From Faecalibacterium prausnitzii (lineage in GTDB: Bacteria > Bacillota > Clostridia > Oscillospirales > Ruminococcaceae), in the NCBI RefSeq assembly GCF_003287495.1, contig NZ_PRLE01000001.1, forward strand, positions 682,001 through 746,000: DNA of 64,000 bases, written 5' to 3'. Below, one piece after another: positions 1 to 64,000 of this stretch (positions are counted from its first letter, which is position 1; every line of letters begins with the position of its first letter). A program made the position numbers and the translations under genes. The notes under the pieces were generated by a model, which saw only the letters and a program-made list of their open reading frames with translations, had not been told where the DNA came from and ran no database searches.

Positions 1-116
1 CGTTTTCTTGCGGTTTTGTGATTCAAATATTGCAATTTGTGATATCAGCTGATATACTAGAGCCAAAATCAACGATAAAGCACATTTCTGATTTTTTTCA
101 CAAAGGTGGAATCGCT

Positions 117-1004
117 ATGGAAATCGAGCGCGTTACGCATTATGTCGATAATGTCCTCACACAGGCGGAAGCACGGATGGGGCTGCGCAACACAAGACTG
201 CTGGTGGCATGGTATACCAACCAAAAAAACGACCAGTCCGTGGTCCATTCCCACCCCTACCATGAGCTGGTGCTGCCCATCGGCGGCAGCACCGTGCGTT
301 ACTCCATCGACGGCAGTGTTTATCTGGTGCATGTCGGCGAGCTCATCTACTTCCCTGCTCAGATCTACCACGCCGGCATCTTCAATATTGATAACGACCA
401 CTCTGACCGTCTGGTCATCCAGATCGACGACGCCCTCTGGCAGGCCTGCCGCCGCAACGCAAACCTGAAAAACGCCGCCTGGATGCACAGCATCACTGTG
501 CTGGACCCGGATGTCTGCAACAAGTGGGATTTTCAGAGCCTTTTTGTGCGGATGGCCCAGAGCCAGGAATTGCCAGCCCAGATGCGTGACATCGTTTTTG
601 AAGCCCAGGTGTCGGAGATGATGCTGCTCATCACGCTGGCCACCGGCAGCGGCCAGACCACGGCCCCCAGCAGCACCAACGTTCTGGTGCAGCGTGCCGT
701 GTCCTACCTGCAAGCTCACTATCAGGACCCGACCCTCACCACGGTAAAGCTGGCCCAGGAGCTCTATGCCAGCCGGGAGCACCTCTCCCGCGCGTTTAAA
801 GAGTGTACCATGGAGAGCATCCACAGCTACCTGACCCATCTGCGGATGCAGCACTGCCGCAAAGCACTGGAAGATGGTGTCTCCGTCCTCAACGCCTGCA
901 CCGAGAGCGGCTTTCCGGATTACAGCAGCTTCCTCAAAACGTTCCGGCGGCTGTATGGCATCACACCCGCGGAGTATCGCTCCCAGAACCGGAAAAAAGT
1001 TTGA
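117..1004 (+). CDS. AraC family transcriptional regulator with N-terminal cupin domain
   Basis: A DNA-binding regulator of about 295 residues. The N-terminal third looks like a cupin sensor domain: it contains the stretch HSHPYHELVLP followed by a short beta-rich segment. The last 100 residues hold the paired AraC helix-turn-helix units, with the second ending in the typical GFPDYSSFLKTFRRLYG and TPAEYR signature. The reading frame is open further upstream, but ATG at 117 is preceded by an AAAGGTGGA ribosome site and is the natural start. It is convergent with a second AraC gene (1135-1992) across a shared hairpin. The effector is unknown; family members often respond to sugars or related small molecules. 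Confidence 0.85.
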   Translation: MEIERVTHYVDNVLTQAEARMGLRNTRLLVAWYTNQKNDQSVVHSHPYHELVLPIGGSTVRYSIDGSVYLVHVGELIYFPAQIYHAGIFNIDNDHSDRLVIQIDDALWQACRRNANLKNAAWMHSITVLDPDVCNKWDFQSLFVRMAQSQELPAQMRDIVFEAQVSEMMLLITLATGSGQTTAPSSTNVLVQRAVSYLQAHYQDPTLTTVKLAQELYASREHLSRAFKECTMESIHSYLTHLRMQHCRKALEDGVSVLNACTESGFPDYSSFLKTFRRLYGITPAEYRSQNRKKV

Positions 1005-1080
1005 TTACGGAACGTATTAAGAGAAGCAAAAGTTCCATCATGGATATGAAAAGCAGCCATCTATGCTGTATGGCAAATGC

Positions 1081-1132
1081 AAAACGAGGCCGTTCCCTCT
1101 CTTTTCCAGAGAAGCGGAAACGGCCTCGTTTT
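1081..1132. terminator. Bidirectional rho-independent terminator
   Basis: A 14-bp perfect stem (AAAACGAGGCCGTT at 1081-1094 with its complement at 1119-1132) ends in T-rich sequence on both strands. It lies between two convergent AraC genes and should serve both. Confidence 0.85.
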
Positions 1133-1134
1133 GT

Positions 1135-1992
1135 TTATTTTTTTCGGTATTCCCGCGGGGTCATACCGAAGTGCGCCTTGAACGCCCGGTTGAAATAGGA
1201 GAGGTTTTCGAATCCGCACCGGGAGGCGATGGTCAGGACGGTCTCGTCCGTGGTCTGCAGCGCCTCGGCGGCGGCATTCAGGCGGTATTCGTTCAGAAAG
1301 GCAACGAAGCTCTGCCCGGTCATCTGCCGGAACCAGCGCATGAAATGGCTGGCGCTGAAAGAGCAGACCCCGGCGGCATCGGCGACCCGGAGCACCTCGG
1401 CATAATGGGCCGAGAGCCATTGCAGAACGGCTTTCAGCCGCTGGGTGTCGGCTGTTTCCGCGGGGAGCTGCTGCTTCCCCTGCGCAATGAGCAGGGAAAG
1501 GAAGCGCAGCAGCGCCCCCTTGACCAGCAGCTCGTAGCCGGGGAGCTTGGCGCGGTTGGCTTCCTCCACCTCCCGCAGGCAGGCAGCAGCCGGAAGGTAG
1601 CACAAGTCGTTCGGAGTCAGACGTGCCTGCAGCGACAAGCGCCCGCTTTGGAGCGGCAGCAGATACTTCTCGGCGCAAAGGTCTTCCGCGCCGCCCAGAA
1701 GCTCCAGCGCGAAGATGATATTTTCGTATTCCATGCACTGCCCCTCGGCCTGCCGCAGGGCGTGGAGGGTGCCGGGCGTAAAAATGAAGATGTCCCCCAT
1801 GCGGGCCGGGCAGGTCACAGCGCCCACCTGCACCAGTCCTATGCCCCGCTTGACAAAGACCAGCTCCATGCTCTCCTGCCAGTGGAGCGCTACCTGTGGA
1901 AAATCCCCCGGAATGGCGCAGGGATACAGATTAAAGGGGAAACGCACGGCACCGTGCTGCTTGGTCTCCTGCAAAGATGCCTGATTTTGCAT
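1135..1992 (-). CDS. AraC family transcriptional regulator
   Basis: A 285-residue regulator with an N-terminal cupin-like sensing half and a C-terminal double helix-turn-helix. The second helix-turn-helix ends in CGFENLSYFNRAFKAHFG and TPREYRKK, the standard family ending. The start has a strong ribosome site (AGGAGGTGAG) just upstream. It is transcribed away from the glycogen phosphorylase gene that begins at 2122, so it could control that gene, although no operator was identified. The ligand is unknown. Confidence 0.85.
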   Translation of the reverse strand: MQNQASLQETKQHGAVRFPFNLYPCAIPGDFPQVALHWQESMELVFVKRGIGLVQVGAVTCPARMGDIFIFTPGTLHALRQAEGQCMEYENIIFALELLGGAEDLCAEKYLLPLQSGRLSLQARLTPNDLCYLPAAACLREVEEANRAKLPGYELLVKGALLRFLSLLIAQGKQQLPAETADTQRLKAVLQWLSAHYAEVLRVADAAGVCSFSASHFMRWFRQMTGQSFVAFLNEYRLNAAAEALQTTDETVLTIASRCGFENLSYFNRAFKAHFGMTPREYRKK

Positions 1993-2121
1993 CGTCTCAC
2001 CTCCTGATGATAGGATTGTACCACAGTCTGCACTTTTTAGGCAAGATTTTGATTGTTTTATGTGGTATATCTGGAAGTACAGATGTCAAACCTGTTTTCC
2101 GTAGAAAAGGAGGATGCATTT

Positions 2122-4383
2122 ATGAGCTTTACCGAAATGTTACAGAGTCTTACGGGCAAGCCACTGGTGGACTGCACCGATCAGGAGCTGTATCTGGCAC
2201 TACTGGAGCTTGTGCGGCAGAAGAGCGCCGACCATGTGCAGCCGGTCACTGGACGCAAGCTGTACTATATCAGCGCCGAATTTCTCATCGGCAAGCTGCT
2301 GTCCAACAACCTCATCAATCTGGGGCTGTACGATGAAGCCCGCGATGCACTGGCTGCCGCCGGCAAGAGCCTTTCCGATATCGAAGAGGTGGAGCCGGAA
2401 CCCTCTCTGGGCAACGGCGGTCTGGGCCGTCTGGCGGCCTGCTTCCTCGACTCTCTGGCAACGCTGAATCTGCCCGGCGACGGCGTGGGCCTGCGGTATC
2501 ACTTCGGCCTATTCCGCCAGTCCTTTGAGGACGGCGTGCAGAACGAAAAGCCCGACCCGTGGCTCACCGCCCACAGCTGGGCGGAAAAGACCGACATCAC
2601 CTACCCGGTGGAGCTGGCAGGCAAAGAGTACACCGCCCGACTGTACAAGCTGGCCGTTACCGGCTACGAGGGCCGCACCAACACCCTGAACCTGTTTGAC
2701 CTTGACACCATTGACGAGCGTATAGTCCATGACGGCATCGCGTTCGACAAGACCGCCATCGACAAGAACCTGACCCTCTTCCTCTATCCGGACGATTCCG
2801 ATGAGGCAGGCCGCCGCCTGCGGGTGTACCAGCAGTACCTGATGGTCTCTGCCGGTGCTCAGCTCATTCTGGCCGAGTGTGCCGCCCGGGGCTGCGATTA
2901 CCACGATCTGGCCGACTATGCCGCCATCCAGATCAACGACACCCACCCTAGCATGGTCATCCCGGAGCTGATCCGTCTGCTGGGCGAAAAGGGCATCGAA
3001 TTTGAGGAAGCCGTGGAGATCGTCACCAGGACCTGCGCCTATACCAACCACACCATTCTGGCCGAAGCACTGGAAAAGTGGCCCCGCGCCTATCTGGATG
3101 CCGTTGTTCCCCAGCTGATGCCCATTATCGAAAAGCTGGATGCACTGGCCCGCACCCGCACCAAGGACGAGAGCCTTGCCATCATCGACAAAGACGACCG
3201 GGTGCACATGGCCCACATGGATATCCACTTCACCCACTCCACCAACGGCGTGGCGGCGCTGCACACCGAGATCTTGAAAAATTCCGAGCTGCACGGCTTC
3301 TATGAGCTGTACCCGGAAAAGTTCAACAACAAGACCAACGGCATCACTTTCCGCCGCTGGCTGCTGGAGTGCGACCCCCGCCTGACCGCCACGCTGGAGC
3401 AGCACATCGGCTCCGGTTTCCGCAAGGACGCGGCCGAGCTGGAAAAGCTGCTGGCGTTTGCCGACGACGAGACCGTGCTGAACGAACTGACCGCCGTGAA
3501 AAAAGCCAACAAGGCGGCCTTGGCGGAGTGGCTGCTGCGCACCCAGAAAGTAACGGTGAATCCCCATGCCGTGTTCGATATCCAGTCCAAGCGTCTGCAC
3601 GAGTATAAGCGCCAGCAGCTGAATCTGCTGTACCTCATCCATCAGTACCACGAGATCAAGGCCGGGCATCTGCCTGCCGTCCCGCTGGTGAGCATCTTTG
3701 GTGCCAAGGCGGCCCCAGCCTATACCATCGCAAAGGACATCATCCACGCCCTGCTGACCCTGTCTAAGGTCATCGCCGCAGACCCGGAGGTGTCTCGGTG
3801 GCTGCAGGTGGTCTTTGTGGAGAATTACAACGTCACCGCTGCCGAAAAGCTCATCCCGGCCTGCGACCTGTCCGAGCAGATCAGCCTTGCCTCCAAGGAG
3901 GCTTCCGGCACCGGCAACATGAAGTTCATGCTGAACGGTGCGCTGACCCTGGGCACCATGGACGGTGCCAATGTGGAGATCAGCCAGCAGGTGGGGGAAG
4001 AGAACATCTATATCTTCGGCCAGACCTCCGATCAGGTCATCCATCGCTATGCCGTCGGCGACTACGACCCGGCCCAGTGGGTAGAGGGCGATGCCAACAT
4101 CCGCCGTGCCATCCGCTTCCTCACCGGCCCGGAGATGCTGGCTGCAGGTCATGCCGAAAACCTGACCCGCCTGCACGACGAACTGATCCATAAGGACTGG
4201 TTCCAGACCCTGCCGGACTTCAACGCATACGTCGTGCGCAAGGGGCAGGCCCTCTGCGATTACGCCTGCGACCCCATGGGCTGGCGGCGCAAGTGCCTTG
4301 TGAACATTGCCAAAGCGGGCATGTTCTCCTCCGACCGCACCATTGCCGAGTACGACCGCGACATCTGGCATCTGGGCGAATAG
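2122..4383 (+). CDS. glgP: Glycogen/starch alpha-glucan phosphorylase
   Basis: A cytoplasmic enzyme that releases glucose-1-phosphate from alpha-1,4-glucan using phosphate and pyridoxal phosphate. The 753 residues match the shorter bacterial members of glycosyltransferase family 35. Visible motifs are [17 protein letters not shown] near residues 95-111, the catalytic block [20 protein letters not shown], and the cofactor site [10 protein letters not shown], whose lysine is about residue 601. Two in-frame upstream ATGs exist (2053 and 2083), but the ATG at 2122 is the only one with a clean AAAGGAGG site at a spacing of about 9. It stands alone; other glycogen genes are not adjacent. The stop lies about 60 bp from the outer mobile element. 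Confidence 0.95.
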
Positions 4384-4443
4384 TTTACGCGAGCTTTCCT
4401 ATGGCAGTCGGAGCAGGCTCATCATGCCCCCAGAAAAGAGAAG

Positions 4444-4492
4444 CAGGGCGTTCCCGACTGCTGGGTATCCGTAAAACAGTTTTCGAAAAATG
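4444..4492 (+). repeat. Outer element left terminal inverted repeat
   Basis: Begins CAGGGCGTTCCC and continues through TAAAACAGT. The reverse complement of 26199-26247 begins with the same 12 bases and shares TAAAACAGT at matching distance, with scattered mismatches between. Confidence 0.6.
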
Positions 4493-4499
4493 ACACGGC

Positions 4500-4932
4500 A
4501 ACTGCCTGTCAGGATTGGTTACGGAGTACCCGGCTAGGCCGAGGAAGCATCAAGTCCCATGTCCGCACCGTCAAGGTGTTGGGTATGGGGCTTTTTGCAT
4601 TTCAGGAACGTGTACATCTCTGGAAAGGTGTAACACACTAGACTTTGTACCAAAGTCGTGTGCCAAGGGTGCTGCGCCCCTTTGGAATCCCTGCTCACAT
4701 CGCCTGTGGGCGATGTGGATTCGCCGGACAGAAAGCTCTCACAAAGGTGCACCGGGCTGTCTGCGGCGAGGAAAAGGCACTTCTGCGGAAGTGTAATAAC
4801 CCACTATGACGCTTTCAGCCCTGCGGTCTGCAAAGTGTAGTGGGCTCTCCGAGGGGGAAACGGCTATATAGGGTGCGCTTCGGGCAAATCGCTGCGTACG
4901 TGCGTACCAATCTCTCGTACGCACGTACGCAG
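4500..4932. other. Gene-free, strongly structured left-end region
   Basis: No credible gene lies between 4384 and 5030. The region holds four hairpins in a row. The first (about 4552-4596) is followed by a T-run and resembles a terminator. The second (4634-4662) pairs GACTTTG with CAAAGTC and has CACAC/GTGTG below. The third is a perfect 9-bp stem CACATCGCC/GGCGATGTG at 4696-4717. The fourth is the 16-bp palindrome at 4892-4932. It may be a structured RNA, or a transfer or recombination site of the outer element; no known RNA family was recognised. Confidence 0.45.
4892..4932. repeat. Perfect 16-bp inverted repeat flanked by CTATATAGGG copies
   Basis: The arm CTGCGTACGTGCGTAC (4892-4907) is exactly mirrored at 4917-4932 with a 9-base loop. 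CTATATAGGG occurs on both sides, at 4864 and 4951. The arrangement suggests a protein-binding or nicking site rather than a terminator, because no T-run follows. Confidence 0.7.
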
Positions 4933-5030
4933 TAAAACGGCTAAAATCTCCTATATAGGGGTGTTCTTCTGGAAATCAATATGATATACTCAACTTAACC
5001 AACCATCAACTAATAGGAGGCGGTAATATT

Positions 5031-5315
5031 ATGGGAAAAACTTTTGTGTGTAGCTTATGCCGTAATGGAATCATTGGCGGTGGTTTGTACATTGATGAAC
5101 AGAGCATTACATATTCAACTCAAAAGCTCACAGTCAGTCCACTGTATCGCAACCTTGTATTGCCCATGAACGAGATAAGGGAGCTTTCATGGAGTCAGAT
5201 GGTCGTTCCTGTTGCAGCAATTTCCATGAAAGATGGAGAATGTTATAAATTTATCATATATAACAAATCAGGATTTGAAAAGGCATATAAGCAATATAGC
5301 AACCACCAAGAATGA
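5031..5315 (+). CDS. Small protein of unknown function with CxxC motif
   Basis: A 94-residue protein starting after a strong ATAGGAGGCGG ribosome site. Residues 8-11 form a CSLC pair that could bind zinc. The rest alternates short beta strands and ends in an amphipathic helix (SGFEKAYKQY), a layout like PH/GRAM-type mini-domains. A possible -10 (TATACT at 4985-4990) lies upstream. It belongs to the outer element. The family is not recognised and no function is assigned. Confidence 0.6.
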   Translation: MGKTFVCSLCRNGIIGGGLYIDEQSITYSTQKLTVSPLYRNLVLPMNEIRELSWSQMVVPVAAISMKDGECYKFIIYNKSGFEKAYKQYSNHQE

Positions 5316-5331
5316 AATCACCTAGCAGGGT

Positions 5332-5351
5332 TTGGGGCAGGCACGCCCCAA
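5332..5351. other. GC-rich hairpin upstream of element gene
   Basis: TTGGGGC at 5332-5338 pairs with GCCCCAA at 5345-5351. Sequences of this kind (a CTAGCAGGGTTTGGGG context) often sit near mobilisation or recombinase modules in clostridial elements, so a processing or transfer role is possible but unproven. Confidence 0.4.
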
Positions 5352-5481
5352 CAAGAAACAGTCCCAAAGGGGACAGGAAATTTTCGAGTATTGAAAATTT
5401 GTGGCCACGGGACGATTCTTGCTCTCACGAAAACCCATACTTTTTGAAAATCCGCTTTTCGCAGCCAAAGGAGGATGCACC

Positions 5482-5946
5482 ATGAAAAAAGAGATCGAAG
5501 CCTTCGTCAACGCAGCCAACGAGCAGGAGTTGGAAGCCGCATGGAATAACCTCTCGGCAGAGGAACAGCGAGTTTTCGAGAAGCTCATGGAGGAAGAACC
5601 ACCCGAAGATGCACTGGCATTTTTCGCACAGCTGTATGATGATGCCCCGAAAGAGCAGACCAGCGAGACTGTGAACATCTCCGAAAATGAAATCTATTTC
5701 AAGCGGAAGCCCTTGACCGAAGAGCAGAAGAAACACAGCTCTTATGTGGACGAGAACGGCAACCTCCATGTCAAGAACCTGTCCGCTTTCTGGATTCCAG
5801 AACTGACCACCACGGAGAAAGTCGGTCACACCACCTACACCGTGACCGGCAGCTATGAGGGCAAGGAGTCCTTTTTGAAGAAGCTGGAGCGCATTGTTGC
5901 CAAGAACGCCCAGCAAAAATTTGAAGATGAGGGTGCAGACGAATGA
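5482..5946 (+). CDS. Conserved mobile-element protein of unknown function
   Basis: A 154-residue acidic soluble protein. The frame is open upstream to 5401, but ATG at 5482 has the ribosome site AAAGGAGG and defines the start. The N-terminal 50 residues are strongly helical and acidic (EAFVNAANEQELEAAW, then EEEPPEDALAF). The C-terminal part looks beta-rich (VGHTTYTVTGSYEG). It lies directly upstream of the split serine recombinase and probably shared its transcript. I do not recognise a family. Confidence 0.6.
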   Translation: MKKEIEAFVNAANEQELEAAWNNLSAEEQRVFEKLMEEEPPEDALAFFAQLYDDAPKEQTSETVNISENEIYFKRKPLTEEQKKHSSYVDENGNLHVKNLSAFWIPELTTTEKVGHTTYTVTGSYEGKESFLKKLERIVAKNAQQKFEDEGADE

Positions 5947-6029
5947 CAACTGCGTCCAATTCTGCTATACTTGACCCGGTAACCAATCCTGTACCGACAG
6001 TTGCTCCACAGAGTAAGGAGGACACAACA

Positions 6030-6121
6030 ATGTCTGGAGCAACGAATAAAATCACCGCACTTTACTGCCGACTGTCGCAAGAGGACGCACGGCTCGGCGA
6101 AAGCCTGTCCATTGAGAACCA
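6030..6121 (+). pseudogene. Serine recombinase of the outer element, 5' fragment
   Basis: About 30 codons giving the start of a resolvase-type domain. ITALYCRLSQEDARLGE contains the catalytic serine, and the fragment ends at SLSIENQ. ATG at 6030 follows AAGGAGG. The frame then runs into the inner element and stops at 6215 with unrelated residues. The missing remainder begins exactly in frame at 24620, with KAILLEYAKKNHF. Joining the two halves gives a protein of about 545 residues, so the gene was intact before insertion. Confidence 0.85.
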
Positions 6122-6150
6122 AGAGTTAATATGTAAAGGGTGGTTTCTGC
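6122..6150 (+). repeat. Inner element left terminal inverted repeat
   Basis: AGAGTTAATATGTAAAGGG followed by TTTCTGC. The reverse complement of the right end (24589-24619) shares GAG, AAT-TGT, AAGGG and TTTCTGC in the same order with a 2-base gap. Confidence 0.65.
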
Positions 6151-6263
6151 CACCTAATACATATGACTGCGGCTCATTTGTGGTGAATGGAACAGCAGTT
6201 GTAGGAAAGGAGTAAAAACACCTTATAACCGCTGGAAATCAACACAAAAAGGAGCTGATTCAT

Positions 6264-6635
6264 ATGAAATCTCTATTTGAGGAAATGGGCGGCACTTACC
6301 GTCAGGAGGGCGATTACCTCATCCCGAACCTTGCGCTGCCGGACGAACCGGAATACCAGATTGGCAAGTATGGGCGTATGCGCCGCAGCTATCTGAAAGA
6401 ACATCGTCCTGTTCTCTACGCAAACCTGCTCACAAGCGGAACGCTGCATCGGCACCTTGCCGAGATCGACCAAGCCTGCAACGAGCGCATGGCAATCATC
6501 GTATCTGCAATAGCGAAGCAGGAAGGCGTAACAGAAGCACTCAAAGCTGCCGATCAAATGGAATGGGTGCGCCGCATGAACAGCATCCGCAGCCGCGCAG
6601 AGGAAATTGTCCTGACCGAACTTGTATATGAATGA
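6264..6635 (+). CDS. tnpV: Transposon-encoded protein TnpV
   Basis: A 123-residue protein recognisable as the TnpV family of Tn4451-type elements. The N-terminal MGGTYRQEGDYLIPNLALP and the following IGKYGRMRR and YLKEHRP segments are its hallmarks. It starts after AAAAAGGAG. The function of TnpV is not well established; it is a marker of this transposon class and is not needed for the chemistry done by TnpX. It lies next to the left end of the inner element and is followed by a bidirectional terminator. Confidence 0.9.
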   Translation: MKSLFEEMGGTYRQEGDYLIPNLALPDEPEYQIGKYGRMRRSYLKEHRPVLYANLLTSGTLHRHLAEIDQACNERMAIIVSAIAKQEGVTEALKAADQMEWVRRMNSIRSRAEEIVLTELVYE

Positions 6636-6637
6636 TG

Positions 6638-6675
6638 AACGCCCGTTATTGGCCGCATGGCCGATAACGGGCGTT
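6638..6675. terminator. Bidirectional terminator between tnpV and rhuM-like gene
   Basis: The long stem AACGCCCGTTAT with GGCC/GGCC inside is mirrored to 6675 around a GCAT loop. It lies between convergent genes. Confidence 0.85.
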
Positions 6676-6683
6676 TCTGCGTT

Positions 6684-7709
6684 TTAGTTCTTTTGCTCCG
6701 TGCTGGCTACCAGCCGGTCAAAGTCGCTCTGATACAGCCGATCCTGAATGACACGGTACTGCTCAAACTCGCTTTCGGCAAAGGCTTTTGCAATGGCAGC
6801 GGTGACTTTTCCCTTATTTTGCAGAATCTCTGCATCGTTGAATTGCAGAAAAGCATCCAGCTTGGAGGCCCAATCTGCCATGGTCATAGGGATATGCCGT
6901 CTGGCCTGCCGGGTGGCGTAGTCCAGATACATGGTGACGATTTCGTTCAGTTCCTGCATTTCATCCATGGATAAGTAATTTTTTGCAACGGACACATCTG
7001 CCTTGACAATCTTGCCGTCAGGAGCATTCTTCCATGAGGTCAGTCCCATGTGTTCCTTGGTGTGATCGGCTCGTGCCATAATGACCTCTGCCGCTGTGCC
7101 GCCATGGACGGCATAGTGCATCTTATTCTGAACTGTGGCAAAGAAATCCTTTGTGGTCTGGCTATCGAGAGAGTAGTCCACAGCGGTGGCGTAAATGTCC
7201 GTGATTTTCTGGTAAAAGCGCCGTTCGCTGGCCCGAATCTCCTGAATCTCGGAAATCAGGTGATCGAAGTAGTCCTCATCAAAAATCTGCCCATTGATGA
7301 GCCTGCTCTTATCCAGCACATACCCCTGCTTGGTGAAGGTGTCCAGCACCTTGGTTGCCCACTGACGGAACTGCGTGGCTCTGCCGGAATTGATCCGATA
7401 GCCTACGGCTATGATGGCGGGCAGAGAGTAGAACTTATAGTGATAGGTTTTTCCGTTATCCGCAACTTGTGCAAAATTTGCACAAGTTGCATCTTCGGAC
7501 AATTCACCGCTTTCATATACATTTTTCAGATGCTTTGTCACAACGCTCCGGTCTACATCAAAAAGCTGTGCAATGGCCTTTTGGGTCAGCCAAACGTCGT
7601 GATCCTGTACCCGTACCTCAATGCCATCCTCATGGGCATCTTTCGTGAACACAAGGAAATCCACTGTGCTGTTGCGGATTTGCAGTTTATCCTTCTTGGC
7701 GTCTGCCAT
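6684..7709 (-). CDS. RhuM family protein
   Basis: A 341-residue protein of the RhuM (virulence_RhuM) family, first noted in a Salmonella pathogenicity island and common on mobile elements. The N-terminal half contains DVWLTQKAIAQLFDVDRSVV, a winged-helix-like segment, then HLKNVYESGEL and the family signature YSLPAIIAVGYRINSGRATQ. The C-terminal half is helical, with a conserved YFDHLISEIQEIRASER stretch. The molecular activity is unknown, and links to toxin-antitoxin or phage-related functions are only suggested in the literature. It lies 11 bp beyond the stop of the upstream minus-strand gene, probably in one transcript with it. Confidence 0.85.
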   Translation of the reverse strand: MADAKKDKLQIRNSTVDFLVFTKDAHEDGIEVRVQDHDVWLTQKAIAQLFDVDRSVVTKHLKNVYESGELSEDATCANFAQVADNGKTYHYKFYSLPAIIAVGYRINSGRATQFRQWATKVLDTFTKQGYVLDKSRLINGQIFDEDYFDHLISEIQEIRASERRFYQKITDIYATAVDYSLDSQTTKDFFATVQNKMHYAVHGGTAAEVIMARADHTKEHMGLTSWKNAPDGKIVKADVSVAKNYLSMDEMQELNEIVTMYLDYATRQARRHIPMTMADWASKLDAFLQFNDAEILQNKGKVTAAIAKAFAESEFEQYRVIQDRLYQSDFDRLVASTEQKN

Positions 7710-7720
7710 GTCGTTTCACC

Positions 7721-8629
7721 TCAATCTTCTTCGCTGGTTTTCTTTCCCCGGCTCTTATAGACATTATACTGATTCTTGCACCGGGGGCTGCAAAATGCGG
7801 AATTGGAGCGGCTGCTCAGGAATACCTTCTGGCAGTGCTTGCACAGCCGCAGGGGTTTCTCTCCGTCCACCAGCAGGAAGCTGAACATCATCTGGATGCC
7901 CAGCAGCAGCGAATGGAAGTCCCAATAGATGGTCGGCTTGTCCAGCAGCTCAATATGATAGCTGGGCGCAATGCCGCCGAAGGCAGCCATGCCCTTGCGG
8001 TAAAGATTTCTTGTATCCTCGTCAATGCTGTCGTAGTCGTTATAGTACAAAACAGAGGTGGTCAGCGTGAACGCCCAATCCTTGAACTGCTGTGCTACCC
8101 AGTCATAGGCTTCCGCATACTCCCGCTGGAAGCTCATGGTTTTCGCCATAGGTTCGTCCGCAAAGGTCATGGTCAGCGCCACCATTGTTCGGTCGCCGGA
8201 CACGCTCCAACTGGATTCAACGCCTTGTTTCACCACATCCAGCTGGTCAAAGGGATAGAACAGTGCCAGATAGTCTTCGGTTTCCATGGATTCTGCCTTG
8301 ATGAAATGGTTTTTCGGCAGATAGACTGCCTCATAATCCATAAAGGACGGCGTAGTGGGTAGCGCCGTCATCAGACCCAGCAGGCCGTAATGGGTTACAA
8401 ACTCTAAGATAGCCTTCTGCACCTCGTCCTCTGGCTGCCGGTTCATCATCAGCATACCCACATTCAGTGCATCCAGCACGATTCCCGACGCTTCCTTCAA
8501 GGGATTATAGATGTCAGGCTTGGCATTCTTCCCCGGCGTGATGTACCGCTTGCCGTCTGCGGCGGTTTTCAGTTCATAGCGGTCATACCGCACCCAATGG
8601 GAGCGGGACTGCTCAAAGAGATTCTTCAT
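7721..8629 (-). CDS. Mobile-element protein with C-terminal zinc finger (DUF6076-like)
   Basis: A 302-residue protein of unknown role. The only recognisable feature is the C-terminal CKHCQKVF, then AFCSPRCKNQY, a CxxC...CxxxC knuckle of the kind used to bind zinc and possibly DNA. A closely similar knuckle appears twice at the C-terminus of TnpX in this element. The remaining 260 residues are helical without clear motifs; assignment to DUF6076 is from memory and tentative. It is transcribed together with the rhuM-like gene downstream. Confidence 0.65.
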   Translation of the reverse strand: MKNLFEQSRSHWVRYDRYELKTAADGKRYITPGKNAKPDIYNPLKEASGIVLDALNVGMLMMNRQPEDEVQKAILEFVTHYGLLGLMTALPTTPSFMDYEAVYLPKNHFIKAESMETEDYLALFYPFDQLDVVKQGVESSWSVSGDRTMVALTMTFADEPMAKTMSFQREYAEAYDWVAQQFKDWAFTLTTSVLYYNDYDSIDEDTRNLYRKGMAAFGGIAPSYHIELLDKPTIYWDFHSLLLGIQMMFSFLLVDGEKPLRLCKHCQKVFLSSRSNSAFCSPRCKNQYNVYKSRGKKTSEED

Positions 8630-8685
8630 GGTGCTGTTCCTCTCAACTCGTAATCCAACTATATATTAACTATATTACTATTGTA

Positions 8686-9618
8686 TCAACCGTCCTTGTC
8701 ATCGTCAAGGGCGGCTTTCATTTTTCTCGGTTTGGTTTTGTTTTCCCGGCGGATCACGGCATCCTTGCCCATGGTTTGCAGCAGTGCTTCATATTCCTCC
8801 ACGAACTCGCGTTCCCGCAGAGTAATGCTGTAGTCCTTTTCCAGCTTTTCGCTCAGATGCTCATACATCCGCCTTTGCAGCTTTTTCTGAATGGTCATCC
8901 GCAGCTTTCGGATGTTTCGGTCGGACTGCCCGCGGAGGGTGGCAAGCCGTGTGGTGCTGTATTGCTTAACGAACAGGTAATACAGCACCTCCTTCTGCTC
9001 ATCACTGAGTGTGAAAAAGAGCTTGGAGAGAAAACGGTTGGAAGTCAGCTGGTGCAGCTCGTAGGGACAGGAGAAGATGATGTCGAGAAAATTTCCCTGA
9101 CAAAGCTGGCGGAACCTCGGCAGATTCATCCAGAGGGGAGCGATCTTTGGATCAGGTACAGCCTGAAACTCCAACGGCACGTCTCCACGCAGGTTTTCGT
9201 GGTCACGTTCCCGGCGCTCCCGGTTTCTGTCCAGCTTGTTCCACTCGTCTACTACAGTTAGAAAATCTGATTCCGTCCGGGCTGCTTCCTCCAGCCGCCG
9301 CAGAGCCTCTGCGCGAATTTCCCGCTTGAGCCGTTTCTCACTGGTGGGCGCGGCTTCTTCCTCCTCGTCCTCCAGCTCGGCGGCATAGTTTCTGGGATGC
9401 TCATCCTGCTCCAGCTCGCTCTCCAGCTCCAGCGTGCGTTCCTCTGCAAGCGCTTCCTCCAGTGTCTCATCCACCGGCGCAGTGTCAGACGAATCCTCCC
9501 AATCGGCAAAGCCGTCCGCATCCATTTCAAGGCCGGTTTCCTCTATTTGCTCCTCGGCATCTTCTTCCTCATCGGAAAAATCATCTTCCCACAGCAGTTC
9601 ATCCTCCCATGGTTCCAC
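8686..9618 (-). CDS. Sigma-region-4-like helix-turn-helix protein with acidic N-terminus
   Basis: A protein of about 310 residues. The likely start is GTG at 9618, preceded by GGGGAGGTGA at good spacing; an ATG at 9720 would need an atypical basic leader. The first 100 residues are extremely acidic (runs such as EDDFSDEEEDAEEQIEE). The middle segment LSDEQKEVLYYLFVKQYSTT followed by RNIRKLRMTIQKKLQRR resembles region 4 of sigma-70 factors or a related helix-turn-helix. It is divergent from tnpW-tnpX across an inverted repeat (9706-9734), so it may regulate the recombinase. The family is not identified. Confidence 0.55.
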   Translation of the reverse strand: MEPWEDELLWEDDFSDEEEDAEEQIEETGLEMDADGFADWEDSSDTAPVDETLEEALAEERTLELESELEQDEHPRNYAAELEDEEEEAAPTSEKRLKREIRAEALRRLEEAARTESDFLTVVDEWNKLDRNRERRERDHENLRGDVPLEFQAVPDPKIAPLWMNLPRFRQLCQGNFLDIIFSCPYELHQLTSNRFLSKLFFTLSDEQKEVLYYLFVKQYSTTRLATLRGQSDRNIRKLRMTIQKKLQRRMYEHLSEKLEKDYSITLREREFVEEYEALLQTMGKDAVIRRENKTKPRKMKAALDDDKDG

Positions 9619-9705
9619 GACAGCTTCACCTCCCCGAAAAAATATTTTTCTTTTTCTCAAAAACAGTTCCGATTTACACCCCGTTTTTCTCCTATTAGTG
9701 AAAGG

Positions 9706-9734
9706 GTAATCTAAACGCAAGTTACTAAGATTAC
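9706..9734. promoter_or_regulatory. Candidate operator between divergent regulator and tnpW-tnpX
   Basis: GTAATCT at 9706-9712 is exactly inverted as AGATTAC at 9728-9734, centre to centre about two helical turns. It lies in the short divergent intergenic region upstream of tnpW. Confidence 0.45.
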
Positions 9735-9771
9735 TTTCTTAAAACACAGAGGAAAGAAAGGAGAAACAAGT

Positions 9772-10080
9772 ATGGAAAATCAGCGCAAAGACGCAGTTGG
9801 CTTACAGCCAACGGAACCGGATTTATTATATCAAAAACCAGCAAATTACGCAAGGAGGAAGCCTATGGAGCAAACGCAACAGGAACAGTTCATCATTCGG
9901 CGCATCGGCGGCACCACCTATAAGGTAAGGGTCGCATTCAGCGAAACAGCAGCGGAGACTATGGAGGAAAAGATTCTGCGGATGATCCGCAATGAGGGGG
10001 TTACAAATGACGGTACTTGTGGTATAATGGAAGCACCACAAATGAGCCGTCAGTCTGAAAGGAGCGCCGAATGCGCATGA
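9772..10080 (+). CDS. tnpW: Transposon-encoded protein TnpW
   Basis: The core MEQTQQEQFIIRRIGGTTY, then KVRVAFSETAAETMEEKI, matches the small TnpW family found beside tnpX. Two starts each have a ribosome site: ATG 9772 (GAAAGGAG) giving 102 residues, and ATG 9865 (AAGGAGG) giving 71 residues, nearer the usual family length. The C-terminus overlaps the tnpX start by 10 bp, indicating translational coupling. The function is unknown. Confidence 0.8.
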   Translation: MENQRKDAVGLQPTEPDLLYQKPANYARRKPMEQTQQEQFIIRRIGGTTYKVRVAFSETAAETMEEKILRMIRNEGVTNDGTCGIMEAPQMSRQSERSAECA

Positions 10081-12113
10081 AACAGACTGAGGAAAAGATC
10101 ACCGCTCTGTATGAGCGGCTGAGCCGTGACGATGACAATGCTGGTGATAGCAACTCCATCGTGAATCAGAAAAAATACCTCGAAAGCTATGCCCAGCAGA
10201 GAGGCTACGCCAACTGCCGCCACTATACCGATGACGGATGGAGCGGCGGTAATTTTGACCGTCCCGCATGGAAACGGCTGGTGGCGGACATCGAGGCCGG
10301 AAAGGTTGCCCATGTCATTGTCAAGGATATGAGCCGGGCCGGTCGTGATTACCTGCAAACCGGCTTTTACACGGAGGTATTCTTCCGGCAGCACGGCGTC
10401 CACTTTGTGGCGATTGCCAACGGCGTGGACAGCGACGATCAGAACAGCAACGAATTTGCGCCCTTCCTCAACATCATGAACGAATGGTATCTTCGTGACC
10501 TGAGCCGCAAGCAGAAAACCGCCATTCGGGTCAAAGGGGAATCCGGCAAGCCCACCACCAACTGCGCCATCTATGGCTACAAGAAAGACCCGGAGAACAA
10601 GTATCACTGGCTGATCGACGAGGAAGCTGCCGCCGTGGTGCGGCGTATCTTCCAGCTGACCATCGAGGGTAAAGGCCCTTACGATATTGCCCGCATTCTG
10701 TTCGATGACAAGATCGACACGCCTGCGGTCTACTTTGGCAAGCAGAATAAAGGCGTCTGGAAAAGCAAGGAGGAGTTCCCCAACCCCTATAACTGGAGCG
10801 GCTACATCGTTGGGCAGATTTTGTCCAAGCCGGAGTATATGGGGCATACGGTGAATTTCCGTTCCCACAAGCAGTCCTATAAGGATAAAAATGCCGTAAT
10901 GAATCCCAAAGAGGATTGGCTGATTTTCGAGAACACCCATGAAGCTATCGTAGACGCAGAAACATGGGAGCTGGCGCAGAAGCTGCGGAAAACACCACGG
11001 CGGCATGACACGCTGGGCGAGGCCAATCCGCTGACAGGGCTTGTGTTCTGTGCCGACTGCGGGGCAAAGATGATGAATCACCGCTCAAGGGGCGGCACGG
11101 AGAACAATCCTTATCCGTCGGACTTTTACGATTGTTCCACCTATACGCTGGCACATCAGAAACGCACCCATGCTTGCAAAGGACATTATATCCGCAGCAA
11201 AGTACTGCGGGAGCTGATTCTGGAAACCATCCGGGCTGCCAGCACCTTTGCCATCTCTGACCGAGATGCTTTTCTGGAGAAGGTGCGCTCCGCCTCCCAG
11301 CTGCGCCAGGCGGAAGCCACCAAGGAAACCAAGCGGAAGCTGAACAAGGAGAAAAAGCGGATTTCTGAGCTGGACACCATCATCAAGAAGCTCTATGAAT
11401 CCTTTGCCGTCGGTCGTATCACCGGCGAGCGGTTTGACATTCTGCTGGCAGAATATGAGGCGGAGCAGAAAGCGCTGACAGCATCCGTCTCCGAAATGGA
11501 AACGCAGATGTCTGCCTTTGCGGAGGACACCGACCGAGCCAGGCAGTTTCTGGAGCTGGCAAAGAATTATACGGACTTCTCCGAGCTGACCACGCCCATG
11601 ATCAACGAGTTCGTGGAGAAGATTATCGTCCACGCCCCAGAAAAGATCGACGGCGACCGGGTGCAGGAGGTAGAAATCCATCTGCGGTTCATCGGGCGGT
11701 TTGAGCTGCCTGTCACAGAGCTGAGCGAGGAGGAAATCAAGCGGCAGGAGTTTTTGAAGAAAGAACGCATCCGTAGCCGGGAGCGCTATCAGAAGCTGAA
11801 GTCCGGAGAGCGCACGGTTGGCGTTCCGGTTACACTGACATGCAAGTGCTGCGGGCAGGAATTTGCATCCAAGCGGACAAACACCCTGTTCTGCGGCCCC
11901 AACTGCCGGGCGAAATTCTACCGGCAGGAGGCGGCGGAGAGCCGCAGCCGGGCGTGTACCTGTGAGAACTGCGGCAGGGTGTTTACAACAACGAGGGCAG
12001 ATGTGAAATACTGCGGTGACGATTGCCGTTATCAGGCACAGATCAAGCGGCAGGGCGCACGGAAGAAAGCCTTGCGAGACGCTAAGAACGAAAAAGAAAC
12101 GAAAACAGCATAA
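10071..12113 (+). CDS. tnpX: Large serine recombinase TnpX type
   Basis: The recombinase expected to excise and insert the inner element. The resolvase domain spans about residues 8-160, with catalytic Ser18 in YERLSRDD and the partner motif VKDMSRAGRD. A Recombinase domain (about 175-300) is followed by a zinc-ribbon domain (FCADCGAKMMNH... YDCS). A long coiled coil covers about 390-500. After residue about 580 there is an unusual tail with two CxxC...CxxxC knuckles (CKCCGQEF/FCGPNCRAKF and CENCGRVF/YCGDDCRYQ) and a basic end. At 680 residues it is close to Tn4451 TnpX. A terminator hairpin follows. Confidence 0.93.
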   Translation: MRMKQTEEKITALYERLSRDDDNAGDSNSIVNQKKYLESYAQQRGYANCRHYTDDGWSGGNFDRPAWKRLVADIEAGKVAHVIVKDMSRAGRDYLQTGFYTEVFFRQHGVHFVAIANGVDSDDQNSNEFAPFLNIMNEWYLRDLSRKQKTAIRVKGESGKPTTNCAIYGYKKDPENKYHWLIDEEAAAVVRRIFQLTIEGKGPYDIARILFDDKIDTPAVYFGKQNKGVWKSKEEFPNPYNWSGYIVGQILSKPEYMGHTVNFRSHKQSYKDKNAVMNPKEDWLIFENTHEAIVDAETWELAQKLRKTPRRHDTLGEANPLTGLVFCADCGAKMMNHRSRGGTENNPYPSDFYDCSTYTLAHQKRTHACKGHYIRSKVLRELILETIRAASTFAISDRDAFLEKVRSASQLRQAEATKETKRKLNKEKKRISELDTIIKKLYESFAVGRITGERFDILLAEYEAEQKALTASVSEMETQMSAFAEDTDRARQFLELAKNYTDFSELTTPMINEFVEKIIVHAPEKIDGDRVQEVEIHLRFIGRFELPVTELSEEEIKRQEFLKKERIRSRERYQKLKSGERTVGVPVTLTCKCCGQEFASKRTNTLFCGPNCRAKFYRQEAAESRSRACTCENCGRVFTTTRADVKYCGDDCRYQAQIKRQGARKKALRDAKNEKETKTA

Positions 12114-12123
12114 GATAAGACGC

Positions 12124-12161
12124 AAACGGCGGCTTGTCCCTTAATGGGCAGGCCGCCGTTT
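12124..12161 (+). terminator. Terminator after tnpX
   Basis: AAACGGCGGC pairs with GCCGCCGTTT (12152-12161) and runs into TTTTG. Confidence 0.75.
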
Positions 12162-12181
12162 TGTGCAGAAATGGAGGAACA

Positions 12182-12811
12182 ATGAATCTTTTCGAAATTG
12201 TAAAATACGGCGTAAGCTGCCGGGAGGCGGCGGAGCGGTACGGCGTGGAGGTCAACCATTACGGCATGGCCCTTTGCCCGTTCCACAATGACCGGTATCC
12301 CAGCTTATATGTGGCAGACGATCACTACCATTGCTTTGCCTGCGGGGAACATGGCGATGTGATCGACTTTGCTGCAAGGCTGTTCGGCTTGCCGCTCTAT
12401 GAGGCGGCGCAGCGTCTGGCAGCAGACTTTCACCTTACCCCGGACAAACCGCCCAGCGCAGCGGCGCTCCACGCAAAGCGCATCCGAACAGAAGCACAGC
12501 AGCTCAGGGAAAACGAGCGGCTGTGCCTTTCTGTTCTGTCCGATTATGCCCGTGTCCTGCGGGACTGGAAGGTGCAGTATGCGCCGCAGTCACCTGACAA
12601 GCCTGTTCACGCACGGTTTGTAGGAGCCTGCCACGAACTCGACCGGACAGAGTATTACTTAGATATTCTGTGCGCCGGGGATTCTCACGAACGTGCCGAA
12701 GTAATTCAGCAGCAGATGGCGGACGAAAAGCTGGACAGGCTGCGACGGAGGTTAGAGAAAATTCACAAGGAGGAATTGGAAGATGGATATGACACCGCAG
12801 ACGTGGCCTGA
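12182..12811 (+). CDS. CHC2 zinc-finger (DnaG-type primase) domain protein
   Basis: A 209-residue protein whose N-terminal 60 residues form a CHC2 zinc finger like that of DnaG primases: Cys32, His35, Cys51 and Cys54 in CPFHND... YHCFACGEHGD. No TOPRIM catalytic domain follows; the rest is helical and basic. It therefore probably acts as a DNA-binding or loading partner. It starts at ATG 12182 after TGGAGGAA and overlaps the downstream helicase gene by 29 bp, consistent with a joint role in replication or conjugal DNA processing of the element. Confidence 0.85.
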   Translation: MNLFEIVKYGVSCREAAERYGVEVNHYGMALCPFHNDRYPSLYVADDHYHCFACGEHGDVIDFAARLFGLPLYEAAQRLAADFHLTPDKPPSAAALHAKRIRTEAQQLRENERLCLSVLSDYARVLRDWKVQYAPQSPDKPVHARFVGACHELDRTEYYLDILCAGDSHERAEVIQQQMADEKLDRLRRRLEKIHKEELEDGYDTADVA

Positions 12812-14084
12812 GTGGTACGATGGCAGGCACATCAACGAGGTGCTGTTCTGTCAACAGTTTTTGGACAAGCACCCCATGAAATGTGTGCGTGGGCGGCTGT
12901 TCACCGTGGACGGGCTGATTGAGGATGAAGGGCAGATTGGGAATCTCATTCTGGAGGAAATCTCCGGCGTGCTGACCGCCAATCTTTCCAAGACGGTTGC
13001 GAATCTGCTTGCCAGCATCAAGCTGCAAGCCTATTCGCCGCCGCTGCCCATTGAAACCGACCGCATCCATGTTGCCAACGGAACGTACTTCATGGACGGT
13101 AGCTTTTCCACAGACAGGAGCTACTGCAACAATCGTCTCACCGTCACTTATAATCCAGACGCACCCACTCCGAAAAAGTGGCTGCAATTCCTATCGGAGC
13201 TGCTGCAACCGGAGGACATTCCAACCTTGCAGGAATTTCTCGGTTACTGCCTGCTGCCTACCACCAAGGGGCAAAAAATGCTCATGCTCATCGGCAAGGG
13301 CGGCGAGGGCAAAAGCCGCATTGGTCTTGTCATGCGCTCGCTGCTGGGGGACAGCATGAATACCACCAGCATCCAAAAGGTGGAGAGCAACCGGTTCAGC
13401 CGTGCAGACTTGGAAAACAAGCTCCTGATGGTGGACGACGATATGGACATGAGCGCCCTGCCAAAGACCAACTACATCAAATCCATCGTGACCTCCGAGT
13501 GCAAAATGGACATGGAGCGTAAGGGTGTTCAGAGCTACCAAAGCCAGCTCTATGTGCGTTTTCTTTGCTTCGGCAACGGTGCGCTCACCGCCCTGCACGA
13601 CAAGTCCGACGGTTTCTTTCGCCGCCAGATCGTGCTGACCACCAAAGACCGGCCCGCAGGCAGAGCGGACGATCCGTTTCTGGTGGATAAGCTGCTGCGG
13701 GAAAAGGAGGGCATCTTCCTCTGGTGTCTGGAGGGGCTGCACCGGCTGATTGGCAACAACTATCAGTTCAGCATTTCGGGAAAAGCCAAAGAAAATATGG
13801 AGACGGTCAAGCGCAGCAGCAACAATGTGATCGAGTTTCTGCAATCCGAGGGCTATATCCGCTTTCGGGCAGACAGCGAAGCCAGCTCCAAGGCGATCTA
13901 TGAAGCCTATACAAGATGGTGCGACGACAACGCGCAGAAGCCCATGTCTGCCAACCGCGTCAGCTCCGAGCTTGCACAAAATGAGCGGCTTTACAATGTG
14001 GAGGCCACCAACAACGTCCATGTCGGCGGCAAGCGGGTGCGCGGGTTCATGGGCATTGAGGTGGTCAATCCGCCGCCGTATTAA
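12783..14084 (+). CDS. Phage/plasmid primase-helicase, P4 family
   Basis: A 433-residue protein of the P4/D5 superfamily 3 helicase type. The Walker A motif GKGGEGKS lies at about residues 171-178. Walker B is in LLMVDDDMDMS, and a sensor-like LCFGNGALTAL follows. The C-terminus has the small winged-helix domain usual for the family (EAYTRWCDDN). It likely unwinds DNA when the excised element replicates. ATG 12783 follows AAGGAGG inside the upstream gene. A cluster of GTAC motifs directly downstream could be its origin. Confidence 0.88.
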   Translation: MDMTPQTWPEWYDGRHINEVLFCQQFLDKHPMKCVRGRLFTVDGLIEDEGQIGNLILEEISGVLTANLSKTVANLLASIKLQAYSPPLPIETDRIHVANGTYFMDGSFSTDRSYCNNRLTVTYNPDAPTPKKWLQFLSELLQPEDIPTLQEFLGYCLLPTTKGQKMLMLIGKGGEGKSRIGLVMRSLLGDSMNTTSIQKVESNRFSRADLENKLLMVDDDMDMSALPKTNYIKSIVTSECKMDMERKGVQSYQSQLYVRFLCFGNGALTALHDKSDGFFRRQIVLTTKDRPAGRADDPFLVDKLLREKEGIFLWCLEGLHRLIGNNYQFSISGKAKENMETVKRSSNNVIEFLQSEGYIRFRADSEASSKAIYEAYTRWCDDNAQKPMSANRVSSELAQNERLYNVEATNNVHVGGKRVRGFMGIEVVNPPPY

Positions 14085-14111
14085 AAATGAGGAATGGACT
14101 TCAAAATTGCC

Positions 14112-14295
14112 GTACACGCCGTACACCCTGTACGGCTGTTTTTGATTTCATTCTTAAAAACCATTTTGCTTGTGTGCACCGTGGAGTATTTCACGGCAGA
14201 GTGTAAAATCTGCCGCTGAACCGACGGCTGGTACGCAAAACAGGCGTACAGAAGCGTACACAAAGAGACTTTGCCGTACCGAGCCGTACACTGGC
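14112..14295. repeat. GTAC motif cluster, candidate iterons/origin
   Basis: Eight GTAC motifs, mostly in CCGTACAC-like words, start at 14112, 14121, 14130, 14231, 14246, 14256, 14276 and 14286. Neighbouring copies are 9-10 or 20 bases apart, so many face the same side of the helix. The cluster follows the replication helicase gene. Otherwise the 14085-14599 interval has no strong gene. Confidence 0.5.
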
Positions 14296-14365
14296 GGCTC
14301 AATTTAGCGGCTTCAAAATCAATGCTTGTGAAATCCGTGAAGATTTTCGCCGCAGGTCGAACACG

Positions 14366-14479
14366 ATGCACCATCCGGTGATTTACCGAAATGCGAAGCT
14401 GCTGTACCGGACTGTGGCATATCCTGCCATTCCGTATGTTCTCACACAGAACGATGAAGCCGATAGGGCGCAGTTGTGA
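14366..14479 (+). CDS. Possible 37-residue small protein
   Basis: ATG 14366 opens a short frame (MHHPVIYRNAKLLYRTVAY...) with protein-like composition. It has no good ribosome site, and the frame is open upstream without a start. It may be a real small gene, a remnant, or chance. Confidence 0.22.
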   Translation: MHHPVIYRNAKLLYRTVAYPAIPYVLTQNDEADRAQL

Positions 14480-14599
14480 ACAGGGCATCACGGGCGGAAA
14501 TCTGAGCGGATTTGCGGCACGGCAGATTCTTCACCGCAAAGCGCACACAGTTCACTTACTCAAAAACCAATATCACGAAAATATGGAGGTAAAAAGTTG

Positions 14600-14815
14600 A
14601 TGAAATCCAATCTGAGAAATGAGATCAAGTCGTACATCGTCCGTCAGGGCATGACCATGCAGGAGGTGGTCGATCTGCTGCGGGACGAACACGGCTGGTC
14701 TGACAGCGTTTCCAACCTTTCAAACAAGCTCCAGCGGGAGTCCCTGCGCTATGTCGAGGCTGTCCAGCTTGCCGACGCACTGGGCTATGAGATCGTCTGG
14801 CAGAGGCGGAAGTGA
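14600..14815 (+). CDS. Small helix-turn-helix protein (DUF6471-like)
   Basis: About 71 residues. Start ATG 14600 follows TGGAGG; a TTG three bases earlier is also possible. The sequence IVRQGMTMQEVVDLLRDEHG and NLSNKLQRESLRYVEA reads as a compact Xre-like helix-turn-helix in which the second helix carries SNLSNKL. It is followed 13 bp later by a DUF3847-like gene and then by the relaxase, so a regulatory or accessory role in mobilisation is likely. The DUF assignment is tentative. Confidence 0.65.
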   Translation: MKSNLRNEIKSYIVRQGMTMQEVVDLLRDEHGWSDSVSNLSNKLQRESLRYVEAVQLADALGYEIVWQRRK

Positions 14816-14828
14816 GGAGGATGTTCAC

Positions 14829-15035
14829 ATGACGGATACGGAAAAGAAGCTGTTGCAGGCGCAGCACCGATTGGAGGAAGCACAGGCGCGGGATCGCGTC
14901 AAGGAGCGAAAAGCCCGCACTCGCAGGCTCATTCAGGAGGGTGCAATTCTGGAAAAGGTGCTGCCGGAGGTGCGGACGATGGAGCTGCCTGCGCTGGAGG
15001 GGTATCTTTCACGGAAGCTGGGAAAAGAAATCTAA
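14829..15035 (+). CDS. DUF3847-like mobilisation accessory protein
   Basis: A 68-residue, highly charged helical protein that starts after GAGGAGG. The pattern KLLQAQHRLEEAQARDRVK then RTRRLIQEGAILEKV resembles DUF3847 proteins, which lie just upstream of MobA/MobL relaxases in many Firmicute elements. It may be a relaxosome auxiliary protein. The relaxase follows about 400 bp downstream. Confidence 0.75.
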   Translation: MTDTEKKLLQAQHRLEEAQARDRVKERKARTRRLIQEGAILEKVLPEVRTMELPALEGYLSRKLGKEI

Positions 15036-15438
15036 ATTTCAGATGGGAGGTCTCCGGGAAACCGGGGGCCTTCCTCTTTTTTCTCCCGAAGGGCGCACTT
15101 ACTCACCACCTGCGAAGCAGGCGGTGGTATCCCTTCCGTTGGTCGGGCTCGTGCGCTCTTCACGAACTGTCCATCGGACACTTCTCCAGAGAGGGCAGGA
15201 AATGCCGCAAGTCAGCATTCCCTGTGCAGTCGGCGCTTCTGCTGATGCAGAGATTGCTGCTTGTCGCACCAATCCGGCAGATACTCTGCCCGCCTCCTGC
15301 CTGCGAAAACCTGCCACCGGCAGCTTTATCGCAGATATGGGCAGCAATGCAGCCCATTTTCTCTTTGCAAAGAGAAACAGAAACCAAGGGGTGGCGTTTT
15401 ACCACCCCCTCACAAAATACGAATCGAGGTGAACGCAA
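15036..15438. other. Pre-relaxase region with hairpins, likely contains oriT
   Basis: There is no convincing gene. A CCACCTGC...GCAGGCGGTGG hairpin lies at 15106-15127. A sharper one pairs GGGGTGG (15388-15394) with CCACCCC (15402-15408), about 30 bp before the relaxase start, followed by CTCACAAAATACG. Position and structure fit an origin of transfer; the nick site cannot be named. Confidence 0.5.
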
Positions 15439-17136
15439 ATGGCAATTTACCACTTGGAGGCAAAGGTGGTCAGCCGGGGAGCCGGACGCTCCGCCTGTGC
15501 AGCCTCCGCTTATCTCAGCTGCTCCCACATCCTCAATGACTATGACGGGGTGCAGCACGACTACACCCGAAAGCAAGGGCTGGTCTGGCAGCAGGTACTT
15601 CTGCCGGACACGGCCCCGCCCGCATGGAAAGACCGGGAAGTGCTCTGGAACGCCGTGGAGGAAAACGAGAAAACCAAGGACAGCCGCTTGGCCCGTGAGT
15701 TCGTGGTAGCCTTACCCATGGAGTTGTCCCCAGAACAATGGCAAACGCTGCTGACGGATTTCGTACAGAATCAATTCGTCGCAGATGGGATGTGCGCCGA
15801 TACGGCGATCCACGATCCCGATCCACCCGGTCACAATCCCCACGCCCACATTCTCTTGACGGTGCGCCCGCTTGATGAAAGCGGCAAATGGCAATACAAA
15901 ACGGAGAAGGAATATCTCTGCAGCCGTGACGGTGAGGAACGGGGCTTTACCGCTGCCGAGTTTAAGGCTGCACAGGCTGACGGATGGGAGAAACAGTACC
16001 AGTACAAGGTAGGCAGGAAGAAAGTGTATATGACACCATCCGCAGCTGAGGAACATGGATATGAGCGTGCCAGCAAGTATCCCAAAAGCACCAAATACGG
16101 GAGACAGAATCCCATTTCTGAACGCTGGAACAGCGAGGAACAGCTCCTTATCTGGCGCAAAGCATGGGCAGATGTGACAAACAAATATTTGGAGCGATAC
16201 GGTCATGAGGAGCGCATCGACCACCGCAGCTTTGTCGAGCGAGGCATTGACGAGCAGCCCACCATCCACGAGGGCGTGATTGCCCGTGCTTTGGAACAGA
16301 AAGGTATCGTGTCCGACAGGTGCGAACTCAACCGTCAGATCAAGGCGGACAACAGGCTCCTGCGGGAACTGAAGGCGCAGTTCAAGAAAATTACGGAGGC
16401 GGTGAAGAACACGCTGCCCGCTATTGCAGAAGCGTTGGAAAAGCTGCGGGAAAATATGCTGATCTTCTGCTATCAGTTAGGGCATATCCGCAGCAGCAAG
16501 AAACAGATGACCGGTGCCTTGAATATTCTGAAGCCAAATCTGGCACAGTACCGCTCCCTTGTGCAGCAGATAAAGGAAACAACCAAAGAACGGAAGTCCC
16601 TACTGGCTGAAAAGAAATCCCTTCCTGCGATCCACTTTGTCAGGCACCGTGAGCTTGCCTCCAAAATAGCCGAGTTGACGGAAAAGTTAGAGGAGCTAAA
16701 AAGCGAAAAGGCTATGCTGCTTCATTCTCTGGAATACCCAGAGGACGCCACAAGCGATACCTTCCAGCGCCAGATTGACCGCTATGAAGATAATCTCAAA
16801 CGGCTTGAGGCGCAGGAGAATAAGTATGCCGGAGAGCTGGAGGCTGCATTGTCTGAGTATGCCGAGCTGAAAGAGCAAGCTTCCGGCTTTGATTCCTTGC
16901 AGCTTTATCTGGAGCGGAAGGCACTTCGACCTGACAGAGAGAAAGCAGCAGCCCAACGCATTGAAGCGGCTTATGGCGACAAGTTCAGTTGGTGGTTGAT
17001 GGAGAGTGGCCTACGGGATGTGTCTGGCTATCTTGACGAATATGCACAGGAAAAGACAATGGATCGAGAACTGCGGCAAAGGCGGCGATCGGAGCGGCTT
17101 GAGCGTAAGATGAAAAACAGAGATATGGAACGTTAA
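15439..17136 (+). CDS. mobA: MobA/MobL family relaxase
   Basis: A 565-residue DNA-nicking enzyme that starts conjugal transfer. The N-terminal MAIYHLEAKVVSRGAGRSA is the MobA/MobL signature. Motif III is HNPHAH, with His132, His135 and His137 as metal ligands. The segment from about residue 300 to the end is a long coiled coil rich in Lys, Glu and Arg, as in other large members. It lacks a visible primase or helicase fusion. The start follows GAGGTGAA. No type IV secretion genes are present, so the element is mobilisable rather than self-transmissible. Confidence 0.92.
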   Translation: MAIYHLEAKVVSRGAGRSACAASAYLSCSHILNDYDGVQHDYTRKQGLVWQQVLLPDTAPPAWKDREVLWNAVEENEKTKDSRLAREFVVALPMELSPEQWQTLLTDFVQNQFVADGMCADTAIHDPDPPGHNPHAHILLTVRPLDESGKWQYKTEKEYLCSRDGEERGFTAAEFKAAQADGWEKQYQYKVGRKKVYMTPSAAEEHGYERASKYPKSTKYGRQNPISERWNSEEQLLIWRKAWADVTNKYLERYGHEERIDHRSFVERGIDEQPTIHEGVIARALEQKGIVSDRCELNRQIKADNRLLRELKAQFKKITEAVKNTLPAIAEALEKLRENMLIFCYQLGHIRSSKKQMTGALNILKPNLAQYRSLVQQIKETTKERKSLLAEKKSLPAIHFVRHRELASKIAELTEKLEELKSEKAMLLHSLEYPEDATSDTFQRQIDRYEDNLKRLEAQENKYAGELEAALSEYAELKEQASGFDSLQLYLERKALRPDREKAAAQRIEAAYGDKFSWWLMESGLRDVSGYLDEYAQEKTMDRELRQRRRSERLERKMKNRDMER

Positions 17137-17215
17137 AAGTGCTGGAGGTTGAAACTTCAGGTGAAGTCTGTGACATAGGGGGATGGAGATAATCCCTATA
17201 CGTCAAGCGTAAAAT

Positions 17216-17248
17216 AAGCACCGGTATGGGTTTTCCATACCGGTGCTT
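17216..17248. terminator. Bidirectional terminator after relaxase
   Basis: A perfect 14-bp stem (AAGCACCGGTATGG at 17216-17229, complement at 17235-17248) with a GTTTT loop lies between convergent genes. Confidence 0.75.
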
Positions 17249-17269
17249 GCAATATTTAATCGAATTCTA

Positions 17270-17950
17270 TCACTTATTTACAAGTGAAAAATCAAAAGAG
17301 TTTTCCAACAACTTATCAAGTGCTGCCATCAGTTCCGCTCGAACAGCCTCTCTTTCACTTTCTCCGCCTGCATTTTCGATATAGATGGAATAGTTATCAA
17401 ATGTGATATAGGCGTAATAGATCACAGTCTTAATTCCTTCGCTGTTTGCATTTGTAACGAAGTAGCCAGCTTTAACTGGCGTATCTCCAACCATAGATAC
17501 ATTTTCCTTGCCAATTACGGTAGTATCCATAAGATTGTTCCCAGACAGCGAAACAACAAATTTCATATCGCTGTAATGACCATAAAAGCCAACAAATGCT
17601 ACATCGTCCAAGGTAAAGAGGGCATCTCCGGAAATCGGAAGATCACCGAAAATAGTCTGAACCTCATCTTTGGTCAATGCTCGTGCTTGCAAGTTCAAAC
17701 TCAGAGCAGAGGCTACCGTATCTGCTTTAGTGAAAGATATGGTAGTTCCATCACCTAATGTAGCTGTTTCTGTACTTTTGCCGAATAATCCCATACTAAA
17801 CACTCCCACCACGATTAGACAGAGACACGCAGCAATTGCCCCAAATTTCAGCCAAATGCTTTTTTGTTTCTTTGCCTGATAACTCGCCGTTTCTTCGATA
17901 TGACGGCTACCAATGCCACCAACGGCGTCAGAGATGTTCTTTCGTGTCAT
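17270..17950 (-). CDS. Putative membrane anti-sigma factor
   Basis: A 226-residue protein with a short basic cytoplasmic N-terminus, one transmembrane helix (about residues 34-53, FGAIAACLCLIVVGVFSMGL) and a large extracytoplasmic beta-rich domain. Its start overlaps the end of the upstream ECF sigma gene by 4 bp. That topology plus coupling is the usual arrangement of a sigma factor with its membrane-bound inhibitor. No zinc-containing anti-sigma motif is seen, so the assignment rests on context. Confidence 0.6.
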   Translation of the reverse strand: MTRKNISDAVGGIGSRHIEETASYQAKKQKSIWLKFGAIAACLCLIVVGVFSMGLFGKSTETATLGDGTTISFTKADTVASALSLNLQARALTKDEVQTIFGDLPISGDALFTLDDVAFVGFYGHYSDMKFVVSLSGNNLMDTTVIGKENVSMVGDTPVKAGYFVTNANSEGIKTVIYYAYITFDNYSIYIENAGGESEREAVRAELMAALDKLLENSFDFSLVNK

Positions 17951-18507
17951 AAATCATACCCCGCTTTCTGTAAATGATTTTTAAGTTTGCTTCTGATTCG
18001 GGAAAGGCGGACAGACACATTGTTATTTGTTGTACGAAGCCTCTTTGCAATTTCTGTAATGCTATCTGAGTACCAATACCTTGCTACAAACATAACCCTG
18101 CTTTCCTGATCCAAGCTGTCAAGGAAACGATCAATTTCCTGTGACAGCTCCTTTGCATCCACTTCCTGTTCAATAGTAGATGCAGAAGTTAGGCACTCTT
18201 CCAACTCATCAAGTGCAACATCATAGTAACTGTTTCGCTTTAGTGCAGTATTTGCGTGGTATTTTGCGGTAGCGATATTGCGGGTAATACGAAAAATATA
18301 GGTTCTGAGTGGGTCAGGTCTTTCTGGAGGAATTGCATTCCACGCAGCAAGGTATGTATCATTTACACATTCCTCTGCGTCGGGTTCGCATTTCAAAATG
18401 TTGTTTGCAATTCTTTTGCAAGTTGAACCGTATTTTGCAGCAAGTTCAGCTATTGCCTGCTCAGTACGAGCAAAGAACAGTTCAATGATCTTCACATCCT
18501 CTAACAA
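17947..18507 (-). CDS. ECF-type RNA polymerase sigma factor
   Basis: About 186 residues. Region 2 includes EECVNDTYLAAWNAIPPERP and the -10-binding PLRTYIFRITRNIATAKYH. Region 4 is DQESRVMFVARYWY with the recognition helix TTNNNVSVRLSRIRSKL. The frame extends to a GTG at 18516, but that codon overlaps the AGGAGG ribosome site. The TTG at 18507, eight bases past it, is the better start. The downstream partner is a likely membrane anti-sigma protein. It is divergent from the cargo module that begins at 18909 and may sense envelope stress linked to it. Confidence 0.88.
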   Translation of the reverse strand: MLEDVKIIELFFARTEQAIAELAAKYGSTCKRIANNILKCEPDAEECVNDTYLAAWNAIPPERPDPLRTYIFRITRNIATAKYHANTALKRNSYYDVALDELEECLTSASTIEQEVDAKELSQEIDRFLDSLDQESRVMFVARYWYSDSITEIAKRLRTTNNNVSVRLSRIRSKLKNHLQKAGYDL

Positions 18508-18849
18508 GGTATCCACCTCCTCACCTATGTACTATGGATCTGGCGGACAATCTTACAGAAGCGAGGGAAAATTTCACACCTTTATTATAGTACATTGCAA
18601 TTCTATTTTCTATCGCCTCAGCAAAATCGTTTGGCACCAGTCGAGGTCGCTCGGCAGTCTGAAAATATGGTCCTTCGGTTTTGGTAGAGTTGCTCGCAGC
18701 AGAGGAGGCGTAACAAAAAATTAAAGGTAGCTGCCCGGACAGAATGGGTTGGGTGGAAAAATAAATAATATCCGAAACAGGATGACGGAAATTGTTAGCG
18801 CCGAGTTAATTCGTACACAGTTAGTGTTTAAGTGTTTACAAACAGCCCA

Positions 18850-18878
18850 TTGATATTGTTCGTTTGTGCGTATATAAT
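18850..18878 (+). promoter_or_regulatory. Sigma-A promoter for the regulator operon
   Basis: TTGATA at 18850-18855 and TATAAT at 18873-18878 with exactly 17 bp between, 30 bp before the ATG at 18909. The rest of the 392-bp gap (18508-18908) shows nothing else recognisable. Confidence 0.8.
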
Positions 18879-18908
18879 ATATATAACTATTTGATGCGGA
18901 GGTAAACT

Positions 18909-19121
18909 ATGTTTGAATACATGACAGTACAGGATGCGGCTAAACTTTGGGGAATATCGGTGCGTCGTGTTCAAAAGCTGTGTGAGGAGAATCGCATTGA
19001 TGGAATTGTTCGGCTACCTCGTGCATGGCTAATTCCCCAAGATGCCCAAAAGCCGGCTGATGGAAGATATAAACAAAATAAAAATGAATTTATAGCTGAC
19101 AACAAGGAGAACACACGATGA
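18909..19121 (+). CDS. Small helix-turn-helix (excisionase-like) protein
   Basis: A 70-residue protein starting after GGAGG. MTVQDAAKLWGISVRRVQKLCEENRI is a MerR/excisionase-type helix-turn-helix, and RLPRAWLIPQDAQKP is the following wing. It overlaps the response regulator start by 4 bp (ATGA). Similar small DNA-binding proteins lead VanR-like operons on clostridial elements. Its target is unknown. Confidence 0.75.
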   Translation: MFEYMTVQDAAKLWGISVRRVQKLCEENRIDGIVRLPRAWLIPQDAQKPADGRYKQNKNEFIADNKENTR

Positions 19122-19786
19122 GTAAATTGTTATTAGTGGAGGATGACCAAAGTATCGTATCCTCATTATCAGACTATTTAGGAAATGAAGGGTTCAAAAT
19201 CGAAAATGCTCCCGGTCAAAAAGAAGCAATAGAAAAATTGGATAGCGACCAATACGATATAGCCTTGGTGGACATTCAATTATCAAACGGAAATGGTTTT
19301 TCTGTTTGTTCTGCAATTAAAGAAAGAGGAACTATGCCAGTTATTTTCTTAACGGCTTCTGATGATGAATATAGTGTTGTGGCTGGGTTAGATATGGGGG
19401 CTGACGATTATATCAGCAAACCGTTCAGACCAAGAGAACTGCTTTCAAGGATCAACAGCGTATTAAGGAGAACTAAGAACACACAAAACATTATCAGTTA
19501 CCTCGACTTAGTTGTGGACACAAATCAAGCAACCGTATCAAAGAATGGGAAAGAGATTTTGTTGTCTGCTATGGAATATAAGTTGCTGTTAGTCTTTTTG
19601 CGTAACAAAGGTATTGTCCTTTCTCGCAGAAGATTGTTGGAGCTTTTATGGGACACTACCGGGGAGTTTATCAATGATAATACATTGACTGTCTATATGA
19701 AAAGGCTACGTGACAAAATTGAAACCAATCCGCAGGAGCCGGAAATCATAATTACCGTTCGTGGGCTTGGCTATAAGGTGGGTTGA
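19118..19786 (+). CDS. OmpR/VanR-like response regulator
   Basis: A 222-residue two-component regulator. The receiver domain has the acidic pair ED at residues 8-9, phospho-acceptor Asp52 (ALVDIQLSNG), a Thr in FLTASDD and Lys in ISKPFRP. The C-terminal half is an OmpR winged helix (RRRLLELLWD, TVYMKRLRDKI, GLGYKVG). The kinase follows one base after the stop. The context with an ABC ATPase and a large FtsX-type permease indicates control of an antimicrobial-peptide resistance transporter, as in BceRSAB-like modules. Confidence 0.92.
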   Translation: MSKLLLVEDDQSIVSSLSDYLGNEGFKIENAPGQKEAIEKLDSDQYDIALVDIQLSNGNGFSVCSAIKERGTMPVIFLTASDDEYSVVAGLDMGADDYISKPFRPRELLSRINSVLRRTKNTQNIISYLDLVVDTNQATVSKNGKEILLSAMEYKLLLVFLRNKGIVLSRRRLLELLWDTTGEFINDNTLTVYMKRLRDKIETNPQEPEIIITVRGLGYKVG

Positions 19787-19787
19787 T

Positions 19788-20795
19788 ATGGACTTTATCA
19801 GAAATAAAGAAGTTAAAAGGCAAATTGTTGTCAGCAGTATTCTTATTCTATTTTGGGGCGGCATTGGCATTATCGTTGATAGCAAAGCTGTGTGGATTGT
19901 TCTGTCGGCTATCATTTCATCCAGTGCAGTTTCCCTCTTTTTCACATATCAGAGATACAAGAAAATTGCTGATTTTAGTTTGCATATTGATAGGCTGTTA
20001 CATGGAGATGAAAAAATTTCTTTTGGGCAGTTTCAAGAAGGTGAGTTATCTGTTTTACATGATGAAATATCCAAGATGACAAGACGGCTTATTGAACAGG
20101 CAGAAGCTCTGAAAATGGAGAAAGGTAATTTGGCAAATGCTTTAGCCGATATTTCACATCAATTAAAAACACCTTTGACATCGCTGAATATCTTAAATGC
20201 TTCTCTGTGTAATGAGGAACTGACTGACGAAGAAAGGTATGAGCTGATCCGCGAACAGACTATGCTCTTATCAAGAATGGAGTGGCTGATAGCCACACTT
20301 CTGAAAATATCCAAGCTGGATGCAGGAACGATTACTCTAAAGCCACAGGCGGTATACTTAAAAGATGTGGTAGAAAAAGCAATTCGTCCTCTGGAGATTG
20401 CGGCAGAATTAAAAATGCAGACAATCACGCAAGTGATTCCGGCAGAATTAAAACTATCTCTTGATACTGATTGGACTGCTGAAGCCTTGGGGAATGTAAT
20501 CAAAAACTGTATCGAACATTCACCAGAGGGCAGCACTATCGAAATCAAGGCAATAGAAAGACCTCTTTTGACACAGATCATTATAGAGGATAGCGGAACA
20601 GGTTTTCAGGAAAAAGACATCCCCCATTTATTTGACCGATTTTATCAAGGAAGTGGCTCTACAATCGGTAATGCCGGTTTGGGGTTGGCTCTGGCAAAGA
20701 CGATTATTGTCAATCAGGGTGGTGTCATCCAAGCGAAAAATCGGGAGTCAGGCGGTGCAAAATTTGAAATCTGCTTTTATCGGGGGACTGCTTAA
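19788..20795 (+). CDS. Sensor histidine kinase
   Basis: A 335-residue kinase. Two transmembrane helices lie at about residues 12-30 and 34-53, with almost no extracellular loop. This is the intramembrane-sensing layout of kinases that take their signal from a partner ABC transporter. The phospho-acceptor is His124 in ALADISHQLKTPL. The ATP-binding boxes are NVIKNCIEHSPEG, DSGTGFQ and GLGLALAK. The start is ATG 19788, just after the regulator stop. Confidence 0.9.
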   Translation: MDFIRNKEVKRQIVVSSILILFWGGIGIIVDSKAVWIVLSAIISSSAVSLFFTYQRYKKIADFSLHIDRLLHGDEKISFGQFQEGELSVLHDEISKMTRRLIEQAEALKMEKGNLANALADISHQLKTPLTSLNILNASLCNEELTDEERYELIREQTMLLSRMEWLIATLLKISKLDAGTITLKPQAVYLKDVVEKAIRPLEIAAELKMQTITQVIPAELKLSLDTDWTAEALGNVIKNCIEHSPEGSTIEIKAIERPLLTQIIIEDSGTGFQEKDIPHLFDRFYQGSGSTIGNAGLGLALAKTIIVNQGGVIQAKNRESGGAKFEICFYRGTA

Positions 20796-20822
20796 TGCAG
20801 CCCCTTTTTAAGTGACATTTTT

Positions 20823-20865
20823 GTAATGAAAAAGTAATGAAGCAGTCACTTGGCTTTGCTATACT
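20823..20865 (+). promoter_or_regulatory. Promoter with response-regulator direct repeats
   Basis: GTAATGAA occurs at 20823-20830 and again at 20834-20841, an 11-bp period typical of OmpR-family binding. A TATACT -10 follows at 20860-20865, so the repeats cover the -35 position. The neighbouring response regulator is the obvious candidate activator. Confidence 0.6.
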
Positions 20866-20895
20866 GAATTGCAAAAATATATGGAGGAACTTTTT

Positions 20896-21576
20896 ATGGA
20901 GATATTAAGAGTAGAGAATATCTGCAAAACCTATGAAATGGACAATGCTCCTGTCCATGCTTTGTCAGATGTTTCTTTTTCCGTCGATAAAGGAGAGTTT
21001 GTTGCAATCATTGGAGCATCTGGGTCTGGCAAGTCTACCCTGTTGCACATTTTAGGTGGTGTTGACAGACCGACTTCGGGAAAAGTATTTGTGGATGGAC
21101 AGGATGTTTATGAGCAAAATGAAGATGAATTGGCTGTATTCAGAAGAAGGCAGGTTGGGCTTGTCTATCAGTTTTATAATCTGATCCCGGTTTTGACTGT
21201 CGAGGAAAATATCACGCTGCCGATTCGATTGGATGGGCGTAAAATCAATCAGGAGCGTTTGAAAGAACTGCTATCCACACTCAAACTGGTAAAGCGTAGA
21301 AAGCACCTGCCAAGTCAGTTATCCGGCGGTCAACAACAAAGAGTGGCAATCGGACGAGCGTTGATTAACGCACCTGCGATTATCCTTGCGGATGAGCCGA
21401 CGGGAAATCTGGACACGGAGAACACAAGGGATATTATGAAACTTCTGCGTGAATCCAATGAAGTCTATCGCCAGACAATGATCCTGATTACCCATGACCG
21501 TGAAATCGCAATGCAGGCAGACCGTATTCTGGAAATTCAGGATGGCAGACTTGTGAGGGATGAGGTGATACGCTGA
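20896..21576 (+). CDS. ABC transporter ATP-binding protein (MacB/BceA type)
   Basis: A 226-residue ATPase. Walker A is GASGSGKST (residues 40-48), the signature is LSGGQQQRVAIGRAL, Walker B is IILADEPTGNLD, and the switch His is in ILITHD. ATG 20896 follows TGGAGG. The stop overlaps the start of the permease gene. With that permease it should form a peptide-sensing or detoxifying transporter of the BceAB class. Confidence 0.93.
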   Translation: MEILRVENICKTYEMDNAPVHALSDVSFSVDKGEFVAIIGASGSGKSTLLHILGGVDRPTSGKVFVDGQDVYEQNEDELAVFRRRQVGLVYQFYNLIPVLTVEENITLPIRLDGRKINQERLKELLSTLKLVKRRKHLPSQLSGGQQQRVAIGRALINAPAIILADEPTGNLDTENTRDIMKLLRESNEVYRQTMILITHDREIAMQADRILEIQDGRLVRDEVIR

Positions 21577-24080
21577 TGAATATGATTTTCATGCTTACAC
21601 TCAGGAATCTGTTGTCGAATAAAAAGCGTACCCTACTCACACTTTTAACCATTCTTTTGTCAATCAGTATGATAACCGCTATTCTCTGTGGGGGATGGTC
21701 GTTGGTTGATTTTTTGAAAGAGAAAGAAAAAGTGTATGGTGGCGATTATGACTACTACATGGAGGATTTGACTTGGGAGCAGGTTCAAGAGCTATATAGT
21801 CAAAACAATGTAGGCGAAGTTTCGCTTCTCCGCTTTGCCGGAAACAGTTTTTACGGGGAGAAATCCAACAGTACAATGCTCTCCGTTGGCGAGATTGACG
21901 AGAACTTTACCCAAAGATTTTCGTTAAATCAGTATTTGCTTGCAGGGCGTTTCCCGCAAGATGAAAATGAGATTGTTATTTCAGAATCTTTTTTGAAGAA
22001 AAACAACATGAATACAGAGATTGGAGATACGATTTCTTTAACTCTTGGTTCAAGAATTTGGGATGAATATAATGCCCAGCTTTCCGGGCTGACAAATTAT
22101 AGGGGTGAAGAAGAAAGCTTCGTTCCAACAAAAGAGAAAGCGTATGTAGTTGTTGGTATTCTGTCAGATGTGAATGACTCAAAAATCGCAGCAAACTATA
22201 ATGCCTTTGCAGGTGTTGACAAAACGGCATCCGATTTTGCTGCGTATGTCAAGGCAAAGAATTTATCCAATTCGATCTATACAGAAGCCGAAGAAGTGGC
22301 TGCGGCAGTAGACAGTCATGTAGCAAAGTTTCATTCGGAATTGTTAGTCTATCATGGAATTACCGGGGGTAAAGGAGCTGCAAAACTGATTGCTTTGGTG
22401 GTCATGGTCGTTTGTCTTTTGATGGCTGCATCTGCTTCAATGATCAGCAACGCCCTCTCCATTTCCTTACAGGAACGAATTAAGCAGATGGGAATGCTAT
22501 CCAGTATTGGAGCCACAAAAGGGCAAAAACGCCTTAGCGTATATTTAGAAGCCTTCCTTTTGGGAGTGGTGAGCATACCCTTTGGATTGGTTGTTGGTAT
22601 CCTGCTATCTGCTCTGTTATTAAGTGTGGTCAGGGCAGCTTTTGGAGAAACATTCACTTTTGGCATCGTAGAACTGTCCTTGAAGGTAAACGGATTGATC
22701 CTGCTCGTCAGCGGATTATCCGGCATTGCTTCTTTGTACTTCGGAAGTAGAAAGCCTGTGAAGCAAGCAGCTAAAATTACAGTTATTGAAGCGATCCGCC
22801 AGTCTAACAATGCGGTATCAAGAAAGAAATTCCGTGACGGAAAAATCGTTTCTTTGGTTTTTGGCATTTATGGTTCGTTAGCAGCAAAAAATATTAAGCG
22901 TAATCCAAAACGCTTCCGAGCGATTACCGGCTCTATTTTCTTGTCGGTGGTAATTGCCCTTTCCTTATATAGTTTCTCTGATTTTATGCTTTATCAGACA
23001 TCCTTGGATATGAAGGAGGACGGTTCCTGTTATACTGATGTGATTTCGATGATTCAATACAAAGATATTCCTGTCGCAATCGGGGCATTATCGGATGAAA
23101 ATATCACTGCGGATGTTTCCTATTCTTTTCAGCGATATATGACCGCTGAATTTTCGCAGGAACAAATCAATCCTGATATGCAAGGATATTTTATCAATGG
23201 TACGAAAGCAGAGGTATATGTCGTAGGATTGGACGAAGAACATTTTGTCTCTTTTTGCGATGAAAATGGATTCAGTCTGGATGTGACAAATTTCAATCAT
23301 GGAATTTTGCTCAATCAGACTATGGGATACTATAATTCGGCACAAAATCGGGTAATTGCAGGCTCACCGTTTCTTATTGAACCGGGAACAGAAATCATTC
23401 CGCTGGGGGCATCCGAGGATGCCTTGCCGATTATCGTGGAAAAAATCGTTTCAGAAGAAAATGCAAATATCCAATCCATGTTTGTGAGAGATCGAGCTGT
23501 CCTCATCGTGCCTTTAAGTTATTTTAACTGGCTGATAGATGATAACGCCTATGTGGAAATGAGAATACAGACAGCACAGCATAAAGAAGCAATGGAATGT
23601 CTGGCTGACAGAGGATTTCCGCAAACTGTGGACATTGCAGCCGCAACGAATAATTCCAGACAGGTATATACGATTGCAAAACTGGTAATCTGCCTGTTCT
23701 CGATCCTGATGACGGTTATTATCAGCTTGAATGTTTGTAACACTATCTCGAATACGATTCATTTGAGAAGAAGCGAATTTGCTGTTCTGCGTTCTGTTGG
23801 TATGACTGCCAAAGGATTAAAATGTACGCTATTGCTCGAAGCTGTTTTGTACGGCGTAAAAGCATTGGTTCTTGCGTTGCCTGTGAGCTTTTTGATTCAT
23901 TGTGCTATCTACTACTTCATATCGTCGGGTATGACACCATTTGCTTTTTATATGAACGGCGGTATTTATGCTCTTGCAGTTATGGCTGTCGGCGCTATGG
24001 TATGTATCGCTATGCTGTTTGCTGTTAGAAGCGTATCAAAGGTGGAAATTGTAGAGGAACTGAAATTGAGCAATATGTAA
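21576..24080 (+). CDS. FtsX-type ABC permease (BceB/MacB-like)
   Basis: A large membrane protein of 834 residues with two FtsX modules. There is an N-terminal helix (LLTILLSISMITAILCGG), a long outer domain to about residue 265, and three helices at about 268-400. A second outer domain follows, then three C-terminal helices ending near EIVEELKLSNM. It pairs with the upstream ATPase, and the two-component system is the likely regulator. The substrate is unknown; peptides acting on the cell wall are the usual ones for the class. Codon use is visibly more AT-rich than in the rest of the window. Confidence 0.88.
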   Translation: MNMIFMLTLRNLLSNKKRTLLTLLTILLSISMITAILCGGWSLVDFLKEKEKVYGGDYDYYMEDLTWEQVQELYSQNNVGEVSLLRFAGNSFYGEKSNSTMLSVGEIDENFTQRFSLNQYLLAGRFPQDENEIVISESFLKKNNMNTEIGDTISLTLGSRIWDEYNAQLSGLTNYRGEEESFVPTKEKAYVVVGILSDVNDSKIAANYNAFAGVDKTASDFAAYVKAKNLSNSIYTEAEEVAAAVDSHVAKFHSELLVYHGITGGKGAAKLIALVVMVVCLLMAASASMISNALSISLQERIKQMGMLSSIGATKGQKRLSVYLEAFLLGVVSIPFGLVVGILLSALLLSVVRAAFGETFTFGIVELSLKVNGLILLVSGLSGIASLYFGSRKPVKQAAKITVIEAIRQSNNAVSRKKFRDGKIVSLVFGIYGSLAAKNIKRNPKRFRAITGSIFLSVVIALSLYSFSDFMLYQTSLDMKEDGSCYTDVISMIQYKDIPVAIGALSDENITADVSYSFQRYMTAEFSQEQINPDMQGYFINGTKAEVYVVGLDEEHFVSFCDENGFSLDVTNFNHGILLNQTMGYYNSAQNRVIAGSPFLIEPGTEIIPLGASEDALPIIVEKIVSEENANIQSMFVRDRAVLIVPLSYFNWLIDDNAYVEMRIQTAQHKEAMECLADRGFPQTVDIAAATNNSRQVYTIAKLVICLFSILMTVIISLNVCNTISNTIHLRRSEFAVLRSVGMTAKGLKCTLLLEAVLYGVKALVLALPVSFLIHCAIYYFISSGMTPFAFYMNGGIYALAVMAVGAMVCIAMLFAVRSVSKVEIVEELKLSNM

Positions 24081-24122
24081 TCATTCAATCTAACAAAGCA
24101 ACTGAAACAGAGGTAATAGAAA

Positions 24123-24485
24123 TTGCGTAAAAAGAAACTGGTAAAGAGAGTTGCAGGCATTGCTTTGACTGTTGGTGCAGTTATACTTGCCATTGTATGT
24201 GTTGGTAAAGTAAATCGCATTCAGAACGAAAAAGATATTATTGGCACATGGAAGGATGCAAATGCTGAGGAGATATTTACCTTTCAAGAAAACGGGGAAC
24301 TTGCTGTGAGTAAAGATATGCCCGATTCGGGTCTATCCTGCGGTGACGCATATTATAGTTTTTCTTACTCGGATATAATCTGTGTTACACAGGGAAATAG
24401 TAGTGTAGAATTTGAGATAGAAGTAGATCAAAACGAATTGAAAATCTTCTTCATGGGACAAGAATATCTGGAATTGGAAAAGTAA
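24123..24485 (+). CDS. Membrane-anchored small protein of unknown function
   Basis: A 120-residue protein starting at TTG 24123 after GAGGTAA. It has a basic N-terminus, one transmembrane helix (about residues 9-27) and an outer domain with IIGTWKDANAEEIFTFQENGEL, resembling the small lipocalin-like DUF5640-type domain. It is last in the cargo operon, about 40 bp after the permease, and could assist the transporter. The assignment is by pattern only. Confidence 0.6.
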   Translation: MRKKKLVKRVAGIALTVGAVILAIVCVGKVNRIQNEKDIIGTWKDANAEEIFTFQENGELAVSKDMPDSGLSCGDAYYSFSYSDIICVTQGNSSVEFEIEVDQNELKIFFMGQEYLELEK

Positions 24486-24588
24486 TGATTACAAATAAAA
24501 GAAAACCATTGAGCCGATAATTCGCATCCTTTGCGGACTAACGGCTCTGCATATATTTTGAACGCTATTTTCAGAAACATTGTGTTTT

Positions 24589-24619
24589 GCAGAAAAGCCC
24601 CTTGACAAATTCCATCTCA
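24589..24619 (-). repeat. Inner element right terminal inverted repeat
   Basis: The reverse complement reads TGAGATGGAATTTGTCAAGG and continues to TTTTCTGC, matching the left end at 6122-6150 with a few mismatches. A GAGCCG/CGGCTC hairpin lies a little inside, after the cargo operon. Confidence 0.65.
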
Positions 24620-26165
24620 GAAGGCTATTCTTCTGGAATACGCTAAGAAGAATCACTTTCCGAACCCGGTGTTCTTTGTGGACGATGGATATTCCGGCAC
24701 GAACTACGACCGCCCCGGCTTTCAGAGTATGCTGACCGAGATCGAAGTAGGGCATATAGGAATCGTTATCACGAAGGATTTGTCCCGACTGGGACGCAAT
24801 TCTGCCTTGACAGGTCTGTACACAAACTTCACTTTTCCCCAGTATGGCGTTCGCTACATTGCCATTAACGACAACTACGACACCATTGACCCAAACAGCG
24901 TAAACAACGATTTTGCGGGCATTAAGAACTGGTTCAACGAGTTTTACGCCCGTGATACCAGCCGCAAGATTCGGGCTGTTCAGAAGGCCAAGGGAGAGCG
25001 TGGAGTACCGCTGACGGTCAATGTGCCGTACGGCTATGTGAAAGACCCGGAGAACCCGAAACATTGGCTTGTTGATCCAGAAGCGGCTGCAATCGTGAAG
25101 CGCATCTTCTCCATGTGCATGGAAGGCCGTGGCCCGACCCAAATTGCAAACCAACTGTGGGTGGACAAAGTTCTGACTCCCACCGCCTATAAGTTGAGCC
25201 ATGGCCTGAGTACGAACTCACCCGCCCCGGAAGACCCTTATCGCTGGGATAAAAGAGCAGTAAGTTCGATTCTGGAACGCCTGGAGTACACTGGCTGCAC
25301 AGTCAACTTTAAGACCTATACTAACTCTATCTGGGATAAAAAGAGACATCTGAATCCCGTGGAAAATCAGGCTATCTTCCCGGATACACATGAGCGCATT
25401 ATTGACGATGATGTGTTTGAAAAGGTTCAGGAGATTCGTAGCCAGCGTCACCGCATGACCCGGACAGGCAAGAGCAGCATTTTCTCCGGTATGGTCTACT
25501 GCGCTGACTGCGGTTCCAAGATGCAATATGGTTCGTCCAATCACAGGAACTTCAGTCAAGACTTCTTTGATTGCTCTCTGCACAAGAAGAACGGGAGCAA
25601 GTGCAAGGGACACTTCATCCGGGTAAAGGTTTTGGAGGGCCGTGTGCTAAGCCATGTTCAGCGGGTGACTGACTACATCCTCTGTCATGAGGACTACTTC
25701 CGCAAGGTCATGGAGGAGCAGCTTCGGGTGGAAAGCACCGAAAAGCTGACTGTCCTGAAGAAGCAGCTTGCCCGGAATGAGAAGCGGATCGCAGACCTCA
25801 AACGGCTGTTCATGAAGATTTACGAGGACAATGTTAACGGAAAGCTTAGCGATGACCGCTTCGACATGATGAGTCAGAGCTACGATGCCGAACAGAAGCA
25901 GCTGGAAGAGGAAGTTCTCTCCATCCAGCAGGAAATTGAAGTACAGGAACAGCAGATCGAGAATATTGAAAAGTTCGTCCAGAAAGCGCACAAGTACGTT
26001 CATATTGAAGAACTCACCCCTTATGCTCTCCGTGAACTGGTGTCGGCCATCTATGTGGATGCCCCGGATAAGTCCAGCGGAAAGCGGGTGCAGCACATCC
26101 ATATCAAGTACGATGGGCTGGGGTACATCCCTCTGGATGAACTGGAAGCGAAAGAAAAGGCGTGA
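24620..26165 (+). pseudogene. Serine recombinase of the outer element, 3' fragment
   Basis: About 514 codons continuing the 6030-6121 fragment in the same frame. It lacks the catalytic serine. It holds the rest of the resolvase domain (FFVDDGYSGTNYDRPGF, then KDLSRLGRN), the Recombinase domain, a zinc ribbon (YCADCGSKMQYG ... FDCSLHKKNGSKCKG), a coiled coil and the C-terminal IPLDELEAKEKA. ATG 24669 could start a protein without the catalytic residue. Inactivation is therefore by insertion, not decay; the rest of the sequence looks intact. Confidence 0.9.
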
Positions 26166-26198
26166 CCGAAGTCACGCCAAATCTTCCCCATTTAGGGA

Positions 26199-26247
26199 AC
26201 TTTTGCAAATACTGTTTTATGGGAACTCTGCTACGGGGAACGCCCTG
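26199..26247 (-). repeat. Outer element right terminal inverted repeat
   Basis: Ends GGGAACGCCCTG at 26236-26247, the exact complement of the left end at 4444-4455, with ACTGTTTTA inside in mirrored position. Confidence 0.6.
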
Positions 26248-26330
26248 TTGTACATATCGCTATCGTCTGTGGCTTTAATCGCAAGTTTTACAGGCAGCGC
26301 AATTCTCAACGACCTGTTTGCGATATGCAA

Positions 26331-26408
26331 TTCACGGTTGTTGCCAACGAATCAAATCGTGAATTGCGAGGCAGGGTGCGTCCTATTCAGGGCGCACCCT
26401 GTTTTTGT
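26331..26408 (+). repeat. Dispersed intergenic repeat, copy A
   Basis: It shares with 53367-53443 the core CACGGTTGTT-(3)-AACGAATCAAATCG, then GTGAATTGCGA, and a CAGGGTGCG/CGCACCCTG hairpin ending in a T-run. The first part forms an AATTCACG/CGTGAATT stem. It may act as a terminator. The short 26248-26330 segment before it shows only a possible remnant frame (VALIASFTGSAILNDLF). Confidence 0.75.
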
Positions 26409-26439
26409 TTTATCATGGTTGGGGGTACGTCAAAACGCA

Positions 26440-27192
26440 TCACCGCAACTCCTTATAGGTCTCTTCCGGCACCGGCTCGCACCACTCGTTAGAGGTGCCT
26501 TCGCCGGGCACTTCCACTGCCAGATGAGAGAACCAGCAATCGGGTGCGGCACCGTGCCAGTGCTTGACCTCCGGGGGAATGTTCACCACATCGCCCGGAT
26601 GCAGCTCCTGCGGAGCTTTGCCCCATTCCTGATAGTAGCCCCGGCCTGCCACGCAGACAAGGATCTGCCCGCCACCCTTTGCGGCATGATGGATGTGCCA
26701 GTTGTTCCGGCAGCCCGGCTCAAAGGTGACGTTGTAAATGCCAACCTGTGCGGTGGACAAGGGTGCCAGATAGCTTTTTCCACTGAAATACTGCGCAAAA
26801 CCGTCGTTGGCTGCGCCGATGGGGAACACCATTTCGCTCTGGTGCTGTGCCTTGGCATCCTCTGCAGCGTCCTCTGCCCAGACTTCCTTGGCCATACGGA
26901 AAGCCGCCCACGCCTTGGGCCAACCTACATAAAACGCCGCATGGGTCAGGATCTCTGCAATCTCAGTCCGGGTAATACCGTTGTTTTTTGCTGCCGTCAG
27001 GTGATACCGAAACGAGGAGTCCGTCAGTCCCTGCGCCATCAGTGCTACCACCGTCACAAGGCTGCGGTCCCGGAGGGAGAGTTTATCCTCTCGGCTCCAC
27101 ACCTGCCCGAATAGTACCTCATCGTTCAGTTCTGCAAATTTTGGCGCAAATTCGCCCAGAGCATCCCGCCCTGCTGTCTGTTTCACTGCCAT
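26440..27192 (-). CDS. Carboxymuconolactone decarboxylase/cupin fusion protein
   Basis: A 250-residue two-domain protein. The N-terminal half is a carboxymuconolactone decarboxylase-like fold (SLVTVVALMAQG ... ILTHAAFYVGWPKAW). It lacks an obvious CxxC peroxidase pair, so the activity is uncertain. The C-terminal half is a cupin with metal-binding HIHHAAKGGG and a later HWHG. The start MAVKQT at 27192 follows GGGAGGAA. It overlaps the upstream flavodoxin-like gene by 10 bp, forming a two-gene operon read from a MerR-type promoter. A role in detoxifying reactive aldehydes or quinones is plausible. Confidence 0.85.
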   Translation of the reverse strand: MAVKQTAGRDALGEFAPKFAELNDEVLFGQVWSREDKLSLRDRSLVTVVALMAQGLTDSSFRYHLTAAKNNGITRTEIAEILTHAAFYVGWPKAWAAFRMAKEVWAEDAAEDAKAQHQSEMVFPIGAANDGFAQYFSGKSYLAPLSTAQVGIYNVTFEPGCRNNWHIHHAAKGGGQILVCVAGRGYYQEWGKAPQELHPGDVVNIPPEVKHWHGAAPDCWFSHLAVEVPGEGTSNEWCEPVPEETYKELR

Positions 27193-27731
27193 GATACGTT
27201 CCTCCCCATCTCGTAAGCCTGTGCCATGGCAGGCGTACCGCACACTGCACCCGGCTCGTAAACGCCACCTGCTACAAGGACTCCCTTTTCCACGGCTCCT
27301 TCCACGCAGTCTGCATAGCCCCGGAAGCAGGCCAGCGTCGTGTCCGCAGAGGCTTTTTCCTCGTCTGCCATAGTGGTAATATAGTAGAACTCTTTGTCTT
27401 TAATCTCCTGCCACCGTGCCACAGTGCGGTCAATGACCGCTTTCAACTGAGCACTGATGGAGTAGAAGTATACCGGGCTTGCCAGCACAATGACATCGGC
27501 ATCGATCATCTTTTGCAGGATGTCTGCCATATCATCCTTGTGGACGCAGGCTCCGCCGTGGGTGCTGCAGTAGTAGCAGCCGGAACAGGGAGTCACCTTT
27601 TTCTCAGCGACCCGGATCTTTTCTGCTTTGTGCCCGGCATCCTGCGCTCCACGCAGAAATTCGTCGCATAGAATATCAGAGTTGCCGCCCTTCCGGGGAC
27701 TGCCAGACAAAATCAATACCTTCTTGCTCAT
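27183..27731 (-). CDS. Flavodoxin-like NADPH-dependent FMN reductase
   Basis: A 182-residue flavoprotein. SGSPRKGGNSD near the N-terminus is the FMN phosphate loop. The CSGCYYCSTHGGACVHKDD segment is the cysteine-rich signature of the iron-sulfur-flavoprotein/NADPH-dependent reductase group, and SPVYFYSISAQLKAVIDR follows. The real start is MSKKVLILSG at 27731 after AAGGAGG; the frame's earlier ATG lies inside the promoter. First gene of the MerR-controlled operon. Confidence 0.9.
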   Translation of the reverse strand: MSKKVLILSGSPRKGGNSDILCDEFLRGAQDAGHKAEKIRVAEKKVTPCSGCYYCSTHGGACVHKDDMADILQKMIDADVIVLASPVYFYSISAQLKAVIDRTVARWQEIKDKEFYYITTMADEEKASADTTLACFRGYADCVEGAVEKGVLVAGGVYEPGAVCGTPAMAQAYEMGRNVSWQ

Positions 27732-27789
27732 AGGAACCTCCTTGACAGCAGAGTGCATCCGCATTATGATGTTGATAAAGTTTGATTTT

Positions 27790-27820
27790 ATCATACAACT
27801 TAAAGCGTACTTTAAGTCAA
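27790..27820 (-). promoter_or_regulatory. MerR-type promoter with 19-bp spacer
   Basis: On the minus strand TTGACT (27820-27815) and TATGAT (27795-27790) are 19 bp apart, the overlong spacer of MerR-activated promoters. The spacer carries the palindrome ACTTAAAG-N4-CTTTAAGT. The divergent MerR gene starts 28 bp away. Confidence 0.85.
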
Positions 27821-27848
27821 GGGCTTTTTGAAAAAACGGAGGTTTCAG

Positions 27849-28316
27849 ATGATCTATACCGTAGGTGAAATGGCACAAAAGCTGGGCGTACCTGCCTCCA
27901 CCCTGCGCTACTACGACAAAGAAAGGTTACTTCCCTTTGTGGAGCGTTCCTCCGGCGGCATTCGGATGTTCCGGGAAAACGACTTCGAGTGGCTGCAGGT
28001 CATCCGCTGTATGAAAAAAGCCGGAATGTCCATCAAGGATATCCGGCAGTATATTGAGCTTTCCATGCAGGGAGACGACACCATTGACACCCGGCTGGAA
28101 ATGTTCCGGCACCAGCGGGAGGTACTCACCCAGCAGATCCAGCAGTTACAGCATACGCTGGAGACCGTGGAGTATAAATGCTGGTTCTATGAAGCCGCCA
28201 AAGCCGCTGGGACAGTGGATGTCCCCGGTGCAATGACCGATGCGGACGTGCCGGAGCAGTTCCGTGCCATCCGACAGGAGCTGCGGGGACAGAAGATTCC
28301 GAATAGCGAAAGATAA
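27849..28316 (+). CDS. MerR family transcriptional regulator
   Basis: A 155-residue regulator. The helix-turn-helix YTVGEMAQKLGVPASTLRYYDKE and wing SGGIRMFRENDFEWL are canonical, followed by a dimerisation coiled coil (about residues 80-115). ATG 27849 follows CGGAGG. The frame is open to a TTG at 27828, but that has no ribosome site. It is divergent from the flavodoxin/cupin operon, whose promoter it should twist into activity. The inducer-binding tail has a single Cys (YKCWFYE) and is unlike metal sensors, so a small organic inducer is likely. Confidence 0.92.
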   Translation: MIYTVGEMAQKLGVPASTLRYYDKERLLPFVERSSGGIRMFRENDFEWLQVIRCMKKAGMSIKDIRQYIELSMQGDDTIDTRLEMFRHQREVLTQQIQQLQHTLETVEYKCWFYEAAKAAGTVDVPGAMTDADVPEQFRAIRQELRGQKIPNSER

Positions 28317-28353
28317 GAAATGCCGTTCCAGTTGATTTTGGAACGGCATTTCT
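28316..28353. terminator. Bidirectional terminator
   Basis: The stem AGAAATGCCGTTCC (28316-28329) with its complement at 28340-28353 lies between the convergent MerR and DUF6061 genes. Confidence 0.85.
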
Positions 28354-28354
28354 C

Positions 28355-28606
28355 TTAATCTTCTAACCCATGGTTCCCGGTTACGTTTTTCAAATATTCC
28401 TCCGGGTCACCGTTCAGAATCAAATCCGCATAGCCAAGCGGGTCATTGTAGATAAGATAATCCAGTTCTGACCTCTGCGCCATAGTAACATCCAGTGCAT
28501 CCTCGACCCCGGTGCAGTCGATGGAAATCTTTCTCCCATCCCGGAGCAGCAGTTCCACGCAGCCGGTGTCCATGTTGAAATGGCAAGCTCTTGCATCGTA
28601 CTTCAT
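28355..28606 (-). CDS. DUF6061 family protein
   Basis: An 83-residue protein of unknown function. The C-terminal ELDYLIYNDPLGYADLILNG and DPEEYLKNV are the conserved part. Two broken relatives lie head to head at 62098-62380 in this window, so the family is repeated in this genome. It starts at ATG 28606 after GGAAAGGA. It is single-gene and convergent with the MerR gene. Confidence 0.8.
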   Translation of the reverse strand: MKYDARACHFNMDTGCVELLLRDGRKISIDCTGVEDALDVTMAQRSELDYLIYNDPLGYADLILNGDPEEYLKNVTGNHGLED

Positions 28607-28725
28607 ACTCGTGTCCTTTCCGCCTTACGGCACTCTCACCGTGGTCTGTCGTGCTTTCTTATGATAAGGTCTAGGACGTTTTTCGATGGAAGCAGGGGAT
28701 TCGTTCTGTTTTCCGAAGAACACAA

Positions 28726-28767
28726 AAAATCCGAACCTTTCTCCTATCGGAAAAAAGTTCGGATTTT
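28726..28767 (-). terminator. Terminator downstream of tRNA fragment
   Basis: AAAATCCGAAC/GTTCGGATTTT stem, with a T-run on the minus strand. It is probably the original terminator of the tRNA-Lys unit. Confidence 0.7.
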
Positions 28768-28774
28768 GTTGTTG

Positions 28775-28819
28775 TGGTGCACCTCCAGGGACTCGAACCC
28801 TGGGCCCACTGATTAAGAG
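28775..28819 (-). pseudogene. 3' fragment of tRNA-Lys(CTT), attachment-site scar
   Basis: The minus strand reads CTCTTAATCAG (anticodon loop plus 3' stem), then a variable region, the T-arm AGGGTTCGAGTCCCT, and GGTGCACCA ending in CCA. The 5' half is absent; the sequence upstream does not pair with the anticodon or acceptor stems. A 45-bp 3' tRNA end without its 5' half is what integration of an element into a tRNA gene leaves at the far attachment site. Confidence 0.75.
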
Positions 28820-29223
28820 AAGCCAACGTGCAACAATCGTCAATTTTCAGAATTGCGTCAATTCGTTATTTTTATCGTTTTATCGTAAATTTGCGTTTTG
28901 CATCTGCTGCATTCTTTGCACCTGTTGTCCCCTCTCGCATCCGTTATCCAGCCGTTCCGGTGTGCAAAAAGTGTGCAAAAGTGTGCAGAGACAAAATCAG
29001 CCTCTTAAAACAGGCATCGGATTTTTATGCAAAGCCGGGAAAATGGGCTGGTTTGGCTCGAAAATGGCATCCGCAATTTCACCTGTTTAAACCACGCATC
29101 AAATGTACATCAACAACTACGATTCATGGCAGGGATTTGGACAACTGCGATCTCTTATAAATCCAAAGCAGCTCTTTCTATGTGGACTTTTCTGGGTGGA
29201 AACACCTAAAAGGTTCACATTTT
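28820..29223. other. Gene-free region with arm-type tandem repeats
   Basis: There is no gene in 400 bp. GTGTGCAAAA occurs three times in tandem at 28960-28990 with a 10-11 bp period, as in arm-binding sites of tyrosine integrases. Together with the tRNA fragment it looks like the end of an integrated element whose integrase is gone. Confidence 0.5.
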
Positions 29224-30588
29224 TTATTTTACCGGCAGCCAGGCCGTTGCTTTTGCTCCGCAGTGGGTGTTCTGCCCAAACACTGCCCTGCCGCCATGGG
29301 CGGCGGCGATCTGCTGCACTACATACAGGCCAAGGATATGAGGCGCATTTTCGGCAGGCTCCGCAGCGTTCAGTGCCACCAGAACGGCAGCCGGATAGCC
29401 AATACCGTCATCTGCCACGGTCAGGCAGAAGCGCTCTCCTACCTGCCGGGTGTGCACGGTAATGTTCACCGGCTTTGGGTTATGCCGGACGCTGTTGTTC
29501 ATCAGGTTTTCCAGCAGCCGTGCCAGCAGCGCCTCATCCACCGAAAGCACTGTCTGCTCTGCTGGTTCTTCCTGTTCCAGTGTGATCTCGCAGCGCTCTG
29601 CCAGTGGGCTTTCACAGAACTGCGCCACCAGCTGCCGGAACAGCGGCCCTGCCCGGAGGTCTTTCCGGCGCAGAGGTTGGGCACCGTATTCCAGCTTACT
29701 GGTCAGGTTCAGGTCATCAATGAGGGTGCGCAGCTTTTCGCACTGGGTGCGGATGCCGGTCGCTTTCTGCCGGGAGCTGTCCGGCAAAAGTGCATCCTGT
29801 TCCAGCTGCTCCGCCCAGCCTAAGATCAGCGCCAGCGGGGTGCGCACGTCATGGCTGACCCCTGCGATCCACTGGGTGCGGGCGTTGTCCCGCCGGGAAA
29901 GCATCTCATTTTTGGCTTGCAGCTGCGCCCCGGTCTGGTTCAGCTTTTCTGCCAGTTCCCCGGCAAAACCGTCGGTAGGCAGCCGGACGGTCTGTCCCTG
30001 CGCCAGTGCATCCAGACCGTTTGCCACGGTCTCCAGCCGCTTTGCCCCCCGCCAGCTCAACCAAAAGCAGAGAACCAGACCCAGCAACAGCATTCCCAGC
30101 GCTGCTGCCGGGAGCACCCGCACCATGCTCAGAGCAAAGTCCGGTGAGCTGTAAATGCTGTACTTCCACAGGCTCCCCTTTGGCAGCCCGATGACGAACA
30201 GTCCGTAGGGTTCTGTCCAGCAGAACACCGGGTAATCCGCCAGATACCAGCGGGCAAATTTGGCGATATCGCCGGGAGTGTAGGCATGGTTCAGATCCTG
30301 CGGCAGGCCGTAGCTCCAGCGGATGTTTCCCACATCGTCCAGCACCATCGCCCACTCGTAGCCGTTCATCCATTCCTGCGGGGTGCGTTCTGCCCCAAAG
30401 GCAAGCCCTTCGGCGGTCTCCACCATGGAATCCGCGATCTCGCTGGAGGAGTACTCCCGCTGCGGCAGGCGGCAACTCTCCTGCCAGCCCAGCCAGCCCA
30501 GCACCGCAATACCGGAAAACAACAGCAGCAGAACAATGCCCACCGCCGCCAGCACATACCGCCGGATCAGGCGCACAAAGGTTTTCAT
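29224..30588 (-). CDS. Sensor histidine kinase
   Basis: A 454-residue membrane kinase. Transmembrane helices lie at about residues 11-33 and 157-179, bracketing an outer sensing domain with several Trp and Tyr residues. A HAMP-like linker and HisKA follow (AGVSHDVRTPLALI, with the phospho-accepting His). The ATPase boxes are NLMNNSVRHNPK, DDGIGYP and ILGLYVVQQIAAAHGG. The start overlaps the response regulator stop by 4 bp. The divergent ABC genes at 31470 are the probable targets. Confidence 0.92.
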   Translation of the reverse strand: MKTFVRLIRRYVLAAVGIVLLLLFSGIAVLGWLGWQESCRLPQREYSSSEIADSMVETAEGLAFGAERTPQEWMNGYEWAMVLDDVGNIRWSYGLPQDLNHAYTPGDIAKFARWYLADYPVFCWTEPYGLFVIGLPKGSLWKYSIYSSPDFALSMVRVLPAAALGMLLLGLVLCFWLSWRGAKRLETVANGLDALAQGQTVRLPTDGFAGELAEKLNQTGAQLQAKNEMLSRRDNARTQWIAGVSHDVRTPLALILGWAEQLEQDALLPDSSRQKATGIRTQCEKLRTLIDDLNLTSKLEYGAQPLRRKDLRAGPLFRQLVAQFCESPLAERCEITLEQEEPAEQTVLSVDEALLARLLENLMNNSVRHNPKPVNITVHTRQVGERFCLTVADDGIGYPAAVLVALNAAEPAENAPHILGLYVVQQIAAAHGGRAVFGQNTHCGAKATAWLPVK

Positions 30589-31304
30589 GCTTCTTCCCCC
30601 TTTGTCAGCTTATAGCCAATGCCCCGCACCGTCCGCAGAAACTGCGGCGCACCGGGTTCGGCTTCCAGCTTCTCCCGCAGATGCCGGATATGTACACCCA
30701 GACTGTTCTCATAGCCATAGTAATCTGCGCCCCAGACCGCCGCACAAAGAGCATCGTAGGTAACGACGTGTCCCCGGTTCTCTGCCAATTTCCGCAGCAG
30801 CACCAGCTCGGTAGCGGTCAGCGTCAGTGTTTTGCCCTCTGGCAGGGTAACAATGGCATCATTCAGGTCTACGCACCGCTCCCCCAGCTGCAAAGGTGCC
30901 GGTTTTGTACGGGACAGCTCTGCCCGGTACGCCCGCTGCAAAATATGCTGCACCCGCAGCAGCAGTTCCTGCATCAGAAAGGGCTTGGTCAGGTAGTCAT
31001 CTGCGCCAAGACCCAGCCCGAACAGACGGTCGGCATCCGCATCCTGTGCGGAGAGAAACAGTGCCGGAACATCCGCTTTTTCCCGCAGCGCCCGGAACAG
31101 CGAAAAGCCATCCCCATCCGGCAGGTTGATATCCAGGATCATCAGCTCCGGCTGCTCTGCTGCAAAGCAGGCGCGGGCAGCGGCGCAGCTTTGGGCGGTT
31201 CTGATATGGCCATATCCTGCGCCCCGCAGCTGCTCACACAGCAGTGCCAGCAGCTCGGCGTTGTCGTCCACAAGCAGGAGCTTTGCATCATAAACGGTAT
31301 CCAT
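30585..31304 (-). CDS. OmpR family response regulator
   Basis: A 239-residue regulator. The receiver has DDN near the N-terminus, the phospho-acceptor Asp in LMILDINLPDGDG, and a Lys in LTKPFLM. The winged helix ends in HIRHLREKLE ... VRGIGYKL. It starts after AAAGGAGAA. Three TTTAAG-type direct repeats in the 31374-31412 region between it and the ABC operon fit its binding sites. Confidence 0.93.
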   Translation of the reverse strand: MDTVYDAKLLLVDDNAELLALLCEQLRGAGYGHIRTAQSCAAARACFAAEQPELMILDINLPDGDGFSLFRALREKADVPALFLSAQDADADRLFGLGLGADDYLTKPFLMQELLLRVQHILQRAYRAELSRTKPAPLQLGERCVDLNDAIVTLPEGKTLTLTATELVLLRKLAENRGHVVTYDALCAAVWGADYYGYENSLGVHIRHLREKLEAEPGAPQFLRTVRGIGYKLTKGEEA

Positions 31305-31373
31305 AAGGGCAGTTCTCCTTTCCCGCCTTTACTATACCACACTTTTTGCGCCGCAGCGGAAAACACCTGCAAA

Positions 31374-31428
31374 TTTAAGGGTAAATTAAGCTGCGCTTCC
31401 GGTCAGTTTAAGGCAGCGGGTGTATTCT
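31374..31428 (+). promoter_or_regulatory. Response-regulator boxes and -10 of ABC operon
   Basis: TTTAAG/ATTAAG/TTTAAG begin at 31374, 31385 and 31407, spaced 11 and 22 bp. A TATTCT -10 is at 31423-31428. The last repeat lies just after the -35 position. Confidence 0.5.
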
Positions 31429-31469
31429 GGCATCGTTCCGAAAACCATTAATGCGAAAGGAGACCATTT

Positions 31470-32396
31470 ATGAAACCTGTGATCGAGACCCATGCCCTTT
31501 GCAAAAGCTACCATGGCCGTCCGGTGGTGGATCATTTGAACCTGACTGTCCCGGAGGGCTGTGTTTACGGATTTTTAGGCCCCAACGGTGCGGGCAAATC
31601 CACCACCATGAAGATGCTGCTGGGGCTTGTACACCCCACCGGTGGCAGTGTGGAACTGCTGGGACACACCCTGAACGAAGTAAACCGCATTGCCCTGCTG
31701 CGGCAGACCGGCAGTCTGATCGAATCCCCTTCCGGTTACCTGCACCTGACTGCCCGGGAAAATCTTTCCATCGTGGCTGACTTGAAAGACGTGGACCGGA
31801 AGGACATCAGCCGGGTGCTGGAGATCGTGCACCTGACCAAAGACGCTGACCGGAAGGTGGGGCAGTATTCCCTTGGTATGAAGCAGCGGCTGGGCATTGC
31901 CATGGCGCTGCTGGGCAGCCCCAAACTACTGATCTTGGACGAACCCACCAACGGTCTGGATCCGGCGGGCATTCAGGAGATGCGCAGTCTGATTGCTTCC
32001 ATGCCCCAGACCACCGGAGCCACCGTGCTGATCTCCAGCCACCTGCTGGGCGAGATCGAGCAGATGGTGGATCAGGTGGGCATCCTGAACCACGGCAGGC
32101 TGCTGTTCGAGGGTTCTTTACAGCAACTGCAAAAGCACAGCCGGGGCGGCATTCTGCTGCGAGTGCTGGACGCACCCAAAGCCGCAGCCGTCCTGCAGCA
32201 GCAGGGAGTAAAAGCCGCTGCACCGGCAGACCAGCCGGACACCCTGCAGTTGCCCCCGCTGCCGGACGAAGCGCTGGCGGCGCTGGTCTGTACCCTTGCC
32301 GAAAGCGGCGTGGGCGTGGTGGGACTGACAGCACAGACAAAGAGCCTTGAGGACATCTTCCTCAGCCTGACCCAGACCAGCGGGGAGGTGGCGTAA
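31470..32396 (+). CDS. ABC ATP-binding protein, lantibiotic-protection type
   Basis: A 308-residue ATPase. Walker A is GPNGAGKST, the signature is YSLGMKQRLGIAMALL and Walker B is LLILDEPTNGLDP. The C-terminal extension of about 90 residues is typical of the DrrA/BcrA/MutF type. It heads a three-gene operon with two ABC-2 permeases (gaps of 1 and 4 bp). That composition, beside a two-component system, is the pattern of lantibiotic immunity or bacitracin-type exporters; no lantibiotic structural or modification gene is present here. Confidence 0.92.
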   Translation: MKPVIETHALCKSYHGRPVVDHLNLTVPEGCVYGFLGPNGAGKSTTMKMLLGLVHPTGGSVELLGHTLNEVNRIALLRQTGSLIESPSGYLHLTARENLSIVADLKDVDRKDISRVLEIVHLTKDADRKVGQYSLGMKQRLGIAMALLGSPKLLILDEPTNGLDPAGIQEMRSLIASMPQTTGATVLISSHLLGEIEQMVDQVGILNHGRLLFEGSLQQLQKHSRGGILLRVLDAPKAAAVLQQQGVKAAAPADQPDTLQLPPLPDEALAALVCTLAESGVGVVGLTAQTKSLEDIFLSLTQTSGEVA

Positions 32397-32397
32397 G

Positions 32398-33147
32398 ATG
32401 GCAGCTTTCCGTGCAGAACTGCAAAAAGCTCACCGTAGGCACGACCTTGCTCTCTGCCTGCTCATTCCCGGCATTGTCGTGCTGTGGGTGGGCGGCCTTG
32501 CTCCGGCAGACCCGGAGGAGCTTGCCAACGGTTACAGCGCCCTGCTTTACAGCCTGCCCGTCATTGAAGCCATTCTGATGCCGGTGATGATGGCAGTGCT
32601 GGCCTCCCGGCTGTGGGATATGGAGATCAAAGGCAACACCGCCAAGCTGCTCTACACCCTGCAGAGCCGCCGAAGCCTGTTTGCAGGCAAGGTGGTCTTT
32701 GGAGTGCTGGAGGTGCTGTTGGTCACGGTGCTGGAGCTGGCCTGTGTTCCGGTGCTGGGGCGTGTCCATGGTTATACCGAAGCCTTTCCCACTGGGCAGC
32801 TGGTCTATCTGTTCGTCTGCACGCTGGCGGTGGACACAATGCTCTTCTTTGGCGAATTTCTGCTGATGCTGTGGGTGGGCAATCCCCTGCCGGCGCTCTG
32901 CGTGGGCATCGTAGGGGCGCTGGTGGGTCTGTTCTCTGCTTTTATGCCGCCGCTTGCCAGTTACTTTGTGCCTTTTGGGTACTACATCCCTCTAAGCGCC
33001 TACGAAGTGGCGAACTGGGACAAGGCTACCCACACCGTCACCTACGGCACCCGCCCCTTCAACTGGGGGCTGCTGGCCTTCACCCTTGCGCTGGGCGCTG
33101 TGCTGTTTGCCCTTGCGTGGCGCAAGGTACAGGACGAGGAGGTATAA
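32398..33147 (+). CDS. ABC-2 type permease (MutE/EpiE-like)
   Basis: A 249-residue membrane protein with about six helices, including segments near residues 18-34, 50-66, 98-115, 138-156 and 159-176. It starts one base after the ATPase stop. The segment RLWDMEIKGNTAKLLYTLQSRRS is the cytoplasmic loop commonly seen in lantibiotic-protection permeases. It pairs with the following permease. Confidence 0.85.
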   Translation: MAAFRAELQKAHRRHDLALCLLIPGIVVLWVGGLAPADPEELANGYSALLYSLPVIEAILMPVMMAVLASRLWDMEIKGNTAKLLYTLQSRRSLFAGKVVFGVLEVLLVTVLELACVPVLGRVHGYTEAFPTGQLVYLFVCTLAVDTMLFFGEFLLMLWVGNPLPALCVGIVGALVGLFSAFMPPLASYFVPFGYYIPLSAYEVANWDKATHTVTYGTRPFNWGLLAFTLALGAVLFALAWRKVQDEEV

Positions 33148-33151
33148 AACC

Positions 33152-33886
33152 ATGCTGAAACGCTGTATTCTTGCGGAGAACCGCAAACTCCACGCATCCC
33201 CCATCTGGGCAATGTTCTTTGTGCTGCCCATTCTTTCGGCCACCTATGGCACTTTCAATTATCTGCAAAATCTTGAGATCCTCACCGATGGCTGGTATAG
33301 CCTGTGGACCCAGCACACCCTGTTTTATTCCATGCTCTTCTTCCCTGCCATGGTAGCCACCTATGCTGCCTACTTGTGGCGGCTGGAACATCTGGGGCAC
33401 AACTGGAACCTGATCATGGCAAGCCCTGTACCGCCGCTGGACCTGTTTGCCGCAAAGTTTGCGGTGGTGACGAAGCTGGCGCTGCTGACTCACGGCTTTG
33501 TGTTTGCGCTGTTCGTGTTCTGCGGCAAGGTATTTGCCCATCTGCCCGGGCTGCCGCCGGTCACCTTACCTCTGTTTTTACTGCGGGGACTGCTGGGGGC
33601 GTTGGCTGTCATTGCCGCACAGCTGGTGCTGGCCATGGTCATCCGCAGCTTTGCCGTGCCCATTTTTTGGGGGCTGCTGGGCGGCATTACCGGCATCTTT
33701 ATCAGCTCCAAAGGCTTTGGAATCCTGTGGCCCTATTCCCTGATGCAGCTGGGTATGAACTCCAACAGAAGTGCGGATGCTCTGGCGGGCAGCTACGGGC
33801 TGTTTGCCTTCAGCTGCATCTTCTGGCTGGGGACAATGTTTCTTCTGGCATGGCTGCTTTTACGCCGGGAGGATGTGCGGGCATAA
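33152..33886 (+). CDS. ABC-2 type permease (MutG-like)
   Basis: A 244-residue membrane protein with about six helices. It starts at ATG 33152 after GAGGAGG. RLEHLGHNWNLIMASPVPP resembles the matching loop of the partner permease (WDMEIKGNTAKLLYT), showing common ancestry. Third gene of the exporter operon. Confidence 0.85.
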   Translation: MLKRCILAENRKLHASPIWAMFFVLPILSATYGTFNYLQNLEILTDGWYSLWTQHTLFYSMLFFPAMVATYAAYLWRLEHLGHNWNLIMASPVPPLDLFAAKFAVVTKLALLTHGFVFALFVFCGKVFAHLPGLPPVTLPLFLLRGLLGALAVIAAQLVLAMVIRSFAVPIFWGLLGGITGIFISSKGFGILWPYSLMQLGMNSNRSADALAGSYGLFAFSCIFWLGTMFLLAWLLLRREDVRA

Positions 33887-34005
33887 AGCAGAAACCTGCA
33901 TATCCGCTCCTGTCAAGAGGGTGACAAGGCAACAACGGCCAAAGCGTTTCATTCTCACCCTCAAACCATCTTCATCCCGGTTTCGTCCCGGTTTGCAGAA
34001 TGCCC

Positions 34006-34034
34006 TTGCAATCCGAAAGAAGCCGTGCTATAAT
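34006..34034 (+). promoter_or_regulatory. Promoter of the riboflavin operon
   Basis: TTGCAA at 34006-34011, 17 bp, TATAAT at 34029-34034, followed about 20 bp later by the riboswitch. Confidence 0.8.
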
Positions 34035-34054
34035 GCCGCTATAATTGAATCAGA

Positions 34055-34163
34055 AATCTTCAGGGCAGGGTTCGATTCCCTACCGGTGGTACAGCCCACG
34101 AGCCGTAAGGCATGATTCGGTGAAACTCCGAAGCCGACAGTACAGTCTGGATGAAAGAAGATA
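34055..34163 (+). ncRNA. FMN riboswitch (RFN element)
   Basis: The conserved blocks occur in order: CTTCAGGGCAGGGTTCGATT, CCCTACCGGTGGT, AGCCCACGAGC, GATTCGGTGAAACTCCGAAG, CCGACAGTACAGTCTGGATG and AAAGAAGA. It senses FMN and should shut off the rib operon when flavin is plentiful. A terminator hairpin (34273-34300) completes the switch. Confidence 0.97.
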
Positions 34164-34272
34164 CCAAGCGCAGAGCCCACACGGTTCGGCGCTTGTGGAG
34201 GCTGCTCTGGGATGCGTTTGCATTCTGGAGCTTTCTTTTTTGCACAAGGGTCCCTTGTGTCTTTTCGCCTTA

Positions 34273-34300
34273 CCCTGAACGTTTTTGTTCAGGGCTTTTT
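34273..34300 (+). terminator. Riboswitch-controlled terminator
   Basis: CCCTGAAC (34273-34280) pairs with GTTCAGGG (34287-34294) and is followed by CTTTTT, directly upstream of the ribD ribosome site. Confidence 0.88.
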
Positions 34301-34317
34301 CTTTTGGAGGCGACACG

Positions 34318-35442
34318 ATGAATGACAAAGACTATATGCGTCTGGCTTTGCAGCTTGCAAAAAGGGGTTGCGGGTGGACATCGCCCAACCCCATGGTGGG
34401 TGCCGTGGTCGTAAAAGAGGGCAGGATCATCGGACAGGGCTGGCACCAGAGATACGGTCAGGCTCATGCGGAGCGCAATGCGCTGGCATCCTGCACCGAA
34501 GATCCGCAGGGAGCGACCCTGTATGTGACATTGGAGCCGTGCTGCCATTACGGAAAGCAGCCGCCCTGCGTGGATGCGATTCTGGACGCGGGCATTCACC
34601 GGGTGGTCGTGGGTTCTGCTGACCCGAATCCGCTGGTGGCCGGAAAAGGAATTGCAATCCTGCGCGCACACGGCATAGATGTGACCGAAAATGTTCTGCA
34701 AGAGGAATGCGATGCGCTGAACAAAGTATTCTTCCACTACATCACCACAAAACTCCCTTTCGTTTCCATGAAATACGCCATGACGATGGACGGAAAAATC
34801 GCCACATACACAGGCGCTTCCAAATGGATCACCGGGGAAATTGCCCGGAATCATGTTCAACGGCAGCGACACCGATTCCGCGGCATTATGGTAGGAGTCG
34901 GAACCATTCTGGCAGATGACCCGCTGCTGACCTGCCGGATAGAGGGTGGCCGTGATCCCGTCCGGATCATCTGTGATACACATTTGCGGACACCGCTGCA
35001 ATCACAGGTGGTCATGACCGCCAAACAGGTTCCGACCATTCTTGCGACCTGCTGCGGCGACCCAGAGAAGCAGGCGGCATATCAACAGGCCGGTTGCCGG
35101 ATCCTTTGTCTGGAAGAGCATTGCGGTCATGTGAATCTTCTGCAACTGATGGAACAGCTGGGACAGGAGCAGATCGACAGCATTCTGCTGGAAGGCGGCG
35201 GAACCTTGAACTGGTCTGCACTGGAAAGCGGCATCGTGCAGCAGGTACAGGCTTACATTGCCCCGAAGCTGTTCGGAGGAAAGGATGCCAAAGCACCCAT
35301 TGAGGGTGCAGGTGTCCCGCTTCCGGATGCTGCATTCCGCCTGAAGAACAGCCGATTGGAACAGCTTGGCAAAGATTTCCTGATTGAAAGTGAGGTGGAG
35401 TACCCGTGTTTACCGGAATCGTGGAAGAAGTCGGAACAATAA
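34318..35442 (+). CDS. ribD: Bifunctional pyrimidine deaminase/reductase
   Basis: Catalyses the second and third steps from GTP to riboflavin. The deaminase domain (residues 1-145) has zinc ligands His50, Cys75 and Cys84 and the proton-shuttling Glu52 in HAERNAL. The reductase domain has the family stretch KYAMTMDGKIAT and the C-terminal ILLEGGGTLNWSAL. The total of 374 residues is the usual length. ATG 34318 follows TGGAGGCG; an earlier ATG in frame lies inside the terminator. It overlaps ribE by 37 bp. Confidence 0.97.
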   Translation: MNDKDYMRLALQLAKRGCGWTSPNPMVGAVVVKEGRIIGQGWHQRYGQAHAERNALASCTEDPQGATLYVTLEPCCHYGKQPPCVDAILDAGIHRVVVGSADPNPLVAGKGIAILRAHGIDVTENVLQEECDALNKVFFHYITTKLPFVSMKYAMTMDGKIATYTGASKWITGEIARNHVQRQRHRFRGIMVGVGTILADDPLLTCRIEGGRDPVRIICDTHLRTPLQSQVVMTAKQVPTILATCCGDPEKQAAYQQAGCRILCLEEHCGHVNLLQLMEQLGQEQIDSILLEGGGTLNWSALESGIVQQVQAYIAPKLFGGKDAKAPIEGAGVPLPDAAFRLKNSRLEQLGKDFLIESEVEYPCLPESWKKSEQ

Positions 35443-36047
35443 AATCCATCAATCGGGGACAGCATTCCGCCGTACTGACTGTTCGTGCAAAAACGGTTCT
35501 GGAAGAAACCAGAATCGGTGACAGCATCGCCGTCAACGGCATCTGCCTGACCGTCAGGCAGCTCTTCCCGGATAGCTTTGCTGCGGATGTCATGCACGAG
35601 ACCTTGAACCGCTCTGCACTTGCACAGCTCACCGTTGGAAGTGCTGTCAATCTGGAACGTGCCATGCCGGCCAACGGACGTTTTGGCGGACACATCGTAG
35701 CAGGCCATGTGGATGGCGTCGGACGCATTGCCAATATCCGAAAAGACGATACGGCCATCTGGTACACCATTCATTCAGATCCCGCGATCCTTCGCTATGT
35801 CGTTGAAAAAGGCTCTATCACAATAGACGGCATCAGCCTGACCGTGGCTGCGGTGGAACCTACGGGCTTTTCCGTGTCCACGATACCGCACACCGTCCGT
35901 CAAACGAACCTGAACCAACGGCACAAAGGGGATTTTGTCAATTTGGAAACCGATGTTGTCGGAAAATATATTGAGAAGCTGCTTCCATCAGAAGCACCGA
36001 AGCAAAACACGCTCACAAAAGAAATGCTGCTGCGCTGCGGCTTTTAA
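35406..36047 (+). CDS. ribE: Riboflavin synthase, alpha chain
   Basis: Dismutates two 6,7-dimethyl-8-ribityllumazine molecules to riboflavin. The 213 residues contain the two internal lumazine-binding repeats: MFTGIVEEVGTIKSI at the start, and GGHIVAGHVDGVGRI from about residue 98. The start is GTG 35406, inside ribD, after GAGGTGGA. ATG-less starts of this kind fit translational coupling in the operon. Confidence 0.97.
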   Translation: MFTGIVEEVGTIKSINRGQHSAVLTVRAKTVLEETRIGDSIAVNGICLTVRQLFPDSFAADVMHETLNRSALAQLTVGSAVNLERAMPANGRFGGHIVAGHVDGVGRIANIRKDDTAIWYTIHSDPAILRYVVEKGSITIDGISLTVAAVEPTGFSVSTIPHTVRQTNLNQRHKGDFVNLETDVVGKYIEKLLPSEAPKQNTLTKEMLLRCGF

Positions 36048-36059
36048 GGAGAGTTTAGG

Positions 36060-37256
36060 ATGAACTTCAATACCATTCCCGAAGCTTTGGAAGACCTGAA
36101 GCAAGGAAAAATCATTCTGGTAACGGATGACCCCGACCGTGAAAACGAGGGGGATTTCATCTGTGCTGCCGAATTTGCCACCACCGAAAACATCAACTTT
36201 ATGGCGACCCACGGCAAAGGTCTGATCTGTATGCCGATGTCCGAGGCTTTCGTCCAGAAGCTGCAATTTCCGCAGATGGTGCAGCATAACACCGACAACC
36301 ATGAAACGGCATTTACGGTGTCCATCGACCACGTTTCTACTTCTACGGGCATTTCTGCCGCAGAGCGTTCCATTACGGCGATGGCTTGTGTGGACGATCA
36401 CGCAAAAGCAGAAGATTTCCGCAGACCGGGCCATATGTTCCCCCTTCTGGCAAAAAAGAACGGTGTGTTGGAGCGCAACGGCCACACGGAAGCAACCGTT
36501 GACCTGTGCCGTCTGGCAGGGCTGAAAGAATGCGGCCTGTGCTGCGAGATCATGCGGGAGGATGGCACGATGATGCGCACCGCTGAACTGGCAAAGCTGG
36601 CAGAGCGTTTCCAGATCAAATTCATCACCATCCGTGATTTACAGGAGTACCGCAAGTGTCACGATAAACTGGTCGATCAGGTGACGGCGGTGAACCTGCC
36701 CACCAAGTATGGCACCTTCAGAGCTTATGGTTTTGTGAGCCGCCTGAACGGAGAGCATCACATTGCACTGGTAAAAGGTGACATTGGCGATGGAAAGGAT
36801 ATTCTGTGCCGCGTCCACTCGGAATGCCTGACAGGAGATACATTTGGTTCTTTGCGTTGCGACTGTGGCCAGCAGCTGGCCGCTGCCATGACGCAGATCG
36901 AAAAAGAAGGCCGGGGGATCCTGCTCTATATGCGGCAGGAAGGCCGGGGCATCGGTCTGATCAACAAACTGCGTGCCTATGAACTTCAGGAACAGGGCAT
37001 GGATACGCTGGAAGCCAATCTCGCTCTGGGGTTCCATGGAGATGAACGGGAGTATTATCTCGGCGCACAGATCCTCCGGGAACTTGGCGTAAAAAGTCTG
37101 CGCCTGCTTACCAATAACCCGGACAAAGTATATCAGCTCTCCGAGTTTGGGCTGGAGATCTCCGAGCGCGTACCCATTCAGATGACGGCGACCCCGTATG
37201 ACCTGTTTTACCTGAAAACGAAGCAGGCACGGATGGGGCATCTTCTGGAATATTAA
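36060..37256 (+). CDS. ribBA: DHBP synthase / GTP cyclohydrolase II fusion
   Basis: A 398-residue fusion supplying both precursors of riboflavin. The N-terminal domain has [13 protein letters not shown] and the acid-rich site of dihydroxybutanone-phosphate synthase. The C-terminal domain, from about residue 205, has [18 protein letters not shown] with the zinc cysteines, and the arginine-rich [11 protein letters not shown] of cyclohydrolase II. The start follows AAGGAGAG, 12 bp after ribE. Confidence 0.97.
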
Positions 37257-37277
37257 CAACGAAAGAGGTATTTAAAA

Positions 37278-37754
37278 ATGAAAACATTTGAAGGTAAGCT
37301 GGTTTCTCAGAATATCAAGGTCGGTATCGTAGCTGCCCGATTCAATGAATTTATCACGTCCAAACTTCTGAGCGGAGCAATGGATGGTCTGCTCCGGCAC
37401 GATGTGCAGGACGCTGATGTTCATGTTGCATGGGTTCCGGGTGCTTTTGAAATCCCGCTGGTTGCCTCTAAAATGGCAAAAAGCGGAAAGTATGATGCTG
37501 TGATCTGCCTTGGTGCCGTGATTCGCGGTTCTACCAGCCATTACGACTATGTGTGCAATGAGGTTTCCAAAGGCATTGCCACGGTCTCGCTGGAAAGCGG
37601 GGTTCCCGTCCTCTTTGGTGTTCTGACCACCGAAAACATCGAACAGGCCATCGAGCGGGCAGGCACCAAAGCAGGTAATAAAGGCTATGACTGCGCGGTC
37701 AGTGCCATCGAGATGGTAAACCTGCTCCGGGAAATGGATACCGCCGCAGAGTAA
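37278..37754 (+). CDS. ribH: 6,7-dimethyl-8-ribityllumazine synthase
   Basis: Condenses the ribD and ribB products to lumazine. The 158 residues include [30 protein letters not shown] and [18 protein letters not shown], with the catalytic His. It lies 21 bp after ribBA and completes the pathway in one operon. Confidence 0.97.
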
Positions 37755-37774
37755 AATACACGCAGGAGTTTGCC

Positions 37775-38191
37775 ATGATCGTTATAAAGACCCGACAGCC
37801 TGACCCGGAATTGGAGCAGAAGATCCGGATGCTTCTGGAACGAGAGCACATCGAGGCAGAGCAAATATCCATTGATTCATGGGAGAAGTTGGTTCTTCCG
37901 GGGCTTACACTGGATGGAATGACCCACGAAGTGTCGTGCAACGGCAGAAAAATCTCCCTTACACGACTGGAGTTCGATTTGCTGCTGATGCTTGCCTCCC
38001 ACGAAGGACAAATCTTCTCAAAAGAAGAGCTTTTTCGTGCTGTGTGGGGACAAAACTGTGACGACACCTTAAAGGTCGTGGCAAATACCGTTTCCAATCT
38101 GCGAAAGAAGCTGGTCGGCTGCGGCAGCTTTATCCGCACTACCCACGGCGGCTATATTTTTGTAAGCCAAAAGGAGAACGACCCGGCATGA
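37775..38191 (+). CDS. Stand-alone OmpR-type winged-helix protein
   Basis: A 138-residue protein without a receiver domain. After a 45-residue N-terminal segment, KISLTRLEFDLLLMLASHEG, ELFRAVWGQ, VANTVSNLRKKL and THGGYIFV form a complete DNA-binding winged helix. It lies 20 bp after ribH and overlaps the phosphatase gene by 4 bp, so it is read with the rib operon. Its target, and why it travels with riboflavin genes, are unknown. Confidence 0.8.
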   Translation: MIVIKTRQPDPELEQKIRMLLEREHIEAEQISIDSWEKLVLPGLTLDGMTHEVSCNGRKISLTRLEFDLLLMLASHEGQIFSKEELFRAVWGQNCDDTLKVVANTVSNLRKKLVGCGSFIRTTHGGYIFVSQKENDPA

Positions 38192-38637
38192 CCAGAATCT
38201 TATTTGTTTGTCTCGGAAATATCTGCCGAAGCCCGATGGCCGAATCTATAATGAAAGATCTTGTGTCCAAGGCAGGTCTTTCCGAGCAATTTGAAATCGC
38301 ATCAGCCGCCACCAGTGCATGGGAAATCGGAAATCCGGTCTATCCTCCTGCACGGCAGAAGCTGGCAGAACATGGCATCGACTGCAACGGCAAGACCGCC
38401 CGGCAGATGACTCGGCTGGATTATGCACGGTATGATCATCTGATTGGCATGGATGAAAGCAATCTGTGTGACATTCTGCGGCTTGTCGGCGGTGACCCAC
38501 AGCATAAAGTCTCGCTGCTGATGGCGCATACGGATCATCCCCGTGAAGTGGCAGACCCATGGTTCACAGGAGATTTTGAAGCCACATGGCAGGATGTGCT
38601 GGAAGGCTGCACGGCATTGCTTGAGGAACTGCGCTAA
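38188..38637 (+). CDS. Low-molecular-weight protein tyrosine phosphatase
   Basis: A 149-residue phosphatase. The P-loop is CLGNICRS, with nucleophile Cys8 and Arg14. The general acid is Asp123 in VADPWFTGDF. It is translationally coupled to the winged-helix gene upstream. In this position it might act on flavin-pathway phosphates, since the dephosphorylation step before RibH is often unassigned, but ordinary protein phosphatase activity is as likely. Confidence 0.93.
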   Translation: MTRILFVCLGNICRSPMAESIMKDLVSKAGLSEQFEIASAATSAWEIGNPVYPPARQKLAEHGIDCNGKTARQMTRLDYARYDHLIGMDESNLCDILRLVGGDPQHKVSLLMAHTDHPREVADPWFTGDFEATWQDVLEGCTALLEELR

Positions 38638-38750
38638 ATTGGTGTAAATTTTGGCGTATGCCAAATCAGGAGTGTTTGACACTTGCCAACGACAAATTGA
38701 TTTAACCACAGGAGAAGTTGCCTGTCAGCATAAAATCTCTATACGAAACA

Positions 38751-38796
38751 AAAAGCGGCAGCTACGTTGCATTTACACAACATAGCTGCCGCTTTT
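38751..38796 (+). terminator. Terminator downstream of the rib operon
   Basis: AAAAGCGGCAGCTA pairs with TAGCTGCCGCTTTT (38783-38796), followed by more T. The gap 38638-38846 holds nothing else clear. Confidence 0.85.
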
Positions 38797-38846
38797 TTGC
38801 GTTTGTGGTTCGGTGTACCTACTACACCAATCCACCTATTCAATTC

Positions 38847-40488
38847 TTACACCACACCGCTTTGTAAGGCTCCTTTTCGGGAAAACGTCCCAAAATTGGT
38901 GTAGTTGTGGTGTAGTACCGCAGATGCCGTCTGAAATCCAATCAAAATTTCATCGTATATTCGACTCATTTTCACGAGTGTCTGCTTTTTGGCATCTTCA
39001 TAATTAAAGGTAATAAGTACCTTATCATCGTAGAGATAGATGGCATTGATGAAGGTATCCACCAGTGCCTGCCGCTGCTCCGGCTGGGTCATATCCAGCT
39101 TGCGGAAGCGAAGCAGCCAAAAGCGGACGAACTCCTCTTTCATCTTTGGCTTAGCCAGCCGTTCCTCTGCAATGCGGGCTTGCAGTTCTTTTCGCTGATC
39201 TTCCAGAGCTTCCAGCCGTTCCTTGGTAGAGCTGGTCAGAATGCCCATCTGGATGGCATTCAGCATATTGGTGATGCCGACTTCCGTTTCCTTCAGCTGA
39301 TTTTTGTAGATGGGCAGGTCCGTGCTTTCCTGATTTTGCAATTCCATGACTTTGGCAATGATGGCATTCATGGAAGCGTCATCTTCCACCAGCTTCATGG
39401 TTTCGTTGATTACCAGATCTTCCAGCCACTGTTTCCGCACGGCCTTTTTATCGCAAGTCCTTTTCTTCTTGGCGGCAGCGCACTTGTAATAGGTATACAT
39501 TTTCCCGGTGTGGCTGACACCGCTTTCTCCGAACATCAGCGCACCGCACTTACCGCAGTACAGCTTGGTGGTGAGCAGATAGCTTTCCTCTGCCTTATGA
39601 CGGGCAGGGGCCTTTTTATTTTTCGCCAGCTTTTCCTGCACCTTGTTGAACAGGTTCGCGTTTGCGCAGCGAAGCGGAGCAATGAAAGCCCCAGTGGGGC
39701 TTTTAAGCGACAGAACGGTCTTGCGCAGCAAGATGGAGGGGCCTCGCCCCGACAAGTTCACCTGATACGAGAGCCGGAATCGCATTGGGCTGTACCACAT
39801 CCCGCAAACGCAATTCGCCGATGTACCGGCGATTACTCAGCATCCGCTGAATTGTGTTATAGGACATCTCCCCGCCCATCGAATTTTTGATGTTGTGTGC
39901 CTTTAACCAATCTCGCAGGCCGGTCATGGTCGCGCCGTCTGCGTACTTCTAAAATGTCTGTTCCACATAAGGAGCCAACAACGGGTCGGGCTGGTAATGC
40001 CGGGTCTCATTGATCATGTAGCCGAACGGAATCGTGCCACCATTATAAATGCCCTTGAGAGCGTTCTCGGTCATGCCGCGCACGACCTTTTCAGACAGGT
40101 CAGCCGAGTAGTATTCGGCGTAGCCTTCCAGCACCGATTCCAGAATAATGCCCTCCGGGCCAGCCGAAATGACTTCCGTTGCCGATACCAGTTTCGCGCC
40201 GTTCCGCTTCAGTTGGGTCTTGTACCGGGCACTGTCGTAGCGGTTTCGGGCAAAGCGGTCGAGCTTCCAGACAATGATGATGTCAAAGATGCCACGCTCA
40301 CTGTCCTTGATCATCTGCTGGAACTGCGGGCGGTTATCGGTCTTGGCGGAGATGGCACGGTCAATGTAATGCTTCACCACCGTGAAGCCGTTCTTTTCCG
40401 CATAGGCGGTGCACTCCCGGCTCCGACCTTCAATGGATTCTTCACGCTGACTATCAGTAGAATAACGGGCATAGATCACGGCGGTCAT
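38847..40488 (-). pseudogene. Decayed serine recombinase
   Basis: Read from 40488 (ATG after GGAGGTGCC): the resolvase domain with YARYSTDSQREESI and KLDRFARNRYD is intact up to an in-frame TAG at 39951-39949. It then continues in the same frame (YADGATMTGLRDWLKAH). A 103-bp insertion at about 39654-39756 shifts the frame, and the rest (FNKVQEKLAKNKKAPARHK, a zinc ribbon KLYCGKCGALMFG, and a coiled coil) follows. It would have been about 540 residues. It marks another dead mobile element at the edge of the metal cluster. Confidence 0.88.
39654..39756. repeat. About 103-bp insertion within recombinase pseudogene
   Basis: It separates the GEL and FNK codons that are adjacent in intact relatives. 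It contains an AAAGCCCC/GGGGCTTT hairpin (39685-39703) and two TTGCGCAGC copies (39662 and 39721). It may be a small non-autonomous repeat. Confidence 0.5.
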
Positions 40489-40618
40489 GGCAGGCACCTC
40501 CCATTTACACATCATTGAACGGTGGAGCGTTCTTTCAAAATAGTGTTTCGTATAATGGATGTGCCACAGTTTTTAACCGAATGCAAGACTTTTTCCAAAA
40601 TAAAAGCCGCCCTCATTC

Positions 40619-42346
40619 TCAGATCGTCCAGTTCTGGCTTGCCGACTGCAGATCCACCATGTGGGTGTACAGTCCCTTCCGGGCGTACAGCTCTGCCGGG
40701 CTGCCCTGCTCGGCCACGATGCCACCCGACAGCACCACCACCTGATCCGCACCGGCTACGGTGCGCATCCGGTGGGCGATGATGAGGACGGTCTTGTTTT
40801 TTATGAGCCGGGATAGTGCCTCCTGAATGGCAGTTTCGTTTTCCACATCCAAGCTGGCGGTGGCCTCGTCCAGCAGAATGATGGGCGCATCCTTCAGGAA
40901 GGCGCGGGCGATGGAAATGCGCTGACGCTCGCCGCCGGAAAGAGCGCAGCCGTTCTCGCCGATGTTCGTGTTCCACTTGTCCGGCAGCTTCTCGGCAAAT
41001 TCTTCGCAGTTTGCCAGCTTTGCCGCCGCCAGAACCTCCTCGTCGGTGGCACCTTTGCGCCCCAGACGGATATTTTCCAGGATCGTGTTGTCAAACAGGG
41101 TCACATCCTGAAATACGATGGAATACAGGCTCATGAGCTTTTCCGGGTCGATCCGGGAAACCTCCATGCCGCCCACGGTGATGCTGCCCTTCTGGTAGTC
41201 CCAGAACCGTGCCGCCAGCCGGGAAACAGTAGTTTTGCCGCCGCCGGAGGGGCCCACCAGTGCCGTGACCTCCCCCTGCTTTGCGGTAAAGGAAACATCC
41301 CGCAGCACCGTTTCGCCGGAGTTATAGGCAAAGCCCACATGGTCGAACACGATATCGCAGCCCTGATTGGTCAGCTGCTCGCTGCCGGTCTGCAGGGGAG
41401 CGTCCAGAATCTCATTCATCCGCCCCACATTGGTGCGCATGGCGATGACCGCCGCCAGATTCTGCAACGCGCCCTGCATGGGGTCGTACATCCGAGAGGC
41501 CGCCATCAGGAACAGAAACAGAGTCAGCACGTCGATGCTGCCCTGCACCAGCAGCACCGCGCCGGTGAGTGCCACCGACGCAATGCCCAGCTTGAGCACC
41601 ATGCCCGCAGAGGACACGAACAGCGCTGTTGTCAGTTCTGCCACGATGGACTGCTTTTCCACTGCCCGAATTTTGTCGGAAAGGCCGGACAGATACCTCT
41701 GCTCCGCATTGCTGGCTTTCAGGTCGCGGAGGGTCTCGATGTACTCCTGAATGCCGTCCGCACAGGCCATTTTCGCCGCCATGGTCCTGGCCTGCACCTT
41801 GTCCTGTACCCGATAGCTGCCCACCACGATGGCAGCAGATACCGGAATGACCCACAGTGCCGCCAGAGCCATCCGTCCGTCAAAGGCGAACAGGCTCAGG
41901 GCAATGAGCACGGTAGAGATGAGGGAACCGAACAGACCGGGGATGAAGTGGGAGCAATCCTTTTCCAACACCTCGCAGTCTGCCATGATGGTGCTGGTCA
42001 GGTCGGCAAGGTCCCGCTTGCCGAAAAAGGACAGGGGCAGCTTGCGCAGCCGCTCCGCAAGGGTCAGGCGGCGGGTGCCGCTCTCTTTATAAGTAGTAAA
42101 ATAGGTGCCGTTATACTGGAACCATGTGGTCAACAAGATCAGCGCAAAGCAGGCCGCACACCCCAGCAGATAAAAGGCGGTTCTCCCGCTCGTGGAGCCT
42201 GCAAGCAGATCTTTTACCAGGAGATACAGCAGCCCGGTGGGCAGCATGAACGCCATGTTCTGGAACGCACAGGCCAGAACGCCCTTTACAAGCCCCTTTG
42301 CGCCCTCCGGGGAACTGGCCGTGGCGTGTTGAATTTTTTCGATCAT
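40619..42346 (-). CDS. ABC transporter ATP-binding/permease, second half of heterodimer
   Basis: A 575-residue type IV exporter-fold half-transporter. About six membrane helices lie in residues 20-300, then a nucleotide-binding domain with Walker A GPSGGGKTT, signature LSGGERQRISIARA and Walker B IILLDEATASLD. The start is 3 bp after the stop of its partner. The pair, with an AraC gene upstream, resembles YbtPQ/IrtAB-type systems, which use exporter folds to import metallophores. An export role cannot be ruled out from sequence. Confidence 0.88.
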   Translation of the reverse strand: MIEKIQHATASSPEGAKGLVKGVLACAFQNMAFMLPTGLLYLLVKDLLAGSTSGRTAFYLLGCAACFALILLTTWFQYNGTYFTTYKESGTRRLTLAERLRKLPLSFFGKRDLADLTSTIMADCEVLEKDCSHFIPGLFGSLISTVLIALSLFAFDGRMALAALWVIPVSAAIVVGSYRVQDKVQARTMAAKMACADGIQEYIETLRDLKASNAEQRYLSGLSDKIRAVEKQSIVAELTTALFVSSAGMVLKLGIASVALTGAVLLVQGSIDVLTLFLFLMAASRMYDPMQGALQNLAAVIAMRTNVGRMNEILDAPLQTGSEQLTNQGCDIVFDHVGFAYNSGETVLRDVSFTAKQGEVTALVGPSGGGKTTVSRLAARFWDYQKGSITVGGMEVSRIDPEKLMSLYSIVFQDVTLFDNTILENIRLGRKGATDEEVLAAAKLANCEEFAEKLPDKWNTNIGENGCALSGGERQRISIARAFLKDAPIILLDEATASLDVENETAIQEALSRLIKNKTVLIIAHRMRTVAGADQVVVLSGGIVAEQGSPAELYARKGLYTHMVDLQSASQNWTI

Positions 42347-42349
42347 CCT

Positions 42350-44119
42350 TTACCCCTCCTTTGCGACCTTCCACTGCACCGAGGCCTGATAATCCTGCCA
42401 CATCCGGGCAAACAGGCCGTTCTGCGCACACAGTTCGTCCTTTGTGCCGGTCTCCGTAATACGCCCATCCTGCACTACATAGATGCAGTCGGCGTTGGCG
42501 ACGGTAGACAGGCGGTGTGCGATCATCAGCACGGTTTTGCCCTTGGCAAGCCGGGCAAAGGCTGCCTGCACCTTTGCTTCATTGTCCGGGTCGGCAAAAG
42601 CGGTAGCCTCGTCCAGGATCAGGATGGGCGCATTTTTCAGCATGGCGCGGGCAATGGCAATGCGCTGCTGCTCGCCGCCGGACAGATACACGCCCTTGGT
42701 GCCAATGACGGTATGGATGCCCGCCGGGAACTTTTCTATAATATCCATGCACTGCGCCGCCTTGAGCGCTGCCAGCACCTCGGCTTCGGTGGCCTGCGGT
42801 CTGCCCAGACGGACGTTATCCAGAATGCTGCCCTTGAGCAGGCGGCTGTTCTGGAACACAAAGGAGATGGTGTCCATCAGCTCTTCCTTGGGGATATCCC
42901 GCACATCCGCTCCGCCCACCTGGACGCTGCCGCTCTGCACATCAAAGAACCGGCAGACAAGGTTTGCCAGCGTGGATTTGCCGCCACCGGAGGGGCCTAC
43001 AAAAGCCACAGTCTGTCCCGGCCGGATCTCCAGCGAAACACCCTTGATGACCTCGGTTTTTCCGTCGTAGCTGAAATGCACATCCTGCAACGTGACAGAG
43101 GAATCCTTCGGGTGCTGCGGAACAGCCTGCACCTGCATGGGCGCTGCTTCCAGCACCGAGTCGATGCGCGCCAGCGCATCCGCCACCACCATCTTGCTTT
43201 CGCTCATGTACATCATACGGGTCAGAGTCAGGGAGATCACCGGCGTGATAATGATGTAGAACAGCAGGTTCAGCAGAAATTCCGAAGTCACACCGTTCCG
43301 GGTGAACAGAAGCCCACCTACAATCAAGAAAGCAAACACACCGTTGATTGCGGCAGTATAGAGCATCATCGGCATCCGCAGCTCTTTGGTGTAGGCAATG
43401 ACCCACTTTTCGTACTCATCAATGGTCGCTTTGAATTTTTTGAACGAAAAGACGGATTGCCCGAAGGTCTTGACTACCGGGATGCCGCGGACATACTCCA
43501 CGGCCTCGTTAGACATTGATTCCAACGCATTACCGTATTGCCGCATTTTGTCTGCCATCCGCCTTCCTGTCATGGCGGACATGATGACGAAGCCCAGTGC
43601 CACCGGAACGAGACTCAGCAGACCCAGCCGCCAGTCGAACACAAGCAAAAGAACCAACAGACCTATGGGTGTTGCCATTGCATTATATTTGTCCGGCAGC
43701 TGATGGGCGAGAAATGTCTCCGCTGCGCCAGTACTCTCGTGGATGATCTTGCGCAGCTTACCGCTGCCAAACGTCTCCGTAAAGCCCAGCGGCAGTGTGG
43801 CAAGGTGTTCGGAAACCTCCAGCCGCAGATTGGTCGCCACCCGGAACGCCGACAGATGGGAGCACATCAGTGCCGCAATGTAAATGAGGTAAGCCAGCAC
43901 CGCAAACAACACTGCCCTCCAGCCGTAATGGGGGATGTTCACCGCCTGCGCATAGTTTGGCGCGGCGTTCAGCACATCCCGCAGGATCTTCCAGATGTAC
44001 ACAAAAGGCACCAGCGCCACCAGCGCACTGACCGCAGACAGCACCCACGAAGCGTAGGTGAAATATCGGTAGTTCCCGGCGTAGCCCATCAGCCGGGAAA
44101 GATCGGACTGTTTTTTCAC
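42350..44119 (-). CDS. ABC transporter ATP-binding/permease, first half of heterodimer
   Basis: A 589-residue half-transporter with six membrane helices and a nucleotide-binding domain: Walker A GPSGGGKST, signature LSGGEQQRIAIARA and Walker B ILILDEATAFADPDNE. The D-loop AFADPDNE, rather than SALD, is a feature I associate with the YbtP/IrtA-like branch. A short sequence with a hairpin separates it from the lipoprotein gene upstream. Confidence 0.88.
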   Translation of the reverse strand: MKKQSDLSRLMGYAGNYRYFTYASWVLSAVSALVALVPFVYIWKILRDVLNAAPNYAQAVNIPHYGWRAVLFAVLAYLIYIAALMCSHLSAFRVATNLRLEVSEHLATLPLGFTETFGSGKLRKIIHESTGAAETFLAHQLPDKYNAMATPIGLLVLLLVFDWRLGLLSLVPVALGFVIMSAMTGRRMADKMRQYGNALESMSNEAVEYVRGIPVVKTFGQSVFSFKKFKATIDEYEKWVIAYTKELRMPMMLYTAAINGVFAFLIVGGLLFTRNGVTSEFLLNLLFYIIITPVISLTLTRMMYMSESKMVVADALARIDSVLEAAPMQVQAVPQHPKDSSVTLQDVHFSYDGKTEVIKGVSLEIRPGQTVAFVGPSGGGKSTLANLVCRFFDVQSGSVQVGGADVRDIPKEELMDTISFVFQNSRLLKGSILDNVRLGRPQATEAEVLAALKAAQCMDIIEKFPAGIHTVIGTKGVYLSGGEQQRIAIARAMLKNAPILILDEATAFADPDNEAKVQAAFARLAKGKTVLMIAHRLSTVANADCIYVVQDGRITETGTKDELCAQNGLFARMWQDYQASVQWKVAKEG

Positions 44120-44152
44120 GGAAAGACCTCCTTCAAATAATTTTTATGCAAA

Positions 44153-44186
44153 AATGTGCCGTGGCGTTTTTGCTCCACAGCACATT
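44153..44186 (-). terminator. Partial terminator between lipoprotein and ABC genes
   Basis: AATGTGC/GCACATT stem with GTGG/CCAC inside. On the minus strand a TTTTTGC run follows. Some transcription may stop here. Confidence 0.5.
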
Positions 44187-44193
44187 CTGCGTA

Positions 44194-44973
44194 TTAACCT
44201 GCTAGATTTTCCGTACAGAACAGCTCAATGCAGTTGTCGATCATAGTCTGGTCGCAATCCGTAGAAATGCCAGATGCCACCCAGTAAGCATATTCGCCTG
44301 CATCGTACTGGCTCAGAGCTTCTGCATCCGAACCATAGCGAAACTCAATGTGGTAGGTTTCCGCACTGGTGTCTGGCGCGAGGAAAAAGTAGGTGAACTC
44401 GCCGGAATCGGCATCATCACTTTCAAACTCATACAGTCCATGCACAGGCTCCATGCCAATGTAGTGATAGGTATGGGAGAACAGCACATTGCCGTCCTTA
44501 TCGGTGCCGGAAATGGTAGAAGTTTCACCATCGAAGGTCAAGGTCGCAAGGCTATTGGTAAAGCCGCAGAAATAGGCTCCGCCGCCGTTGGCATACGCTT
44601 TGACTGCATCTTCGCCGTAAACATCACCTGTCACCATAGAGGACAGCTTCTCAAAAGCAGCTTCGGCATTGTCCTCGCCCACGAGAGCGGTACAATCATC
44701 CAGCCATGTCTGCTGATATTCGTCCGCCAGAATCACCGGCCACAGTTCCTGATAGCTGCCTGTTAGGTCGTTCAGCAGCTGTGCAGCGGCAGCTGCGTTT
44801 TCATCCGCCGCTGCGGATGTCGTTTCGGAAACAACAGAGCTTGTAGTGCTCTCTGCCGCAGTGCTTGCAGTAGAAGACACTGGGGATACCGCCGTGCTGC
44901 CGCAACCGGCCAGCAAAGAGACCGACAGAGCCAGTACGGTTACCGTACCCAGAACTTTTTTCATCATACGCAT
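44194..44973 (-). CDS. ZinT-like metal-binding lipoprotein
   Basis: A 259-residue lipoprotein. The signal peptide ends in the lipobox LLAGC (Cys24), followed by a 50-residue Ser/Thr/Ala linker. The C-terminal half resembles the ZinT (YodA) lipocalin-like metal-binding domain: FSHTYHYIGMEPVHGLYEF, FFLAPDTSAETYHIEF and YGSDAEALSQYDAGEYAYW. The histidines in these blocks could bind zinc or another metal. The start MRMMKK follows GGAGGGG; an upstream ATG has no ribosome site. It precedes the ABC pair and is preceded by a DtxR-like site, so it may present metal or metallophore to the transporter. Confidence 0.75.
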   Translation of the reverse strand: MRMMKKVLGTVTVLALSVSLLAGCGSTAVSPVSSTASTAAESTTSSVVSETTSAAADENAAAAAQLLNDLTGSYQELWPVILADEYQQTWLDDCTALVGEDNAEAAFEKLSSMVTGDVYGEDAVKAYANGGGAYFCGFTNSLATLTFDGETSTISGTDKDGNVLFSHTYHYIGMEPVHGLYEFESDDADSGEFTYFFLAPDTSAETYHIEFRYGSDAEALSQYDAGEYAYWVASGISTDCDQTMIDNCIELFCTENLAG

Positions 44974-45010
44974 GGAAAATCCCCTCCAGAAAAATCGTTT
45001 GATTTTGTAA

Positions 45011-45024
45011 TTAGCGTCCACTAA
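45011..45024. promoter_or_regulatory. DtxR-like half-palindrome upstream of the lipoprotein gene
   Basis: TTAG-N6-CTAA on the minus strand (TTAGTGGACGCTAA). It has the same spacing as the stronger site at 53006-53025. Confidence 0.45.
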
Positions 45025-45081
45025 CCACAAACAGATTTTACTGGAACAGGCCGTTTTTTACAAGAACCAAACAGACAAAAT

Positions 45082-46038
45082 CTATCCAATCGGACGCATC
45101 TTCCTATACTCCGTAGGCGTCATGCCGGCTGCTTCCCGAAATGCAGAAGAAAACTTATTCGGATTTTCGTACCCGACCCGATGGGCGATTTCAGCAACCG
45201 TGCAATCGGTTTCGAGTAGTAGCTTCTGTGCCAGCTGCAGCCGGTACTCTTTCTGATACGCATAGACCGAGCTTCCGTAAATGCCTTTGAAACAGCTTTT
45301 TAATGCCGTAGGCGAAAGGCCGACCTCCTGTGCAAGCTGTTCGATTGTACGGTGAACTGTCAGTTCCTGCGTAAGAAGAGCCGCAGCCTGCTTCACACAC
45401 TCCACCTGATGCTGATTGAAATACTCTGTCTGCTGCACATCTTCCCTGTTTTTCAGCCGGGTCAGAATATGCAGCAACTCCAGCACTTTCAGCCGAAGAT
45501 AGCCGGTGTCCGGCACAGAATGCGCTGTGTAAAGCTCTGAAAAAATATGAGCAATGGTCGGTTCTGACCGCAGGATACAGCAGCGGTTTTCCGTGCAGAT
45601 GTACCGCCGTATGACATCAAGGTCTACGCCGTACCATTCCATTTGTTTCCGCATTTCCGGCGAAATCGCATCCAGATCCAGTAGGATGGTGATGCCGTGG
45701 TAGTGCCGCAATGGGAAGCAGGAGGACGACTTTTTGCGCGCTGCTGCACACACCGCAAAATCCCCTGCTGCCAGATAGCAGCAGCTATTTGCCCCAAAAC
45801 TGCACTCGTAACGCCCCACGCGGCAGTGGTTGATCTCAATGACATTCCGCATTGGTGCCGTGGCTTCCTCAAAGAATGCAAGGTGCATATCGTTATAATA
45901 CAGCTCTGCACCCAAAAACAGTGGACAGATAATCATACTCCCAGTTCCTGTCTCATTGGAAAATTTCACGGTGTGAGGCATTTCAGTCGAAGTCGTTTCT
46001 TCTATGGAAAGATCAAAAAGTGATTTATACATAGCCAT
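45082..46038 (-). CDS. AraC family regulator (YbtA-like position)
   Basis: A 318-residue regulator. The N-terminal 200 residues are a sensing domain with several Cys (SCCYLAAGDFAVC, NRCCILR) unlike the sugar-type cupins. The C-terminal domain is the paired helix-turn-helix (TIEQLAQEVGLSPTALKSCF; VGYENPNKFSSAFREAAG; TPTEYRKMRP). In metallophore systems such as yersiniabactin, an AraC protein next to the transporter binds the ferric ligand and switches uptake on. The same role is inferred here. Confidence 0.88.
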   Translation of the reverse strand: MAMYKSLFDLSIEETTSTEMPHTVKFSNETGTGSMIICPLFLGAELYYNDMHLAFFEEATAPMRNVIEINHCRVGRYECSFGANSCCYLAAGDFAVCAAARKKSSSCFPLRHYHGITILLDLDAISPEMRKQMEWYGVDLDVIRRYICTENRCCILRSEPTIAHIFSELYTAHSVPDTGYLRLKVLELLHILTRLKNREDVQQTEYFNQHQVECVKQAAALLTQELTVHRTIEQLAQEVGLSPTALKSCFKGIYGSSVYAYQKEYRLQLAQKLLLETDCTVAEIAHRVGYENPNKFSSAFREAAGMTPTEYRKMRPIG

Positions 46039-46089
46039 TCTCTTTTCCTGAAGATTCGCTTTTTCTTACTGATTCGCAGACGTGAACTG

Positions 46090-46866
46090 TCAAATTCCAT
46101 TTCTCTGCAAAAATGTTTCCATCAAATCAAGATACCGTTCCAGCTCCGACGCAAGCAGTGCCGGATGATTGATGATCTCGCCATGGCCGAAACCGGGGAA
46201 ACAGCGGACGATCAGGCTCGGATATGCCGTCCGCAGCCGCTGGATGGCCTTTTTCATGTGCCCTTCTTTTTCTCCGTACCAGCAGGCGACCTTTGCATCG
46301 GGCTGTACCAAAAAGTCCGTCCGATAGAGATAAAGCCCTGCCGCCCAAGTGGCACGGACGGATTCCAAGCTGATATGATCCGGGATACGGCGGAGCATAG
46401 TCTGCATTCCCTGCTCCGTCTGCCCCATAAAGCGCAGCGCCCATGCAGGCATGTACTTTTCGTGTGCCGTTCGATATTGCTTTTGCGGCATGACCTTCAA
46501 AATCAGTCGATTCAGCACCCCGAAATCCAGATACTCCGGCCCACTGAGGATCATCCGATCGATCTGAACGGTTGGGGAAGCCTTCAGAAAAACAGCCGGT
46601 CCACAGCCCAGCGACTCTGCAAAAAGCAGATCCAACTGTCCGTCAAGCTCTTTTTCAATATAAGCGGCCAACTTGTCCGCCTGATCCCGGGCAGTCGTGT
46701 AGTTCGTTTCACCGGTTCCATCAAAGCCGTCGAAGCTGACGGCATACACGCAGAATTTCCTTTCCAGCAGCGGGATCAGATCCTCAAACTGCCGCCAGCA
46801 CATAAGATTTCCGTGCAGCAGCATCATGGTCTTTCCCTCTATATTGCCGAATCGTTTGATTTCCAT
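46090..46866 (-). CDS. Alpha/beta hydrolase
   Basis: A 258-residue serine hydrolase. The oxyanion loop is LLHGNLMCW, the nucleophile elbow is AESLGCG, and the catalytic His is in FGHGEI. The strand VYAVSFDGFDGTGET has counterparts in two other hydrolases of this cluster (starting at 51112 and 52929). The start is MEIKRFGN after GGGGAGG. Neighbouring ATC-hydrolase-like genes suggest it works on a small product with an ester or amide bond. Confidence 0.85.
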   Translation of the reverse strand: MEIKRFGNIEGKTMMLLHGNLMCWRQFEDLIPLLERKFCVYAVSFDGFDGTGETNYTTARDQADKLAAYIEKELDGQLDLLFAESLGCGPAVFLKASPTVQIDRMILSGPEYLDFGVLNRLILKVMPQKQYRTAHEKYMPAWALRFMGQTEQGMQTMLRRIPDHISLESVRATWAAGLYLYRTDFLVQPDAKVACWYGEKEGHMKKAIQRLRTAYPSLIVRCFPGFGHGEIINHPALLASELERYLDLMETFLQRNGI

Positions 46867-46886
46867 ACCAATCTGCCTCCCCGCTA

Positions 46887-47489
46887 TTATCTGATCTTCA
46901 TGCAAAAATCGCAGCGGTCATTACCGCGCCCAAGCGTCATGGTTCTCTCCCAGATCAGCTTCGGATGCAGCCCGGTATAGCTGATGTCGTCGCTGTCGCA
47001 AAAGCAGCGGCACAGCTCCGGGCAGCCGTATTCTGTGCAGGTGTCGTGATAGGGACACTCCATCATATCCACACGCCAGACGCCGTTGCCGGTCTGCAGT
47101 TCTTTTGGGGCAAAGCCCGCCGCCGGGCCGAAAACGCTCCGGGTGGATTTGACGAAAACGCCGGGAACAAGGCGGTAAAGCCCCGGTATGTGCAGCAAGG
47201 CGGCAAGCTGTTTGTGGCTCGTTCTCGCCAGCCGCTCCACATAGCCGTGAACGGTTTGCAGTGCTTCTTCTTTCGGCATGACCCGCTGCAAGGTCTCGTA
47301 GGCCGAAATGCCCGGCAAGATCTGCCGCTTGAGGTGGTATTGCTTTTCCTTGCTTGCACCCGCGTTTTCAGCCAGCAGCGCATTCAGGCGCATATCGAAA
47401 GCGGTGTTCAGTTCCTTTGCCTGCGCGGGAAAGCGTTGCGCCGCAGTCTCCCGGAAATCACGGGAAAGATAGGTTTCCTTCCTCTTCAT
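46887..47489 (-). CDS. ATC hydrolase-like protein (L-2-amino-thiazoline-4-carboxylate hydrolase family)
   Basis: A 200-residue protein. The C-terminal CPYHDTCTEYGCPELCRCFCDSD, HPKLIWERTMTLGRG and CDFCMK are the hallmark of the ATC hydrolase family, whose named member opens a thiazoline ring on the way to cysteine. The start overlaps nothing and lies 6 bp after the sister gene. Many relatives have unknown substrates, so only the family is secure. Confidence 0.8.
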   Translation of the reverse strand: MKRKETYLSRDFRETAAQRFPAQAKELNTAFDMRLNALLAENAGASKEKQYHLKRQILPGISAYETLQRVMPKEEALQTVHGYVERLARTSHKQLAALLHIPGLYRLVPGVFVKSTRSVFGPAAGFAPKELQTGNGVWRVDMMECPYHDTCTEYGCPELCRCFCDSDDISYTGLHPKLIWERTMTLGRGNDRCDFCMKIR

Positions 47490-47495
47490 CGTCCG

Positions 47496-48128
47496 TTACC
47501 CTTTCTTTTTGTACCCGCAGTCGCAGTAGGGCCCGCCGGAGGCAAGGGTGTACTGCCGCACAAAATTTGTCACACCGCCCGCTTCGCTCATGGTGTAGTC
47601 CAGATGGCACAAAGCGGGGGTCAGGTCGTACAGCCCCAGCTCCTTCATCAGCACACAGATGCCGCACTTGGTAAAGCGTCCCTCGTAGCCGCTGCCATCC
47701 GGGTATTCGTAAAACTCCATGTTCCACGAGTAGGGGTTGCGGTCGGCGGCTTTCAGGGCGGCAGTGGCTTTCATAGCGGCAATATCCTTTGGGGTGAACT
47801 TGCTTTTTCCGCTTTTGCGGCAGAACCACTGCATGGGCTTTGTCATCATGGATCTTGCATAGTAATCCGTCATCCTGTCCACCTCCGGACGTTGCGGCAT
47901 GGAGAGGATGAACGCGCCGAGCATTGCGCAGTTGACGATGTTCATCTTGAAGCGGTCCGCTTTTTCAAACTCCGGCAAGCCAGCAATGATCTGCCGGTAT
48001 TGCGGCTTTGCCTTTTTCGTGATGGCTTTTGCGGTGGCTGCATCATAGCCCAGCACAGTGGTCAGCTGCTTTCGGAACGACGGTGCAAACAGAGCCCACA
48101 TACCGAAAGGCATTCCAGCGTATTTCAT
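47496..48128 (-). CDS. ATC hydrolase-like protein, second copy
   Basis: A 210-residue relative of the next gene. It carries CGICVLMKELGLYDLTPALC, HLDYTMSEAGG and the late PYCDCGYKKK. The cysteine pattern differs from its sister (fewer Cys before the HLDY block), so the two may form a heteromer or act on different substrates. ATG 48128 follows GGGAGGTA and overlaps the reductase gene by 4 bp. Confidence 0.72.
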   Translation of the reverse strand: MKYAGMPFGMWALFAPSFRKQLTTVLGYDAATAKAITKKAKPQYRQIIAGLPEFEKADRFKMNIVNCAMLGAFILSMPQRPEVDRMTDYYARSMMTKPMQWFCRKSGKSKFTPKDIAAMKATAALKAADRNPYSWNMEFYEYPDGSGYEGRFTKCGICVLMKELGLYDLTPALCHLDYTMSEAGGVTNFVRQYTLASGGPYCDCGYKKKG

Positions 48129-49051
48129 TGCAGGTACCTCCCGGCTTCCGTTTCCAGTGCCTGCCATACCGGGTAGGCTGCGCCATGTTCATCAAAAAAT
48201 TTCTTGAGGTCCCGGTTCAGCGCGCTCATTTCGTCGATGGCGTTCATAGCATGGTCGGAGGCGCAGAGTTTGCCCAGCGAGGTAGCGCACATCAGCTTGA
48301 AAAAGTGCAGGCAGGTCTTGCGGTACTTTTCCCCTTCAAAGTCTACATCCGCTTTGGGCAGAATGGCGTGCCCGGCATCTCGGATGGCGCGGTATCCCTC
48401 GATGTTGGCATCCAGCACACGGTTCAGGTACGCGGTATCTCCCCGGAGCTTTTTCAGGTCGCCGTCTGTCTTATAGCAGGCGAAGGCCGCAGGCATCACA
48501 AACGCGGCATGGCAGAGCAGATAATCCTCCATGTTCGGCTCGTAAACGACCTTGTATTTTGTGCCGTGAAAGATGCGCCCGATCAGCTGTTTATTGGAGA
48601 TTGCACCCGGCAGCTGTCCGATGGTGATCTTTTTCAGGTCGATGGAGACCACCCGGTCAACCTCCCGATGCCCCGCAGAAAGCGCAAAGGCAAACAGGAC
48701 GTTCTTTTCCGGCAGTGCCGCCGCCAGCGCCCTCGCCTGCACATTGTTCCCCACAAATACGATGTTTTTCGTCCGATTCGCCCGCAGCGTGTCCAGAGCG
48801 GAATCCAGCTGTGTATAACGCAGGACCACAAAGATCACATCGTACTTTGCATCCGGCGCAAGCTCCGTCACCACCGGAATGCGGCTGACCGAAGTGCAAA
48901 GCGAAAACTTATCCTTGATCCGCAGACCGTTCTGCTTGATCTCCACTGCCCAGTTTCCTCGCGCAAGCAAGGTGACATCCTTTCCGGCGCGCAGCAGATT
49001 TCTTGCCAGATTGCACCCCAGAACGCCTGCACCATATACCAGAATCTTCAT
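48125..49051 (-). CDS. Ketopantoate reductase-like (ApbA/PanE) protein
   Basis: A 308-residue NADP-binding oxidoreductase. The N-terminus MKILVYGAGVLGCNLARNL is the Rossmann loop GxGxxG. ALSAGHREVDRV and the helical C-terminal domain fit the ApbA family. It is not expected to be the pantothenate enzyme here; in this cluster it probably reduces a keto or imine group of a specialised metabolite. Confidence 0.85.
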   Translation of the reverse strand: MKILVYGAGVLGCNLARNLLRAGKDVTLLARGNWAVEIKQNGLRIKDKFSLCTSVSRIPVVTELAPDAKYDVIFVVLRYTQLDSALDTLRANRTKNIVFVGNNVQARALAAALPEKNVLFAFALSAGHREVDRVVSIDLKKITIGQLPGAISNKQLIGRIFHGTKYKVVYEPNMEDYLLCHAAFVMPAAFACYKTDGDLKKLRGDTAYLNRVLDANIEGYRAIRDAGHAILPKADVDFEGEKYRKTCLHFFKLMCATSLGKLCASDHAMNAIDEMSALNRDLKKFFDEHGAAYPVWQALETEAGRYLQ

Positions 49052-49153
49052 TTCTTGCCTCCAAATCTGATCTTCACGATCTGCATTTTCATCCCGTTGT
49101 CTCCGACCTTGGCGAGAAACCGGAAAAAACCGCTGACGGAAGGGTCTTTCCGA

Positions 49154-49639
49154 TCACTGTACTGTCATCATTGCCGCCAGTACCGCCGCTATGACTGCCA
49201 TGCCCACCGTGCCGAACAGCCACTTTTTCTGCTTGTCTTTTGCAGTAATGTAGGGCTTCAGATCCTCCGTTCCTGAGATCGTCCATGCGTTCGTGTGCCC
49301 CACCCAATAGCCGTCAACCAACAGGCGGTCCATGAGATTCATAACGGACAAGATGACGAGTAACTGCCAGAAACCCTGAACAAAGCCCTTTGCACCGTTT
49401 ATCCCATAGACACAGACCAGCACATAGCCGATATAGCCGGGAATGCAGACTGCTTTGAACAGCAGGCTGTTGCGTCGGATGCGTTCCGGGCTTGTAAGCC
49501 CCAGTTTTACGCACCGCTGCTGCACCGCCGGGCTGTAAAGATGCACCATCCCAACAGCCCCCTTACGGATGCCCGCAGCGCAGATCAGAACCAGCAGAAC
49601 TCCCAACCCAAGACCTTCCAGAATCACCTGTAAAAGCAT
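49154..49639 (-). CDS. Four-helix membrane protein, unknown function
   Basis: A 161-residue protein with helices at about residues 7-24, 64-82, 87-103 and 140-158. The signature RLLVDGYWVGHTNAW-ISGTED between helices three and four has a counterpart in the next gene upstream (LLVIDLLWWRNTKR). I do not recognise a named family. It may be a membrane enzyme or accessory permease of the cluster. Confidence 0.65.
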   Translation of the reverse strand: MLLQVILEGLGLGVLLVLICAAGIRKGAVGMVHLYSPAVQQRCVKLGLTSPERIRRNSLLFKAVCIPGYIGYVLVCVYGINGAKGFVQGFWQLLVILSVMNLMDRLLVDGYWVGHTNAWTISGTEDLKPYITAKDKQKKWLFGTVGMAVIAAVLAAMMTVQ

Positions 49640-49757
49640 TCCTTATTCCTCCTGTATCCGTTTTCATCCCGGTATTCGGGATGTTCCTTTACGTATGGAT
49701 CCTTATCGCCGCAGATAGTGTAATCACACTTACAGCCATCCCTCTACGATGTATGGT

Positions 49758-50252
49758 TCAAAACGCCGTGACGATCAAGGCTGACAGTGCAGCGACTGCG
49801 GCAAACAACGGGATACCGCGCCAAAACGATTCGATATGCTTTTTCGGATTTTGATAGTATTTCTTCTCCGGCAGGAAAGAGAAGCGGGTACGTTTTGTGT
49901 TGCGCCACCAGAGAAGATCGATCACCAAAAGATCGAACAACCCAAGCCCCTCGCTGAACGCAAGAAAGTACCAAAATGCCGACAGATAACCGTCCAAGTT
50001 CAGCACGCCTCTCAGCGCAAGTCCTAAAGCGGAAAACACGACTGTGAAAAGCAAAAGATTGCTGAGCCAAACGGCAGCGGTGGATTTCCTCTTCGGAACA
50101 GCCTTTCCAAGCTGATGGTCGCTTCGCACACGGTTTTGAACTTCTTCGGGATAAGAACGCAGCCCCATGAGATTTTTCTTGTCCGTGCCTGTTCCAAGAA
50201 AACATACGCCCCAATACAGAAAATAAAAAGCAATTGCAACGATGATTTTCAT
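49758..50252 (-). CDS. Four-helix membrane protein, paralog of the neighbour
   Basis: A 164-residue protein with four predicted helices (about 3-20, 62-84, 90-112 and 145-163). FDLLVIDLLWWRNTKRTRF matches the motif of the adjacent membrane gene. The paired arrangement suggests a heterodimer. The function is unknown. Confidence 0.65.
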   Translation of the reverse strand: MKIIVAIAFYFLYWGVCFLGTGTDKKNLMGLRSYPEEVQNRVRSDHQLGKAVPKRKSTAAVWLSNLLLFTVVFSALGLALRGVLNLDGYLSAFWYFLAFSEGLGLFDLLVIDLLWWRNTKRTRFSFLPEKKYYQNPKKHIESFWRGIPLFAAVAALSALIVTAF

Positions 50253-50314
50253 CAGCCTATATCTCCGTTGAATCCAAAAAGCTGCGGATAGAGCATTCTG
50301 ATTTTTCCTTTCTT

Positions 50315-51112
50315 TCAGCTTCTTTTGTTTTGAGCTGCCGATGTGTGTGTCAGGAACTCCATGATTCTCCGATAAAAATCCTGCGGATACATCATCACAA
50401 GCTCCGCGTGATCCATCTTCGGAATTTCATGCAGTTGCGCCCGCGGAAAATATTGCTTTATAAAGCAGATATTGCTGTGTCGCGCCTGCTTTTCCTCTTC
50501 GCCGTACCAATATGTGATTTGGCAGCCCATTTCAGCCGGCTTCGTCGGCAGAGTATAATTGTTCGCCGACCAGAAAATGTTGCGGACGGTGCGTTTTGAA
50601 TAGGTTTTCAGATACGCCGCCAGCGCATCATACTCCTTCACTGGATCGCGCCCCGGCATCGTCCAGCGCTCTGGCGGATAGACCGTCTCAAGGACCTTGC
50701 GGCTCTTCGCTATGAGCCTGAAACCAAGATTGTCACGCAGGCAGGCGAGACGGCGCAAAATCAGCGGCATCCGATACGGCGTAATGCCTGCATCAATAAC
50801 GGCGCGCTCGACCGGGATTTTTCCCAAGGCGAGAAAGCGTGTCAGACACGCACCGCCCAGAGAACAGCCATATGCCGCGTTCAAGTGGGTAATGCCGCGC
50901 GCTTGCAGCCAATCTGTTACCTCGTCTACTGTCGTCTCCACAGAGATAAAGTCTTCTCCCGTTTCGCCGTGACCGTCATAGACGATCTGAATCACATGGT
51001 AATCCTGCGAAAGCAGGCCAACCGAGTCGGCGAACGCCCACTCCGGCTCCGCCGTGCACGGCAGAAACAGCAGCGTCTTTTCATGTTCTTTTCCATATTC
51101 CAAAGTTCTCAT
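50315..51112 (-). CDS. Alpha/beta hydrolase
   Basis: A 265-residue hydrolase. LLFLPCTAEPEW is the oxyanion loop, YGCSLGGACL carries the nucleophile Ser, and KMDHAEL the catalytic His. VYDGHGETGED and YWYGEEEKQARH mirror VSFDGFDGTGET and CWYGEKEGH of the 46090 gene. It is therefore a paralog, not a chance neighbour. Confidence 0.85.
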   Translation of the reverse strand: MRTLEYGKEHEKTLLFLPCTAEPEWAFADSVGLLSQDYHVIQIVYDGHGETGEDFISVETTVDEVTDWLQARGITHLNAAYGCSLGGACLTRFLALGKIPVERAVIDAGITPYRMPLILRRLACLRDNLGFRLIAKSRKVLETVYPPERWTMPGRDPVKEYDALAAYLKTYSKRTVRNIFWSANNYTLPTKPAEMGCQITYWYGEEEKQARHSNICFIKQYFPRAQLHEIPKMDHAELVMMYPQDFYRRIMEFLTHTSAAQNKRS

Positions 51113-51202
51113 ACCATCCGCCCCTTGGTTTTTGCAGCATTATTTTTTCGGATTACGCTCCGTCATCGCGCCAAAGAATGCCGGTGCGCCGCCTGCACTT
51201 CC

Positions 51203-52060
51203 TTATCTTCCCACGCCCTTCAAGTACCCGCTTTTTGAGTTTTCCTCAGTATCATCGGATTCATCATAGGCATCGTAAAGCGCATTGGGGTCGTGGGCTC
51301 TTTTCTTGAAAGGCGAGCACAGCTCATTTTTGTGCGCAAAGGCAAAATTGTCCGTCCATCCCGTGTGACCGGTGATGAAATATGGATGCAGCCCACGTGC
51401 GCGCAGTTTCCGCTCCAGCTCCGCCAGTGACTGCACAGCCAGCTTATTGTCCTCCGCCAGCGAAGAAATGAAGCTGTAGCCGCCGTCCGCGCCAAACCAG
51501 ATAGTATCGCCGGTAAAGAGATATTTCCCGTCCACAAGGTATACCATGTGCCCCCATGTATGACCGGGAACGAGAAAGCACTCGATTCTGATCCCGTCGA
51601 TGTCGATGACCTCATCGTCGTGCAGCAGCACTTTTTCATTGTTGATCGTCACCTGCGGCAGCTTGTAAAGGTGGTAAATGACCCTGCGGCGCACCTCGCC
51701 GGTCAGATAGCGGTTCTCGATCTCGCCGATGTACAGATTCGCATTCCGGAACAGCCTCGGACTGTCTGCTTCCACCGCACCCACATGATCGGTGTCCTGA
51801 TGGGTGATAAGGATATGGTGTATCGACTTCGGATCAATCCCAAGCCAGCCCATTTTTTCGGCAAGGCGGTCGTAGTTATATCCCGCATCGACCATAATGG
51901 TGGTATCGCCTTTGCGGTAGAAGAAGATGTTCGCCACCCATTCGCGCACGCAGGCAACATTCTCGTCGATCCAGCCGGTGTTCAAAGGCTTGAAGATCTC
52001 CTTGCCCCGGTACATCCAGCTCATTGCTTTTCTTTGAAATTCCGTTGCCTTTTTCGACAT
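51203..52060 (-). CDS. Metallo-beta-lactamase-fold hydrolase
   Basis: A 285-residue enzyme with the metal motif THQDTDH, then PGHTWGHM, TGDTIW and a final ITGHTGWTDN that supply the remaining ligands of a dinuclear site. It resembles the large group of MBL-fold hydrolases acting on thioesters, lactones or phosphodiesters. In this cluster it may open a lactone or thioester in the imported compound. Confidence 0.88.
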   Translation of the reverse strand: MSKKATEFQRKAMSWMYRGKEIFKPLNTGWIDENVACVREWVANIFFYRKGDTTIMVDAGYNYDRLAEKMGWLGIDPKSIHHILITHQDTDHVGAVEADSPRLFRNANLYIGEIENRYLTGEVRRRVIYHLYKLPQVTINNEKVLLHDDEVIDIDGIRIECFLVPGHTWGHMVYLVDGKYLFTGDTIWFGADGGYSFISSLAEDNKLAVQSLAELERKLRARGLHPYFITGHTGWTDNFAFAHKNELCSPFKKRAHDPNALYDAYDESDDTEENSKSGYLKGVGR

Positions 52061-52161
52061 GATCGCACCTCATTTCTGTGCTGTGATGCACAGACAGCCC
52101 TTTTTATTTTTGTGGTTCTGGATCTTACAAAATCCTGCTTGCTCCAGATACGTTTTACCGT

Positions 52162-52929
52162 TCACAATGCAATGCTTTTTACCAGATGCGCCCACTGCTC
52201 CGGGTGACAGGCCAGCAATTCCTCGTGCTGCAAGTTCTGCTCATGGAGAACAGGATGTGCAAAATGCTGCTGATACCGGGCACGATATTTTGCGCCCATT
52301 TTCAGGGCGTAAAAAATATGGATTTCGGTACCGGGCACATGGATCTTATCCGGCAGCGGAGTGATAAGATCGGAGTAGAACTGATTTTTACAGCTCTGCA
52401 TGGTCACATAAGGGCGGGCCTCACCGAACATTTTCAGAAAGGCTTTGACATAATCCCCCGACTCTTTAGCACACTTGTCCAGACGTTTTTGGAGAAATTT
52501 CGCCTTAATCTTTCCGTCCCGCACCACAGGGTAGATCAATGGCAACAGAAAATCCGTCTGCAAGCTTGCCGTCAGCGGCGATGCCTGATCCAAATCGGAG
52601 CTACCCAGAATGCCGTAGTCCATGTGGATATTCTTCCGCGCCGCCAGCAGCCCCACAAACGAGCCGCCCAGAGAGCAGCCGTAGGCCGCCCGGATGTGAC
52701 CGCCGCAGTGGGTCTTGAGGTAGGCCTCGATCTTTTCGGTCTCCTCCAGCATGGTGGGAAATTCGGTCTGTTCAGTCTCATCAAAGCCATCGTAGCTGAC
52801 GCACAGCACCTGGAAGCTGTCAGCCAGAAGCGGGATCACCGCACCGAAATTGCTTTTCCAATGGCAACAGGTGCCCGGCAGCAGCAACAGCACCGGGGCA
52901 TCCTCTGCACCAAAATGGTAAATCTTCAT
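52162..52929 (-). CDS. Alpha/beta hydrolase, first gene of cluster
   Basis: A 255-residue hydrolase. LLLLPGTCCHW is the oxyanion loop, YGCSLGGSFV the nucleophile elbow, and QHEELL the catalytic His. VSYDGFDETEQ again matches its two paralogs. It is the first gene of the run, directly behind a promoter overlapped by a DtxR-type palindrome. Confidence 0.85.
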   Translation of the reverse strand: MKIYHFGAEDAPVLLLLPGTCCHWKSNFGAVIPLLADSFQVLCVSYDGFDETEQTEFPTMLEETEKIEAYLKTHCGGHIRAAYGCSLGGSFVGLLAARKNIHMDYGILGSSDLDQASPLTASLQTDFLLPLIYPVVRDGKIKAKFLQKRLDKCAKESGDYVKAFLKMFGEARPYVTMQSCKNQFYSDLITPLPDKIHVPGTEIHIFYALKMGAKYRARYQQHFAHPVLHEQNLQHEELLACHPEQWAHLVKSIAL

Positions 52930-53005
52930 CCTGATACGCTCCTTCTCTATTTATTTTCCACCTGTAAATAGAAGAGATATATTTCTTCGTATAGGGCAGA
53001 GTTTC

Positions 53006-53025
53006 AAGTTAGGCAAAGCTAACTT
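53006..53025. promoter_or_regulatory. DtxR/IdeR-type iron box over the cluster promoter
   Basis: AAGTTAGGCAAAGCTAACTT: a perfect 7-bp palindrome around GCAAAG, one base from the GTTAGGCAAACCTAAC form known for clostridial DtxR-family iron regulators. On the minus strand it covers a TTGCCT -35, with TATACG 17 bp downstream. It should repress the 52929-to-40619 genes when iron is replete. Confidence 0.65.
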
Positions 53026-53154
53026 TCAGTCTTATAAAAAGCCGCTTCTCAGCGGTTCTTCTGACAAAAGAATACGCCCTGCCGTCTCCTCTGTCAAGAA
53101 GTTTAGGCATTTTCGGAGATTTTGAAAGAGATTTCGCTTCCGTCCCCCCAACCA

Positions 53155-53368
53155 TCACCCCAGTGCTACGTCCAGCACCATCATCACGCTGAAGCCCACC
53201 GCAAAAAACACCGTTCCAACGTTGGAGTGCTGCCCCTGCGACATTTCCGGGATCAGTTCCTCCACCACCACATACAGCATGGCTCCGGCTGCAAAGCTGA
53301 GCAGATAGGGCAAAGCAGGCACCACGATGCCTGCCGCCAGAATCGTCAGCACTGCCCCGATGAGCTAT
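53155..53368 (-). pseudogene. Truncated ZIP family metal transporter
   Basis: The 71 C-terminal codons of a ZIP transporter: VPALPYLLSFAAGAMLYVVVEELIPEM is the conserved helix-V region, with the metal-site Glu pair, followed by a last helix. The frame runs straight into repeat B at 53367 with no start codon region; about two thirds of the gene is missing. Confidence 0.85.
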
Positions 53369-53443
53369 TCACGGTTGTTATCAACGAATCAAATCGTGAA
53401 TTGCGATGGCAGGGTGCGTCCGGGTGGACGCACCCTGTTTTTG
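53367..53443 (+). repeat. Dispersed intergenic repeat, copy B
   Basis: Matches copy A (26331-26408). Its terminal hairpin is a perfect 12-bp stem (CAGGGTGCGTCC/GGACGCACCCTG) with a T-run. It abuts the truncated ZIP gene exactly. Confidence 0.8.
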
Positions 53444-53524
53444 TGTCTATTTTTACCATCACATAAATTTGCGCTGTTGTTGCCATAGCAACCGACAAAG
53501 GAAAATGAATCTGATAAACTGCTT

Positions 53525-53552
53525 GGCAGTTGGTTATTCTTGACTAACTGCC
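53525..53552. promoter_or_regulatory. Inverted repeat upstream of iron ABC operon
   Basis: GGCAGTT (53525-53531) and AACTGCC (53546-53552) flank a TTAG-N6-ATAA element that differs by one base from the DtxR-like sites. Candidate operator for 53591-57238. Confidence 0.4.
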
Positions 53553-53590
53553 ACAAACAAAGAACTATCTGTTTATTAAAGGAGTTTTCC

Positions 53591-54757
53591 ATGAAAAAGA
53601 TTTCCCGCCGTTCGTTTATCACCGCTATGGCTGCTGTAAGTGCAGCCGGTGTTCTGGCCGCCTGCGGTTCTTCTGCCAGCAGCACGGCTTCTTCTGTGGC
53701 TTCTTCCGCTGTATCCAGCGAAGCAACTTCCTCTGCCGCATCTATGGATGAGACCGGTACCCATACCGTCGTAGACCACGGCGGCAACGAAGTAGAAGTG
53801 CCTAATAAGGTCACCCGTGTCGTCATCGACCAGATTCCAATCCTGTCCACCTACATGGCTTATTTTGAGGGCAGTGCTCCCTACATCGTGGGTTACTGCG
53901 GCTCTTTCAAGTCGGTCATTTCTGACACTGTATTGAAGAATATCGCCCCGGAGCTTCTGGAGTCCAGCGATACGGTCTATGCTCAGAGCGACCTGAACAT
54001 CGAGGAGATCATGAAACTGAACCCTGATGTTATCCTGTACAATGCTGGCAACTCCTCCCATGCCGAAATCCTGAAGGCCAGCGGAATCCCCTCCATCGGT
54101 TTCGCTACTGTGGGCGCATCTACGGAAGCTGATCCCATGGAACGTTACGAAGAGTGGCTGAAGCTGCTGGAGCAGATCTTCAACGAACCGGGCAAGACCG
54201 ACGCCTTTGTTGCTGCCGGTGATGAGATCGTGACCGATGTGGAAGCCCGTATTGCGGAAATTCCTCAAACGGATCGTCCCAGTGCGCTGATTCTGTGGAA
54301 GTATGCAGACGGTGTGCCGCAGGTATCCGGTCAGGGCACCTTTGGCACCTACTGGATGAAGCGTCTGGGCGTAACAGACAAGGCACTGGAAGCCACTGGC
54401 TTTGCACAGGCAAGCATGGAGCAGATTTATAGTTGGAATCCCGATATTCTTTTCTTGGATGGTCCCGGCCTGCAGCCCCTGCGCACCGAGGACGTGCTGA
54501 GCGGGAATGTGGACGGTGCTGACTTCTCCACCCTGACTGCCGTGAAGAGCGGCCGAGTCTACAACACTACGCTGGGTATGTGGAACTGGTTCACCCCGAA
54601 TCCGGATGCTCCGCTGGTGCTGGCATGGCTGGCCTGCAACACCTACCCGGATGCTTTTGCCGATTATCCGCTGGGCGATACCATCAAGGAATATTACAAG
54701 ACATGGTACGGCTACGATGTGACAGATGACGAGTTGGAGGAAATGCTGCTGTACTGA
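53591..54757 (+). CDS. Siderophore/heme-type ABC substrate-binding lipoprotein
   Basis: A 388-residue extracellular binding protein. The signal has a Tat-like RRSFIT followed by the lipobox LAAC (Cys25), then a Ser/Ala linker. The body fits the class III (FepB/BtuF) periplasmic-binding fold with DLNIEEIMKLNPDVILY. ATG 53591 follows AAAGGAG. It leads an operon with a FecCD permease (1 bp overlap) and an ATPase. The ligand is not identifiable: siderophore, heme or cobamide. Confidence 0.92.
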   Translation: MKKISRRSFITAMAAVSAAGVLAACGSSASSTASSVASSAVSSEATSSAASMDETGTHTVVDHGGNEVEVPNKVTRVVIDQIPILSTYMAYFEGSAPYIVGYCGSFKSVISDTVLKNIAPELLESSDTVYAQSDLNIEEIMKLNPDVILYNAGNSSHAEILKASGIPSIGFATVGASTEADPMERYEEWLKLLEQIFNEPGKTDAFVAAGDEIVTDVEARIAEIPQTDRPSALILWKYADGVPQVSGQGTFGTYWMKRLGVTDKALEATGFAQASMEQIYSWNPDILFLDGPGLQPLRTEDVLSGNVDGADFSTLTAVKSGRVYNTTLGMWNWFTPNPDAPLVLAWLACNTYPDAFADYPLGDTIKEYYKTWYGYDVTDDELEEMLLY

Positions 54758-55788
54758 TGAAAGATACCATCTGGATCAAAAAAGGCCGGTTCACTCCTCT
54801 GGCTGTGGTATTGATGTTCGCTTTTCCCCTTGTGACCGCACTCATCTGCCTGTGCTTTGGACGAATGAATGTTCCGGTAGGCGAAGTTCTCACAGCTTTG
54901 CGCACTGCTCTGACGGGTGGGAGCACCTCAAATGTACAGAACTACTCCATCGTCATCAATCTGCGGCTGCCCCGCATTCTGACGGCCATCATCGTCGGCG
55001 CAGGTCTGTCTTGCGCAGGCAATACCTATCAATCCTTATTCTCCAATCCGCTTGCCACACCGGATATTTTGGGTGTAACCAGCGGTACCTGTGTGGGTGC
55101 AATTCTTGCTATTATCCTGTCTTGCAGTATTCTGGAAACGCAGCTCATCGCCTTGGTCTTTGGCCTGATTTCCGTCTGTTTTACTCTGAAAGTCGCAGGC
55201 AAGAGTGATGGGCGTTCTATGGTTTATCTGGTGCTGGCCGGTACGATTGCATCCTCTCTGTTCAACGCACTGGGTTCGCTGTTGAAATATACTGCCGATC
55301 CGCAGGACAAGCTGCCGGAGATCACCTACTGGCTCTTGGGCAGCTTTACCAGTGCCAGTTACCAAAAGATCCTGATTGGCTGCCCACTTATCGTTGCTGG
55401 AATCATCATCATCTATCTGCTGCGCTGGCGGCTGAACATCCTTTCACTGAGTGATGACGAGGCTCGTACCAGCGGCATCAACATCAAACAGACCCGGATG
55501 CTGTTTATTGTTGCATCTACGCTGATCACGGCTTCTGCCGTTTCCATGTGCGGTCAGGTGGGCTGGATTGGTCTGCTGATTCCGCACGCATCCCGGATGC
55601 TGGTTGGAAGCAACAACCGTTATGTGGTGCCCCTCAGTCTCAGTCTGGGAGCCAGCTTTATGATCCTGATCGACACCCTGTCCCGCAGCATCAGCATCAT
55701 CGAGCTGCCTCTTTCCATTCTCACCGCTATCATCGGTGCACCGGCGTTTATTTCTCTGCTGAACAAAACAAGGAGCAACCTGCAATGA
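54757..55788 (+). CDS. FecCD family iron-type ABC permease
   Basis: A 343-residue permease with about ten membrane helices. Family marks are NLRLPRILTAIIVGAGLSCAGNTYQSLFSNPLA near residues 68-100 and GQVGWIGLLIPHASRMLVG near 270. It is part of the three-gene importer with overlapping starts. Confidence 0.95.
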   Translation: MKDTIWIKKGRFTPLAVVLMFAFPLVTALICLCFGRMNVPVGEVLTALRTALTGGSTSNVQNYSIVINLRLPRILTAIIVGAGLSCAGNTYQSLFSNPLATPDILGVTSGTCVGAILAIILSCSILETQLIALVFGLISVCFTLKVAGKSDGRSMVYLVLAGTIASSLFNALGSLLKYTADPQDKLPEITYWLLGSFTSASYQKILIGCPLIVAGIIIIYLLRWRLNILSLSDDEARTSGINIKQTRMLFIVASTLITASAVSMCGQVGWIGLLIPHASRMLVGSNNRYVVPLSLSLGASFMILIDTLSRSISIIELPLSILTAIIGAPAFISLLNKTRSNLQ

Positions 55789-56588
55789 TCTTGGAAGTGC
55801 AGAACGGTTGTTTTGGCTACCCAAAGCAGCCTGTGATTCTCGAAAACATCAATTTGAGCCTGGAAGAAGGCCACATCCTTGCGATTCTTGGTCCAAACGG
55901 CATTGGTAAAACCACCCTGCTCAAGTGCATGATCGGTCTGCTGCCATGGCACAGCGGCAAGACTCTGCTTTACGGGAAGGACATTCACACCCTCAAGCCG
56001 AAGGATGTCTGGAGCACGATCTCCTACATTCCGCAGTCCCGTGGCTTCGCTTTTTCCTACACCGGTCTGGAAATGGTTCTGCTGGGGCGCAGTGCGCATC
56101 TCGGAACCTTTCAGCAACCCGGCAAAGAGGAAATCGAAATGGCGGAAGCCATGATGGAACGAGTGGGGATCACCCGTCTTGCCAACAAGGACTGCAACCG
56201 GATGAGCGGCGGTGAACTACAAATGGTGCTCATTGCCCGTGCCCTCATCAACGAGCCGAAGCTCATCATTCTGGACGAGCCGGAAACCGGTCTGGATTTC
56301 CACAATCAGATCTTAGTACTGAATATGGTGGAGCGGCTGGCGCATGAATCCGGCATCAGTGCCATCATGAATACCCACTATCCTACCAATGCCATGAGCG
56401 TAGCGGACGAAGCCCTGATGCTGAACCGCAAAGGCGAATTTTTCTACGGTCCAGCTGCGGAGATCTTGAACGAGGAGAACATCTCGTATTCTTTTGATGT
56501 TCAGGTGCTGGTGGATGAACTGCATTATCAGGGGCGGTCGGTGCGCAGCATCGTTCCGGTTGCTCTGCGGGAGGAAACTGCTGTATGA
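55785..56588 (+). CDS. FecE-type ABC ATP-binding protein
   Basis: A 267-residue ATPase: Walker A GPNGIGKTT, signature MSGGELQMVLIARAL, Walker B LIILDEPETGLDF and switch His in MNTHYPT. ATG 55785 overlaps the permease stop by 4 bp and follows AAGGAGCAA. The signature replaces the common QR with LQM, a tolerated variation. Confidence 0.93.
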   Translation: MILEVQNGCFGYPKQPVILENINLSLEEGHILAILGPNGIGKTTLLKCMIGLLPWHSGKTLLYGKDIHTLKPKDVWSTISYIPQSRGFAFSYTGLEMVLLGRSAHLGTFQQPGKEEIEMAEAMMERVGITRLANKDCNRMSGGELQMVLIARALINEPKLIILDEPETGLDFHNQILVLNMVERLAHESGISAIMNTHYPTNAMSVADEALMLNRKGEFFYGPAAEILNEENISYSFDVQVLVDELHYQGRSVRSIVPVALREETAV

Positions 56589-57238
56589 ACAATGTCCCTT
56601 TTACACTTTCCCAGGTTCGCCCGATCCGGGACGCTATGACCGTTTCCCGACCTTCCGGACTGGGCTATGGAGTGCCGGTAACATGGTTTTCCTTGGGCGC
56701 AGGCACTTCTATTACCCCGGAATACTATGACTGCACCACTCTTTATCTGGGTGGTGAGGGAAACGGCAAGTTTCTTCTGGGAGTCGATGGGCAGGAAGTG
56801 TCTGTCAAACCCGGAGAAGTGCTGTATGTACCGCCGAAAACACTGTGCGGCACAAAAACCGACAGTGGAATGATCTATACCGAAATCATTTTGAAAAAGG
56901 AGAATTTTACCATGAACAACATCATCAAGGCAGGCCAGCCCACCGAACTGAAGAACCTCATTTCTTATGAAGAGGGCAGCATCGCCAATCTGGACATCGC
57001 TCATGCAGACAACATGAAATTTGTCCTGATGGCTTTTGACGAGGGCACTGGCCTGACTCCGCACCGTGCTCCCGGCAATGCCATCCTGACCGCCCTCGAA
57101 GGCAAGGCCATTATTGGCTATGAGGGCAAGGATTACGAGCTGAACGCAGGCGAGAGCTTCCGCTTCGATAAGAACGGCCTGCACAGCGTTACCGCACAGG
57201 GCAAATTCAAAATGAGCCTGCTGCTGGTCATCGAATAA
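56585..57238 (+). CDS. Bicupin protein
   Basis: A 217-residue protein of two cupin domains in tandem. The first (residues about 30-105) has KPGEVLYVPPKT. The second (about 115-217) has EGTGLTPHRAPGNAILTALEGKA and LNAGESFRFDKNGLHSV. The His ligands are fewer than usual in the first domain. It starts inside the ATPase gene and ends the operon. It could handle the released iron ligand or act as a sensor; no specific reaction can be given. Confidence 0.8.
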   Translation: MNNVPFTLSQVRPIRDAMTVSRPSGLGYGVPVTWFSLGAGTSITPEYYDCTTLYLGGEGNGKFLLGVDGQEVSVKPGEVLYVPPKTLCGTKTDSGMIYTEIILKKENFTMNNIIKAGQPTELKNLISYEEGSIANLDIAHADNMKFVLMAFDEGTGLTPHRAPGNAILTALEGKAIIGYEGKDYELNAGESFRFDKNGLHSVTAQGKFKMSLLLVIE

Positions 57239-57259
57239 GCGATTTTCTGTTTCATAACA

Positions 57260-57304
57260 GACGCAAAGAACCCGTCCGGACGTACCGGACGGGTTCTTTG
57301 CGTC
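57260..57304. terminator. Strong bidirectional terminator
   Basis: A 20-bp perfect stem (57260-57279 with 57285-57304; CGCAAAGAACCCGTCCGG arm) and ACGTA loop lie between convergent operons. Confidence 0.9.
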
Positions 57305-57312
57305 TGCCAGAT

Positions 57313-60300
57313 TCAGCAGTAGTAGAGGAACGAACGCAGGCGGCTCCATGCAGTTTCATCCCAGTCGTTATCAAGGGAAAGCTGGAACAGTGGGGCACTG
57401 CAGGCATCGTGCAGGCCGCGCATATCCAGAATCATCGCGGTATTTTCATACCGGGGTGCAAGGGTCAGCACTGCATTGGTACGGCCAGAAAGCTCCACGG
57501 CCTTGGCGTACCGATATCGACCGTTCCCGCCTGAAAAATTCGGCAAGGCAGAGTCCGCAATGAGGAACAGTGTTTCAGCGTCTTCCGCAAAGGCACTGTG
57601 CGCTCCAAGTTCATTCCCAAGGGTCTGCATCTGCCTCTGCATCTGGTCAAGCCAACCAGCCGATGGTTTGTTTTCATCCAAATTGTCTTTCCACAGAAAC
57701 CAGAGCGCCTCGCTGAGTGGGGCGCGAAGCACCTGTTCGCCTTCGGCTTCCAGCGCGGCAAGTACGCCGCTGTCCAGTTCTGTCAGGCAGAGCGGCGTAC
57801 CAACAGCGGCAATGCGGCGGCCTTTGGTGAGAAGTGCGCCGATTTCCCTCGCCGCAGCGTGCAGTTGCTTCCAGTCGGGCAGAGCATCCCATTGCGCTGC
57901 AATGCCGGGACGTTTTTCAGTCGGGGCTGCATAGAGAAGATCACCGGCAAGCAGTGCACGGAAAAGCATATCACGGTTCTGCGCCATTTCGGGCAGTGTT
58001 TCCAGCATCGGACTGACCAGTTGAGCATTCCGCTCTTTTCTGCGGTCCAATACAGCGCGGATGACACGGGCGTACTGACCGTCTGCCTCCGCACCCTGCG
58101 TCTGCGGAATCAGGAACTGCGCATGTGCTTGGTCTTTTTTTCGGTCGGCAAGGATGCTGCCAAGCAAGGCTGGGAATGGCAGGTATTCTTTTGCACTCGT
58201 TTCCGCCCGGCCAAGGCTTAGAATGTCGTCCGTCAGGTGTGGCAGTTCGTAGGCGTCTACCCCTTGCTGTTTGAAGTATGCAGCCAGACAGGACGTATAA
58301 ATACCCATTGCCGGAAGATAGAGCGGCACATTGGGGGAGGGTGTCTGTGCCAGACGACAGGGGTGAATATCGACCTGCTCAATGTTGAAATCTGTCGGCA
58401 GAGCCACCGCCGGGCGGTGCTGCAAGCTGTTCAGGAATGCTTCAATGCGAGTGATGACACCCACATTGGAAAAATGCTCATCCACTTCGATTTGCAGGTA
58501 GGGTTTATCGCCCATCTCCTGCTTGAACAGGTGTGAGAGCATGGTGTCCGGGCCGCAGCCGTGGTTCGTCAGGTAGACAGCGTAGAGGTTCGGGTGGTGA
58601 GCGATCAGCTTTGCTCCGGACAGGATATGCTGCCCGAACGGATAATAAAGATTATCGTATTCATCAGAGATGTCCAGCGCATGACCGGGCAGGTGGCTCA
58701 GCGTGATGACTTTATAGCCGCGTTCCAACAGCAGTTCCGGGATGCCCATGTTCAGGATGGGGTCGGAAACGCCGTAGTTGCGGGTGATGAGTACCAACAC
58801 TTTATCGTCTGGTCTCAGGGTAGCCAATAGAGCTTTGCCTTGTTTTTCCACGGCGGCGGTATGGCGGCGCACCGCCATGGCACCACTGAGCAGAGCTTTG
58901 GCACAAAACGGTTTCGGGATTCCTAAAATTTTGCTCAGTCCCAGCATTGCAGATGCCATAGCTTCCTGCCCAAAATCGAGATCGAATACCGGACTGAGCA
59001 GAGTGATGCCCTTGCTCTCAATGTCCAGAGCTTTGGCAATGGATGCGGCTGCCGTCTGCATATAGACGCAGCCGTAGTTGTGTTTCACACGGCTCTTTTC
59101 GTGCTTCATCGTGTGGATGGTGGGCAGGAAGATATAATCTACTTTTTGGTCGATGAGCTGCTGCATATGGCCGTAAATAAGTTTGACCGGGTAGCAGGTC
59201 TCCCCTTGTGCGGTCTGCTGAGCCAGCCTGATCGTTTCCTCACTGGTGGGGTCAGTCAGGACGACATTGAAGCCCAACGAGGTAAAGAAGGCATTCGCCA
59301 TCGGGAAGAATTTGTGGATCATCAACGCAAAAGGCACACCTACGGTCTTTTTACGTGGGTCGCGTTTGCCGGTATAACCCTCCAAAAGCAATTTGTCCGC
59401 CTGCTTATAGAAGTCAATGTTCTTCTGGATCTCCGCGCTGCGGCTGTCGTCTGCGGCTTGTGCAGGGCTGTCGAAGCCCACAAACTGACTAGGTGCATCG
59501 CCCACCGCTTCCTGTGCCAGAAGAGCCGCGCCATACGCACCACTGATGGAAAAGACCGGGCTGACCTGTATGCGGTCGCCGTATGCGGATTGGAATGCCG
59601 CCACAATGCCGGGGTTGTAATCGACACCGCCCTGCAAAACGATGTGCTGCCCCACAGGTTTAGAACCAACCACTTTATGCAGATAGTTCTGTACGATGGA
59701 GTGACACAGCCCGGCGGCGATCTCTGCCTGCGAAACGCCTTCTGCGGCGGCTGATGCAATGGCCGTTTCGATGAATACGGTACAGCGTTCGCCCAACGCG
59801 GCCGGATGTTCGGCAGAAAGGGCCAACGGGCCGAATTCTGCCAGCGGGATGCCCATGCGGACGGCTTGCTCCTCCACAAAAGAACCGGTACCGGCAGCGC
59901 AGATCTTGTTCATCTGAAAATCCACAACTTCACCGTTCTGGATGCTGATGTATTTGCTATCCTGTCCGCCGATCTCAAACACAGTATCGACTTCCGGCAC
60001 CCAGTGAGTTGCACCCTTGGCCTGCGCAGTGATCTCATCCCGGACAGCATCTGCTCCGATGCGTTTGCCGACGCGCTCTCGTCCTGAACCGGTCACACCG
60101 ACTGCGGTGAACCGGATATCACCAAACCGCTGACGAATCCTTGCAAGGCCTTTGCGGACAGCTCCTTCCGGGTCACCTGCGGTGCGCAGATATTGAAAGT
60201 CTACCAGTTCACCGTCAGCACCGACCAGAACAAGATCGGTACTGGTAGAACCGATGTCGATGCCCAATGCGCAGCCACTTTCTGGAATGATCTTGGTAGC

Positions 60301-61185
60301 GTTTGGCTCCGCAAGGCTCGTGCCGGAGCGCAGTTCCAGTTTGGGCAATGTTCCGACCGTGTGGTGTGTTGTTCGTGTACGGTCCAGAGAATCATTCAGT
60401 TGACGTAACGTGAACGAGCCGGATGCTTTGCGTGCAGCACCAAGAGCCGCTTCATATCGGGCAAACTCCGGAATGATGAGTTCTTTCTCACTCAACCCGA
60501 ATACATCCCGGATGGCTCGGATGACGCCGGTGTTGCAGGTCACGCCGCCACAGAACACTACTGGCTTGCAGACGGGAAGCCGACGCACGATGGTAGCTTT
60601 GTAGTTGCGGATCATGGCATAACACAACCCCAACAGGATATCCGGCGTGGAAACGCCTTCCTGCTGGCGGTGGATGATATCGGTTTTGGCAAAGACGGCA
60701 CACCGACCGGAAAGGCGGGGGACACTCTGTGCCTGCTCGACCAGTGAAGAATAATCTTCTAGTTTGCAGCCTACGCGGGACATCTGATCTTCAAAGAACG
60801 AGCCCGTGCCGCCTGCACAGTGTTCGTTGACTGCGAACTGCGGTGCACGGCTCTGCAAGTCCGTGATGAATCGCGCGCCCTGACTGCCAATTTCAATGAC
60901 CGAACCCACCTGCGGAATGATCCAGCGCACGCCCTCGACGATCGCTGGGATATCGCCTAAAGAGGGAATGGCTGAATCTTGCTCCAGCAGAGCCTCCGTG
61001 TTGCTTCCGGTCACACAGAGTGAAAACGGAGTATCCATCGCCAGTTCCAACGTGGAAAGACCCTTTTTCAGGCAGACAAAAGGGTTGCCGTGATGCACCG
61101 CCATCCACTGCTTTTCAATTTCTTGATTTTTCAACAGCACCAACTTGACCGTTGATGTACCGATATCCATTCCCAACGAAAGCAT
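57313..61185 (-). CDS. 2-hydroxyacyl-CoA dehydratase activase-type fusion protein
   Basis: A 1290-residue cytoplasmic protein. Two ASKHA-type activase domains come first: LGMDIGTSTVKLVLL at residue 4, and LGIDIGSTSTDLVLVG near 308. Each has its own CxxG-type iron-sulfur cysteine segment (HCAGGTGSFFEDQ; CAAGTGSFVEEQ). A DUF2229-like domain follows (KKTVGVPFALMIHKFFP), then a 2-hydroxyglutaryl-CoA dehydratase-like domain (YLTNHGCGPDTMLSHLFK). The start follows GAAGGAGTG. Related giants activate radical dehydratases or reduce difficult bonds using ATP. The partner enzyme is not nearby. Confidence 0.88.
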   Translation of the reverse strand: MLSLGMDIGTSTVKLVLLKNQEIEKQWMAVHHGNPFVCLKKGLSTLELAMDTPFSLCVTGSNTEALLEQDSAIPSLGDIPAIVEGVRWIIPQVGSVIEIGSQGARFITDLQSRAPQFAVNEHCAGGTGSFFEDQMSRVGCKLEDYSSLVEQAQSVPRLSGRCAVFAKTDIIHRQQEGVSTPDILLGLCYAMIRNYKATIVRRLPVCKPVVFCGGVTCNTGVIRAIRDVFGLSEKELIIPEFARYEAALGAARKASGSFTLRQLNDSLDRTRTTHHTVGTLPKLELRSGTSLAEPNATKIIPESGCALGIDIGSTSTDLVLVGADGELVDFQYLRTAGDPEGAVRKGLARIRQRFGDIRFTAVGVTGSGRERVGKRIGADAVRDEITAQAKGATHWVPEVDTVFEIGGQDSKYISIQNGEVVDFQMNKICAAGTGSFVEEQAVRMGIPLAEFGPLALSAEHPAALGERCTVFIETAIASAAAEGVSQAEIAAGLCHSIVQNYLHKVVGSKPVGQHIVLQGGVDYNPGIVAAFQSAYGDRIQVSPVFSISGAYGAALLAQEAVGDAPSQFVGFDSPAQAADDSRSAEIQKNIDFYKQADKLLLEGYTGKRDPRKKTVGVPFALMIHKFFPMANAFFTSLGFNVVLTDPTSEETIRLAQQTAQGETCYPVKLIYGHMQQLIDQKVDYIFLPTIHTMKHEKSRVKHNYGCVYMQTAAASIAKALDIESKGITLLSPVFDLDFGQEAMASAMLGLSKILGIPKPFCAKALLSGAMAVRRHTAAVEKQGKALLATLRPDDKVLVLITRNYGVSDPILNMGIPELLLERGYKVITLSHLPGHALDISDEYDNLYYPFGQHILSGAKLIAHHPNLYAVYLTNHGCGPDTMLSHLFKQEMGDKPYLQIEVDEHFSNVGVITRIEAFLNSLQHRPAVALPTDFNIEQVDIHPCRLAQTPSPNVPLYLPAMGIYTSCLAAYFKQQGVDAYELPHLTDDILSLGRAETSAKEYLPFPALLGSILADRKKDQAHAQFLIPQTQGAEADGQYARVIRAVLDRRKERNAQLVSPMLETLPEMAQNRDMLFRALLAGDLLYAAPTEKRPGIAAQWDALPDWKQLHAAAREIGALLTKGRRIAAVGTPLCLTELDSGVLAALEAEGEQVLRAPLSEALWFLWKDNLDENKPSAGWLDQMQRQMQTLGNELGAHSAFAEDAETLFLIADSALPNFSGGNGRYRYAKAVELSGRTNAVLTLAPRYENTAMILDMRGLHDACSAPLFQLSLDNDWDETAWSRLRSFLYYC

Positions 61186-61223
61186 TGTGTCACTCCTTCG
61201 ATATCAACCCTGAACGTTATAGG

Positions 61224-61254
61224 GTTTGACATTTCAAACTTTATACCGTATAAT
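61224..61254 (+). promoter_or_regulatory. Consensus promoter with overlapping Crp/Fnr palindrome
   Basis: TTGACA (61226-61231), 17 bp, TATAAT (61249-61254) read toward the Crp/Fnr gene. The palindrome GTTTGA-CATT-TCAAAC (61224-61239) overlaps the -35 and matches the TTGA-N4-TCAA core of the family, suggesting autorepression and control of the divergent activase gene. Confidence 0.75.
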
Positions 61255-61348
61255 AATGATGCCTTTTAATTAGGCATCTCTAACCAAGAGTTTAACACAA
61301 CTACCTCGGAGTGTCCGTTGTTATGGCAACGGCAAAGCAAATTTTAAG

Positions 61349-62032
61349 ATGGAGCAATATGATTCAATTTTACAGCAATGCGGCATGTTCAACGGCATCC
61401 AGCCACGAAAATATAGGGAAGTCCTTCGTTGCTTGAATGCGACTGTCCGTGAATATCCTCGTGGTGCGCACATCGTCGAGCTGGGTGAGCAGAGCCACAA
61501 TACGGGTGTCCTGCTGGATGGCACGATGGAAGAATTTTTGTATGATGAAAATGGCAATCAAATCAGCATCTGCCGTTTTTGTCCCGGAGAAGTATTTGGT
61601 GCAGAACTGGCCTGTACTGGCTGGACGGCAAGTCCGGTCTGTCTGCGTGCCAGTTCGGACTGTACCGTAATGCTGCTGGATTTCAGCGCATTGATGTCAC
61701 AGAAGACGCTGACCTGTCCCTGCCGGATGCAAGTCACAGCAAATCTTATGCAGGATATGGCGCAGCAGCTTCTCTTTTTTAACACCAAAGTGCGTATTTT
61801 AGCACAAAAACGGCTTCGGGATCGTCTGAAGATTTATCTTCAAACCTTGACACCCGATGAAAAAGGCTGTTACAGTCTGCCCTACACCCGGACAGAACTG
61901 GCAGATTTCCTCTGTGTGGACCGCAGTGCTCTTTCCCGTGAGCTGTGCCGGATGCGCGATGAGAGGATCCTTGATTTTTCCGGTGCAAAGATTCACCTGT
62001 TGAACCCAACGTTTTTGTATGGTTGGAACTGA
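61349..62032 (+). CDS. Crp/Fnr family transcriptional regulator
   Basis: A 227-residue regulator. The N-terminal cyclic-nucleotide-type beta roll spans about residues 20-120 (GEQSHNTGVLLDGTMEEFL), the dimer helix about 125-150, and the helix-turn-helix is YTRTELADFLCVDRSALSRELCRM. Eight or more cysteines are scattered (CRFCPGE, LAC, CPC), which may bind an iron-sulfur cluster or respond to redox, but the classic four-Cys Fnr pattern is not seen. The ribosome site is weak. Divergent from the activase gene. Confidence 0.9.
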   Translation: MEQYDSILQQCGMFNGIQPRKYREVLRCLNATVREYPRGAHIVELGEQSHNTGVLLDGTMEEFLYDENGNQISICRFCPGEVFGAELACTGWTASPVCLRASSDCTVMLLDFSALMSQKTLTCPCRMQVTANLMQDMAQQLLFFNTKVRILAQKRLRDRLKIYLQTLTPDEKGCYSLPYTRTELADFLCVDRSALSRELCRMRDERILDFSGAKIHLLNPTFLYGWN

Positions 62033-62056
62033 CCGTACTTCTAAATCTATGAAAAA

Positions 62057-62092
62057 AATTGTCTGCCGAATATTTTTGTTCGACAGACAATT
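62057..62092 (+). terminator. Terminator after the Crp/Fnr gene
   Basis: AATTGTCTG/CAGACAATT stem with an inner CGAA/TTCG and an ACTTTTTA tail. Confidence 0.75.
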
Positions 62093-62097
62093 ACTTT

Positions 62098-62253
62098 TTA
62101 ATCTTCTAGTGTACGACTACCGGACACATTCTTCAAATATTTCTCCGGGTCGCCATTCAGAATCAAATCCGCATAACCCAGTGGGTCGTTGTAGATAAGG
62201 TAGTCCAGTTCCGTCTGCTGCGCCATGGTCACATCCAGTGCATCCTCAACCCC
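62098..62253 (-). pseudogene. DUF6061 remnant (C-terminal part, minus strand)
   Basis: 51 codons (GVEDALDVTMAQQTELDYL...), near-identical in frame to residues 33-83 of the intact gene at 28355-28606, but without the N-terminal 32 residues. The break is at 62254, where a second DUF6061 remnant begins on the other strand. Confidence 0.85.
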
Positions 62254-62254
62254 A

Positions 62255-62380
62255 GCACAACGGACAGAACTGGACTGGCTGCTCTACAATAAGCCCTTGG
62301 AGTACGCACAGCTTGTGCTGGGTGGGGAGATTGAGCATTATCTCTCGCTTGGTTGCGACCATGGAAGAATGGAAGATTGA
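62255..62380 (+). pseudogene. DUF6061 remnant (C-terminal part, plus strand)
   Basis: 41 codons (AQRTELDWLLYNKPLEYAQL...GRMED) ending at TGA, related to but different from the neighbouring remnant. It has no start codon. The two halves share the equivalent breakpoint around the AQ-TELD codons. Confidence 0.8.
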
Positions 62381-62467
62381 TTGACAAGGTTACATAACAG
62401 TTAACACAGCTTGCATTTGCCCTGCAATTTTTCAGAATGGAACGCCCCAAGGGCATCCGGTCTATAT

Positions 62468-62497
62468 CCGGCAGATTTTTCAGAATGAATCTGCCGG
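62468..62497 (+). terminator. Terminator in the gap before the GntR genes
   Basis: CCGGCAGATT/AATCTGCCGG stem followed by TATTTTTG. The gap 62381-62582 otherwise holds only the promoter below. Confidence 0.75.
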
Positions 62498-62524
62498 GTA
62501 TTTTTGTTTGTCATAAAGGAAGTC

Positions 62525-62553
62525 TTGCTTTTTATTGTAAAATTGGATACAAT
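62525..62553 (+). promoter_or_regulatory. Promoter of the GntR pair
   Basis: TTGCTT (62525-62530), 17 bp, TACAAT (62548-62553), about 30 bp before the ATG. Confidence 0.65.
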
Positions 62554-62582
62554 ATAAAAAAGACATTTGCACGGAGGACTCT

Positions 62583-63161
62583 ATGGAATATATCGGCATC
62601 CAGAAGAAAAACGGCGGTGTGGTGGAAGCCCTGCAGCAGGCCATTTTATCTGGGCAGATCCCGGCGGGCACTGAAATGACCCAGAACGAACTGGCAGAGA
62701 GTCTCGGTGTCTCTCGGATGCCGGTGCGGGAGGCCTTGATGATCCTTGAATATCAGGGTCTTATCATCCGCCTGCCCAACAACCATGTAAGAGCTGCTGA
62801 TTTGAACGAAGATGCATTGCGGCAGATTTTGGCGTTAGGTGCACAACTGGAACGGCAGGCGATGCGTGCGCTGCCGCAGGATGCGATGTTGGCAGGCGGC
62901 GAGATGCTGCAGCACCGTACCCTGCGGACTGTCCTGCCCTATCCGCTGCATCGCAAGCTGCTGGAGAGCATCCAGGAGACCTACATTGCCTTTGCCGTGA
63001 GCGCACGTCCTACGCCGGTGAACGACCGGCTTGCCCGCCTGCTGATGCTGGACCGTCAGGGTTCCCCTGATGTGCTGGAGGCATGGAACGCCTATGAAGA
63101 AGAACTGCTGCATCTGATTTTAACGATAAGGAGTCAATATGCTGGGACTGAAACCCATTAA
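62583..63161 (+). CDS. GntR family regulator (FadR-like, short effector domain)
   Basis: A 192-residue regulator. The winged helix is ALQQAILSGQIPAGTEM, ELAESLGVSRMPVREALMILE and QGLIIRLPNNHV. The following helical domain is shorter than a full FCD domain (about 115 residues, one His-rich stretch LPYPLHRKL), so it may have lost part of the ligand site. It overlaps the next GntR gene by 23 bp. Confidence 0.88.
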   Translation: MEYIGIQKKNGGVVEALQQAILSGQIPAGTEMTQNELAESLGVSRMPVREALMILEYQGLIIRLPNNHVRAADLNEDALRQILALGAQLERQAMRALPQDAMLAGGEMLQHRTLRTVLPYPLHRKLLESIQETYIAFAVSARPTPVNDRLARLLMLDRQGSPDVLEAWNAYEEELLHLILTIRSQYAGTETH

Positions 63162-63783
63162 GCTGCTGCCTGCCCGCGAGCGGGTAGCTTCCGCTTTGCG
63201 GAAAGCCATTATCTCAAAAAGCATCCCGGAGGGCGCAGAACTCACGCTGGAAAACACCGCACAGGAACTGGGCGTGTCGGTCACGCCGGTGCGGGAGGCC
63301 TTTCAGATCCTTGCCCGTGACGGTCTGCTGGAAGTCAAGCAGAACAGGTGCGCCATTGTGCTGGGCGTAACGGAAAGGACCATCCGGGAGCACTACCAGC
63401 TGCGCGCTGCCTTGGAAGGGACGGCATGTATGCTCTGCTGCCAGAACAACGCTGACCTGTCCAAGATCAAAAACTGCGTGGATACTGCAGAGGAGTCTCT
63501 TTCTCATCAGCAGGCCGGAAATTATGCTGACTACAACCAGTCCTTCCATTTTGAGATCTGGGAAGCTTCCGGCAATGAAAAAATGCGCAATCTTCTCTCG
63601 GAACTGTGGAACGGCCTGTCCATTGGTGTGGAAATGAGCGAGTTGGACTATGCCCTCAACTCCCAGAGCGAGCATAAAAAGATCTATGCGGCGCTGGAAG
63701 CACGGGATGCGCTGGCCGCACGGGCTGAAATGGAAAAACACATCTACCGCAGTATGGACGATGCGCTGACCTATTATTTATAA
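63139..63783 (+). CDS. GntR family regulator (FadR/FCD type)
   Basis: A 214-residue regulator with a complete winged helix (LTLENTAQELGVSVTPVREAFQIL) and an FCD-type effector domain of about 140 residues. The FCD domain has YNQSFHFEIWEASGN, and later SEHKKIYAALEARD with the last metal-type His. The start follows AAGGAGTC inside the previous gene. The two proteins may form a heterodimer. Confidence 0.9.
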   Translation: MLGLKPIKLLPARERVASALRKAIISKSIPEGAELTLENTAQELGVSVTPVREAFQILARDGLLEVKQNRCAIVLGVTERTIREHYQLRAALEGTACMLCCQNNADLSKIKNCVDTAEESLSHQQAGNYADYNQSFHFEIWEASGNEKMRNLLSELWNGLSIGVEMSELDYALNSQSEHKKIYAALEARDALAARAEMEKHIYRSMDDALTYYL

Positions 63784-63802
63784 GATCAAGGAGGACAAGA
63801 CA

Positions 63803-64000
63803 GTGTATACCTGTGCGAACTGTACGGTTCTGGCCTGCGCCAACAACGCGCCAGAAAAGATGCCCAAAAACTGCCCCATGCGGAATGCTTCAGTGATGGA
63901 GGCCGCCCGCGTCGGCTACGATCTGCCCGAGAATCACGATTTCTACGTCAACTGTTCGGCCATTGAGGGGCTGGGCTACTGTCAATGGCCCCGCCTGAAG
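63803..64000 (+). CDS. DUF1847 protein, 5' part (runs off window)
   Basis: A GTG start after AAGGAGGAC. The 66 visible codons begin YTCANCTVLACANNAPEKMP and contain NCPMR and later an NCSAIEGLGYC stretch. This Cys-rich pattern is the metal-binding look of DUF1847. It is 19 bp after the GntR stop, so it is probably their co-transcribed partner. The function is unknown and the gene is incomplete here. Confidence 0.75.
   Translation, partial: MYTCANCTVLACANNAPEKMPKNCPMRNASVMEAARVGYDLPENHDFYVNCSAIEGLGYCQWPRLK

What the first reader, a model, noticed from the sequence alone, without database searches (positions are those of the whole stretch)
40619..53025. Iron-box-controlled cluster for uptake and breakdown of a metallophore?
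Seen: thirteen minus-strand genes behind a DtxR-type palindrome (53006-53025), with a second TTAG-N6-CTAA site at 45011. Known families: YbtPQ/IrtAB-like ABC halves, AraC next to the transporter, ZinT-like lipoprotein, three serine hydrolases, two ATC-hydrolase relatives, MBL hydrolase, PanE-like reductase. Inference: the cell imports a foreign metallophore, possibly thiazoline-containing, and dismantles it inside. I know of no described system with this composition.
Basis: partly seen in the sequence, partly recalled or inferred. Interest (0 to 1): 0.82.

Follow-up and report, generated by a model that had tools for sequence, protein, structure and literature searches.

The report
Iron-controlled, mix-and-match metallophore operon
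A gut bacterium carries an operon behind an iron-type switch that pairs a siderophore-type transporter with an interchangeable set of small-molecule-modifying enzymes; parts of it recur, reshuffled, in other Clostridia, and what compound it handles is not known.

Summary
Thirteen intact minus-strand genes (40619-52929) lie behind a perfect 7+7 bp palindrome (53006-53025) conserved upstream of the cluster in sister species. Similar boxes precede a FeoB-DtxR operon in this genome, and the core equals the centre of the published EqbA operator (equibactin locus). ABC_A is closest to YbtP/IrtA, ABC_B, less clearly, to YbtQ. The lipoprotein folds like ZinT/AdcA (low-confidence model); sequence profiles miss it.

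New here: the operon is a mosaic. Sister clusters carry different subsets of the same ordered genes, adding methyltransferases, an acetyltransferase, a ZIP gene or a third ATC-like protein. Missing genes often leave only their 3' ends; three, perhaps four, such scars lie in the window. AraC and lipoprotein alleles switch together. Relatives of the first hydrolase recur in other Clostridia (397; 55 of the best 80 loci have an upstream box) with the same enzyme families, but only 9 of 80 hold a close relative of the transporter.

Thiazoline breakdown is not supported: the 'ATC hydrolase' model has an H-NOX/V4R-like fold. Best reading: iron-starvation-induced use and remodelling of a metallophore, probably foreign since cluster-bearing genomes lack NRPS and NIS synthetases. 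Direction, substrate and iron response are unproven.

The parts
53006..53025 (.). Box 1: AAGTTAG-N6-CTAACTT palindrome, 76 bp upstream of the first gene
   Evidence: footprint in 8 sequences
52162..52929 (-). abhA, alpha/beta hydrolase (GCSLG motif; S86 and H235 invariant in 5 aligned sequences)
52073..52156 (-). Scar: last ~28 codons of a SAM methyltransferase (family f5) that is whole in some sister clusters
51203..52060 (-). MBL-fold metallohydrolase (THQDTDH motif)
50315..51112 (-). abhB, alpha/beta hydrolase
49758..50252 (-). TM2, read by eye as a small membrane protein; no Pfam or NCBIfam match
49640..49757 (-). Probable scar: 3' end of a third PF14196-like gene (ATC3), seen by eye in one frame; not among the tblastn hits for the window
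49154..49639 (-). TM1, read by eye as a small membrane protein; no Pfam or NCBIfam match
49051..49161 (-). Scar: last ~37 codons of an LCMT-like methyltransferase (family f8) that is whole in some sister clusters
48125..49051 (-). PanE/ApbA-type reductase
47496..48167 (-). ATC2, PF14196 family
46887..47489 (-). ATC1, PF14196 family; predicted H-NOX/V4R/Bet3-like fold; C145, C164, D167, C193 invariant in 26 sequences
46090..46905 (-). abhC, alpha/beta hydrolase (AESLG motif; start codon uncertain)
45082..46038 (-). AraC-type regulator (type-1 allele)
45011..45024 (.). Box 2: TTAG-N6-CTAA, just upstream of the lipoprotein gene
44194..44973 (-). Lipoprotein with ZinT/AdcA-like predicted fold (low-confidence model)
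42350..44119 (-). ABC_A, YbtP/IrtA-like permease-ATPase half (GTG start)
40619..42346 (-). ABC_B, YbtQ-like permease-ATPase half
53158..53361 (-). Scar: last ~68 codons of a ZIP-type metal transporter gene (family by my reading)
53585..54757 (+). FecB-type binding protein; a one-mismatch box lies at 53534-53547, no more than chance by itself
54757..55788 (+). FecCD permease
55791..56588 (+). FecE-type ATPase
56585..57238 (+). Cupin-type protein (by reading and weak NCBIfam matches)
57313..61185 (-). CoA-dehydratase-activase-type protein, 1290 aa
61270..61283 (.). Box 3, between the activase and a divergent Crp/Fnr-type gene

Best explanation
An operon derepressed in iron starvation for using and remodelling a small metallophore. 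A DtxR-family repressor, most likely a short EqbA-like one, sits on the box when iron is sufficient (inferred). Without iron the operon is read; the ZinT-like lipoprotein catches a metal-ligand complex outside, the YbtPQ/IrtAB-type ABC pair carries it across the membrane (probably inwards), AraC senses the same ligand, and the cytoplasmic set (alpha/beta hydrolases, MBL hydrolase, PanE-type reductase, PF14196 proteins, and in sister clusters methyl- and acetyltransferases) chemically alters the ligand so that the metal is released or the ligand changed. Shown: gene content, conserved boxes, transporter kinship by bit score, predicted fold of ATC1, allele co-switching, gene turnover with 3' scars. 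Inferred: iron response, direction, ligand and every chemical step. Species may differ in enzyme set because they meet different ligands; deletions that spare the start region of the next gene survive as scars (inferred).
For: Box: invariant left arm, near-invariant right arm, variable centre. In the 80 hydrolase loci (1.216 Mb) TTAG-N6-CTAA occurs 164 times, against 1-39 for the 11 other words of the same letters and 0-16 for 15 other spacings; 260 of 282 pattern matches lie within 250 bp upstream of a gene start (a perfect site counts as two matches). In this genome boxes precede DUF3793-FeoB-DtxR and an ECF/ABC-pair/short-DtxR locus (names other than DtxR by my reading). The published EqbA operator has GTTAG-ATGTAT-CTAAC at its centre and EqbA binds in EMSA with Fe2+, Zn2+ and, incompletely, Mn2+ (PMC3672683 passages). 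Transporter: ABC_A scores YbtP 330, IrtA 321, MsbA 232, Sav1866 227 bits; ABC_B scores YbtQ 289, Sav1866 257; profiles agree. No NRPS/NIS in the cluster-bearing genomes among 31 searched. AraC and lipoprotein alleles co-switch in 9 of 9 clusters that hold both, window included, while ABC_A/B are 91-99% identical to the window's. Near the hydrolase family (within 5 kb, same strand) HMA-type proteins occur in 10, P-type ATPases in 7 and FeoB in 4 of 80 loci (names by my reading).
Against: In Streptococcus equi the YbtPQ-like pair EqbK/EqbL was not needed for the import-linked phenotype and was discussed as a possible exporter. For ABC_B, IrtA (239 bits) scores below Sav1866 (257) and no IrtB chain is among the 60 shown. 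Only 9 of 80 hydrolase loci hold an ABC_A relative of 45% or more; ABC_A-labelled genes are not enriched near the hydrolase (13 of 476 within 3 kb, 14 of 316 at 3-6 kb, 8 of 277 beyond), and AraC labels are rather commoner far away (8, 6, 12). Of 40 neighbourhoods of ABC_A orthologues only 2 hold an abhA relative and 2 a PanE relative, and 23 have a box within 400 bp of ABC_A. 2 of 10 Faecalibacterium clusters lack ABC_A in the fetched stretch (L053, L058). Methyl- and acetyltransferases are not breakdown enzymes. AraC and lipoprotein genes are adjacent, so co-switching may be linkage. 25 of 80 hydrolase loci lack a box within 260 bp upstream of the hydrolase or its operon, and only 32 of 80 have one within 250 bp of the hydrolase itself. 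No expression data.
Confidence: 0.4

Rival explanations
1. A biosynthetic and tailoring operon: the enzymes build or decorate an endogenous, non-NRPS metallophore from primary metabolites, and the ABC pair exports it or re-imports it. Different enzyme subsets give each species a private chemotype.
For: Methyltransferase-, acetyltransferase-, reductase- and hydrolase-type genes recur and are shuffled between species; methyltransferase labels are enriched near the hydrolase family, 50 of 476 genes within 3 kb against 7 of 277 beyond 6 kb. EqbKL, a YbtPQ-like pair, was not needed for import, and an alpha/beta-hydrolase-type protein, EqbN, was needed for product activity in reconstituted E. coli (PMC3672683 passages).
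Against: No scaffold-forming enzyme recognised in the cluster; no NRPS or NIS synthetase in cluster-bearing genomes. Transporter closest to proven importers.
Confidence: 0.28
2. A defence operon: under iron starvation, when uptake systems are open, the enzymes inactivate siderophore-antibiotic conjugates or toxic chelators and the ABC pair pumps them out.
For: Variable modifying enzymes and species-to-species turnover look like a resistance repertoire; the ABC fold is shared with drug exporters.
Against: ABC_A scores clearly higher against YbtP/IrtA, and ABC_B somewhat higher against YbtQ, than against MsbA, Sav1866 or BmrA where these are listed; lipoprotein with a metal-recruitment-type fold.
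Confidence: 0.14
3. A zinc or mixed-metal operon: the box responds to zinc or manganese and the cluster handles a zinc ligand.
For: ZinT/AdcA-like fold, ZIP-type gene and its scars beside boxes, EqbA binding also with Zn2+ and Mn2+.
Against: Boxes precede a FeoB-DtxR operon in this genome; ZinT sequence similarity is below detection.
Confidence: 0.1

Closest known systems
Equibactin locus eqbA-N of Streptococcus equi (PMC3672683; abstract and passages seen)
   Same: DtxR-like repressor with a GTTAG-N6-CTAAC operator centre, a YbtPQ-like pair (EqbK/EqbL) beside other ABC genes, an alpha/beta-hydrolase-type protein, carried on a mobile element
   Different: It has an NRPS; none is seen here. The window cluster has PF14196 proteins, an MBL hydrolase, a PanE-like reductase, AraC and a ZinT-like lipoprotein, which the passages I saw do not mention there
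YbtPQ (yersiniabactin) and IrtAB (mycobactin) importers
   Same: ABC_A: best half-transporter matches YbtP and IrtA; ABC_B: best match YbtQ; adjacent genes
   Different: ABC_A lacks the N-terminal extension of the long IrtA chains (match from residue 23 here, about 295 there); no biosynthesis genes recognised; substrate unknown
ZinT/YodA and AdcA
   Same: Predicted fold
   Different: No sequence family match; H167 and H208 are the only invariant His in 8 homologues; that ZinT uses three His is recalled, not tested
[quoted passage not shown]
   Same: Both proteins exceed the Pfam cut-off; conserved Cys; similarity of PF14196 to HNOB and V4R described in PMC5847659 (passage)
   Different: Activity and thiazoline substrate untested; ATC2 and ATC3 types are only 16-18% identical to ATC1, which suggests different ligands

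Membership tests
YbtPQ/IrtAB-type siderophore ABC transporters | Closer in sequence to YbtP/IrtA and YbtQ than to exporter half-transporters | tested here: met
   By bit score: clear for ABC_A, modest for ABC_B; no tree built. Doubled P-glycoprotein chains rank first because two matched halves are summed
YbtPQ/IrtAB-type siderophore ABC transporters | Two adjacent genes for a heterodimer | tested here: met
   3 bp between ABC_A and ABC_B
YbtPQ/IrtAB-type siderophore ABC transporters | Imports a ferric siderophore | not testable with these tools
   EqbKL precedent argues caution
DtxR-family iron-box regulon | Palindromic operator conserved upstream of iron genes | tested here: met
DtxR-family iron-box regulon | Classical 19-bp DtxR/IdeR consensus (recalled) | tested here: not met
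   the core equals that of the EqbA operator
DtxR-family iron-box regulon | Metal-dependent repressor binding | not testable with these tools
   three DtxR-family matches in the genome
Siderophore biosynthesis cluster (NRPS or NIS) | Condensation domain or IucA/IucC synthetase | tested here: not met
   PF00668 in 1 of 31 genus genomes (G023, which has no PF14196), PF04183 in 0 of 31
ZinT/AdcA | Fold | tested here: inconclusive
   Foldseek hits to AdcA and ZinT are the only five at E <= 0.001, but the model has mean pLDDT 65
ZinT/AdcA | Sequence family match | tested here: not met
PF14196 ATC hydrolase | Domain score over cut-off | tested here: met
   115.5 and 76.7 bits, cut-off 28.1
PF14196 ATC hydrolase | Cleaves an aminothiazoline C-S bond | not testable with these tools
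   none

The most novel reading that the evidence does not exclude
Clostridia of the gut and elsewhere share a previously undescribed, combinatorial, iron-box-controlled toolkit in which a conserved siderophore-type transporter can be coupled to interchangeable AraC/lipoprotein recognition pairs and to an evolving set of tailoring enzymes, so that each species makes or remodels its own non-NRPS metallophore chemistry; gene slots are emptied and refilled, leaving 3'-end scars that hold the next gene's start region.
Probability: 0.22. Interest if true: 0.86.

Novelty: new variant of a known kind. Interest (0 to 1): 0.64.

Why it matters
How butyrate producers such as Faecalibacterium, which lack NRPS and NIS siderophore synthetases in the genomes searched, compete for iron is poorly known. 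If the reading is right, their iron economy rests partly on a shuffled enzyme toolkit that NRPS/NIS-based genome mining does not see, and the box gives a direct way to list the regulon and its species-specific variants. It would also give a biological setting to many PF14196 and unnamed membrane proteins.

Tried and rejected
Thiazoline breakdown as the theme: dropped, because the PF14196 model resembles H-NOX, Bet3 and the PoxR/MopR phenol sensors and a paper already links these families. Heme breakdown: considered because of the H-NOX likeness and because a tolyporphin-cluster gene carries this hydrolase name (PMC8401325, one passage); I recognised no heme-degrading enzyme but did not search for one. 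Classical DtxR consensus: no match. Box rarity as proof: rejected, 20 genome matches against 15 for the control word. ZinT by sequence: not found.

Literature: ten searches listed no paper that I could recognise as describing this cluster; they cover open-licence papers only, several lists were partial (10 of 483 shown; 20 of 27; 8 of 11), and beyond the listings I saw passages of four papers.

Limits of counts: the 80 hydrolase loci are the best 80 of 397 relatives and include near-duplicates and short contigs; the Fisher tests ignore this and leave out the 3-6 kb bin. Control words: 12 matches against 282, the latter counting perfect sites twice. Further Faecalibacterium stretches with only parts of the set (L060, L061, L065-L068, L077-L079) were mapped but are not among the ten clusters counted. 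Alignments used parts of what was held: 16 of 41 ABC_A, 16 of 40 ABC_B, 26 of 46 PF14196 sequences. Gene calls in scripts are mechanical and many family names are my reading.
Full report
Setting. The window is C8:682001-746000 of a 2.68 Mb genome in 19 contigs, rated 100% complete by the tool.

Anatomy. Thirteen intact genes lie head to tail on the minus strand, from abhA (52929) to ABC_B (40619), with gaps of -43 to 118 bp. Families: three alpha/beta hydrolases, an MBL-fold hydrolase, two small proteins without a family, a PanE/ApbA reductase, two PF14196 proteins, an AraC regulator, a lipoprotein and two ABC half-transporters. On the other strand follow FecB, FecCD and FecE-type genes and a cupin-type gene, then on the minus strand a CoA-dehydratase-activase-type gene with a box at 61270. 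Parts of that second module stand near the first elsewhere: L122 holds a FecC-like gene, two cupin genes and an activase (50%) before a TetR gene, box, ABC_A and ABC_B, and L153 and L192 hold activase, box, Crp and cupin near a hydrolase relative.

The box. AAGTTAG-GCAAAG-CTAACTT at 53006-53025 is a perfect palindrome. In eight upstream sequences from Faecalibacterium and Gemmiger the arms are kept and the centre varies; L051 has one broken arm. The second site (45011) is kept before the lipoprotein gene in three sister clusters and has one mismatch in two type-2 clusters. In the same genome boxes stand before DUF3793-FeoB-DtxR, a flavodoxin gene, a pyruvate-formate-lyase-type gene and a locus with ECF-type genes, a second ABC pair (first half 44% identical to ABC_A) and a short DtxR protein (most names by my reading). 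In the 80 hydrolase loci the word has 164 copies, against 1-39 for other words of the same letters and 0-16 for other spacings. The operator of EqbA, a metal-dependent DtxR-like repressor studied by EMSA, has the same core GTTAG-N6-CTAAC. So the site is very likely a real repressor site of this kind; that it responds to iron in this organism is inferred.

The transporter. Among solved half-transporters ABC_A is closest to YbtP (330 bits) and IrtA (321), well above MsbA (232) and Sav1866 (227). ABC_B is closest to YbtQ (289) against Sav1866 (257), TM_0288 (245) and IrtA (239); no IrtB chain is among the 60 shown. Profiles of 16 orthologues give 453 and 414 against 350 and 342 for ABC_A, and 380 against 350 for ABC_B. 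Orthologues at E <= 1e-120 are found in 52 of 393 class genomes, 36 of 220 genera. In 40 of their neighbourhoods an AraC/TetR-type gene lies within two genes upstream in 26, a box within 400 bp of ABC_A in 23, both in 16. Direction is open: EqbK/EqbL were not needed for import in S. equi.

The mosaic. PF14196 genes occur in 15 of 31 genomes of the genus, own included, and in 19 of 61 relatives. I compared ten clusters from ten genomes (L049-L058) with the window; 8 of the 10 hold ABC_A. Gene order is largely kept (by eye) but content varies: some carry a UbiE-type methyltransferase (f5), an LCMT-like one (f8), another methyltransferase (f39), a GNAT-type acetyltransferase, a third PF14196 protein, further hydrolases, or a ZIP-type gene beside the box (names by my reading). 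Where a gene is missing, its last 24-70 codons often remain: of 51 partial family pieces in 20 loci plus the window, 34 are C-terminal, 13 internal and 4 N-terminal (two loci are repeats, pieces cut by stretch ends are included). The window keeps the tails of f5, f8 and the ZIP gene and, by eye, of the third PF14196 gene. A simple explanation is that deletions survive when they spare the start region of the next gene. AraC and the lipoprotein come as two allele pairs (type 1: window, L049, L054, L057; type 2: L050, L051, L052, L055, L056), with no mixed case, while ABC_A/B are 91-99% identical to the window's. This fits one ligand recognised by both, but adjacency alone could explain it. Mobilisation-type genes lie upstream of several sister clusters, and pieces of a serine recombinase lie beside the window cluster and L049 (partly by my reading).

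Wider distribution. A scan of the genome collection (84,980 species genomes by its description) with the hydrolase alignment found 397 relatives. The best 80 loci bear mostly Oscillospiraceae, Lachnospiraceae, Ruminococcus or Clostridium-type titles; a few metagenome bins are titled Bacteroides, Alistipes or Muribaculaceae, which I did not check. In 32 of 80 a box lies within 250 bp of the hydrolase, in 55 of 80 within 260 bp upstream of it or of a gene before it in its operon. Within 3 kb the same families are enriched over regions beyond 6 kb: methyltransferases 50/476 against 7/277 (p 2e-5), PF14196 31/476 against 5/277 (p 0.002), PanE 16/476 against 1/277 (p 0.004), small membrane proteins 35/476 against 9/277 (p 0.013), MBL 11/476 against 1/277 (p 0.03). 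ABC_A, ABC_B and AraC labels are not enriched. HMA-type proteins (10 loci), P-type ATPases (7) and FeoB (4) recur as well. Only 9 of 80 hold an ABC_A relative of at least 45% identity, so enzymes and transporter are separable modules under one kind of switch. In G202 (L091), of another family, hydrolase (52%), PanE (37%), AraC, box, ABC_A and ABC_B stand together.

The PF14196 proteins. An AlphaFold model of ATC1 (pLDDT 95) matches H-NOX (best E 3e-4), Bet3 and the PoxR/MopR phenol-sensor domains, with low TM-scores (mostly 0.3-0.45). C145, C164, D167 and C193 are invariant in 26 sequences down to 10% identity. PMC5847659 had already linked PF14196 to HNOB and V4R, with a shared cluster of three Cys. 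The proteins may bind or cleave a ligand; thiazoline is not indicated.

Verdict. The finding is real and larger than reported. It is a new variant of metal-repressor-controlled metallophore loci, with an unusual combinatorial enzyme set. Use of a foreign metallophore is the best guess because the cluster-bearing genomes lack NRPS and NIS synthetases, but synthesis or tailoring of an own non-NRPS ligand is a serious rival.

Noticed in passing
57313-61185 and 61270-61283: CoA-dehydratase-activase-type protein of 1290 aa with its own box; activase, box, Crp and cupin recur together in L153 and L192, and activase plus cupins stand near ABC_A/B in L122, so it looks like a second box-controlled module.
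   Followed up: partly
38847-40515: Two pieces of a serine recombinase (resolvase N-terminal part and zinc-ribbon part) next to the cluster end; similar pieces follow ABC_B in L049.
   Followed up: no
L071 (own genome C16:46000-62000): A locus with ECF-type genes, a second YbtP-like pair and a short DtxR protein behind boxes: by my reading an eqbA-HIJKL-like arrangement; no NRPS domain is found in this genome.
   Followed up: partly
L072 (own genome C17:16000-28000): A second box-controlled cassette in the same genome with methyltransferase-type genes f5 and f8, next to FMN-binding and NapH-type genes (names by my reading).
   Followed up: partly
51203-52060: The MBL hydrolase has THQDTDH instead of the usual HxHxDH metal motif (motif recalled), and a weak match to the ODP family.
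   Followed up: no
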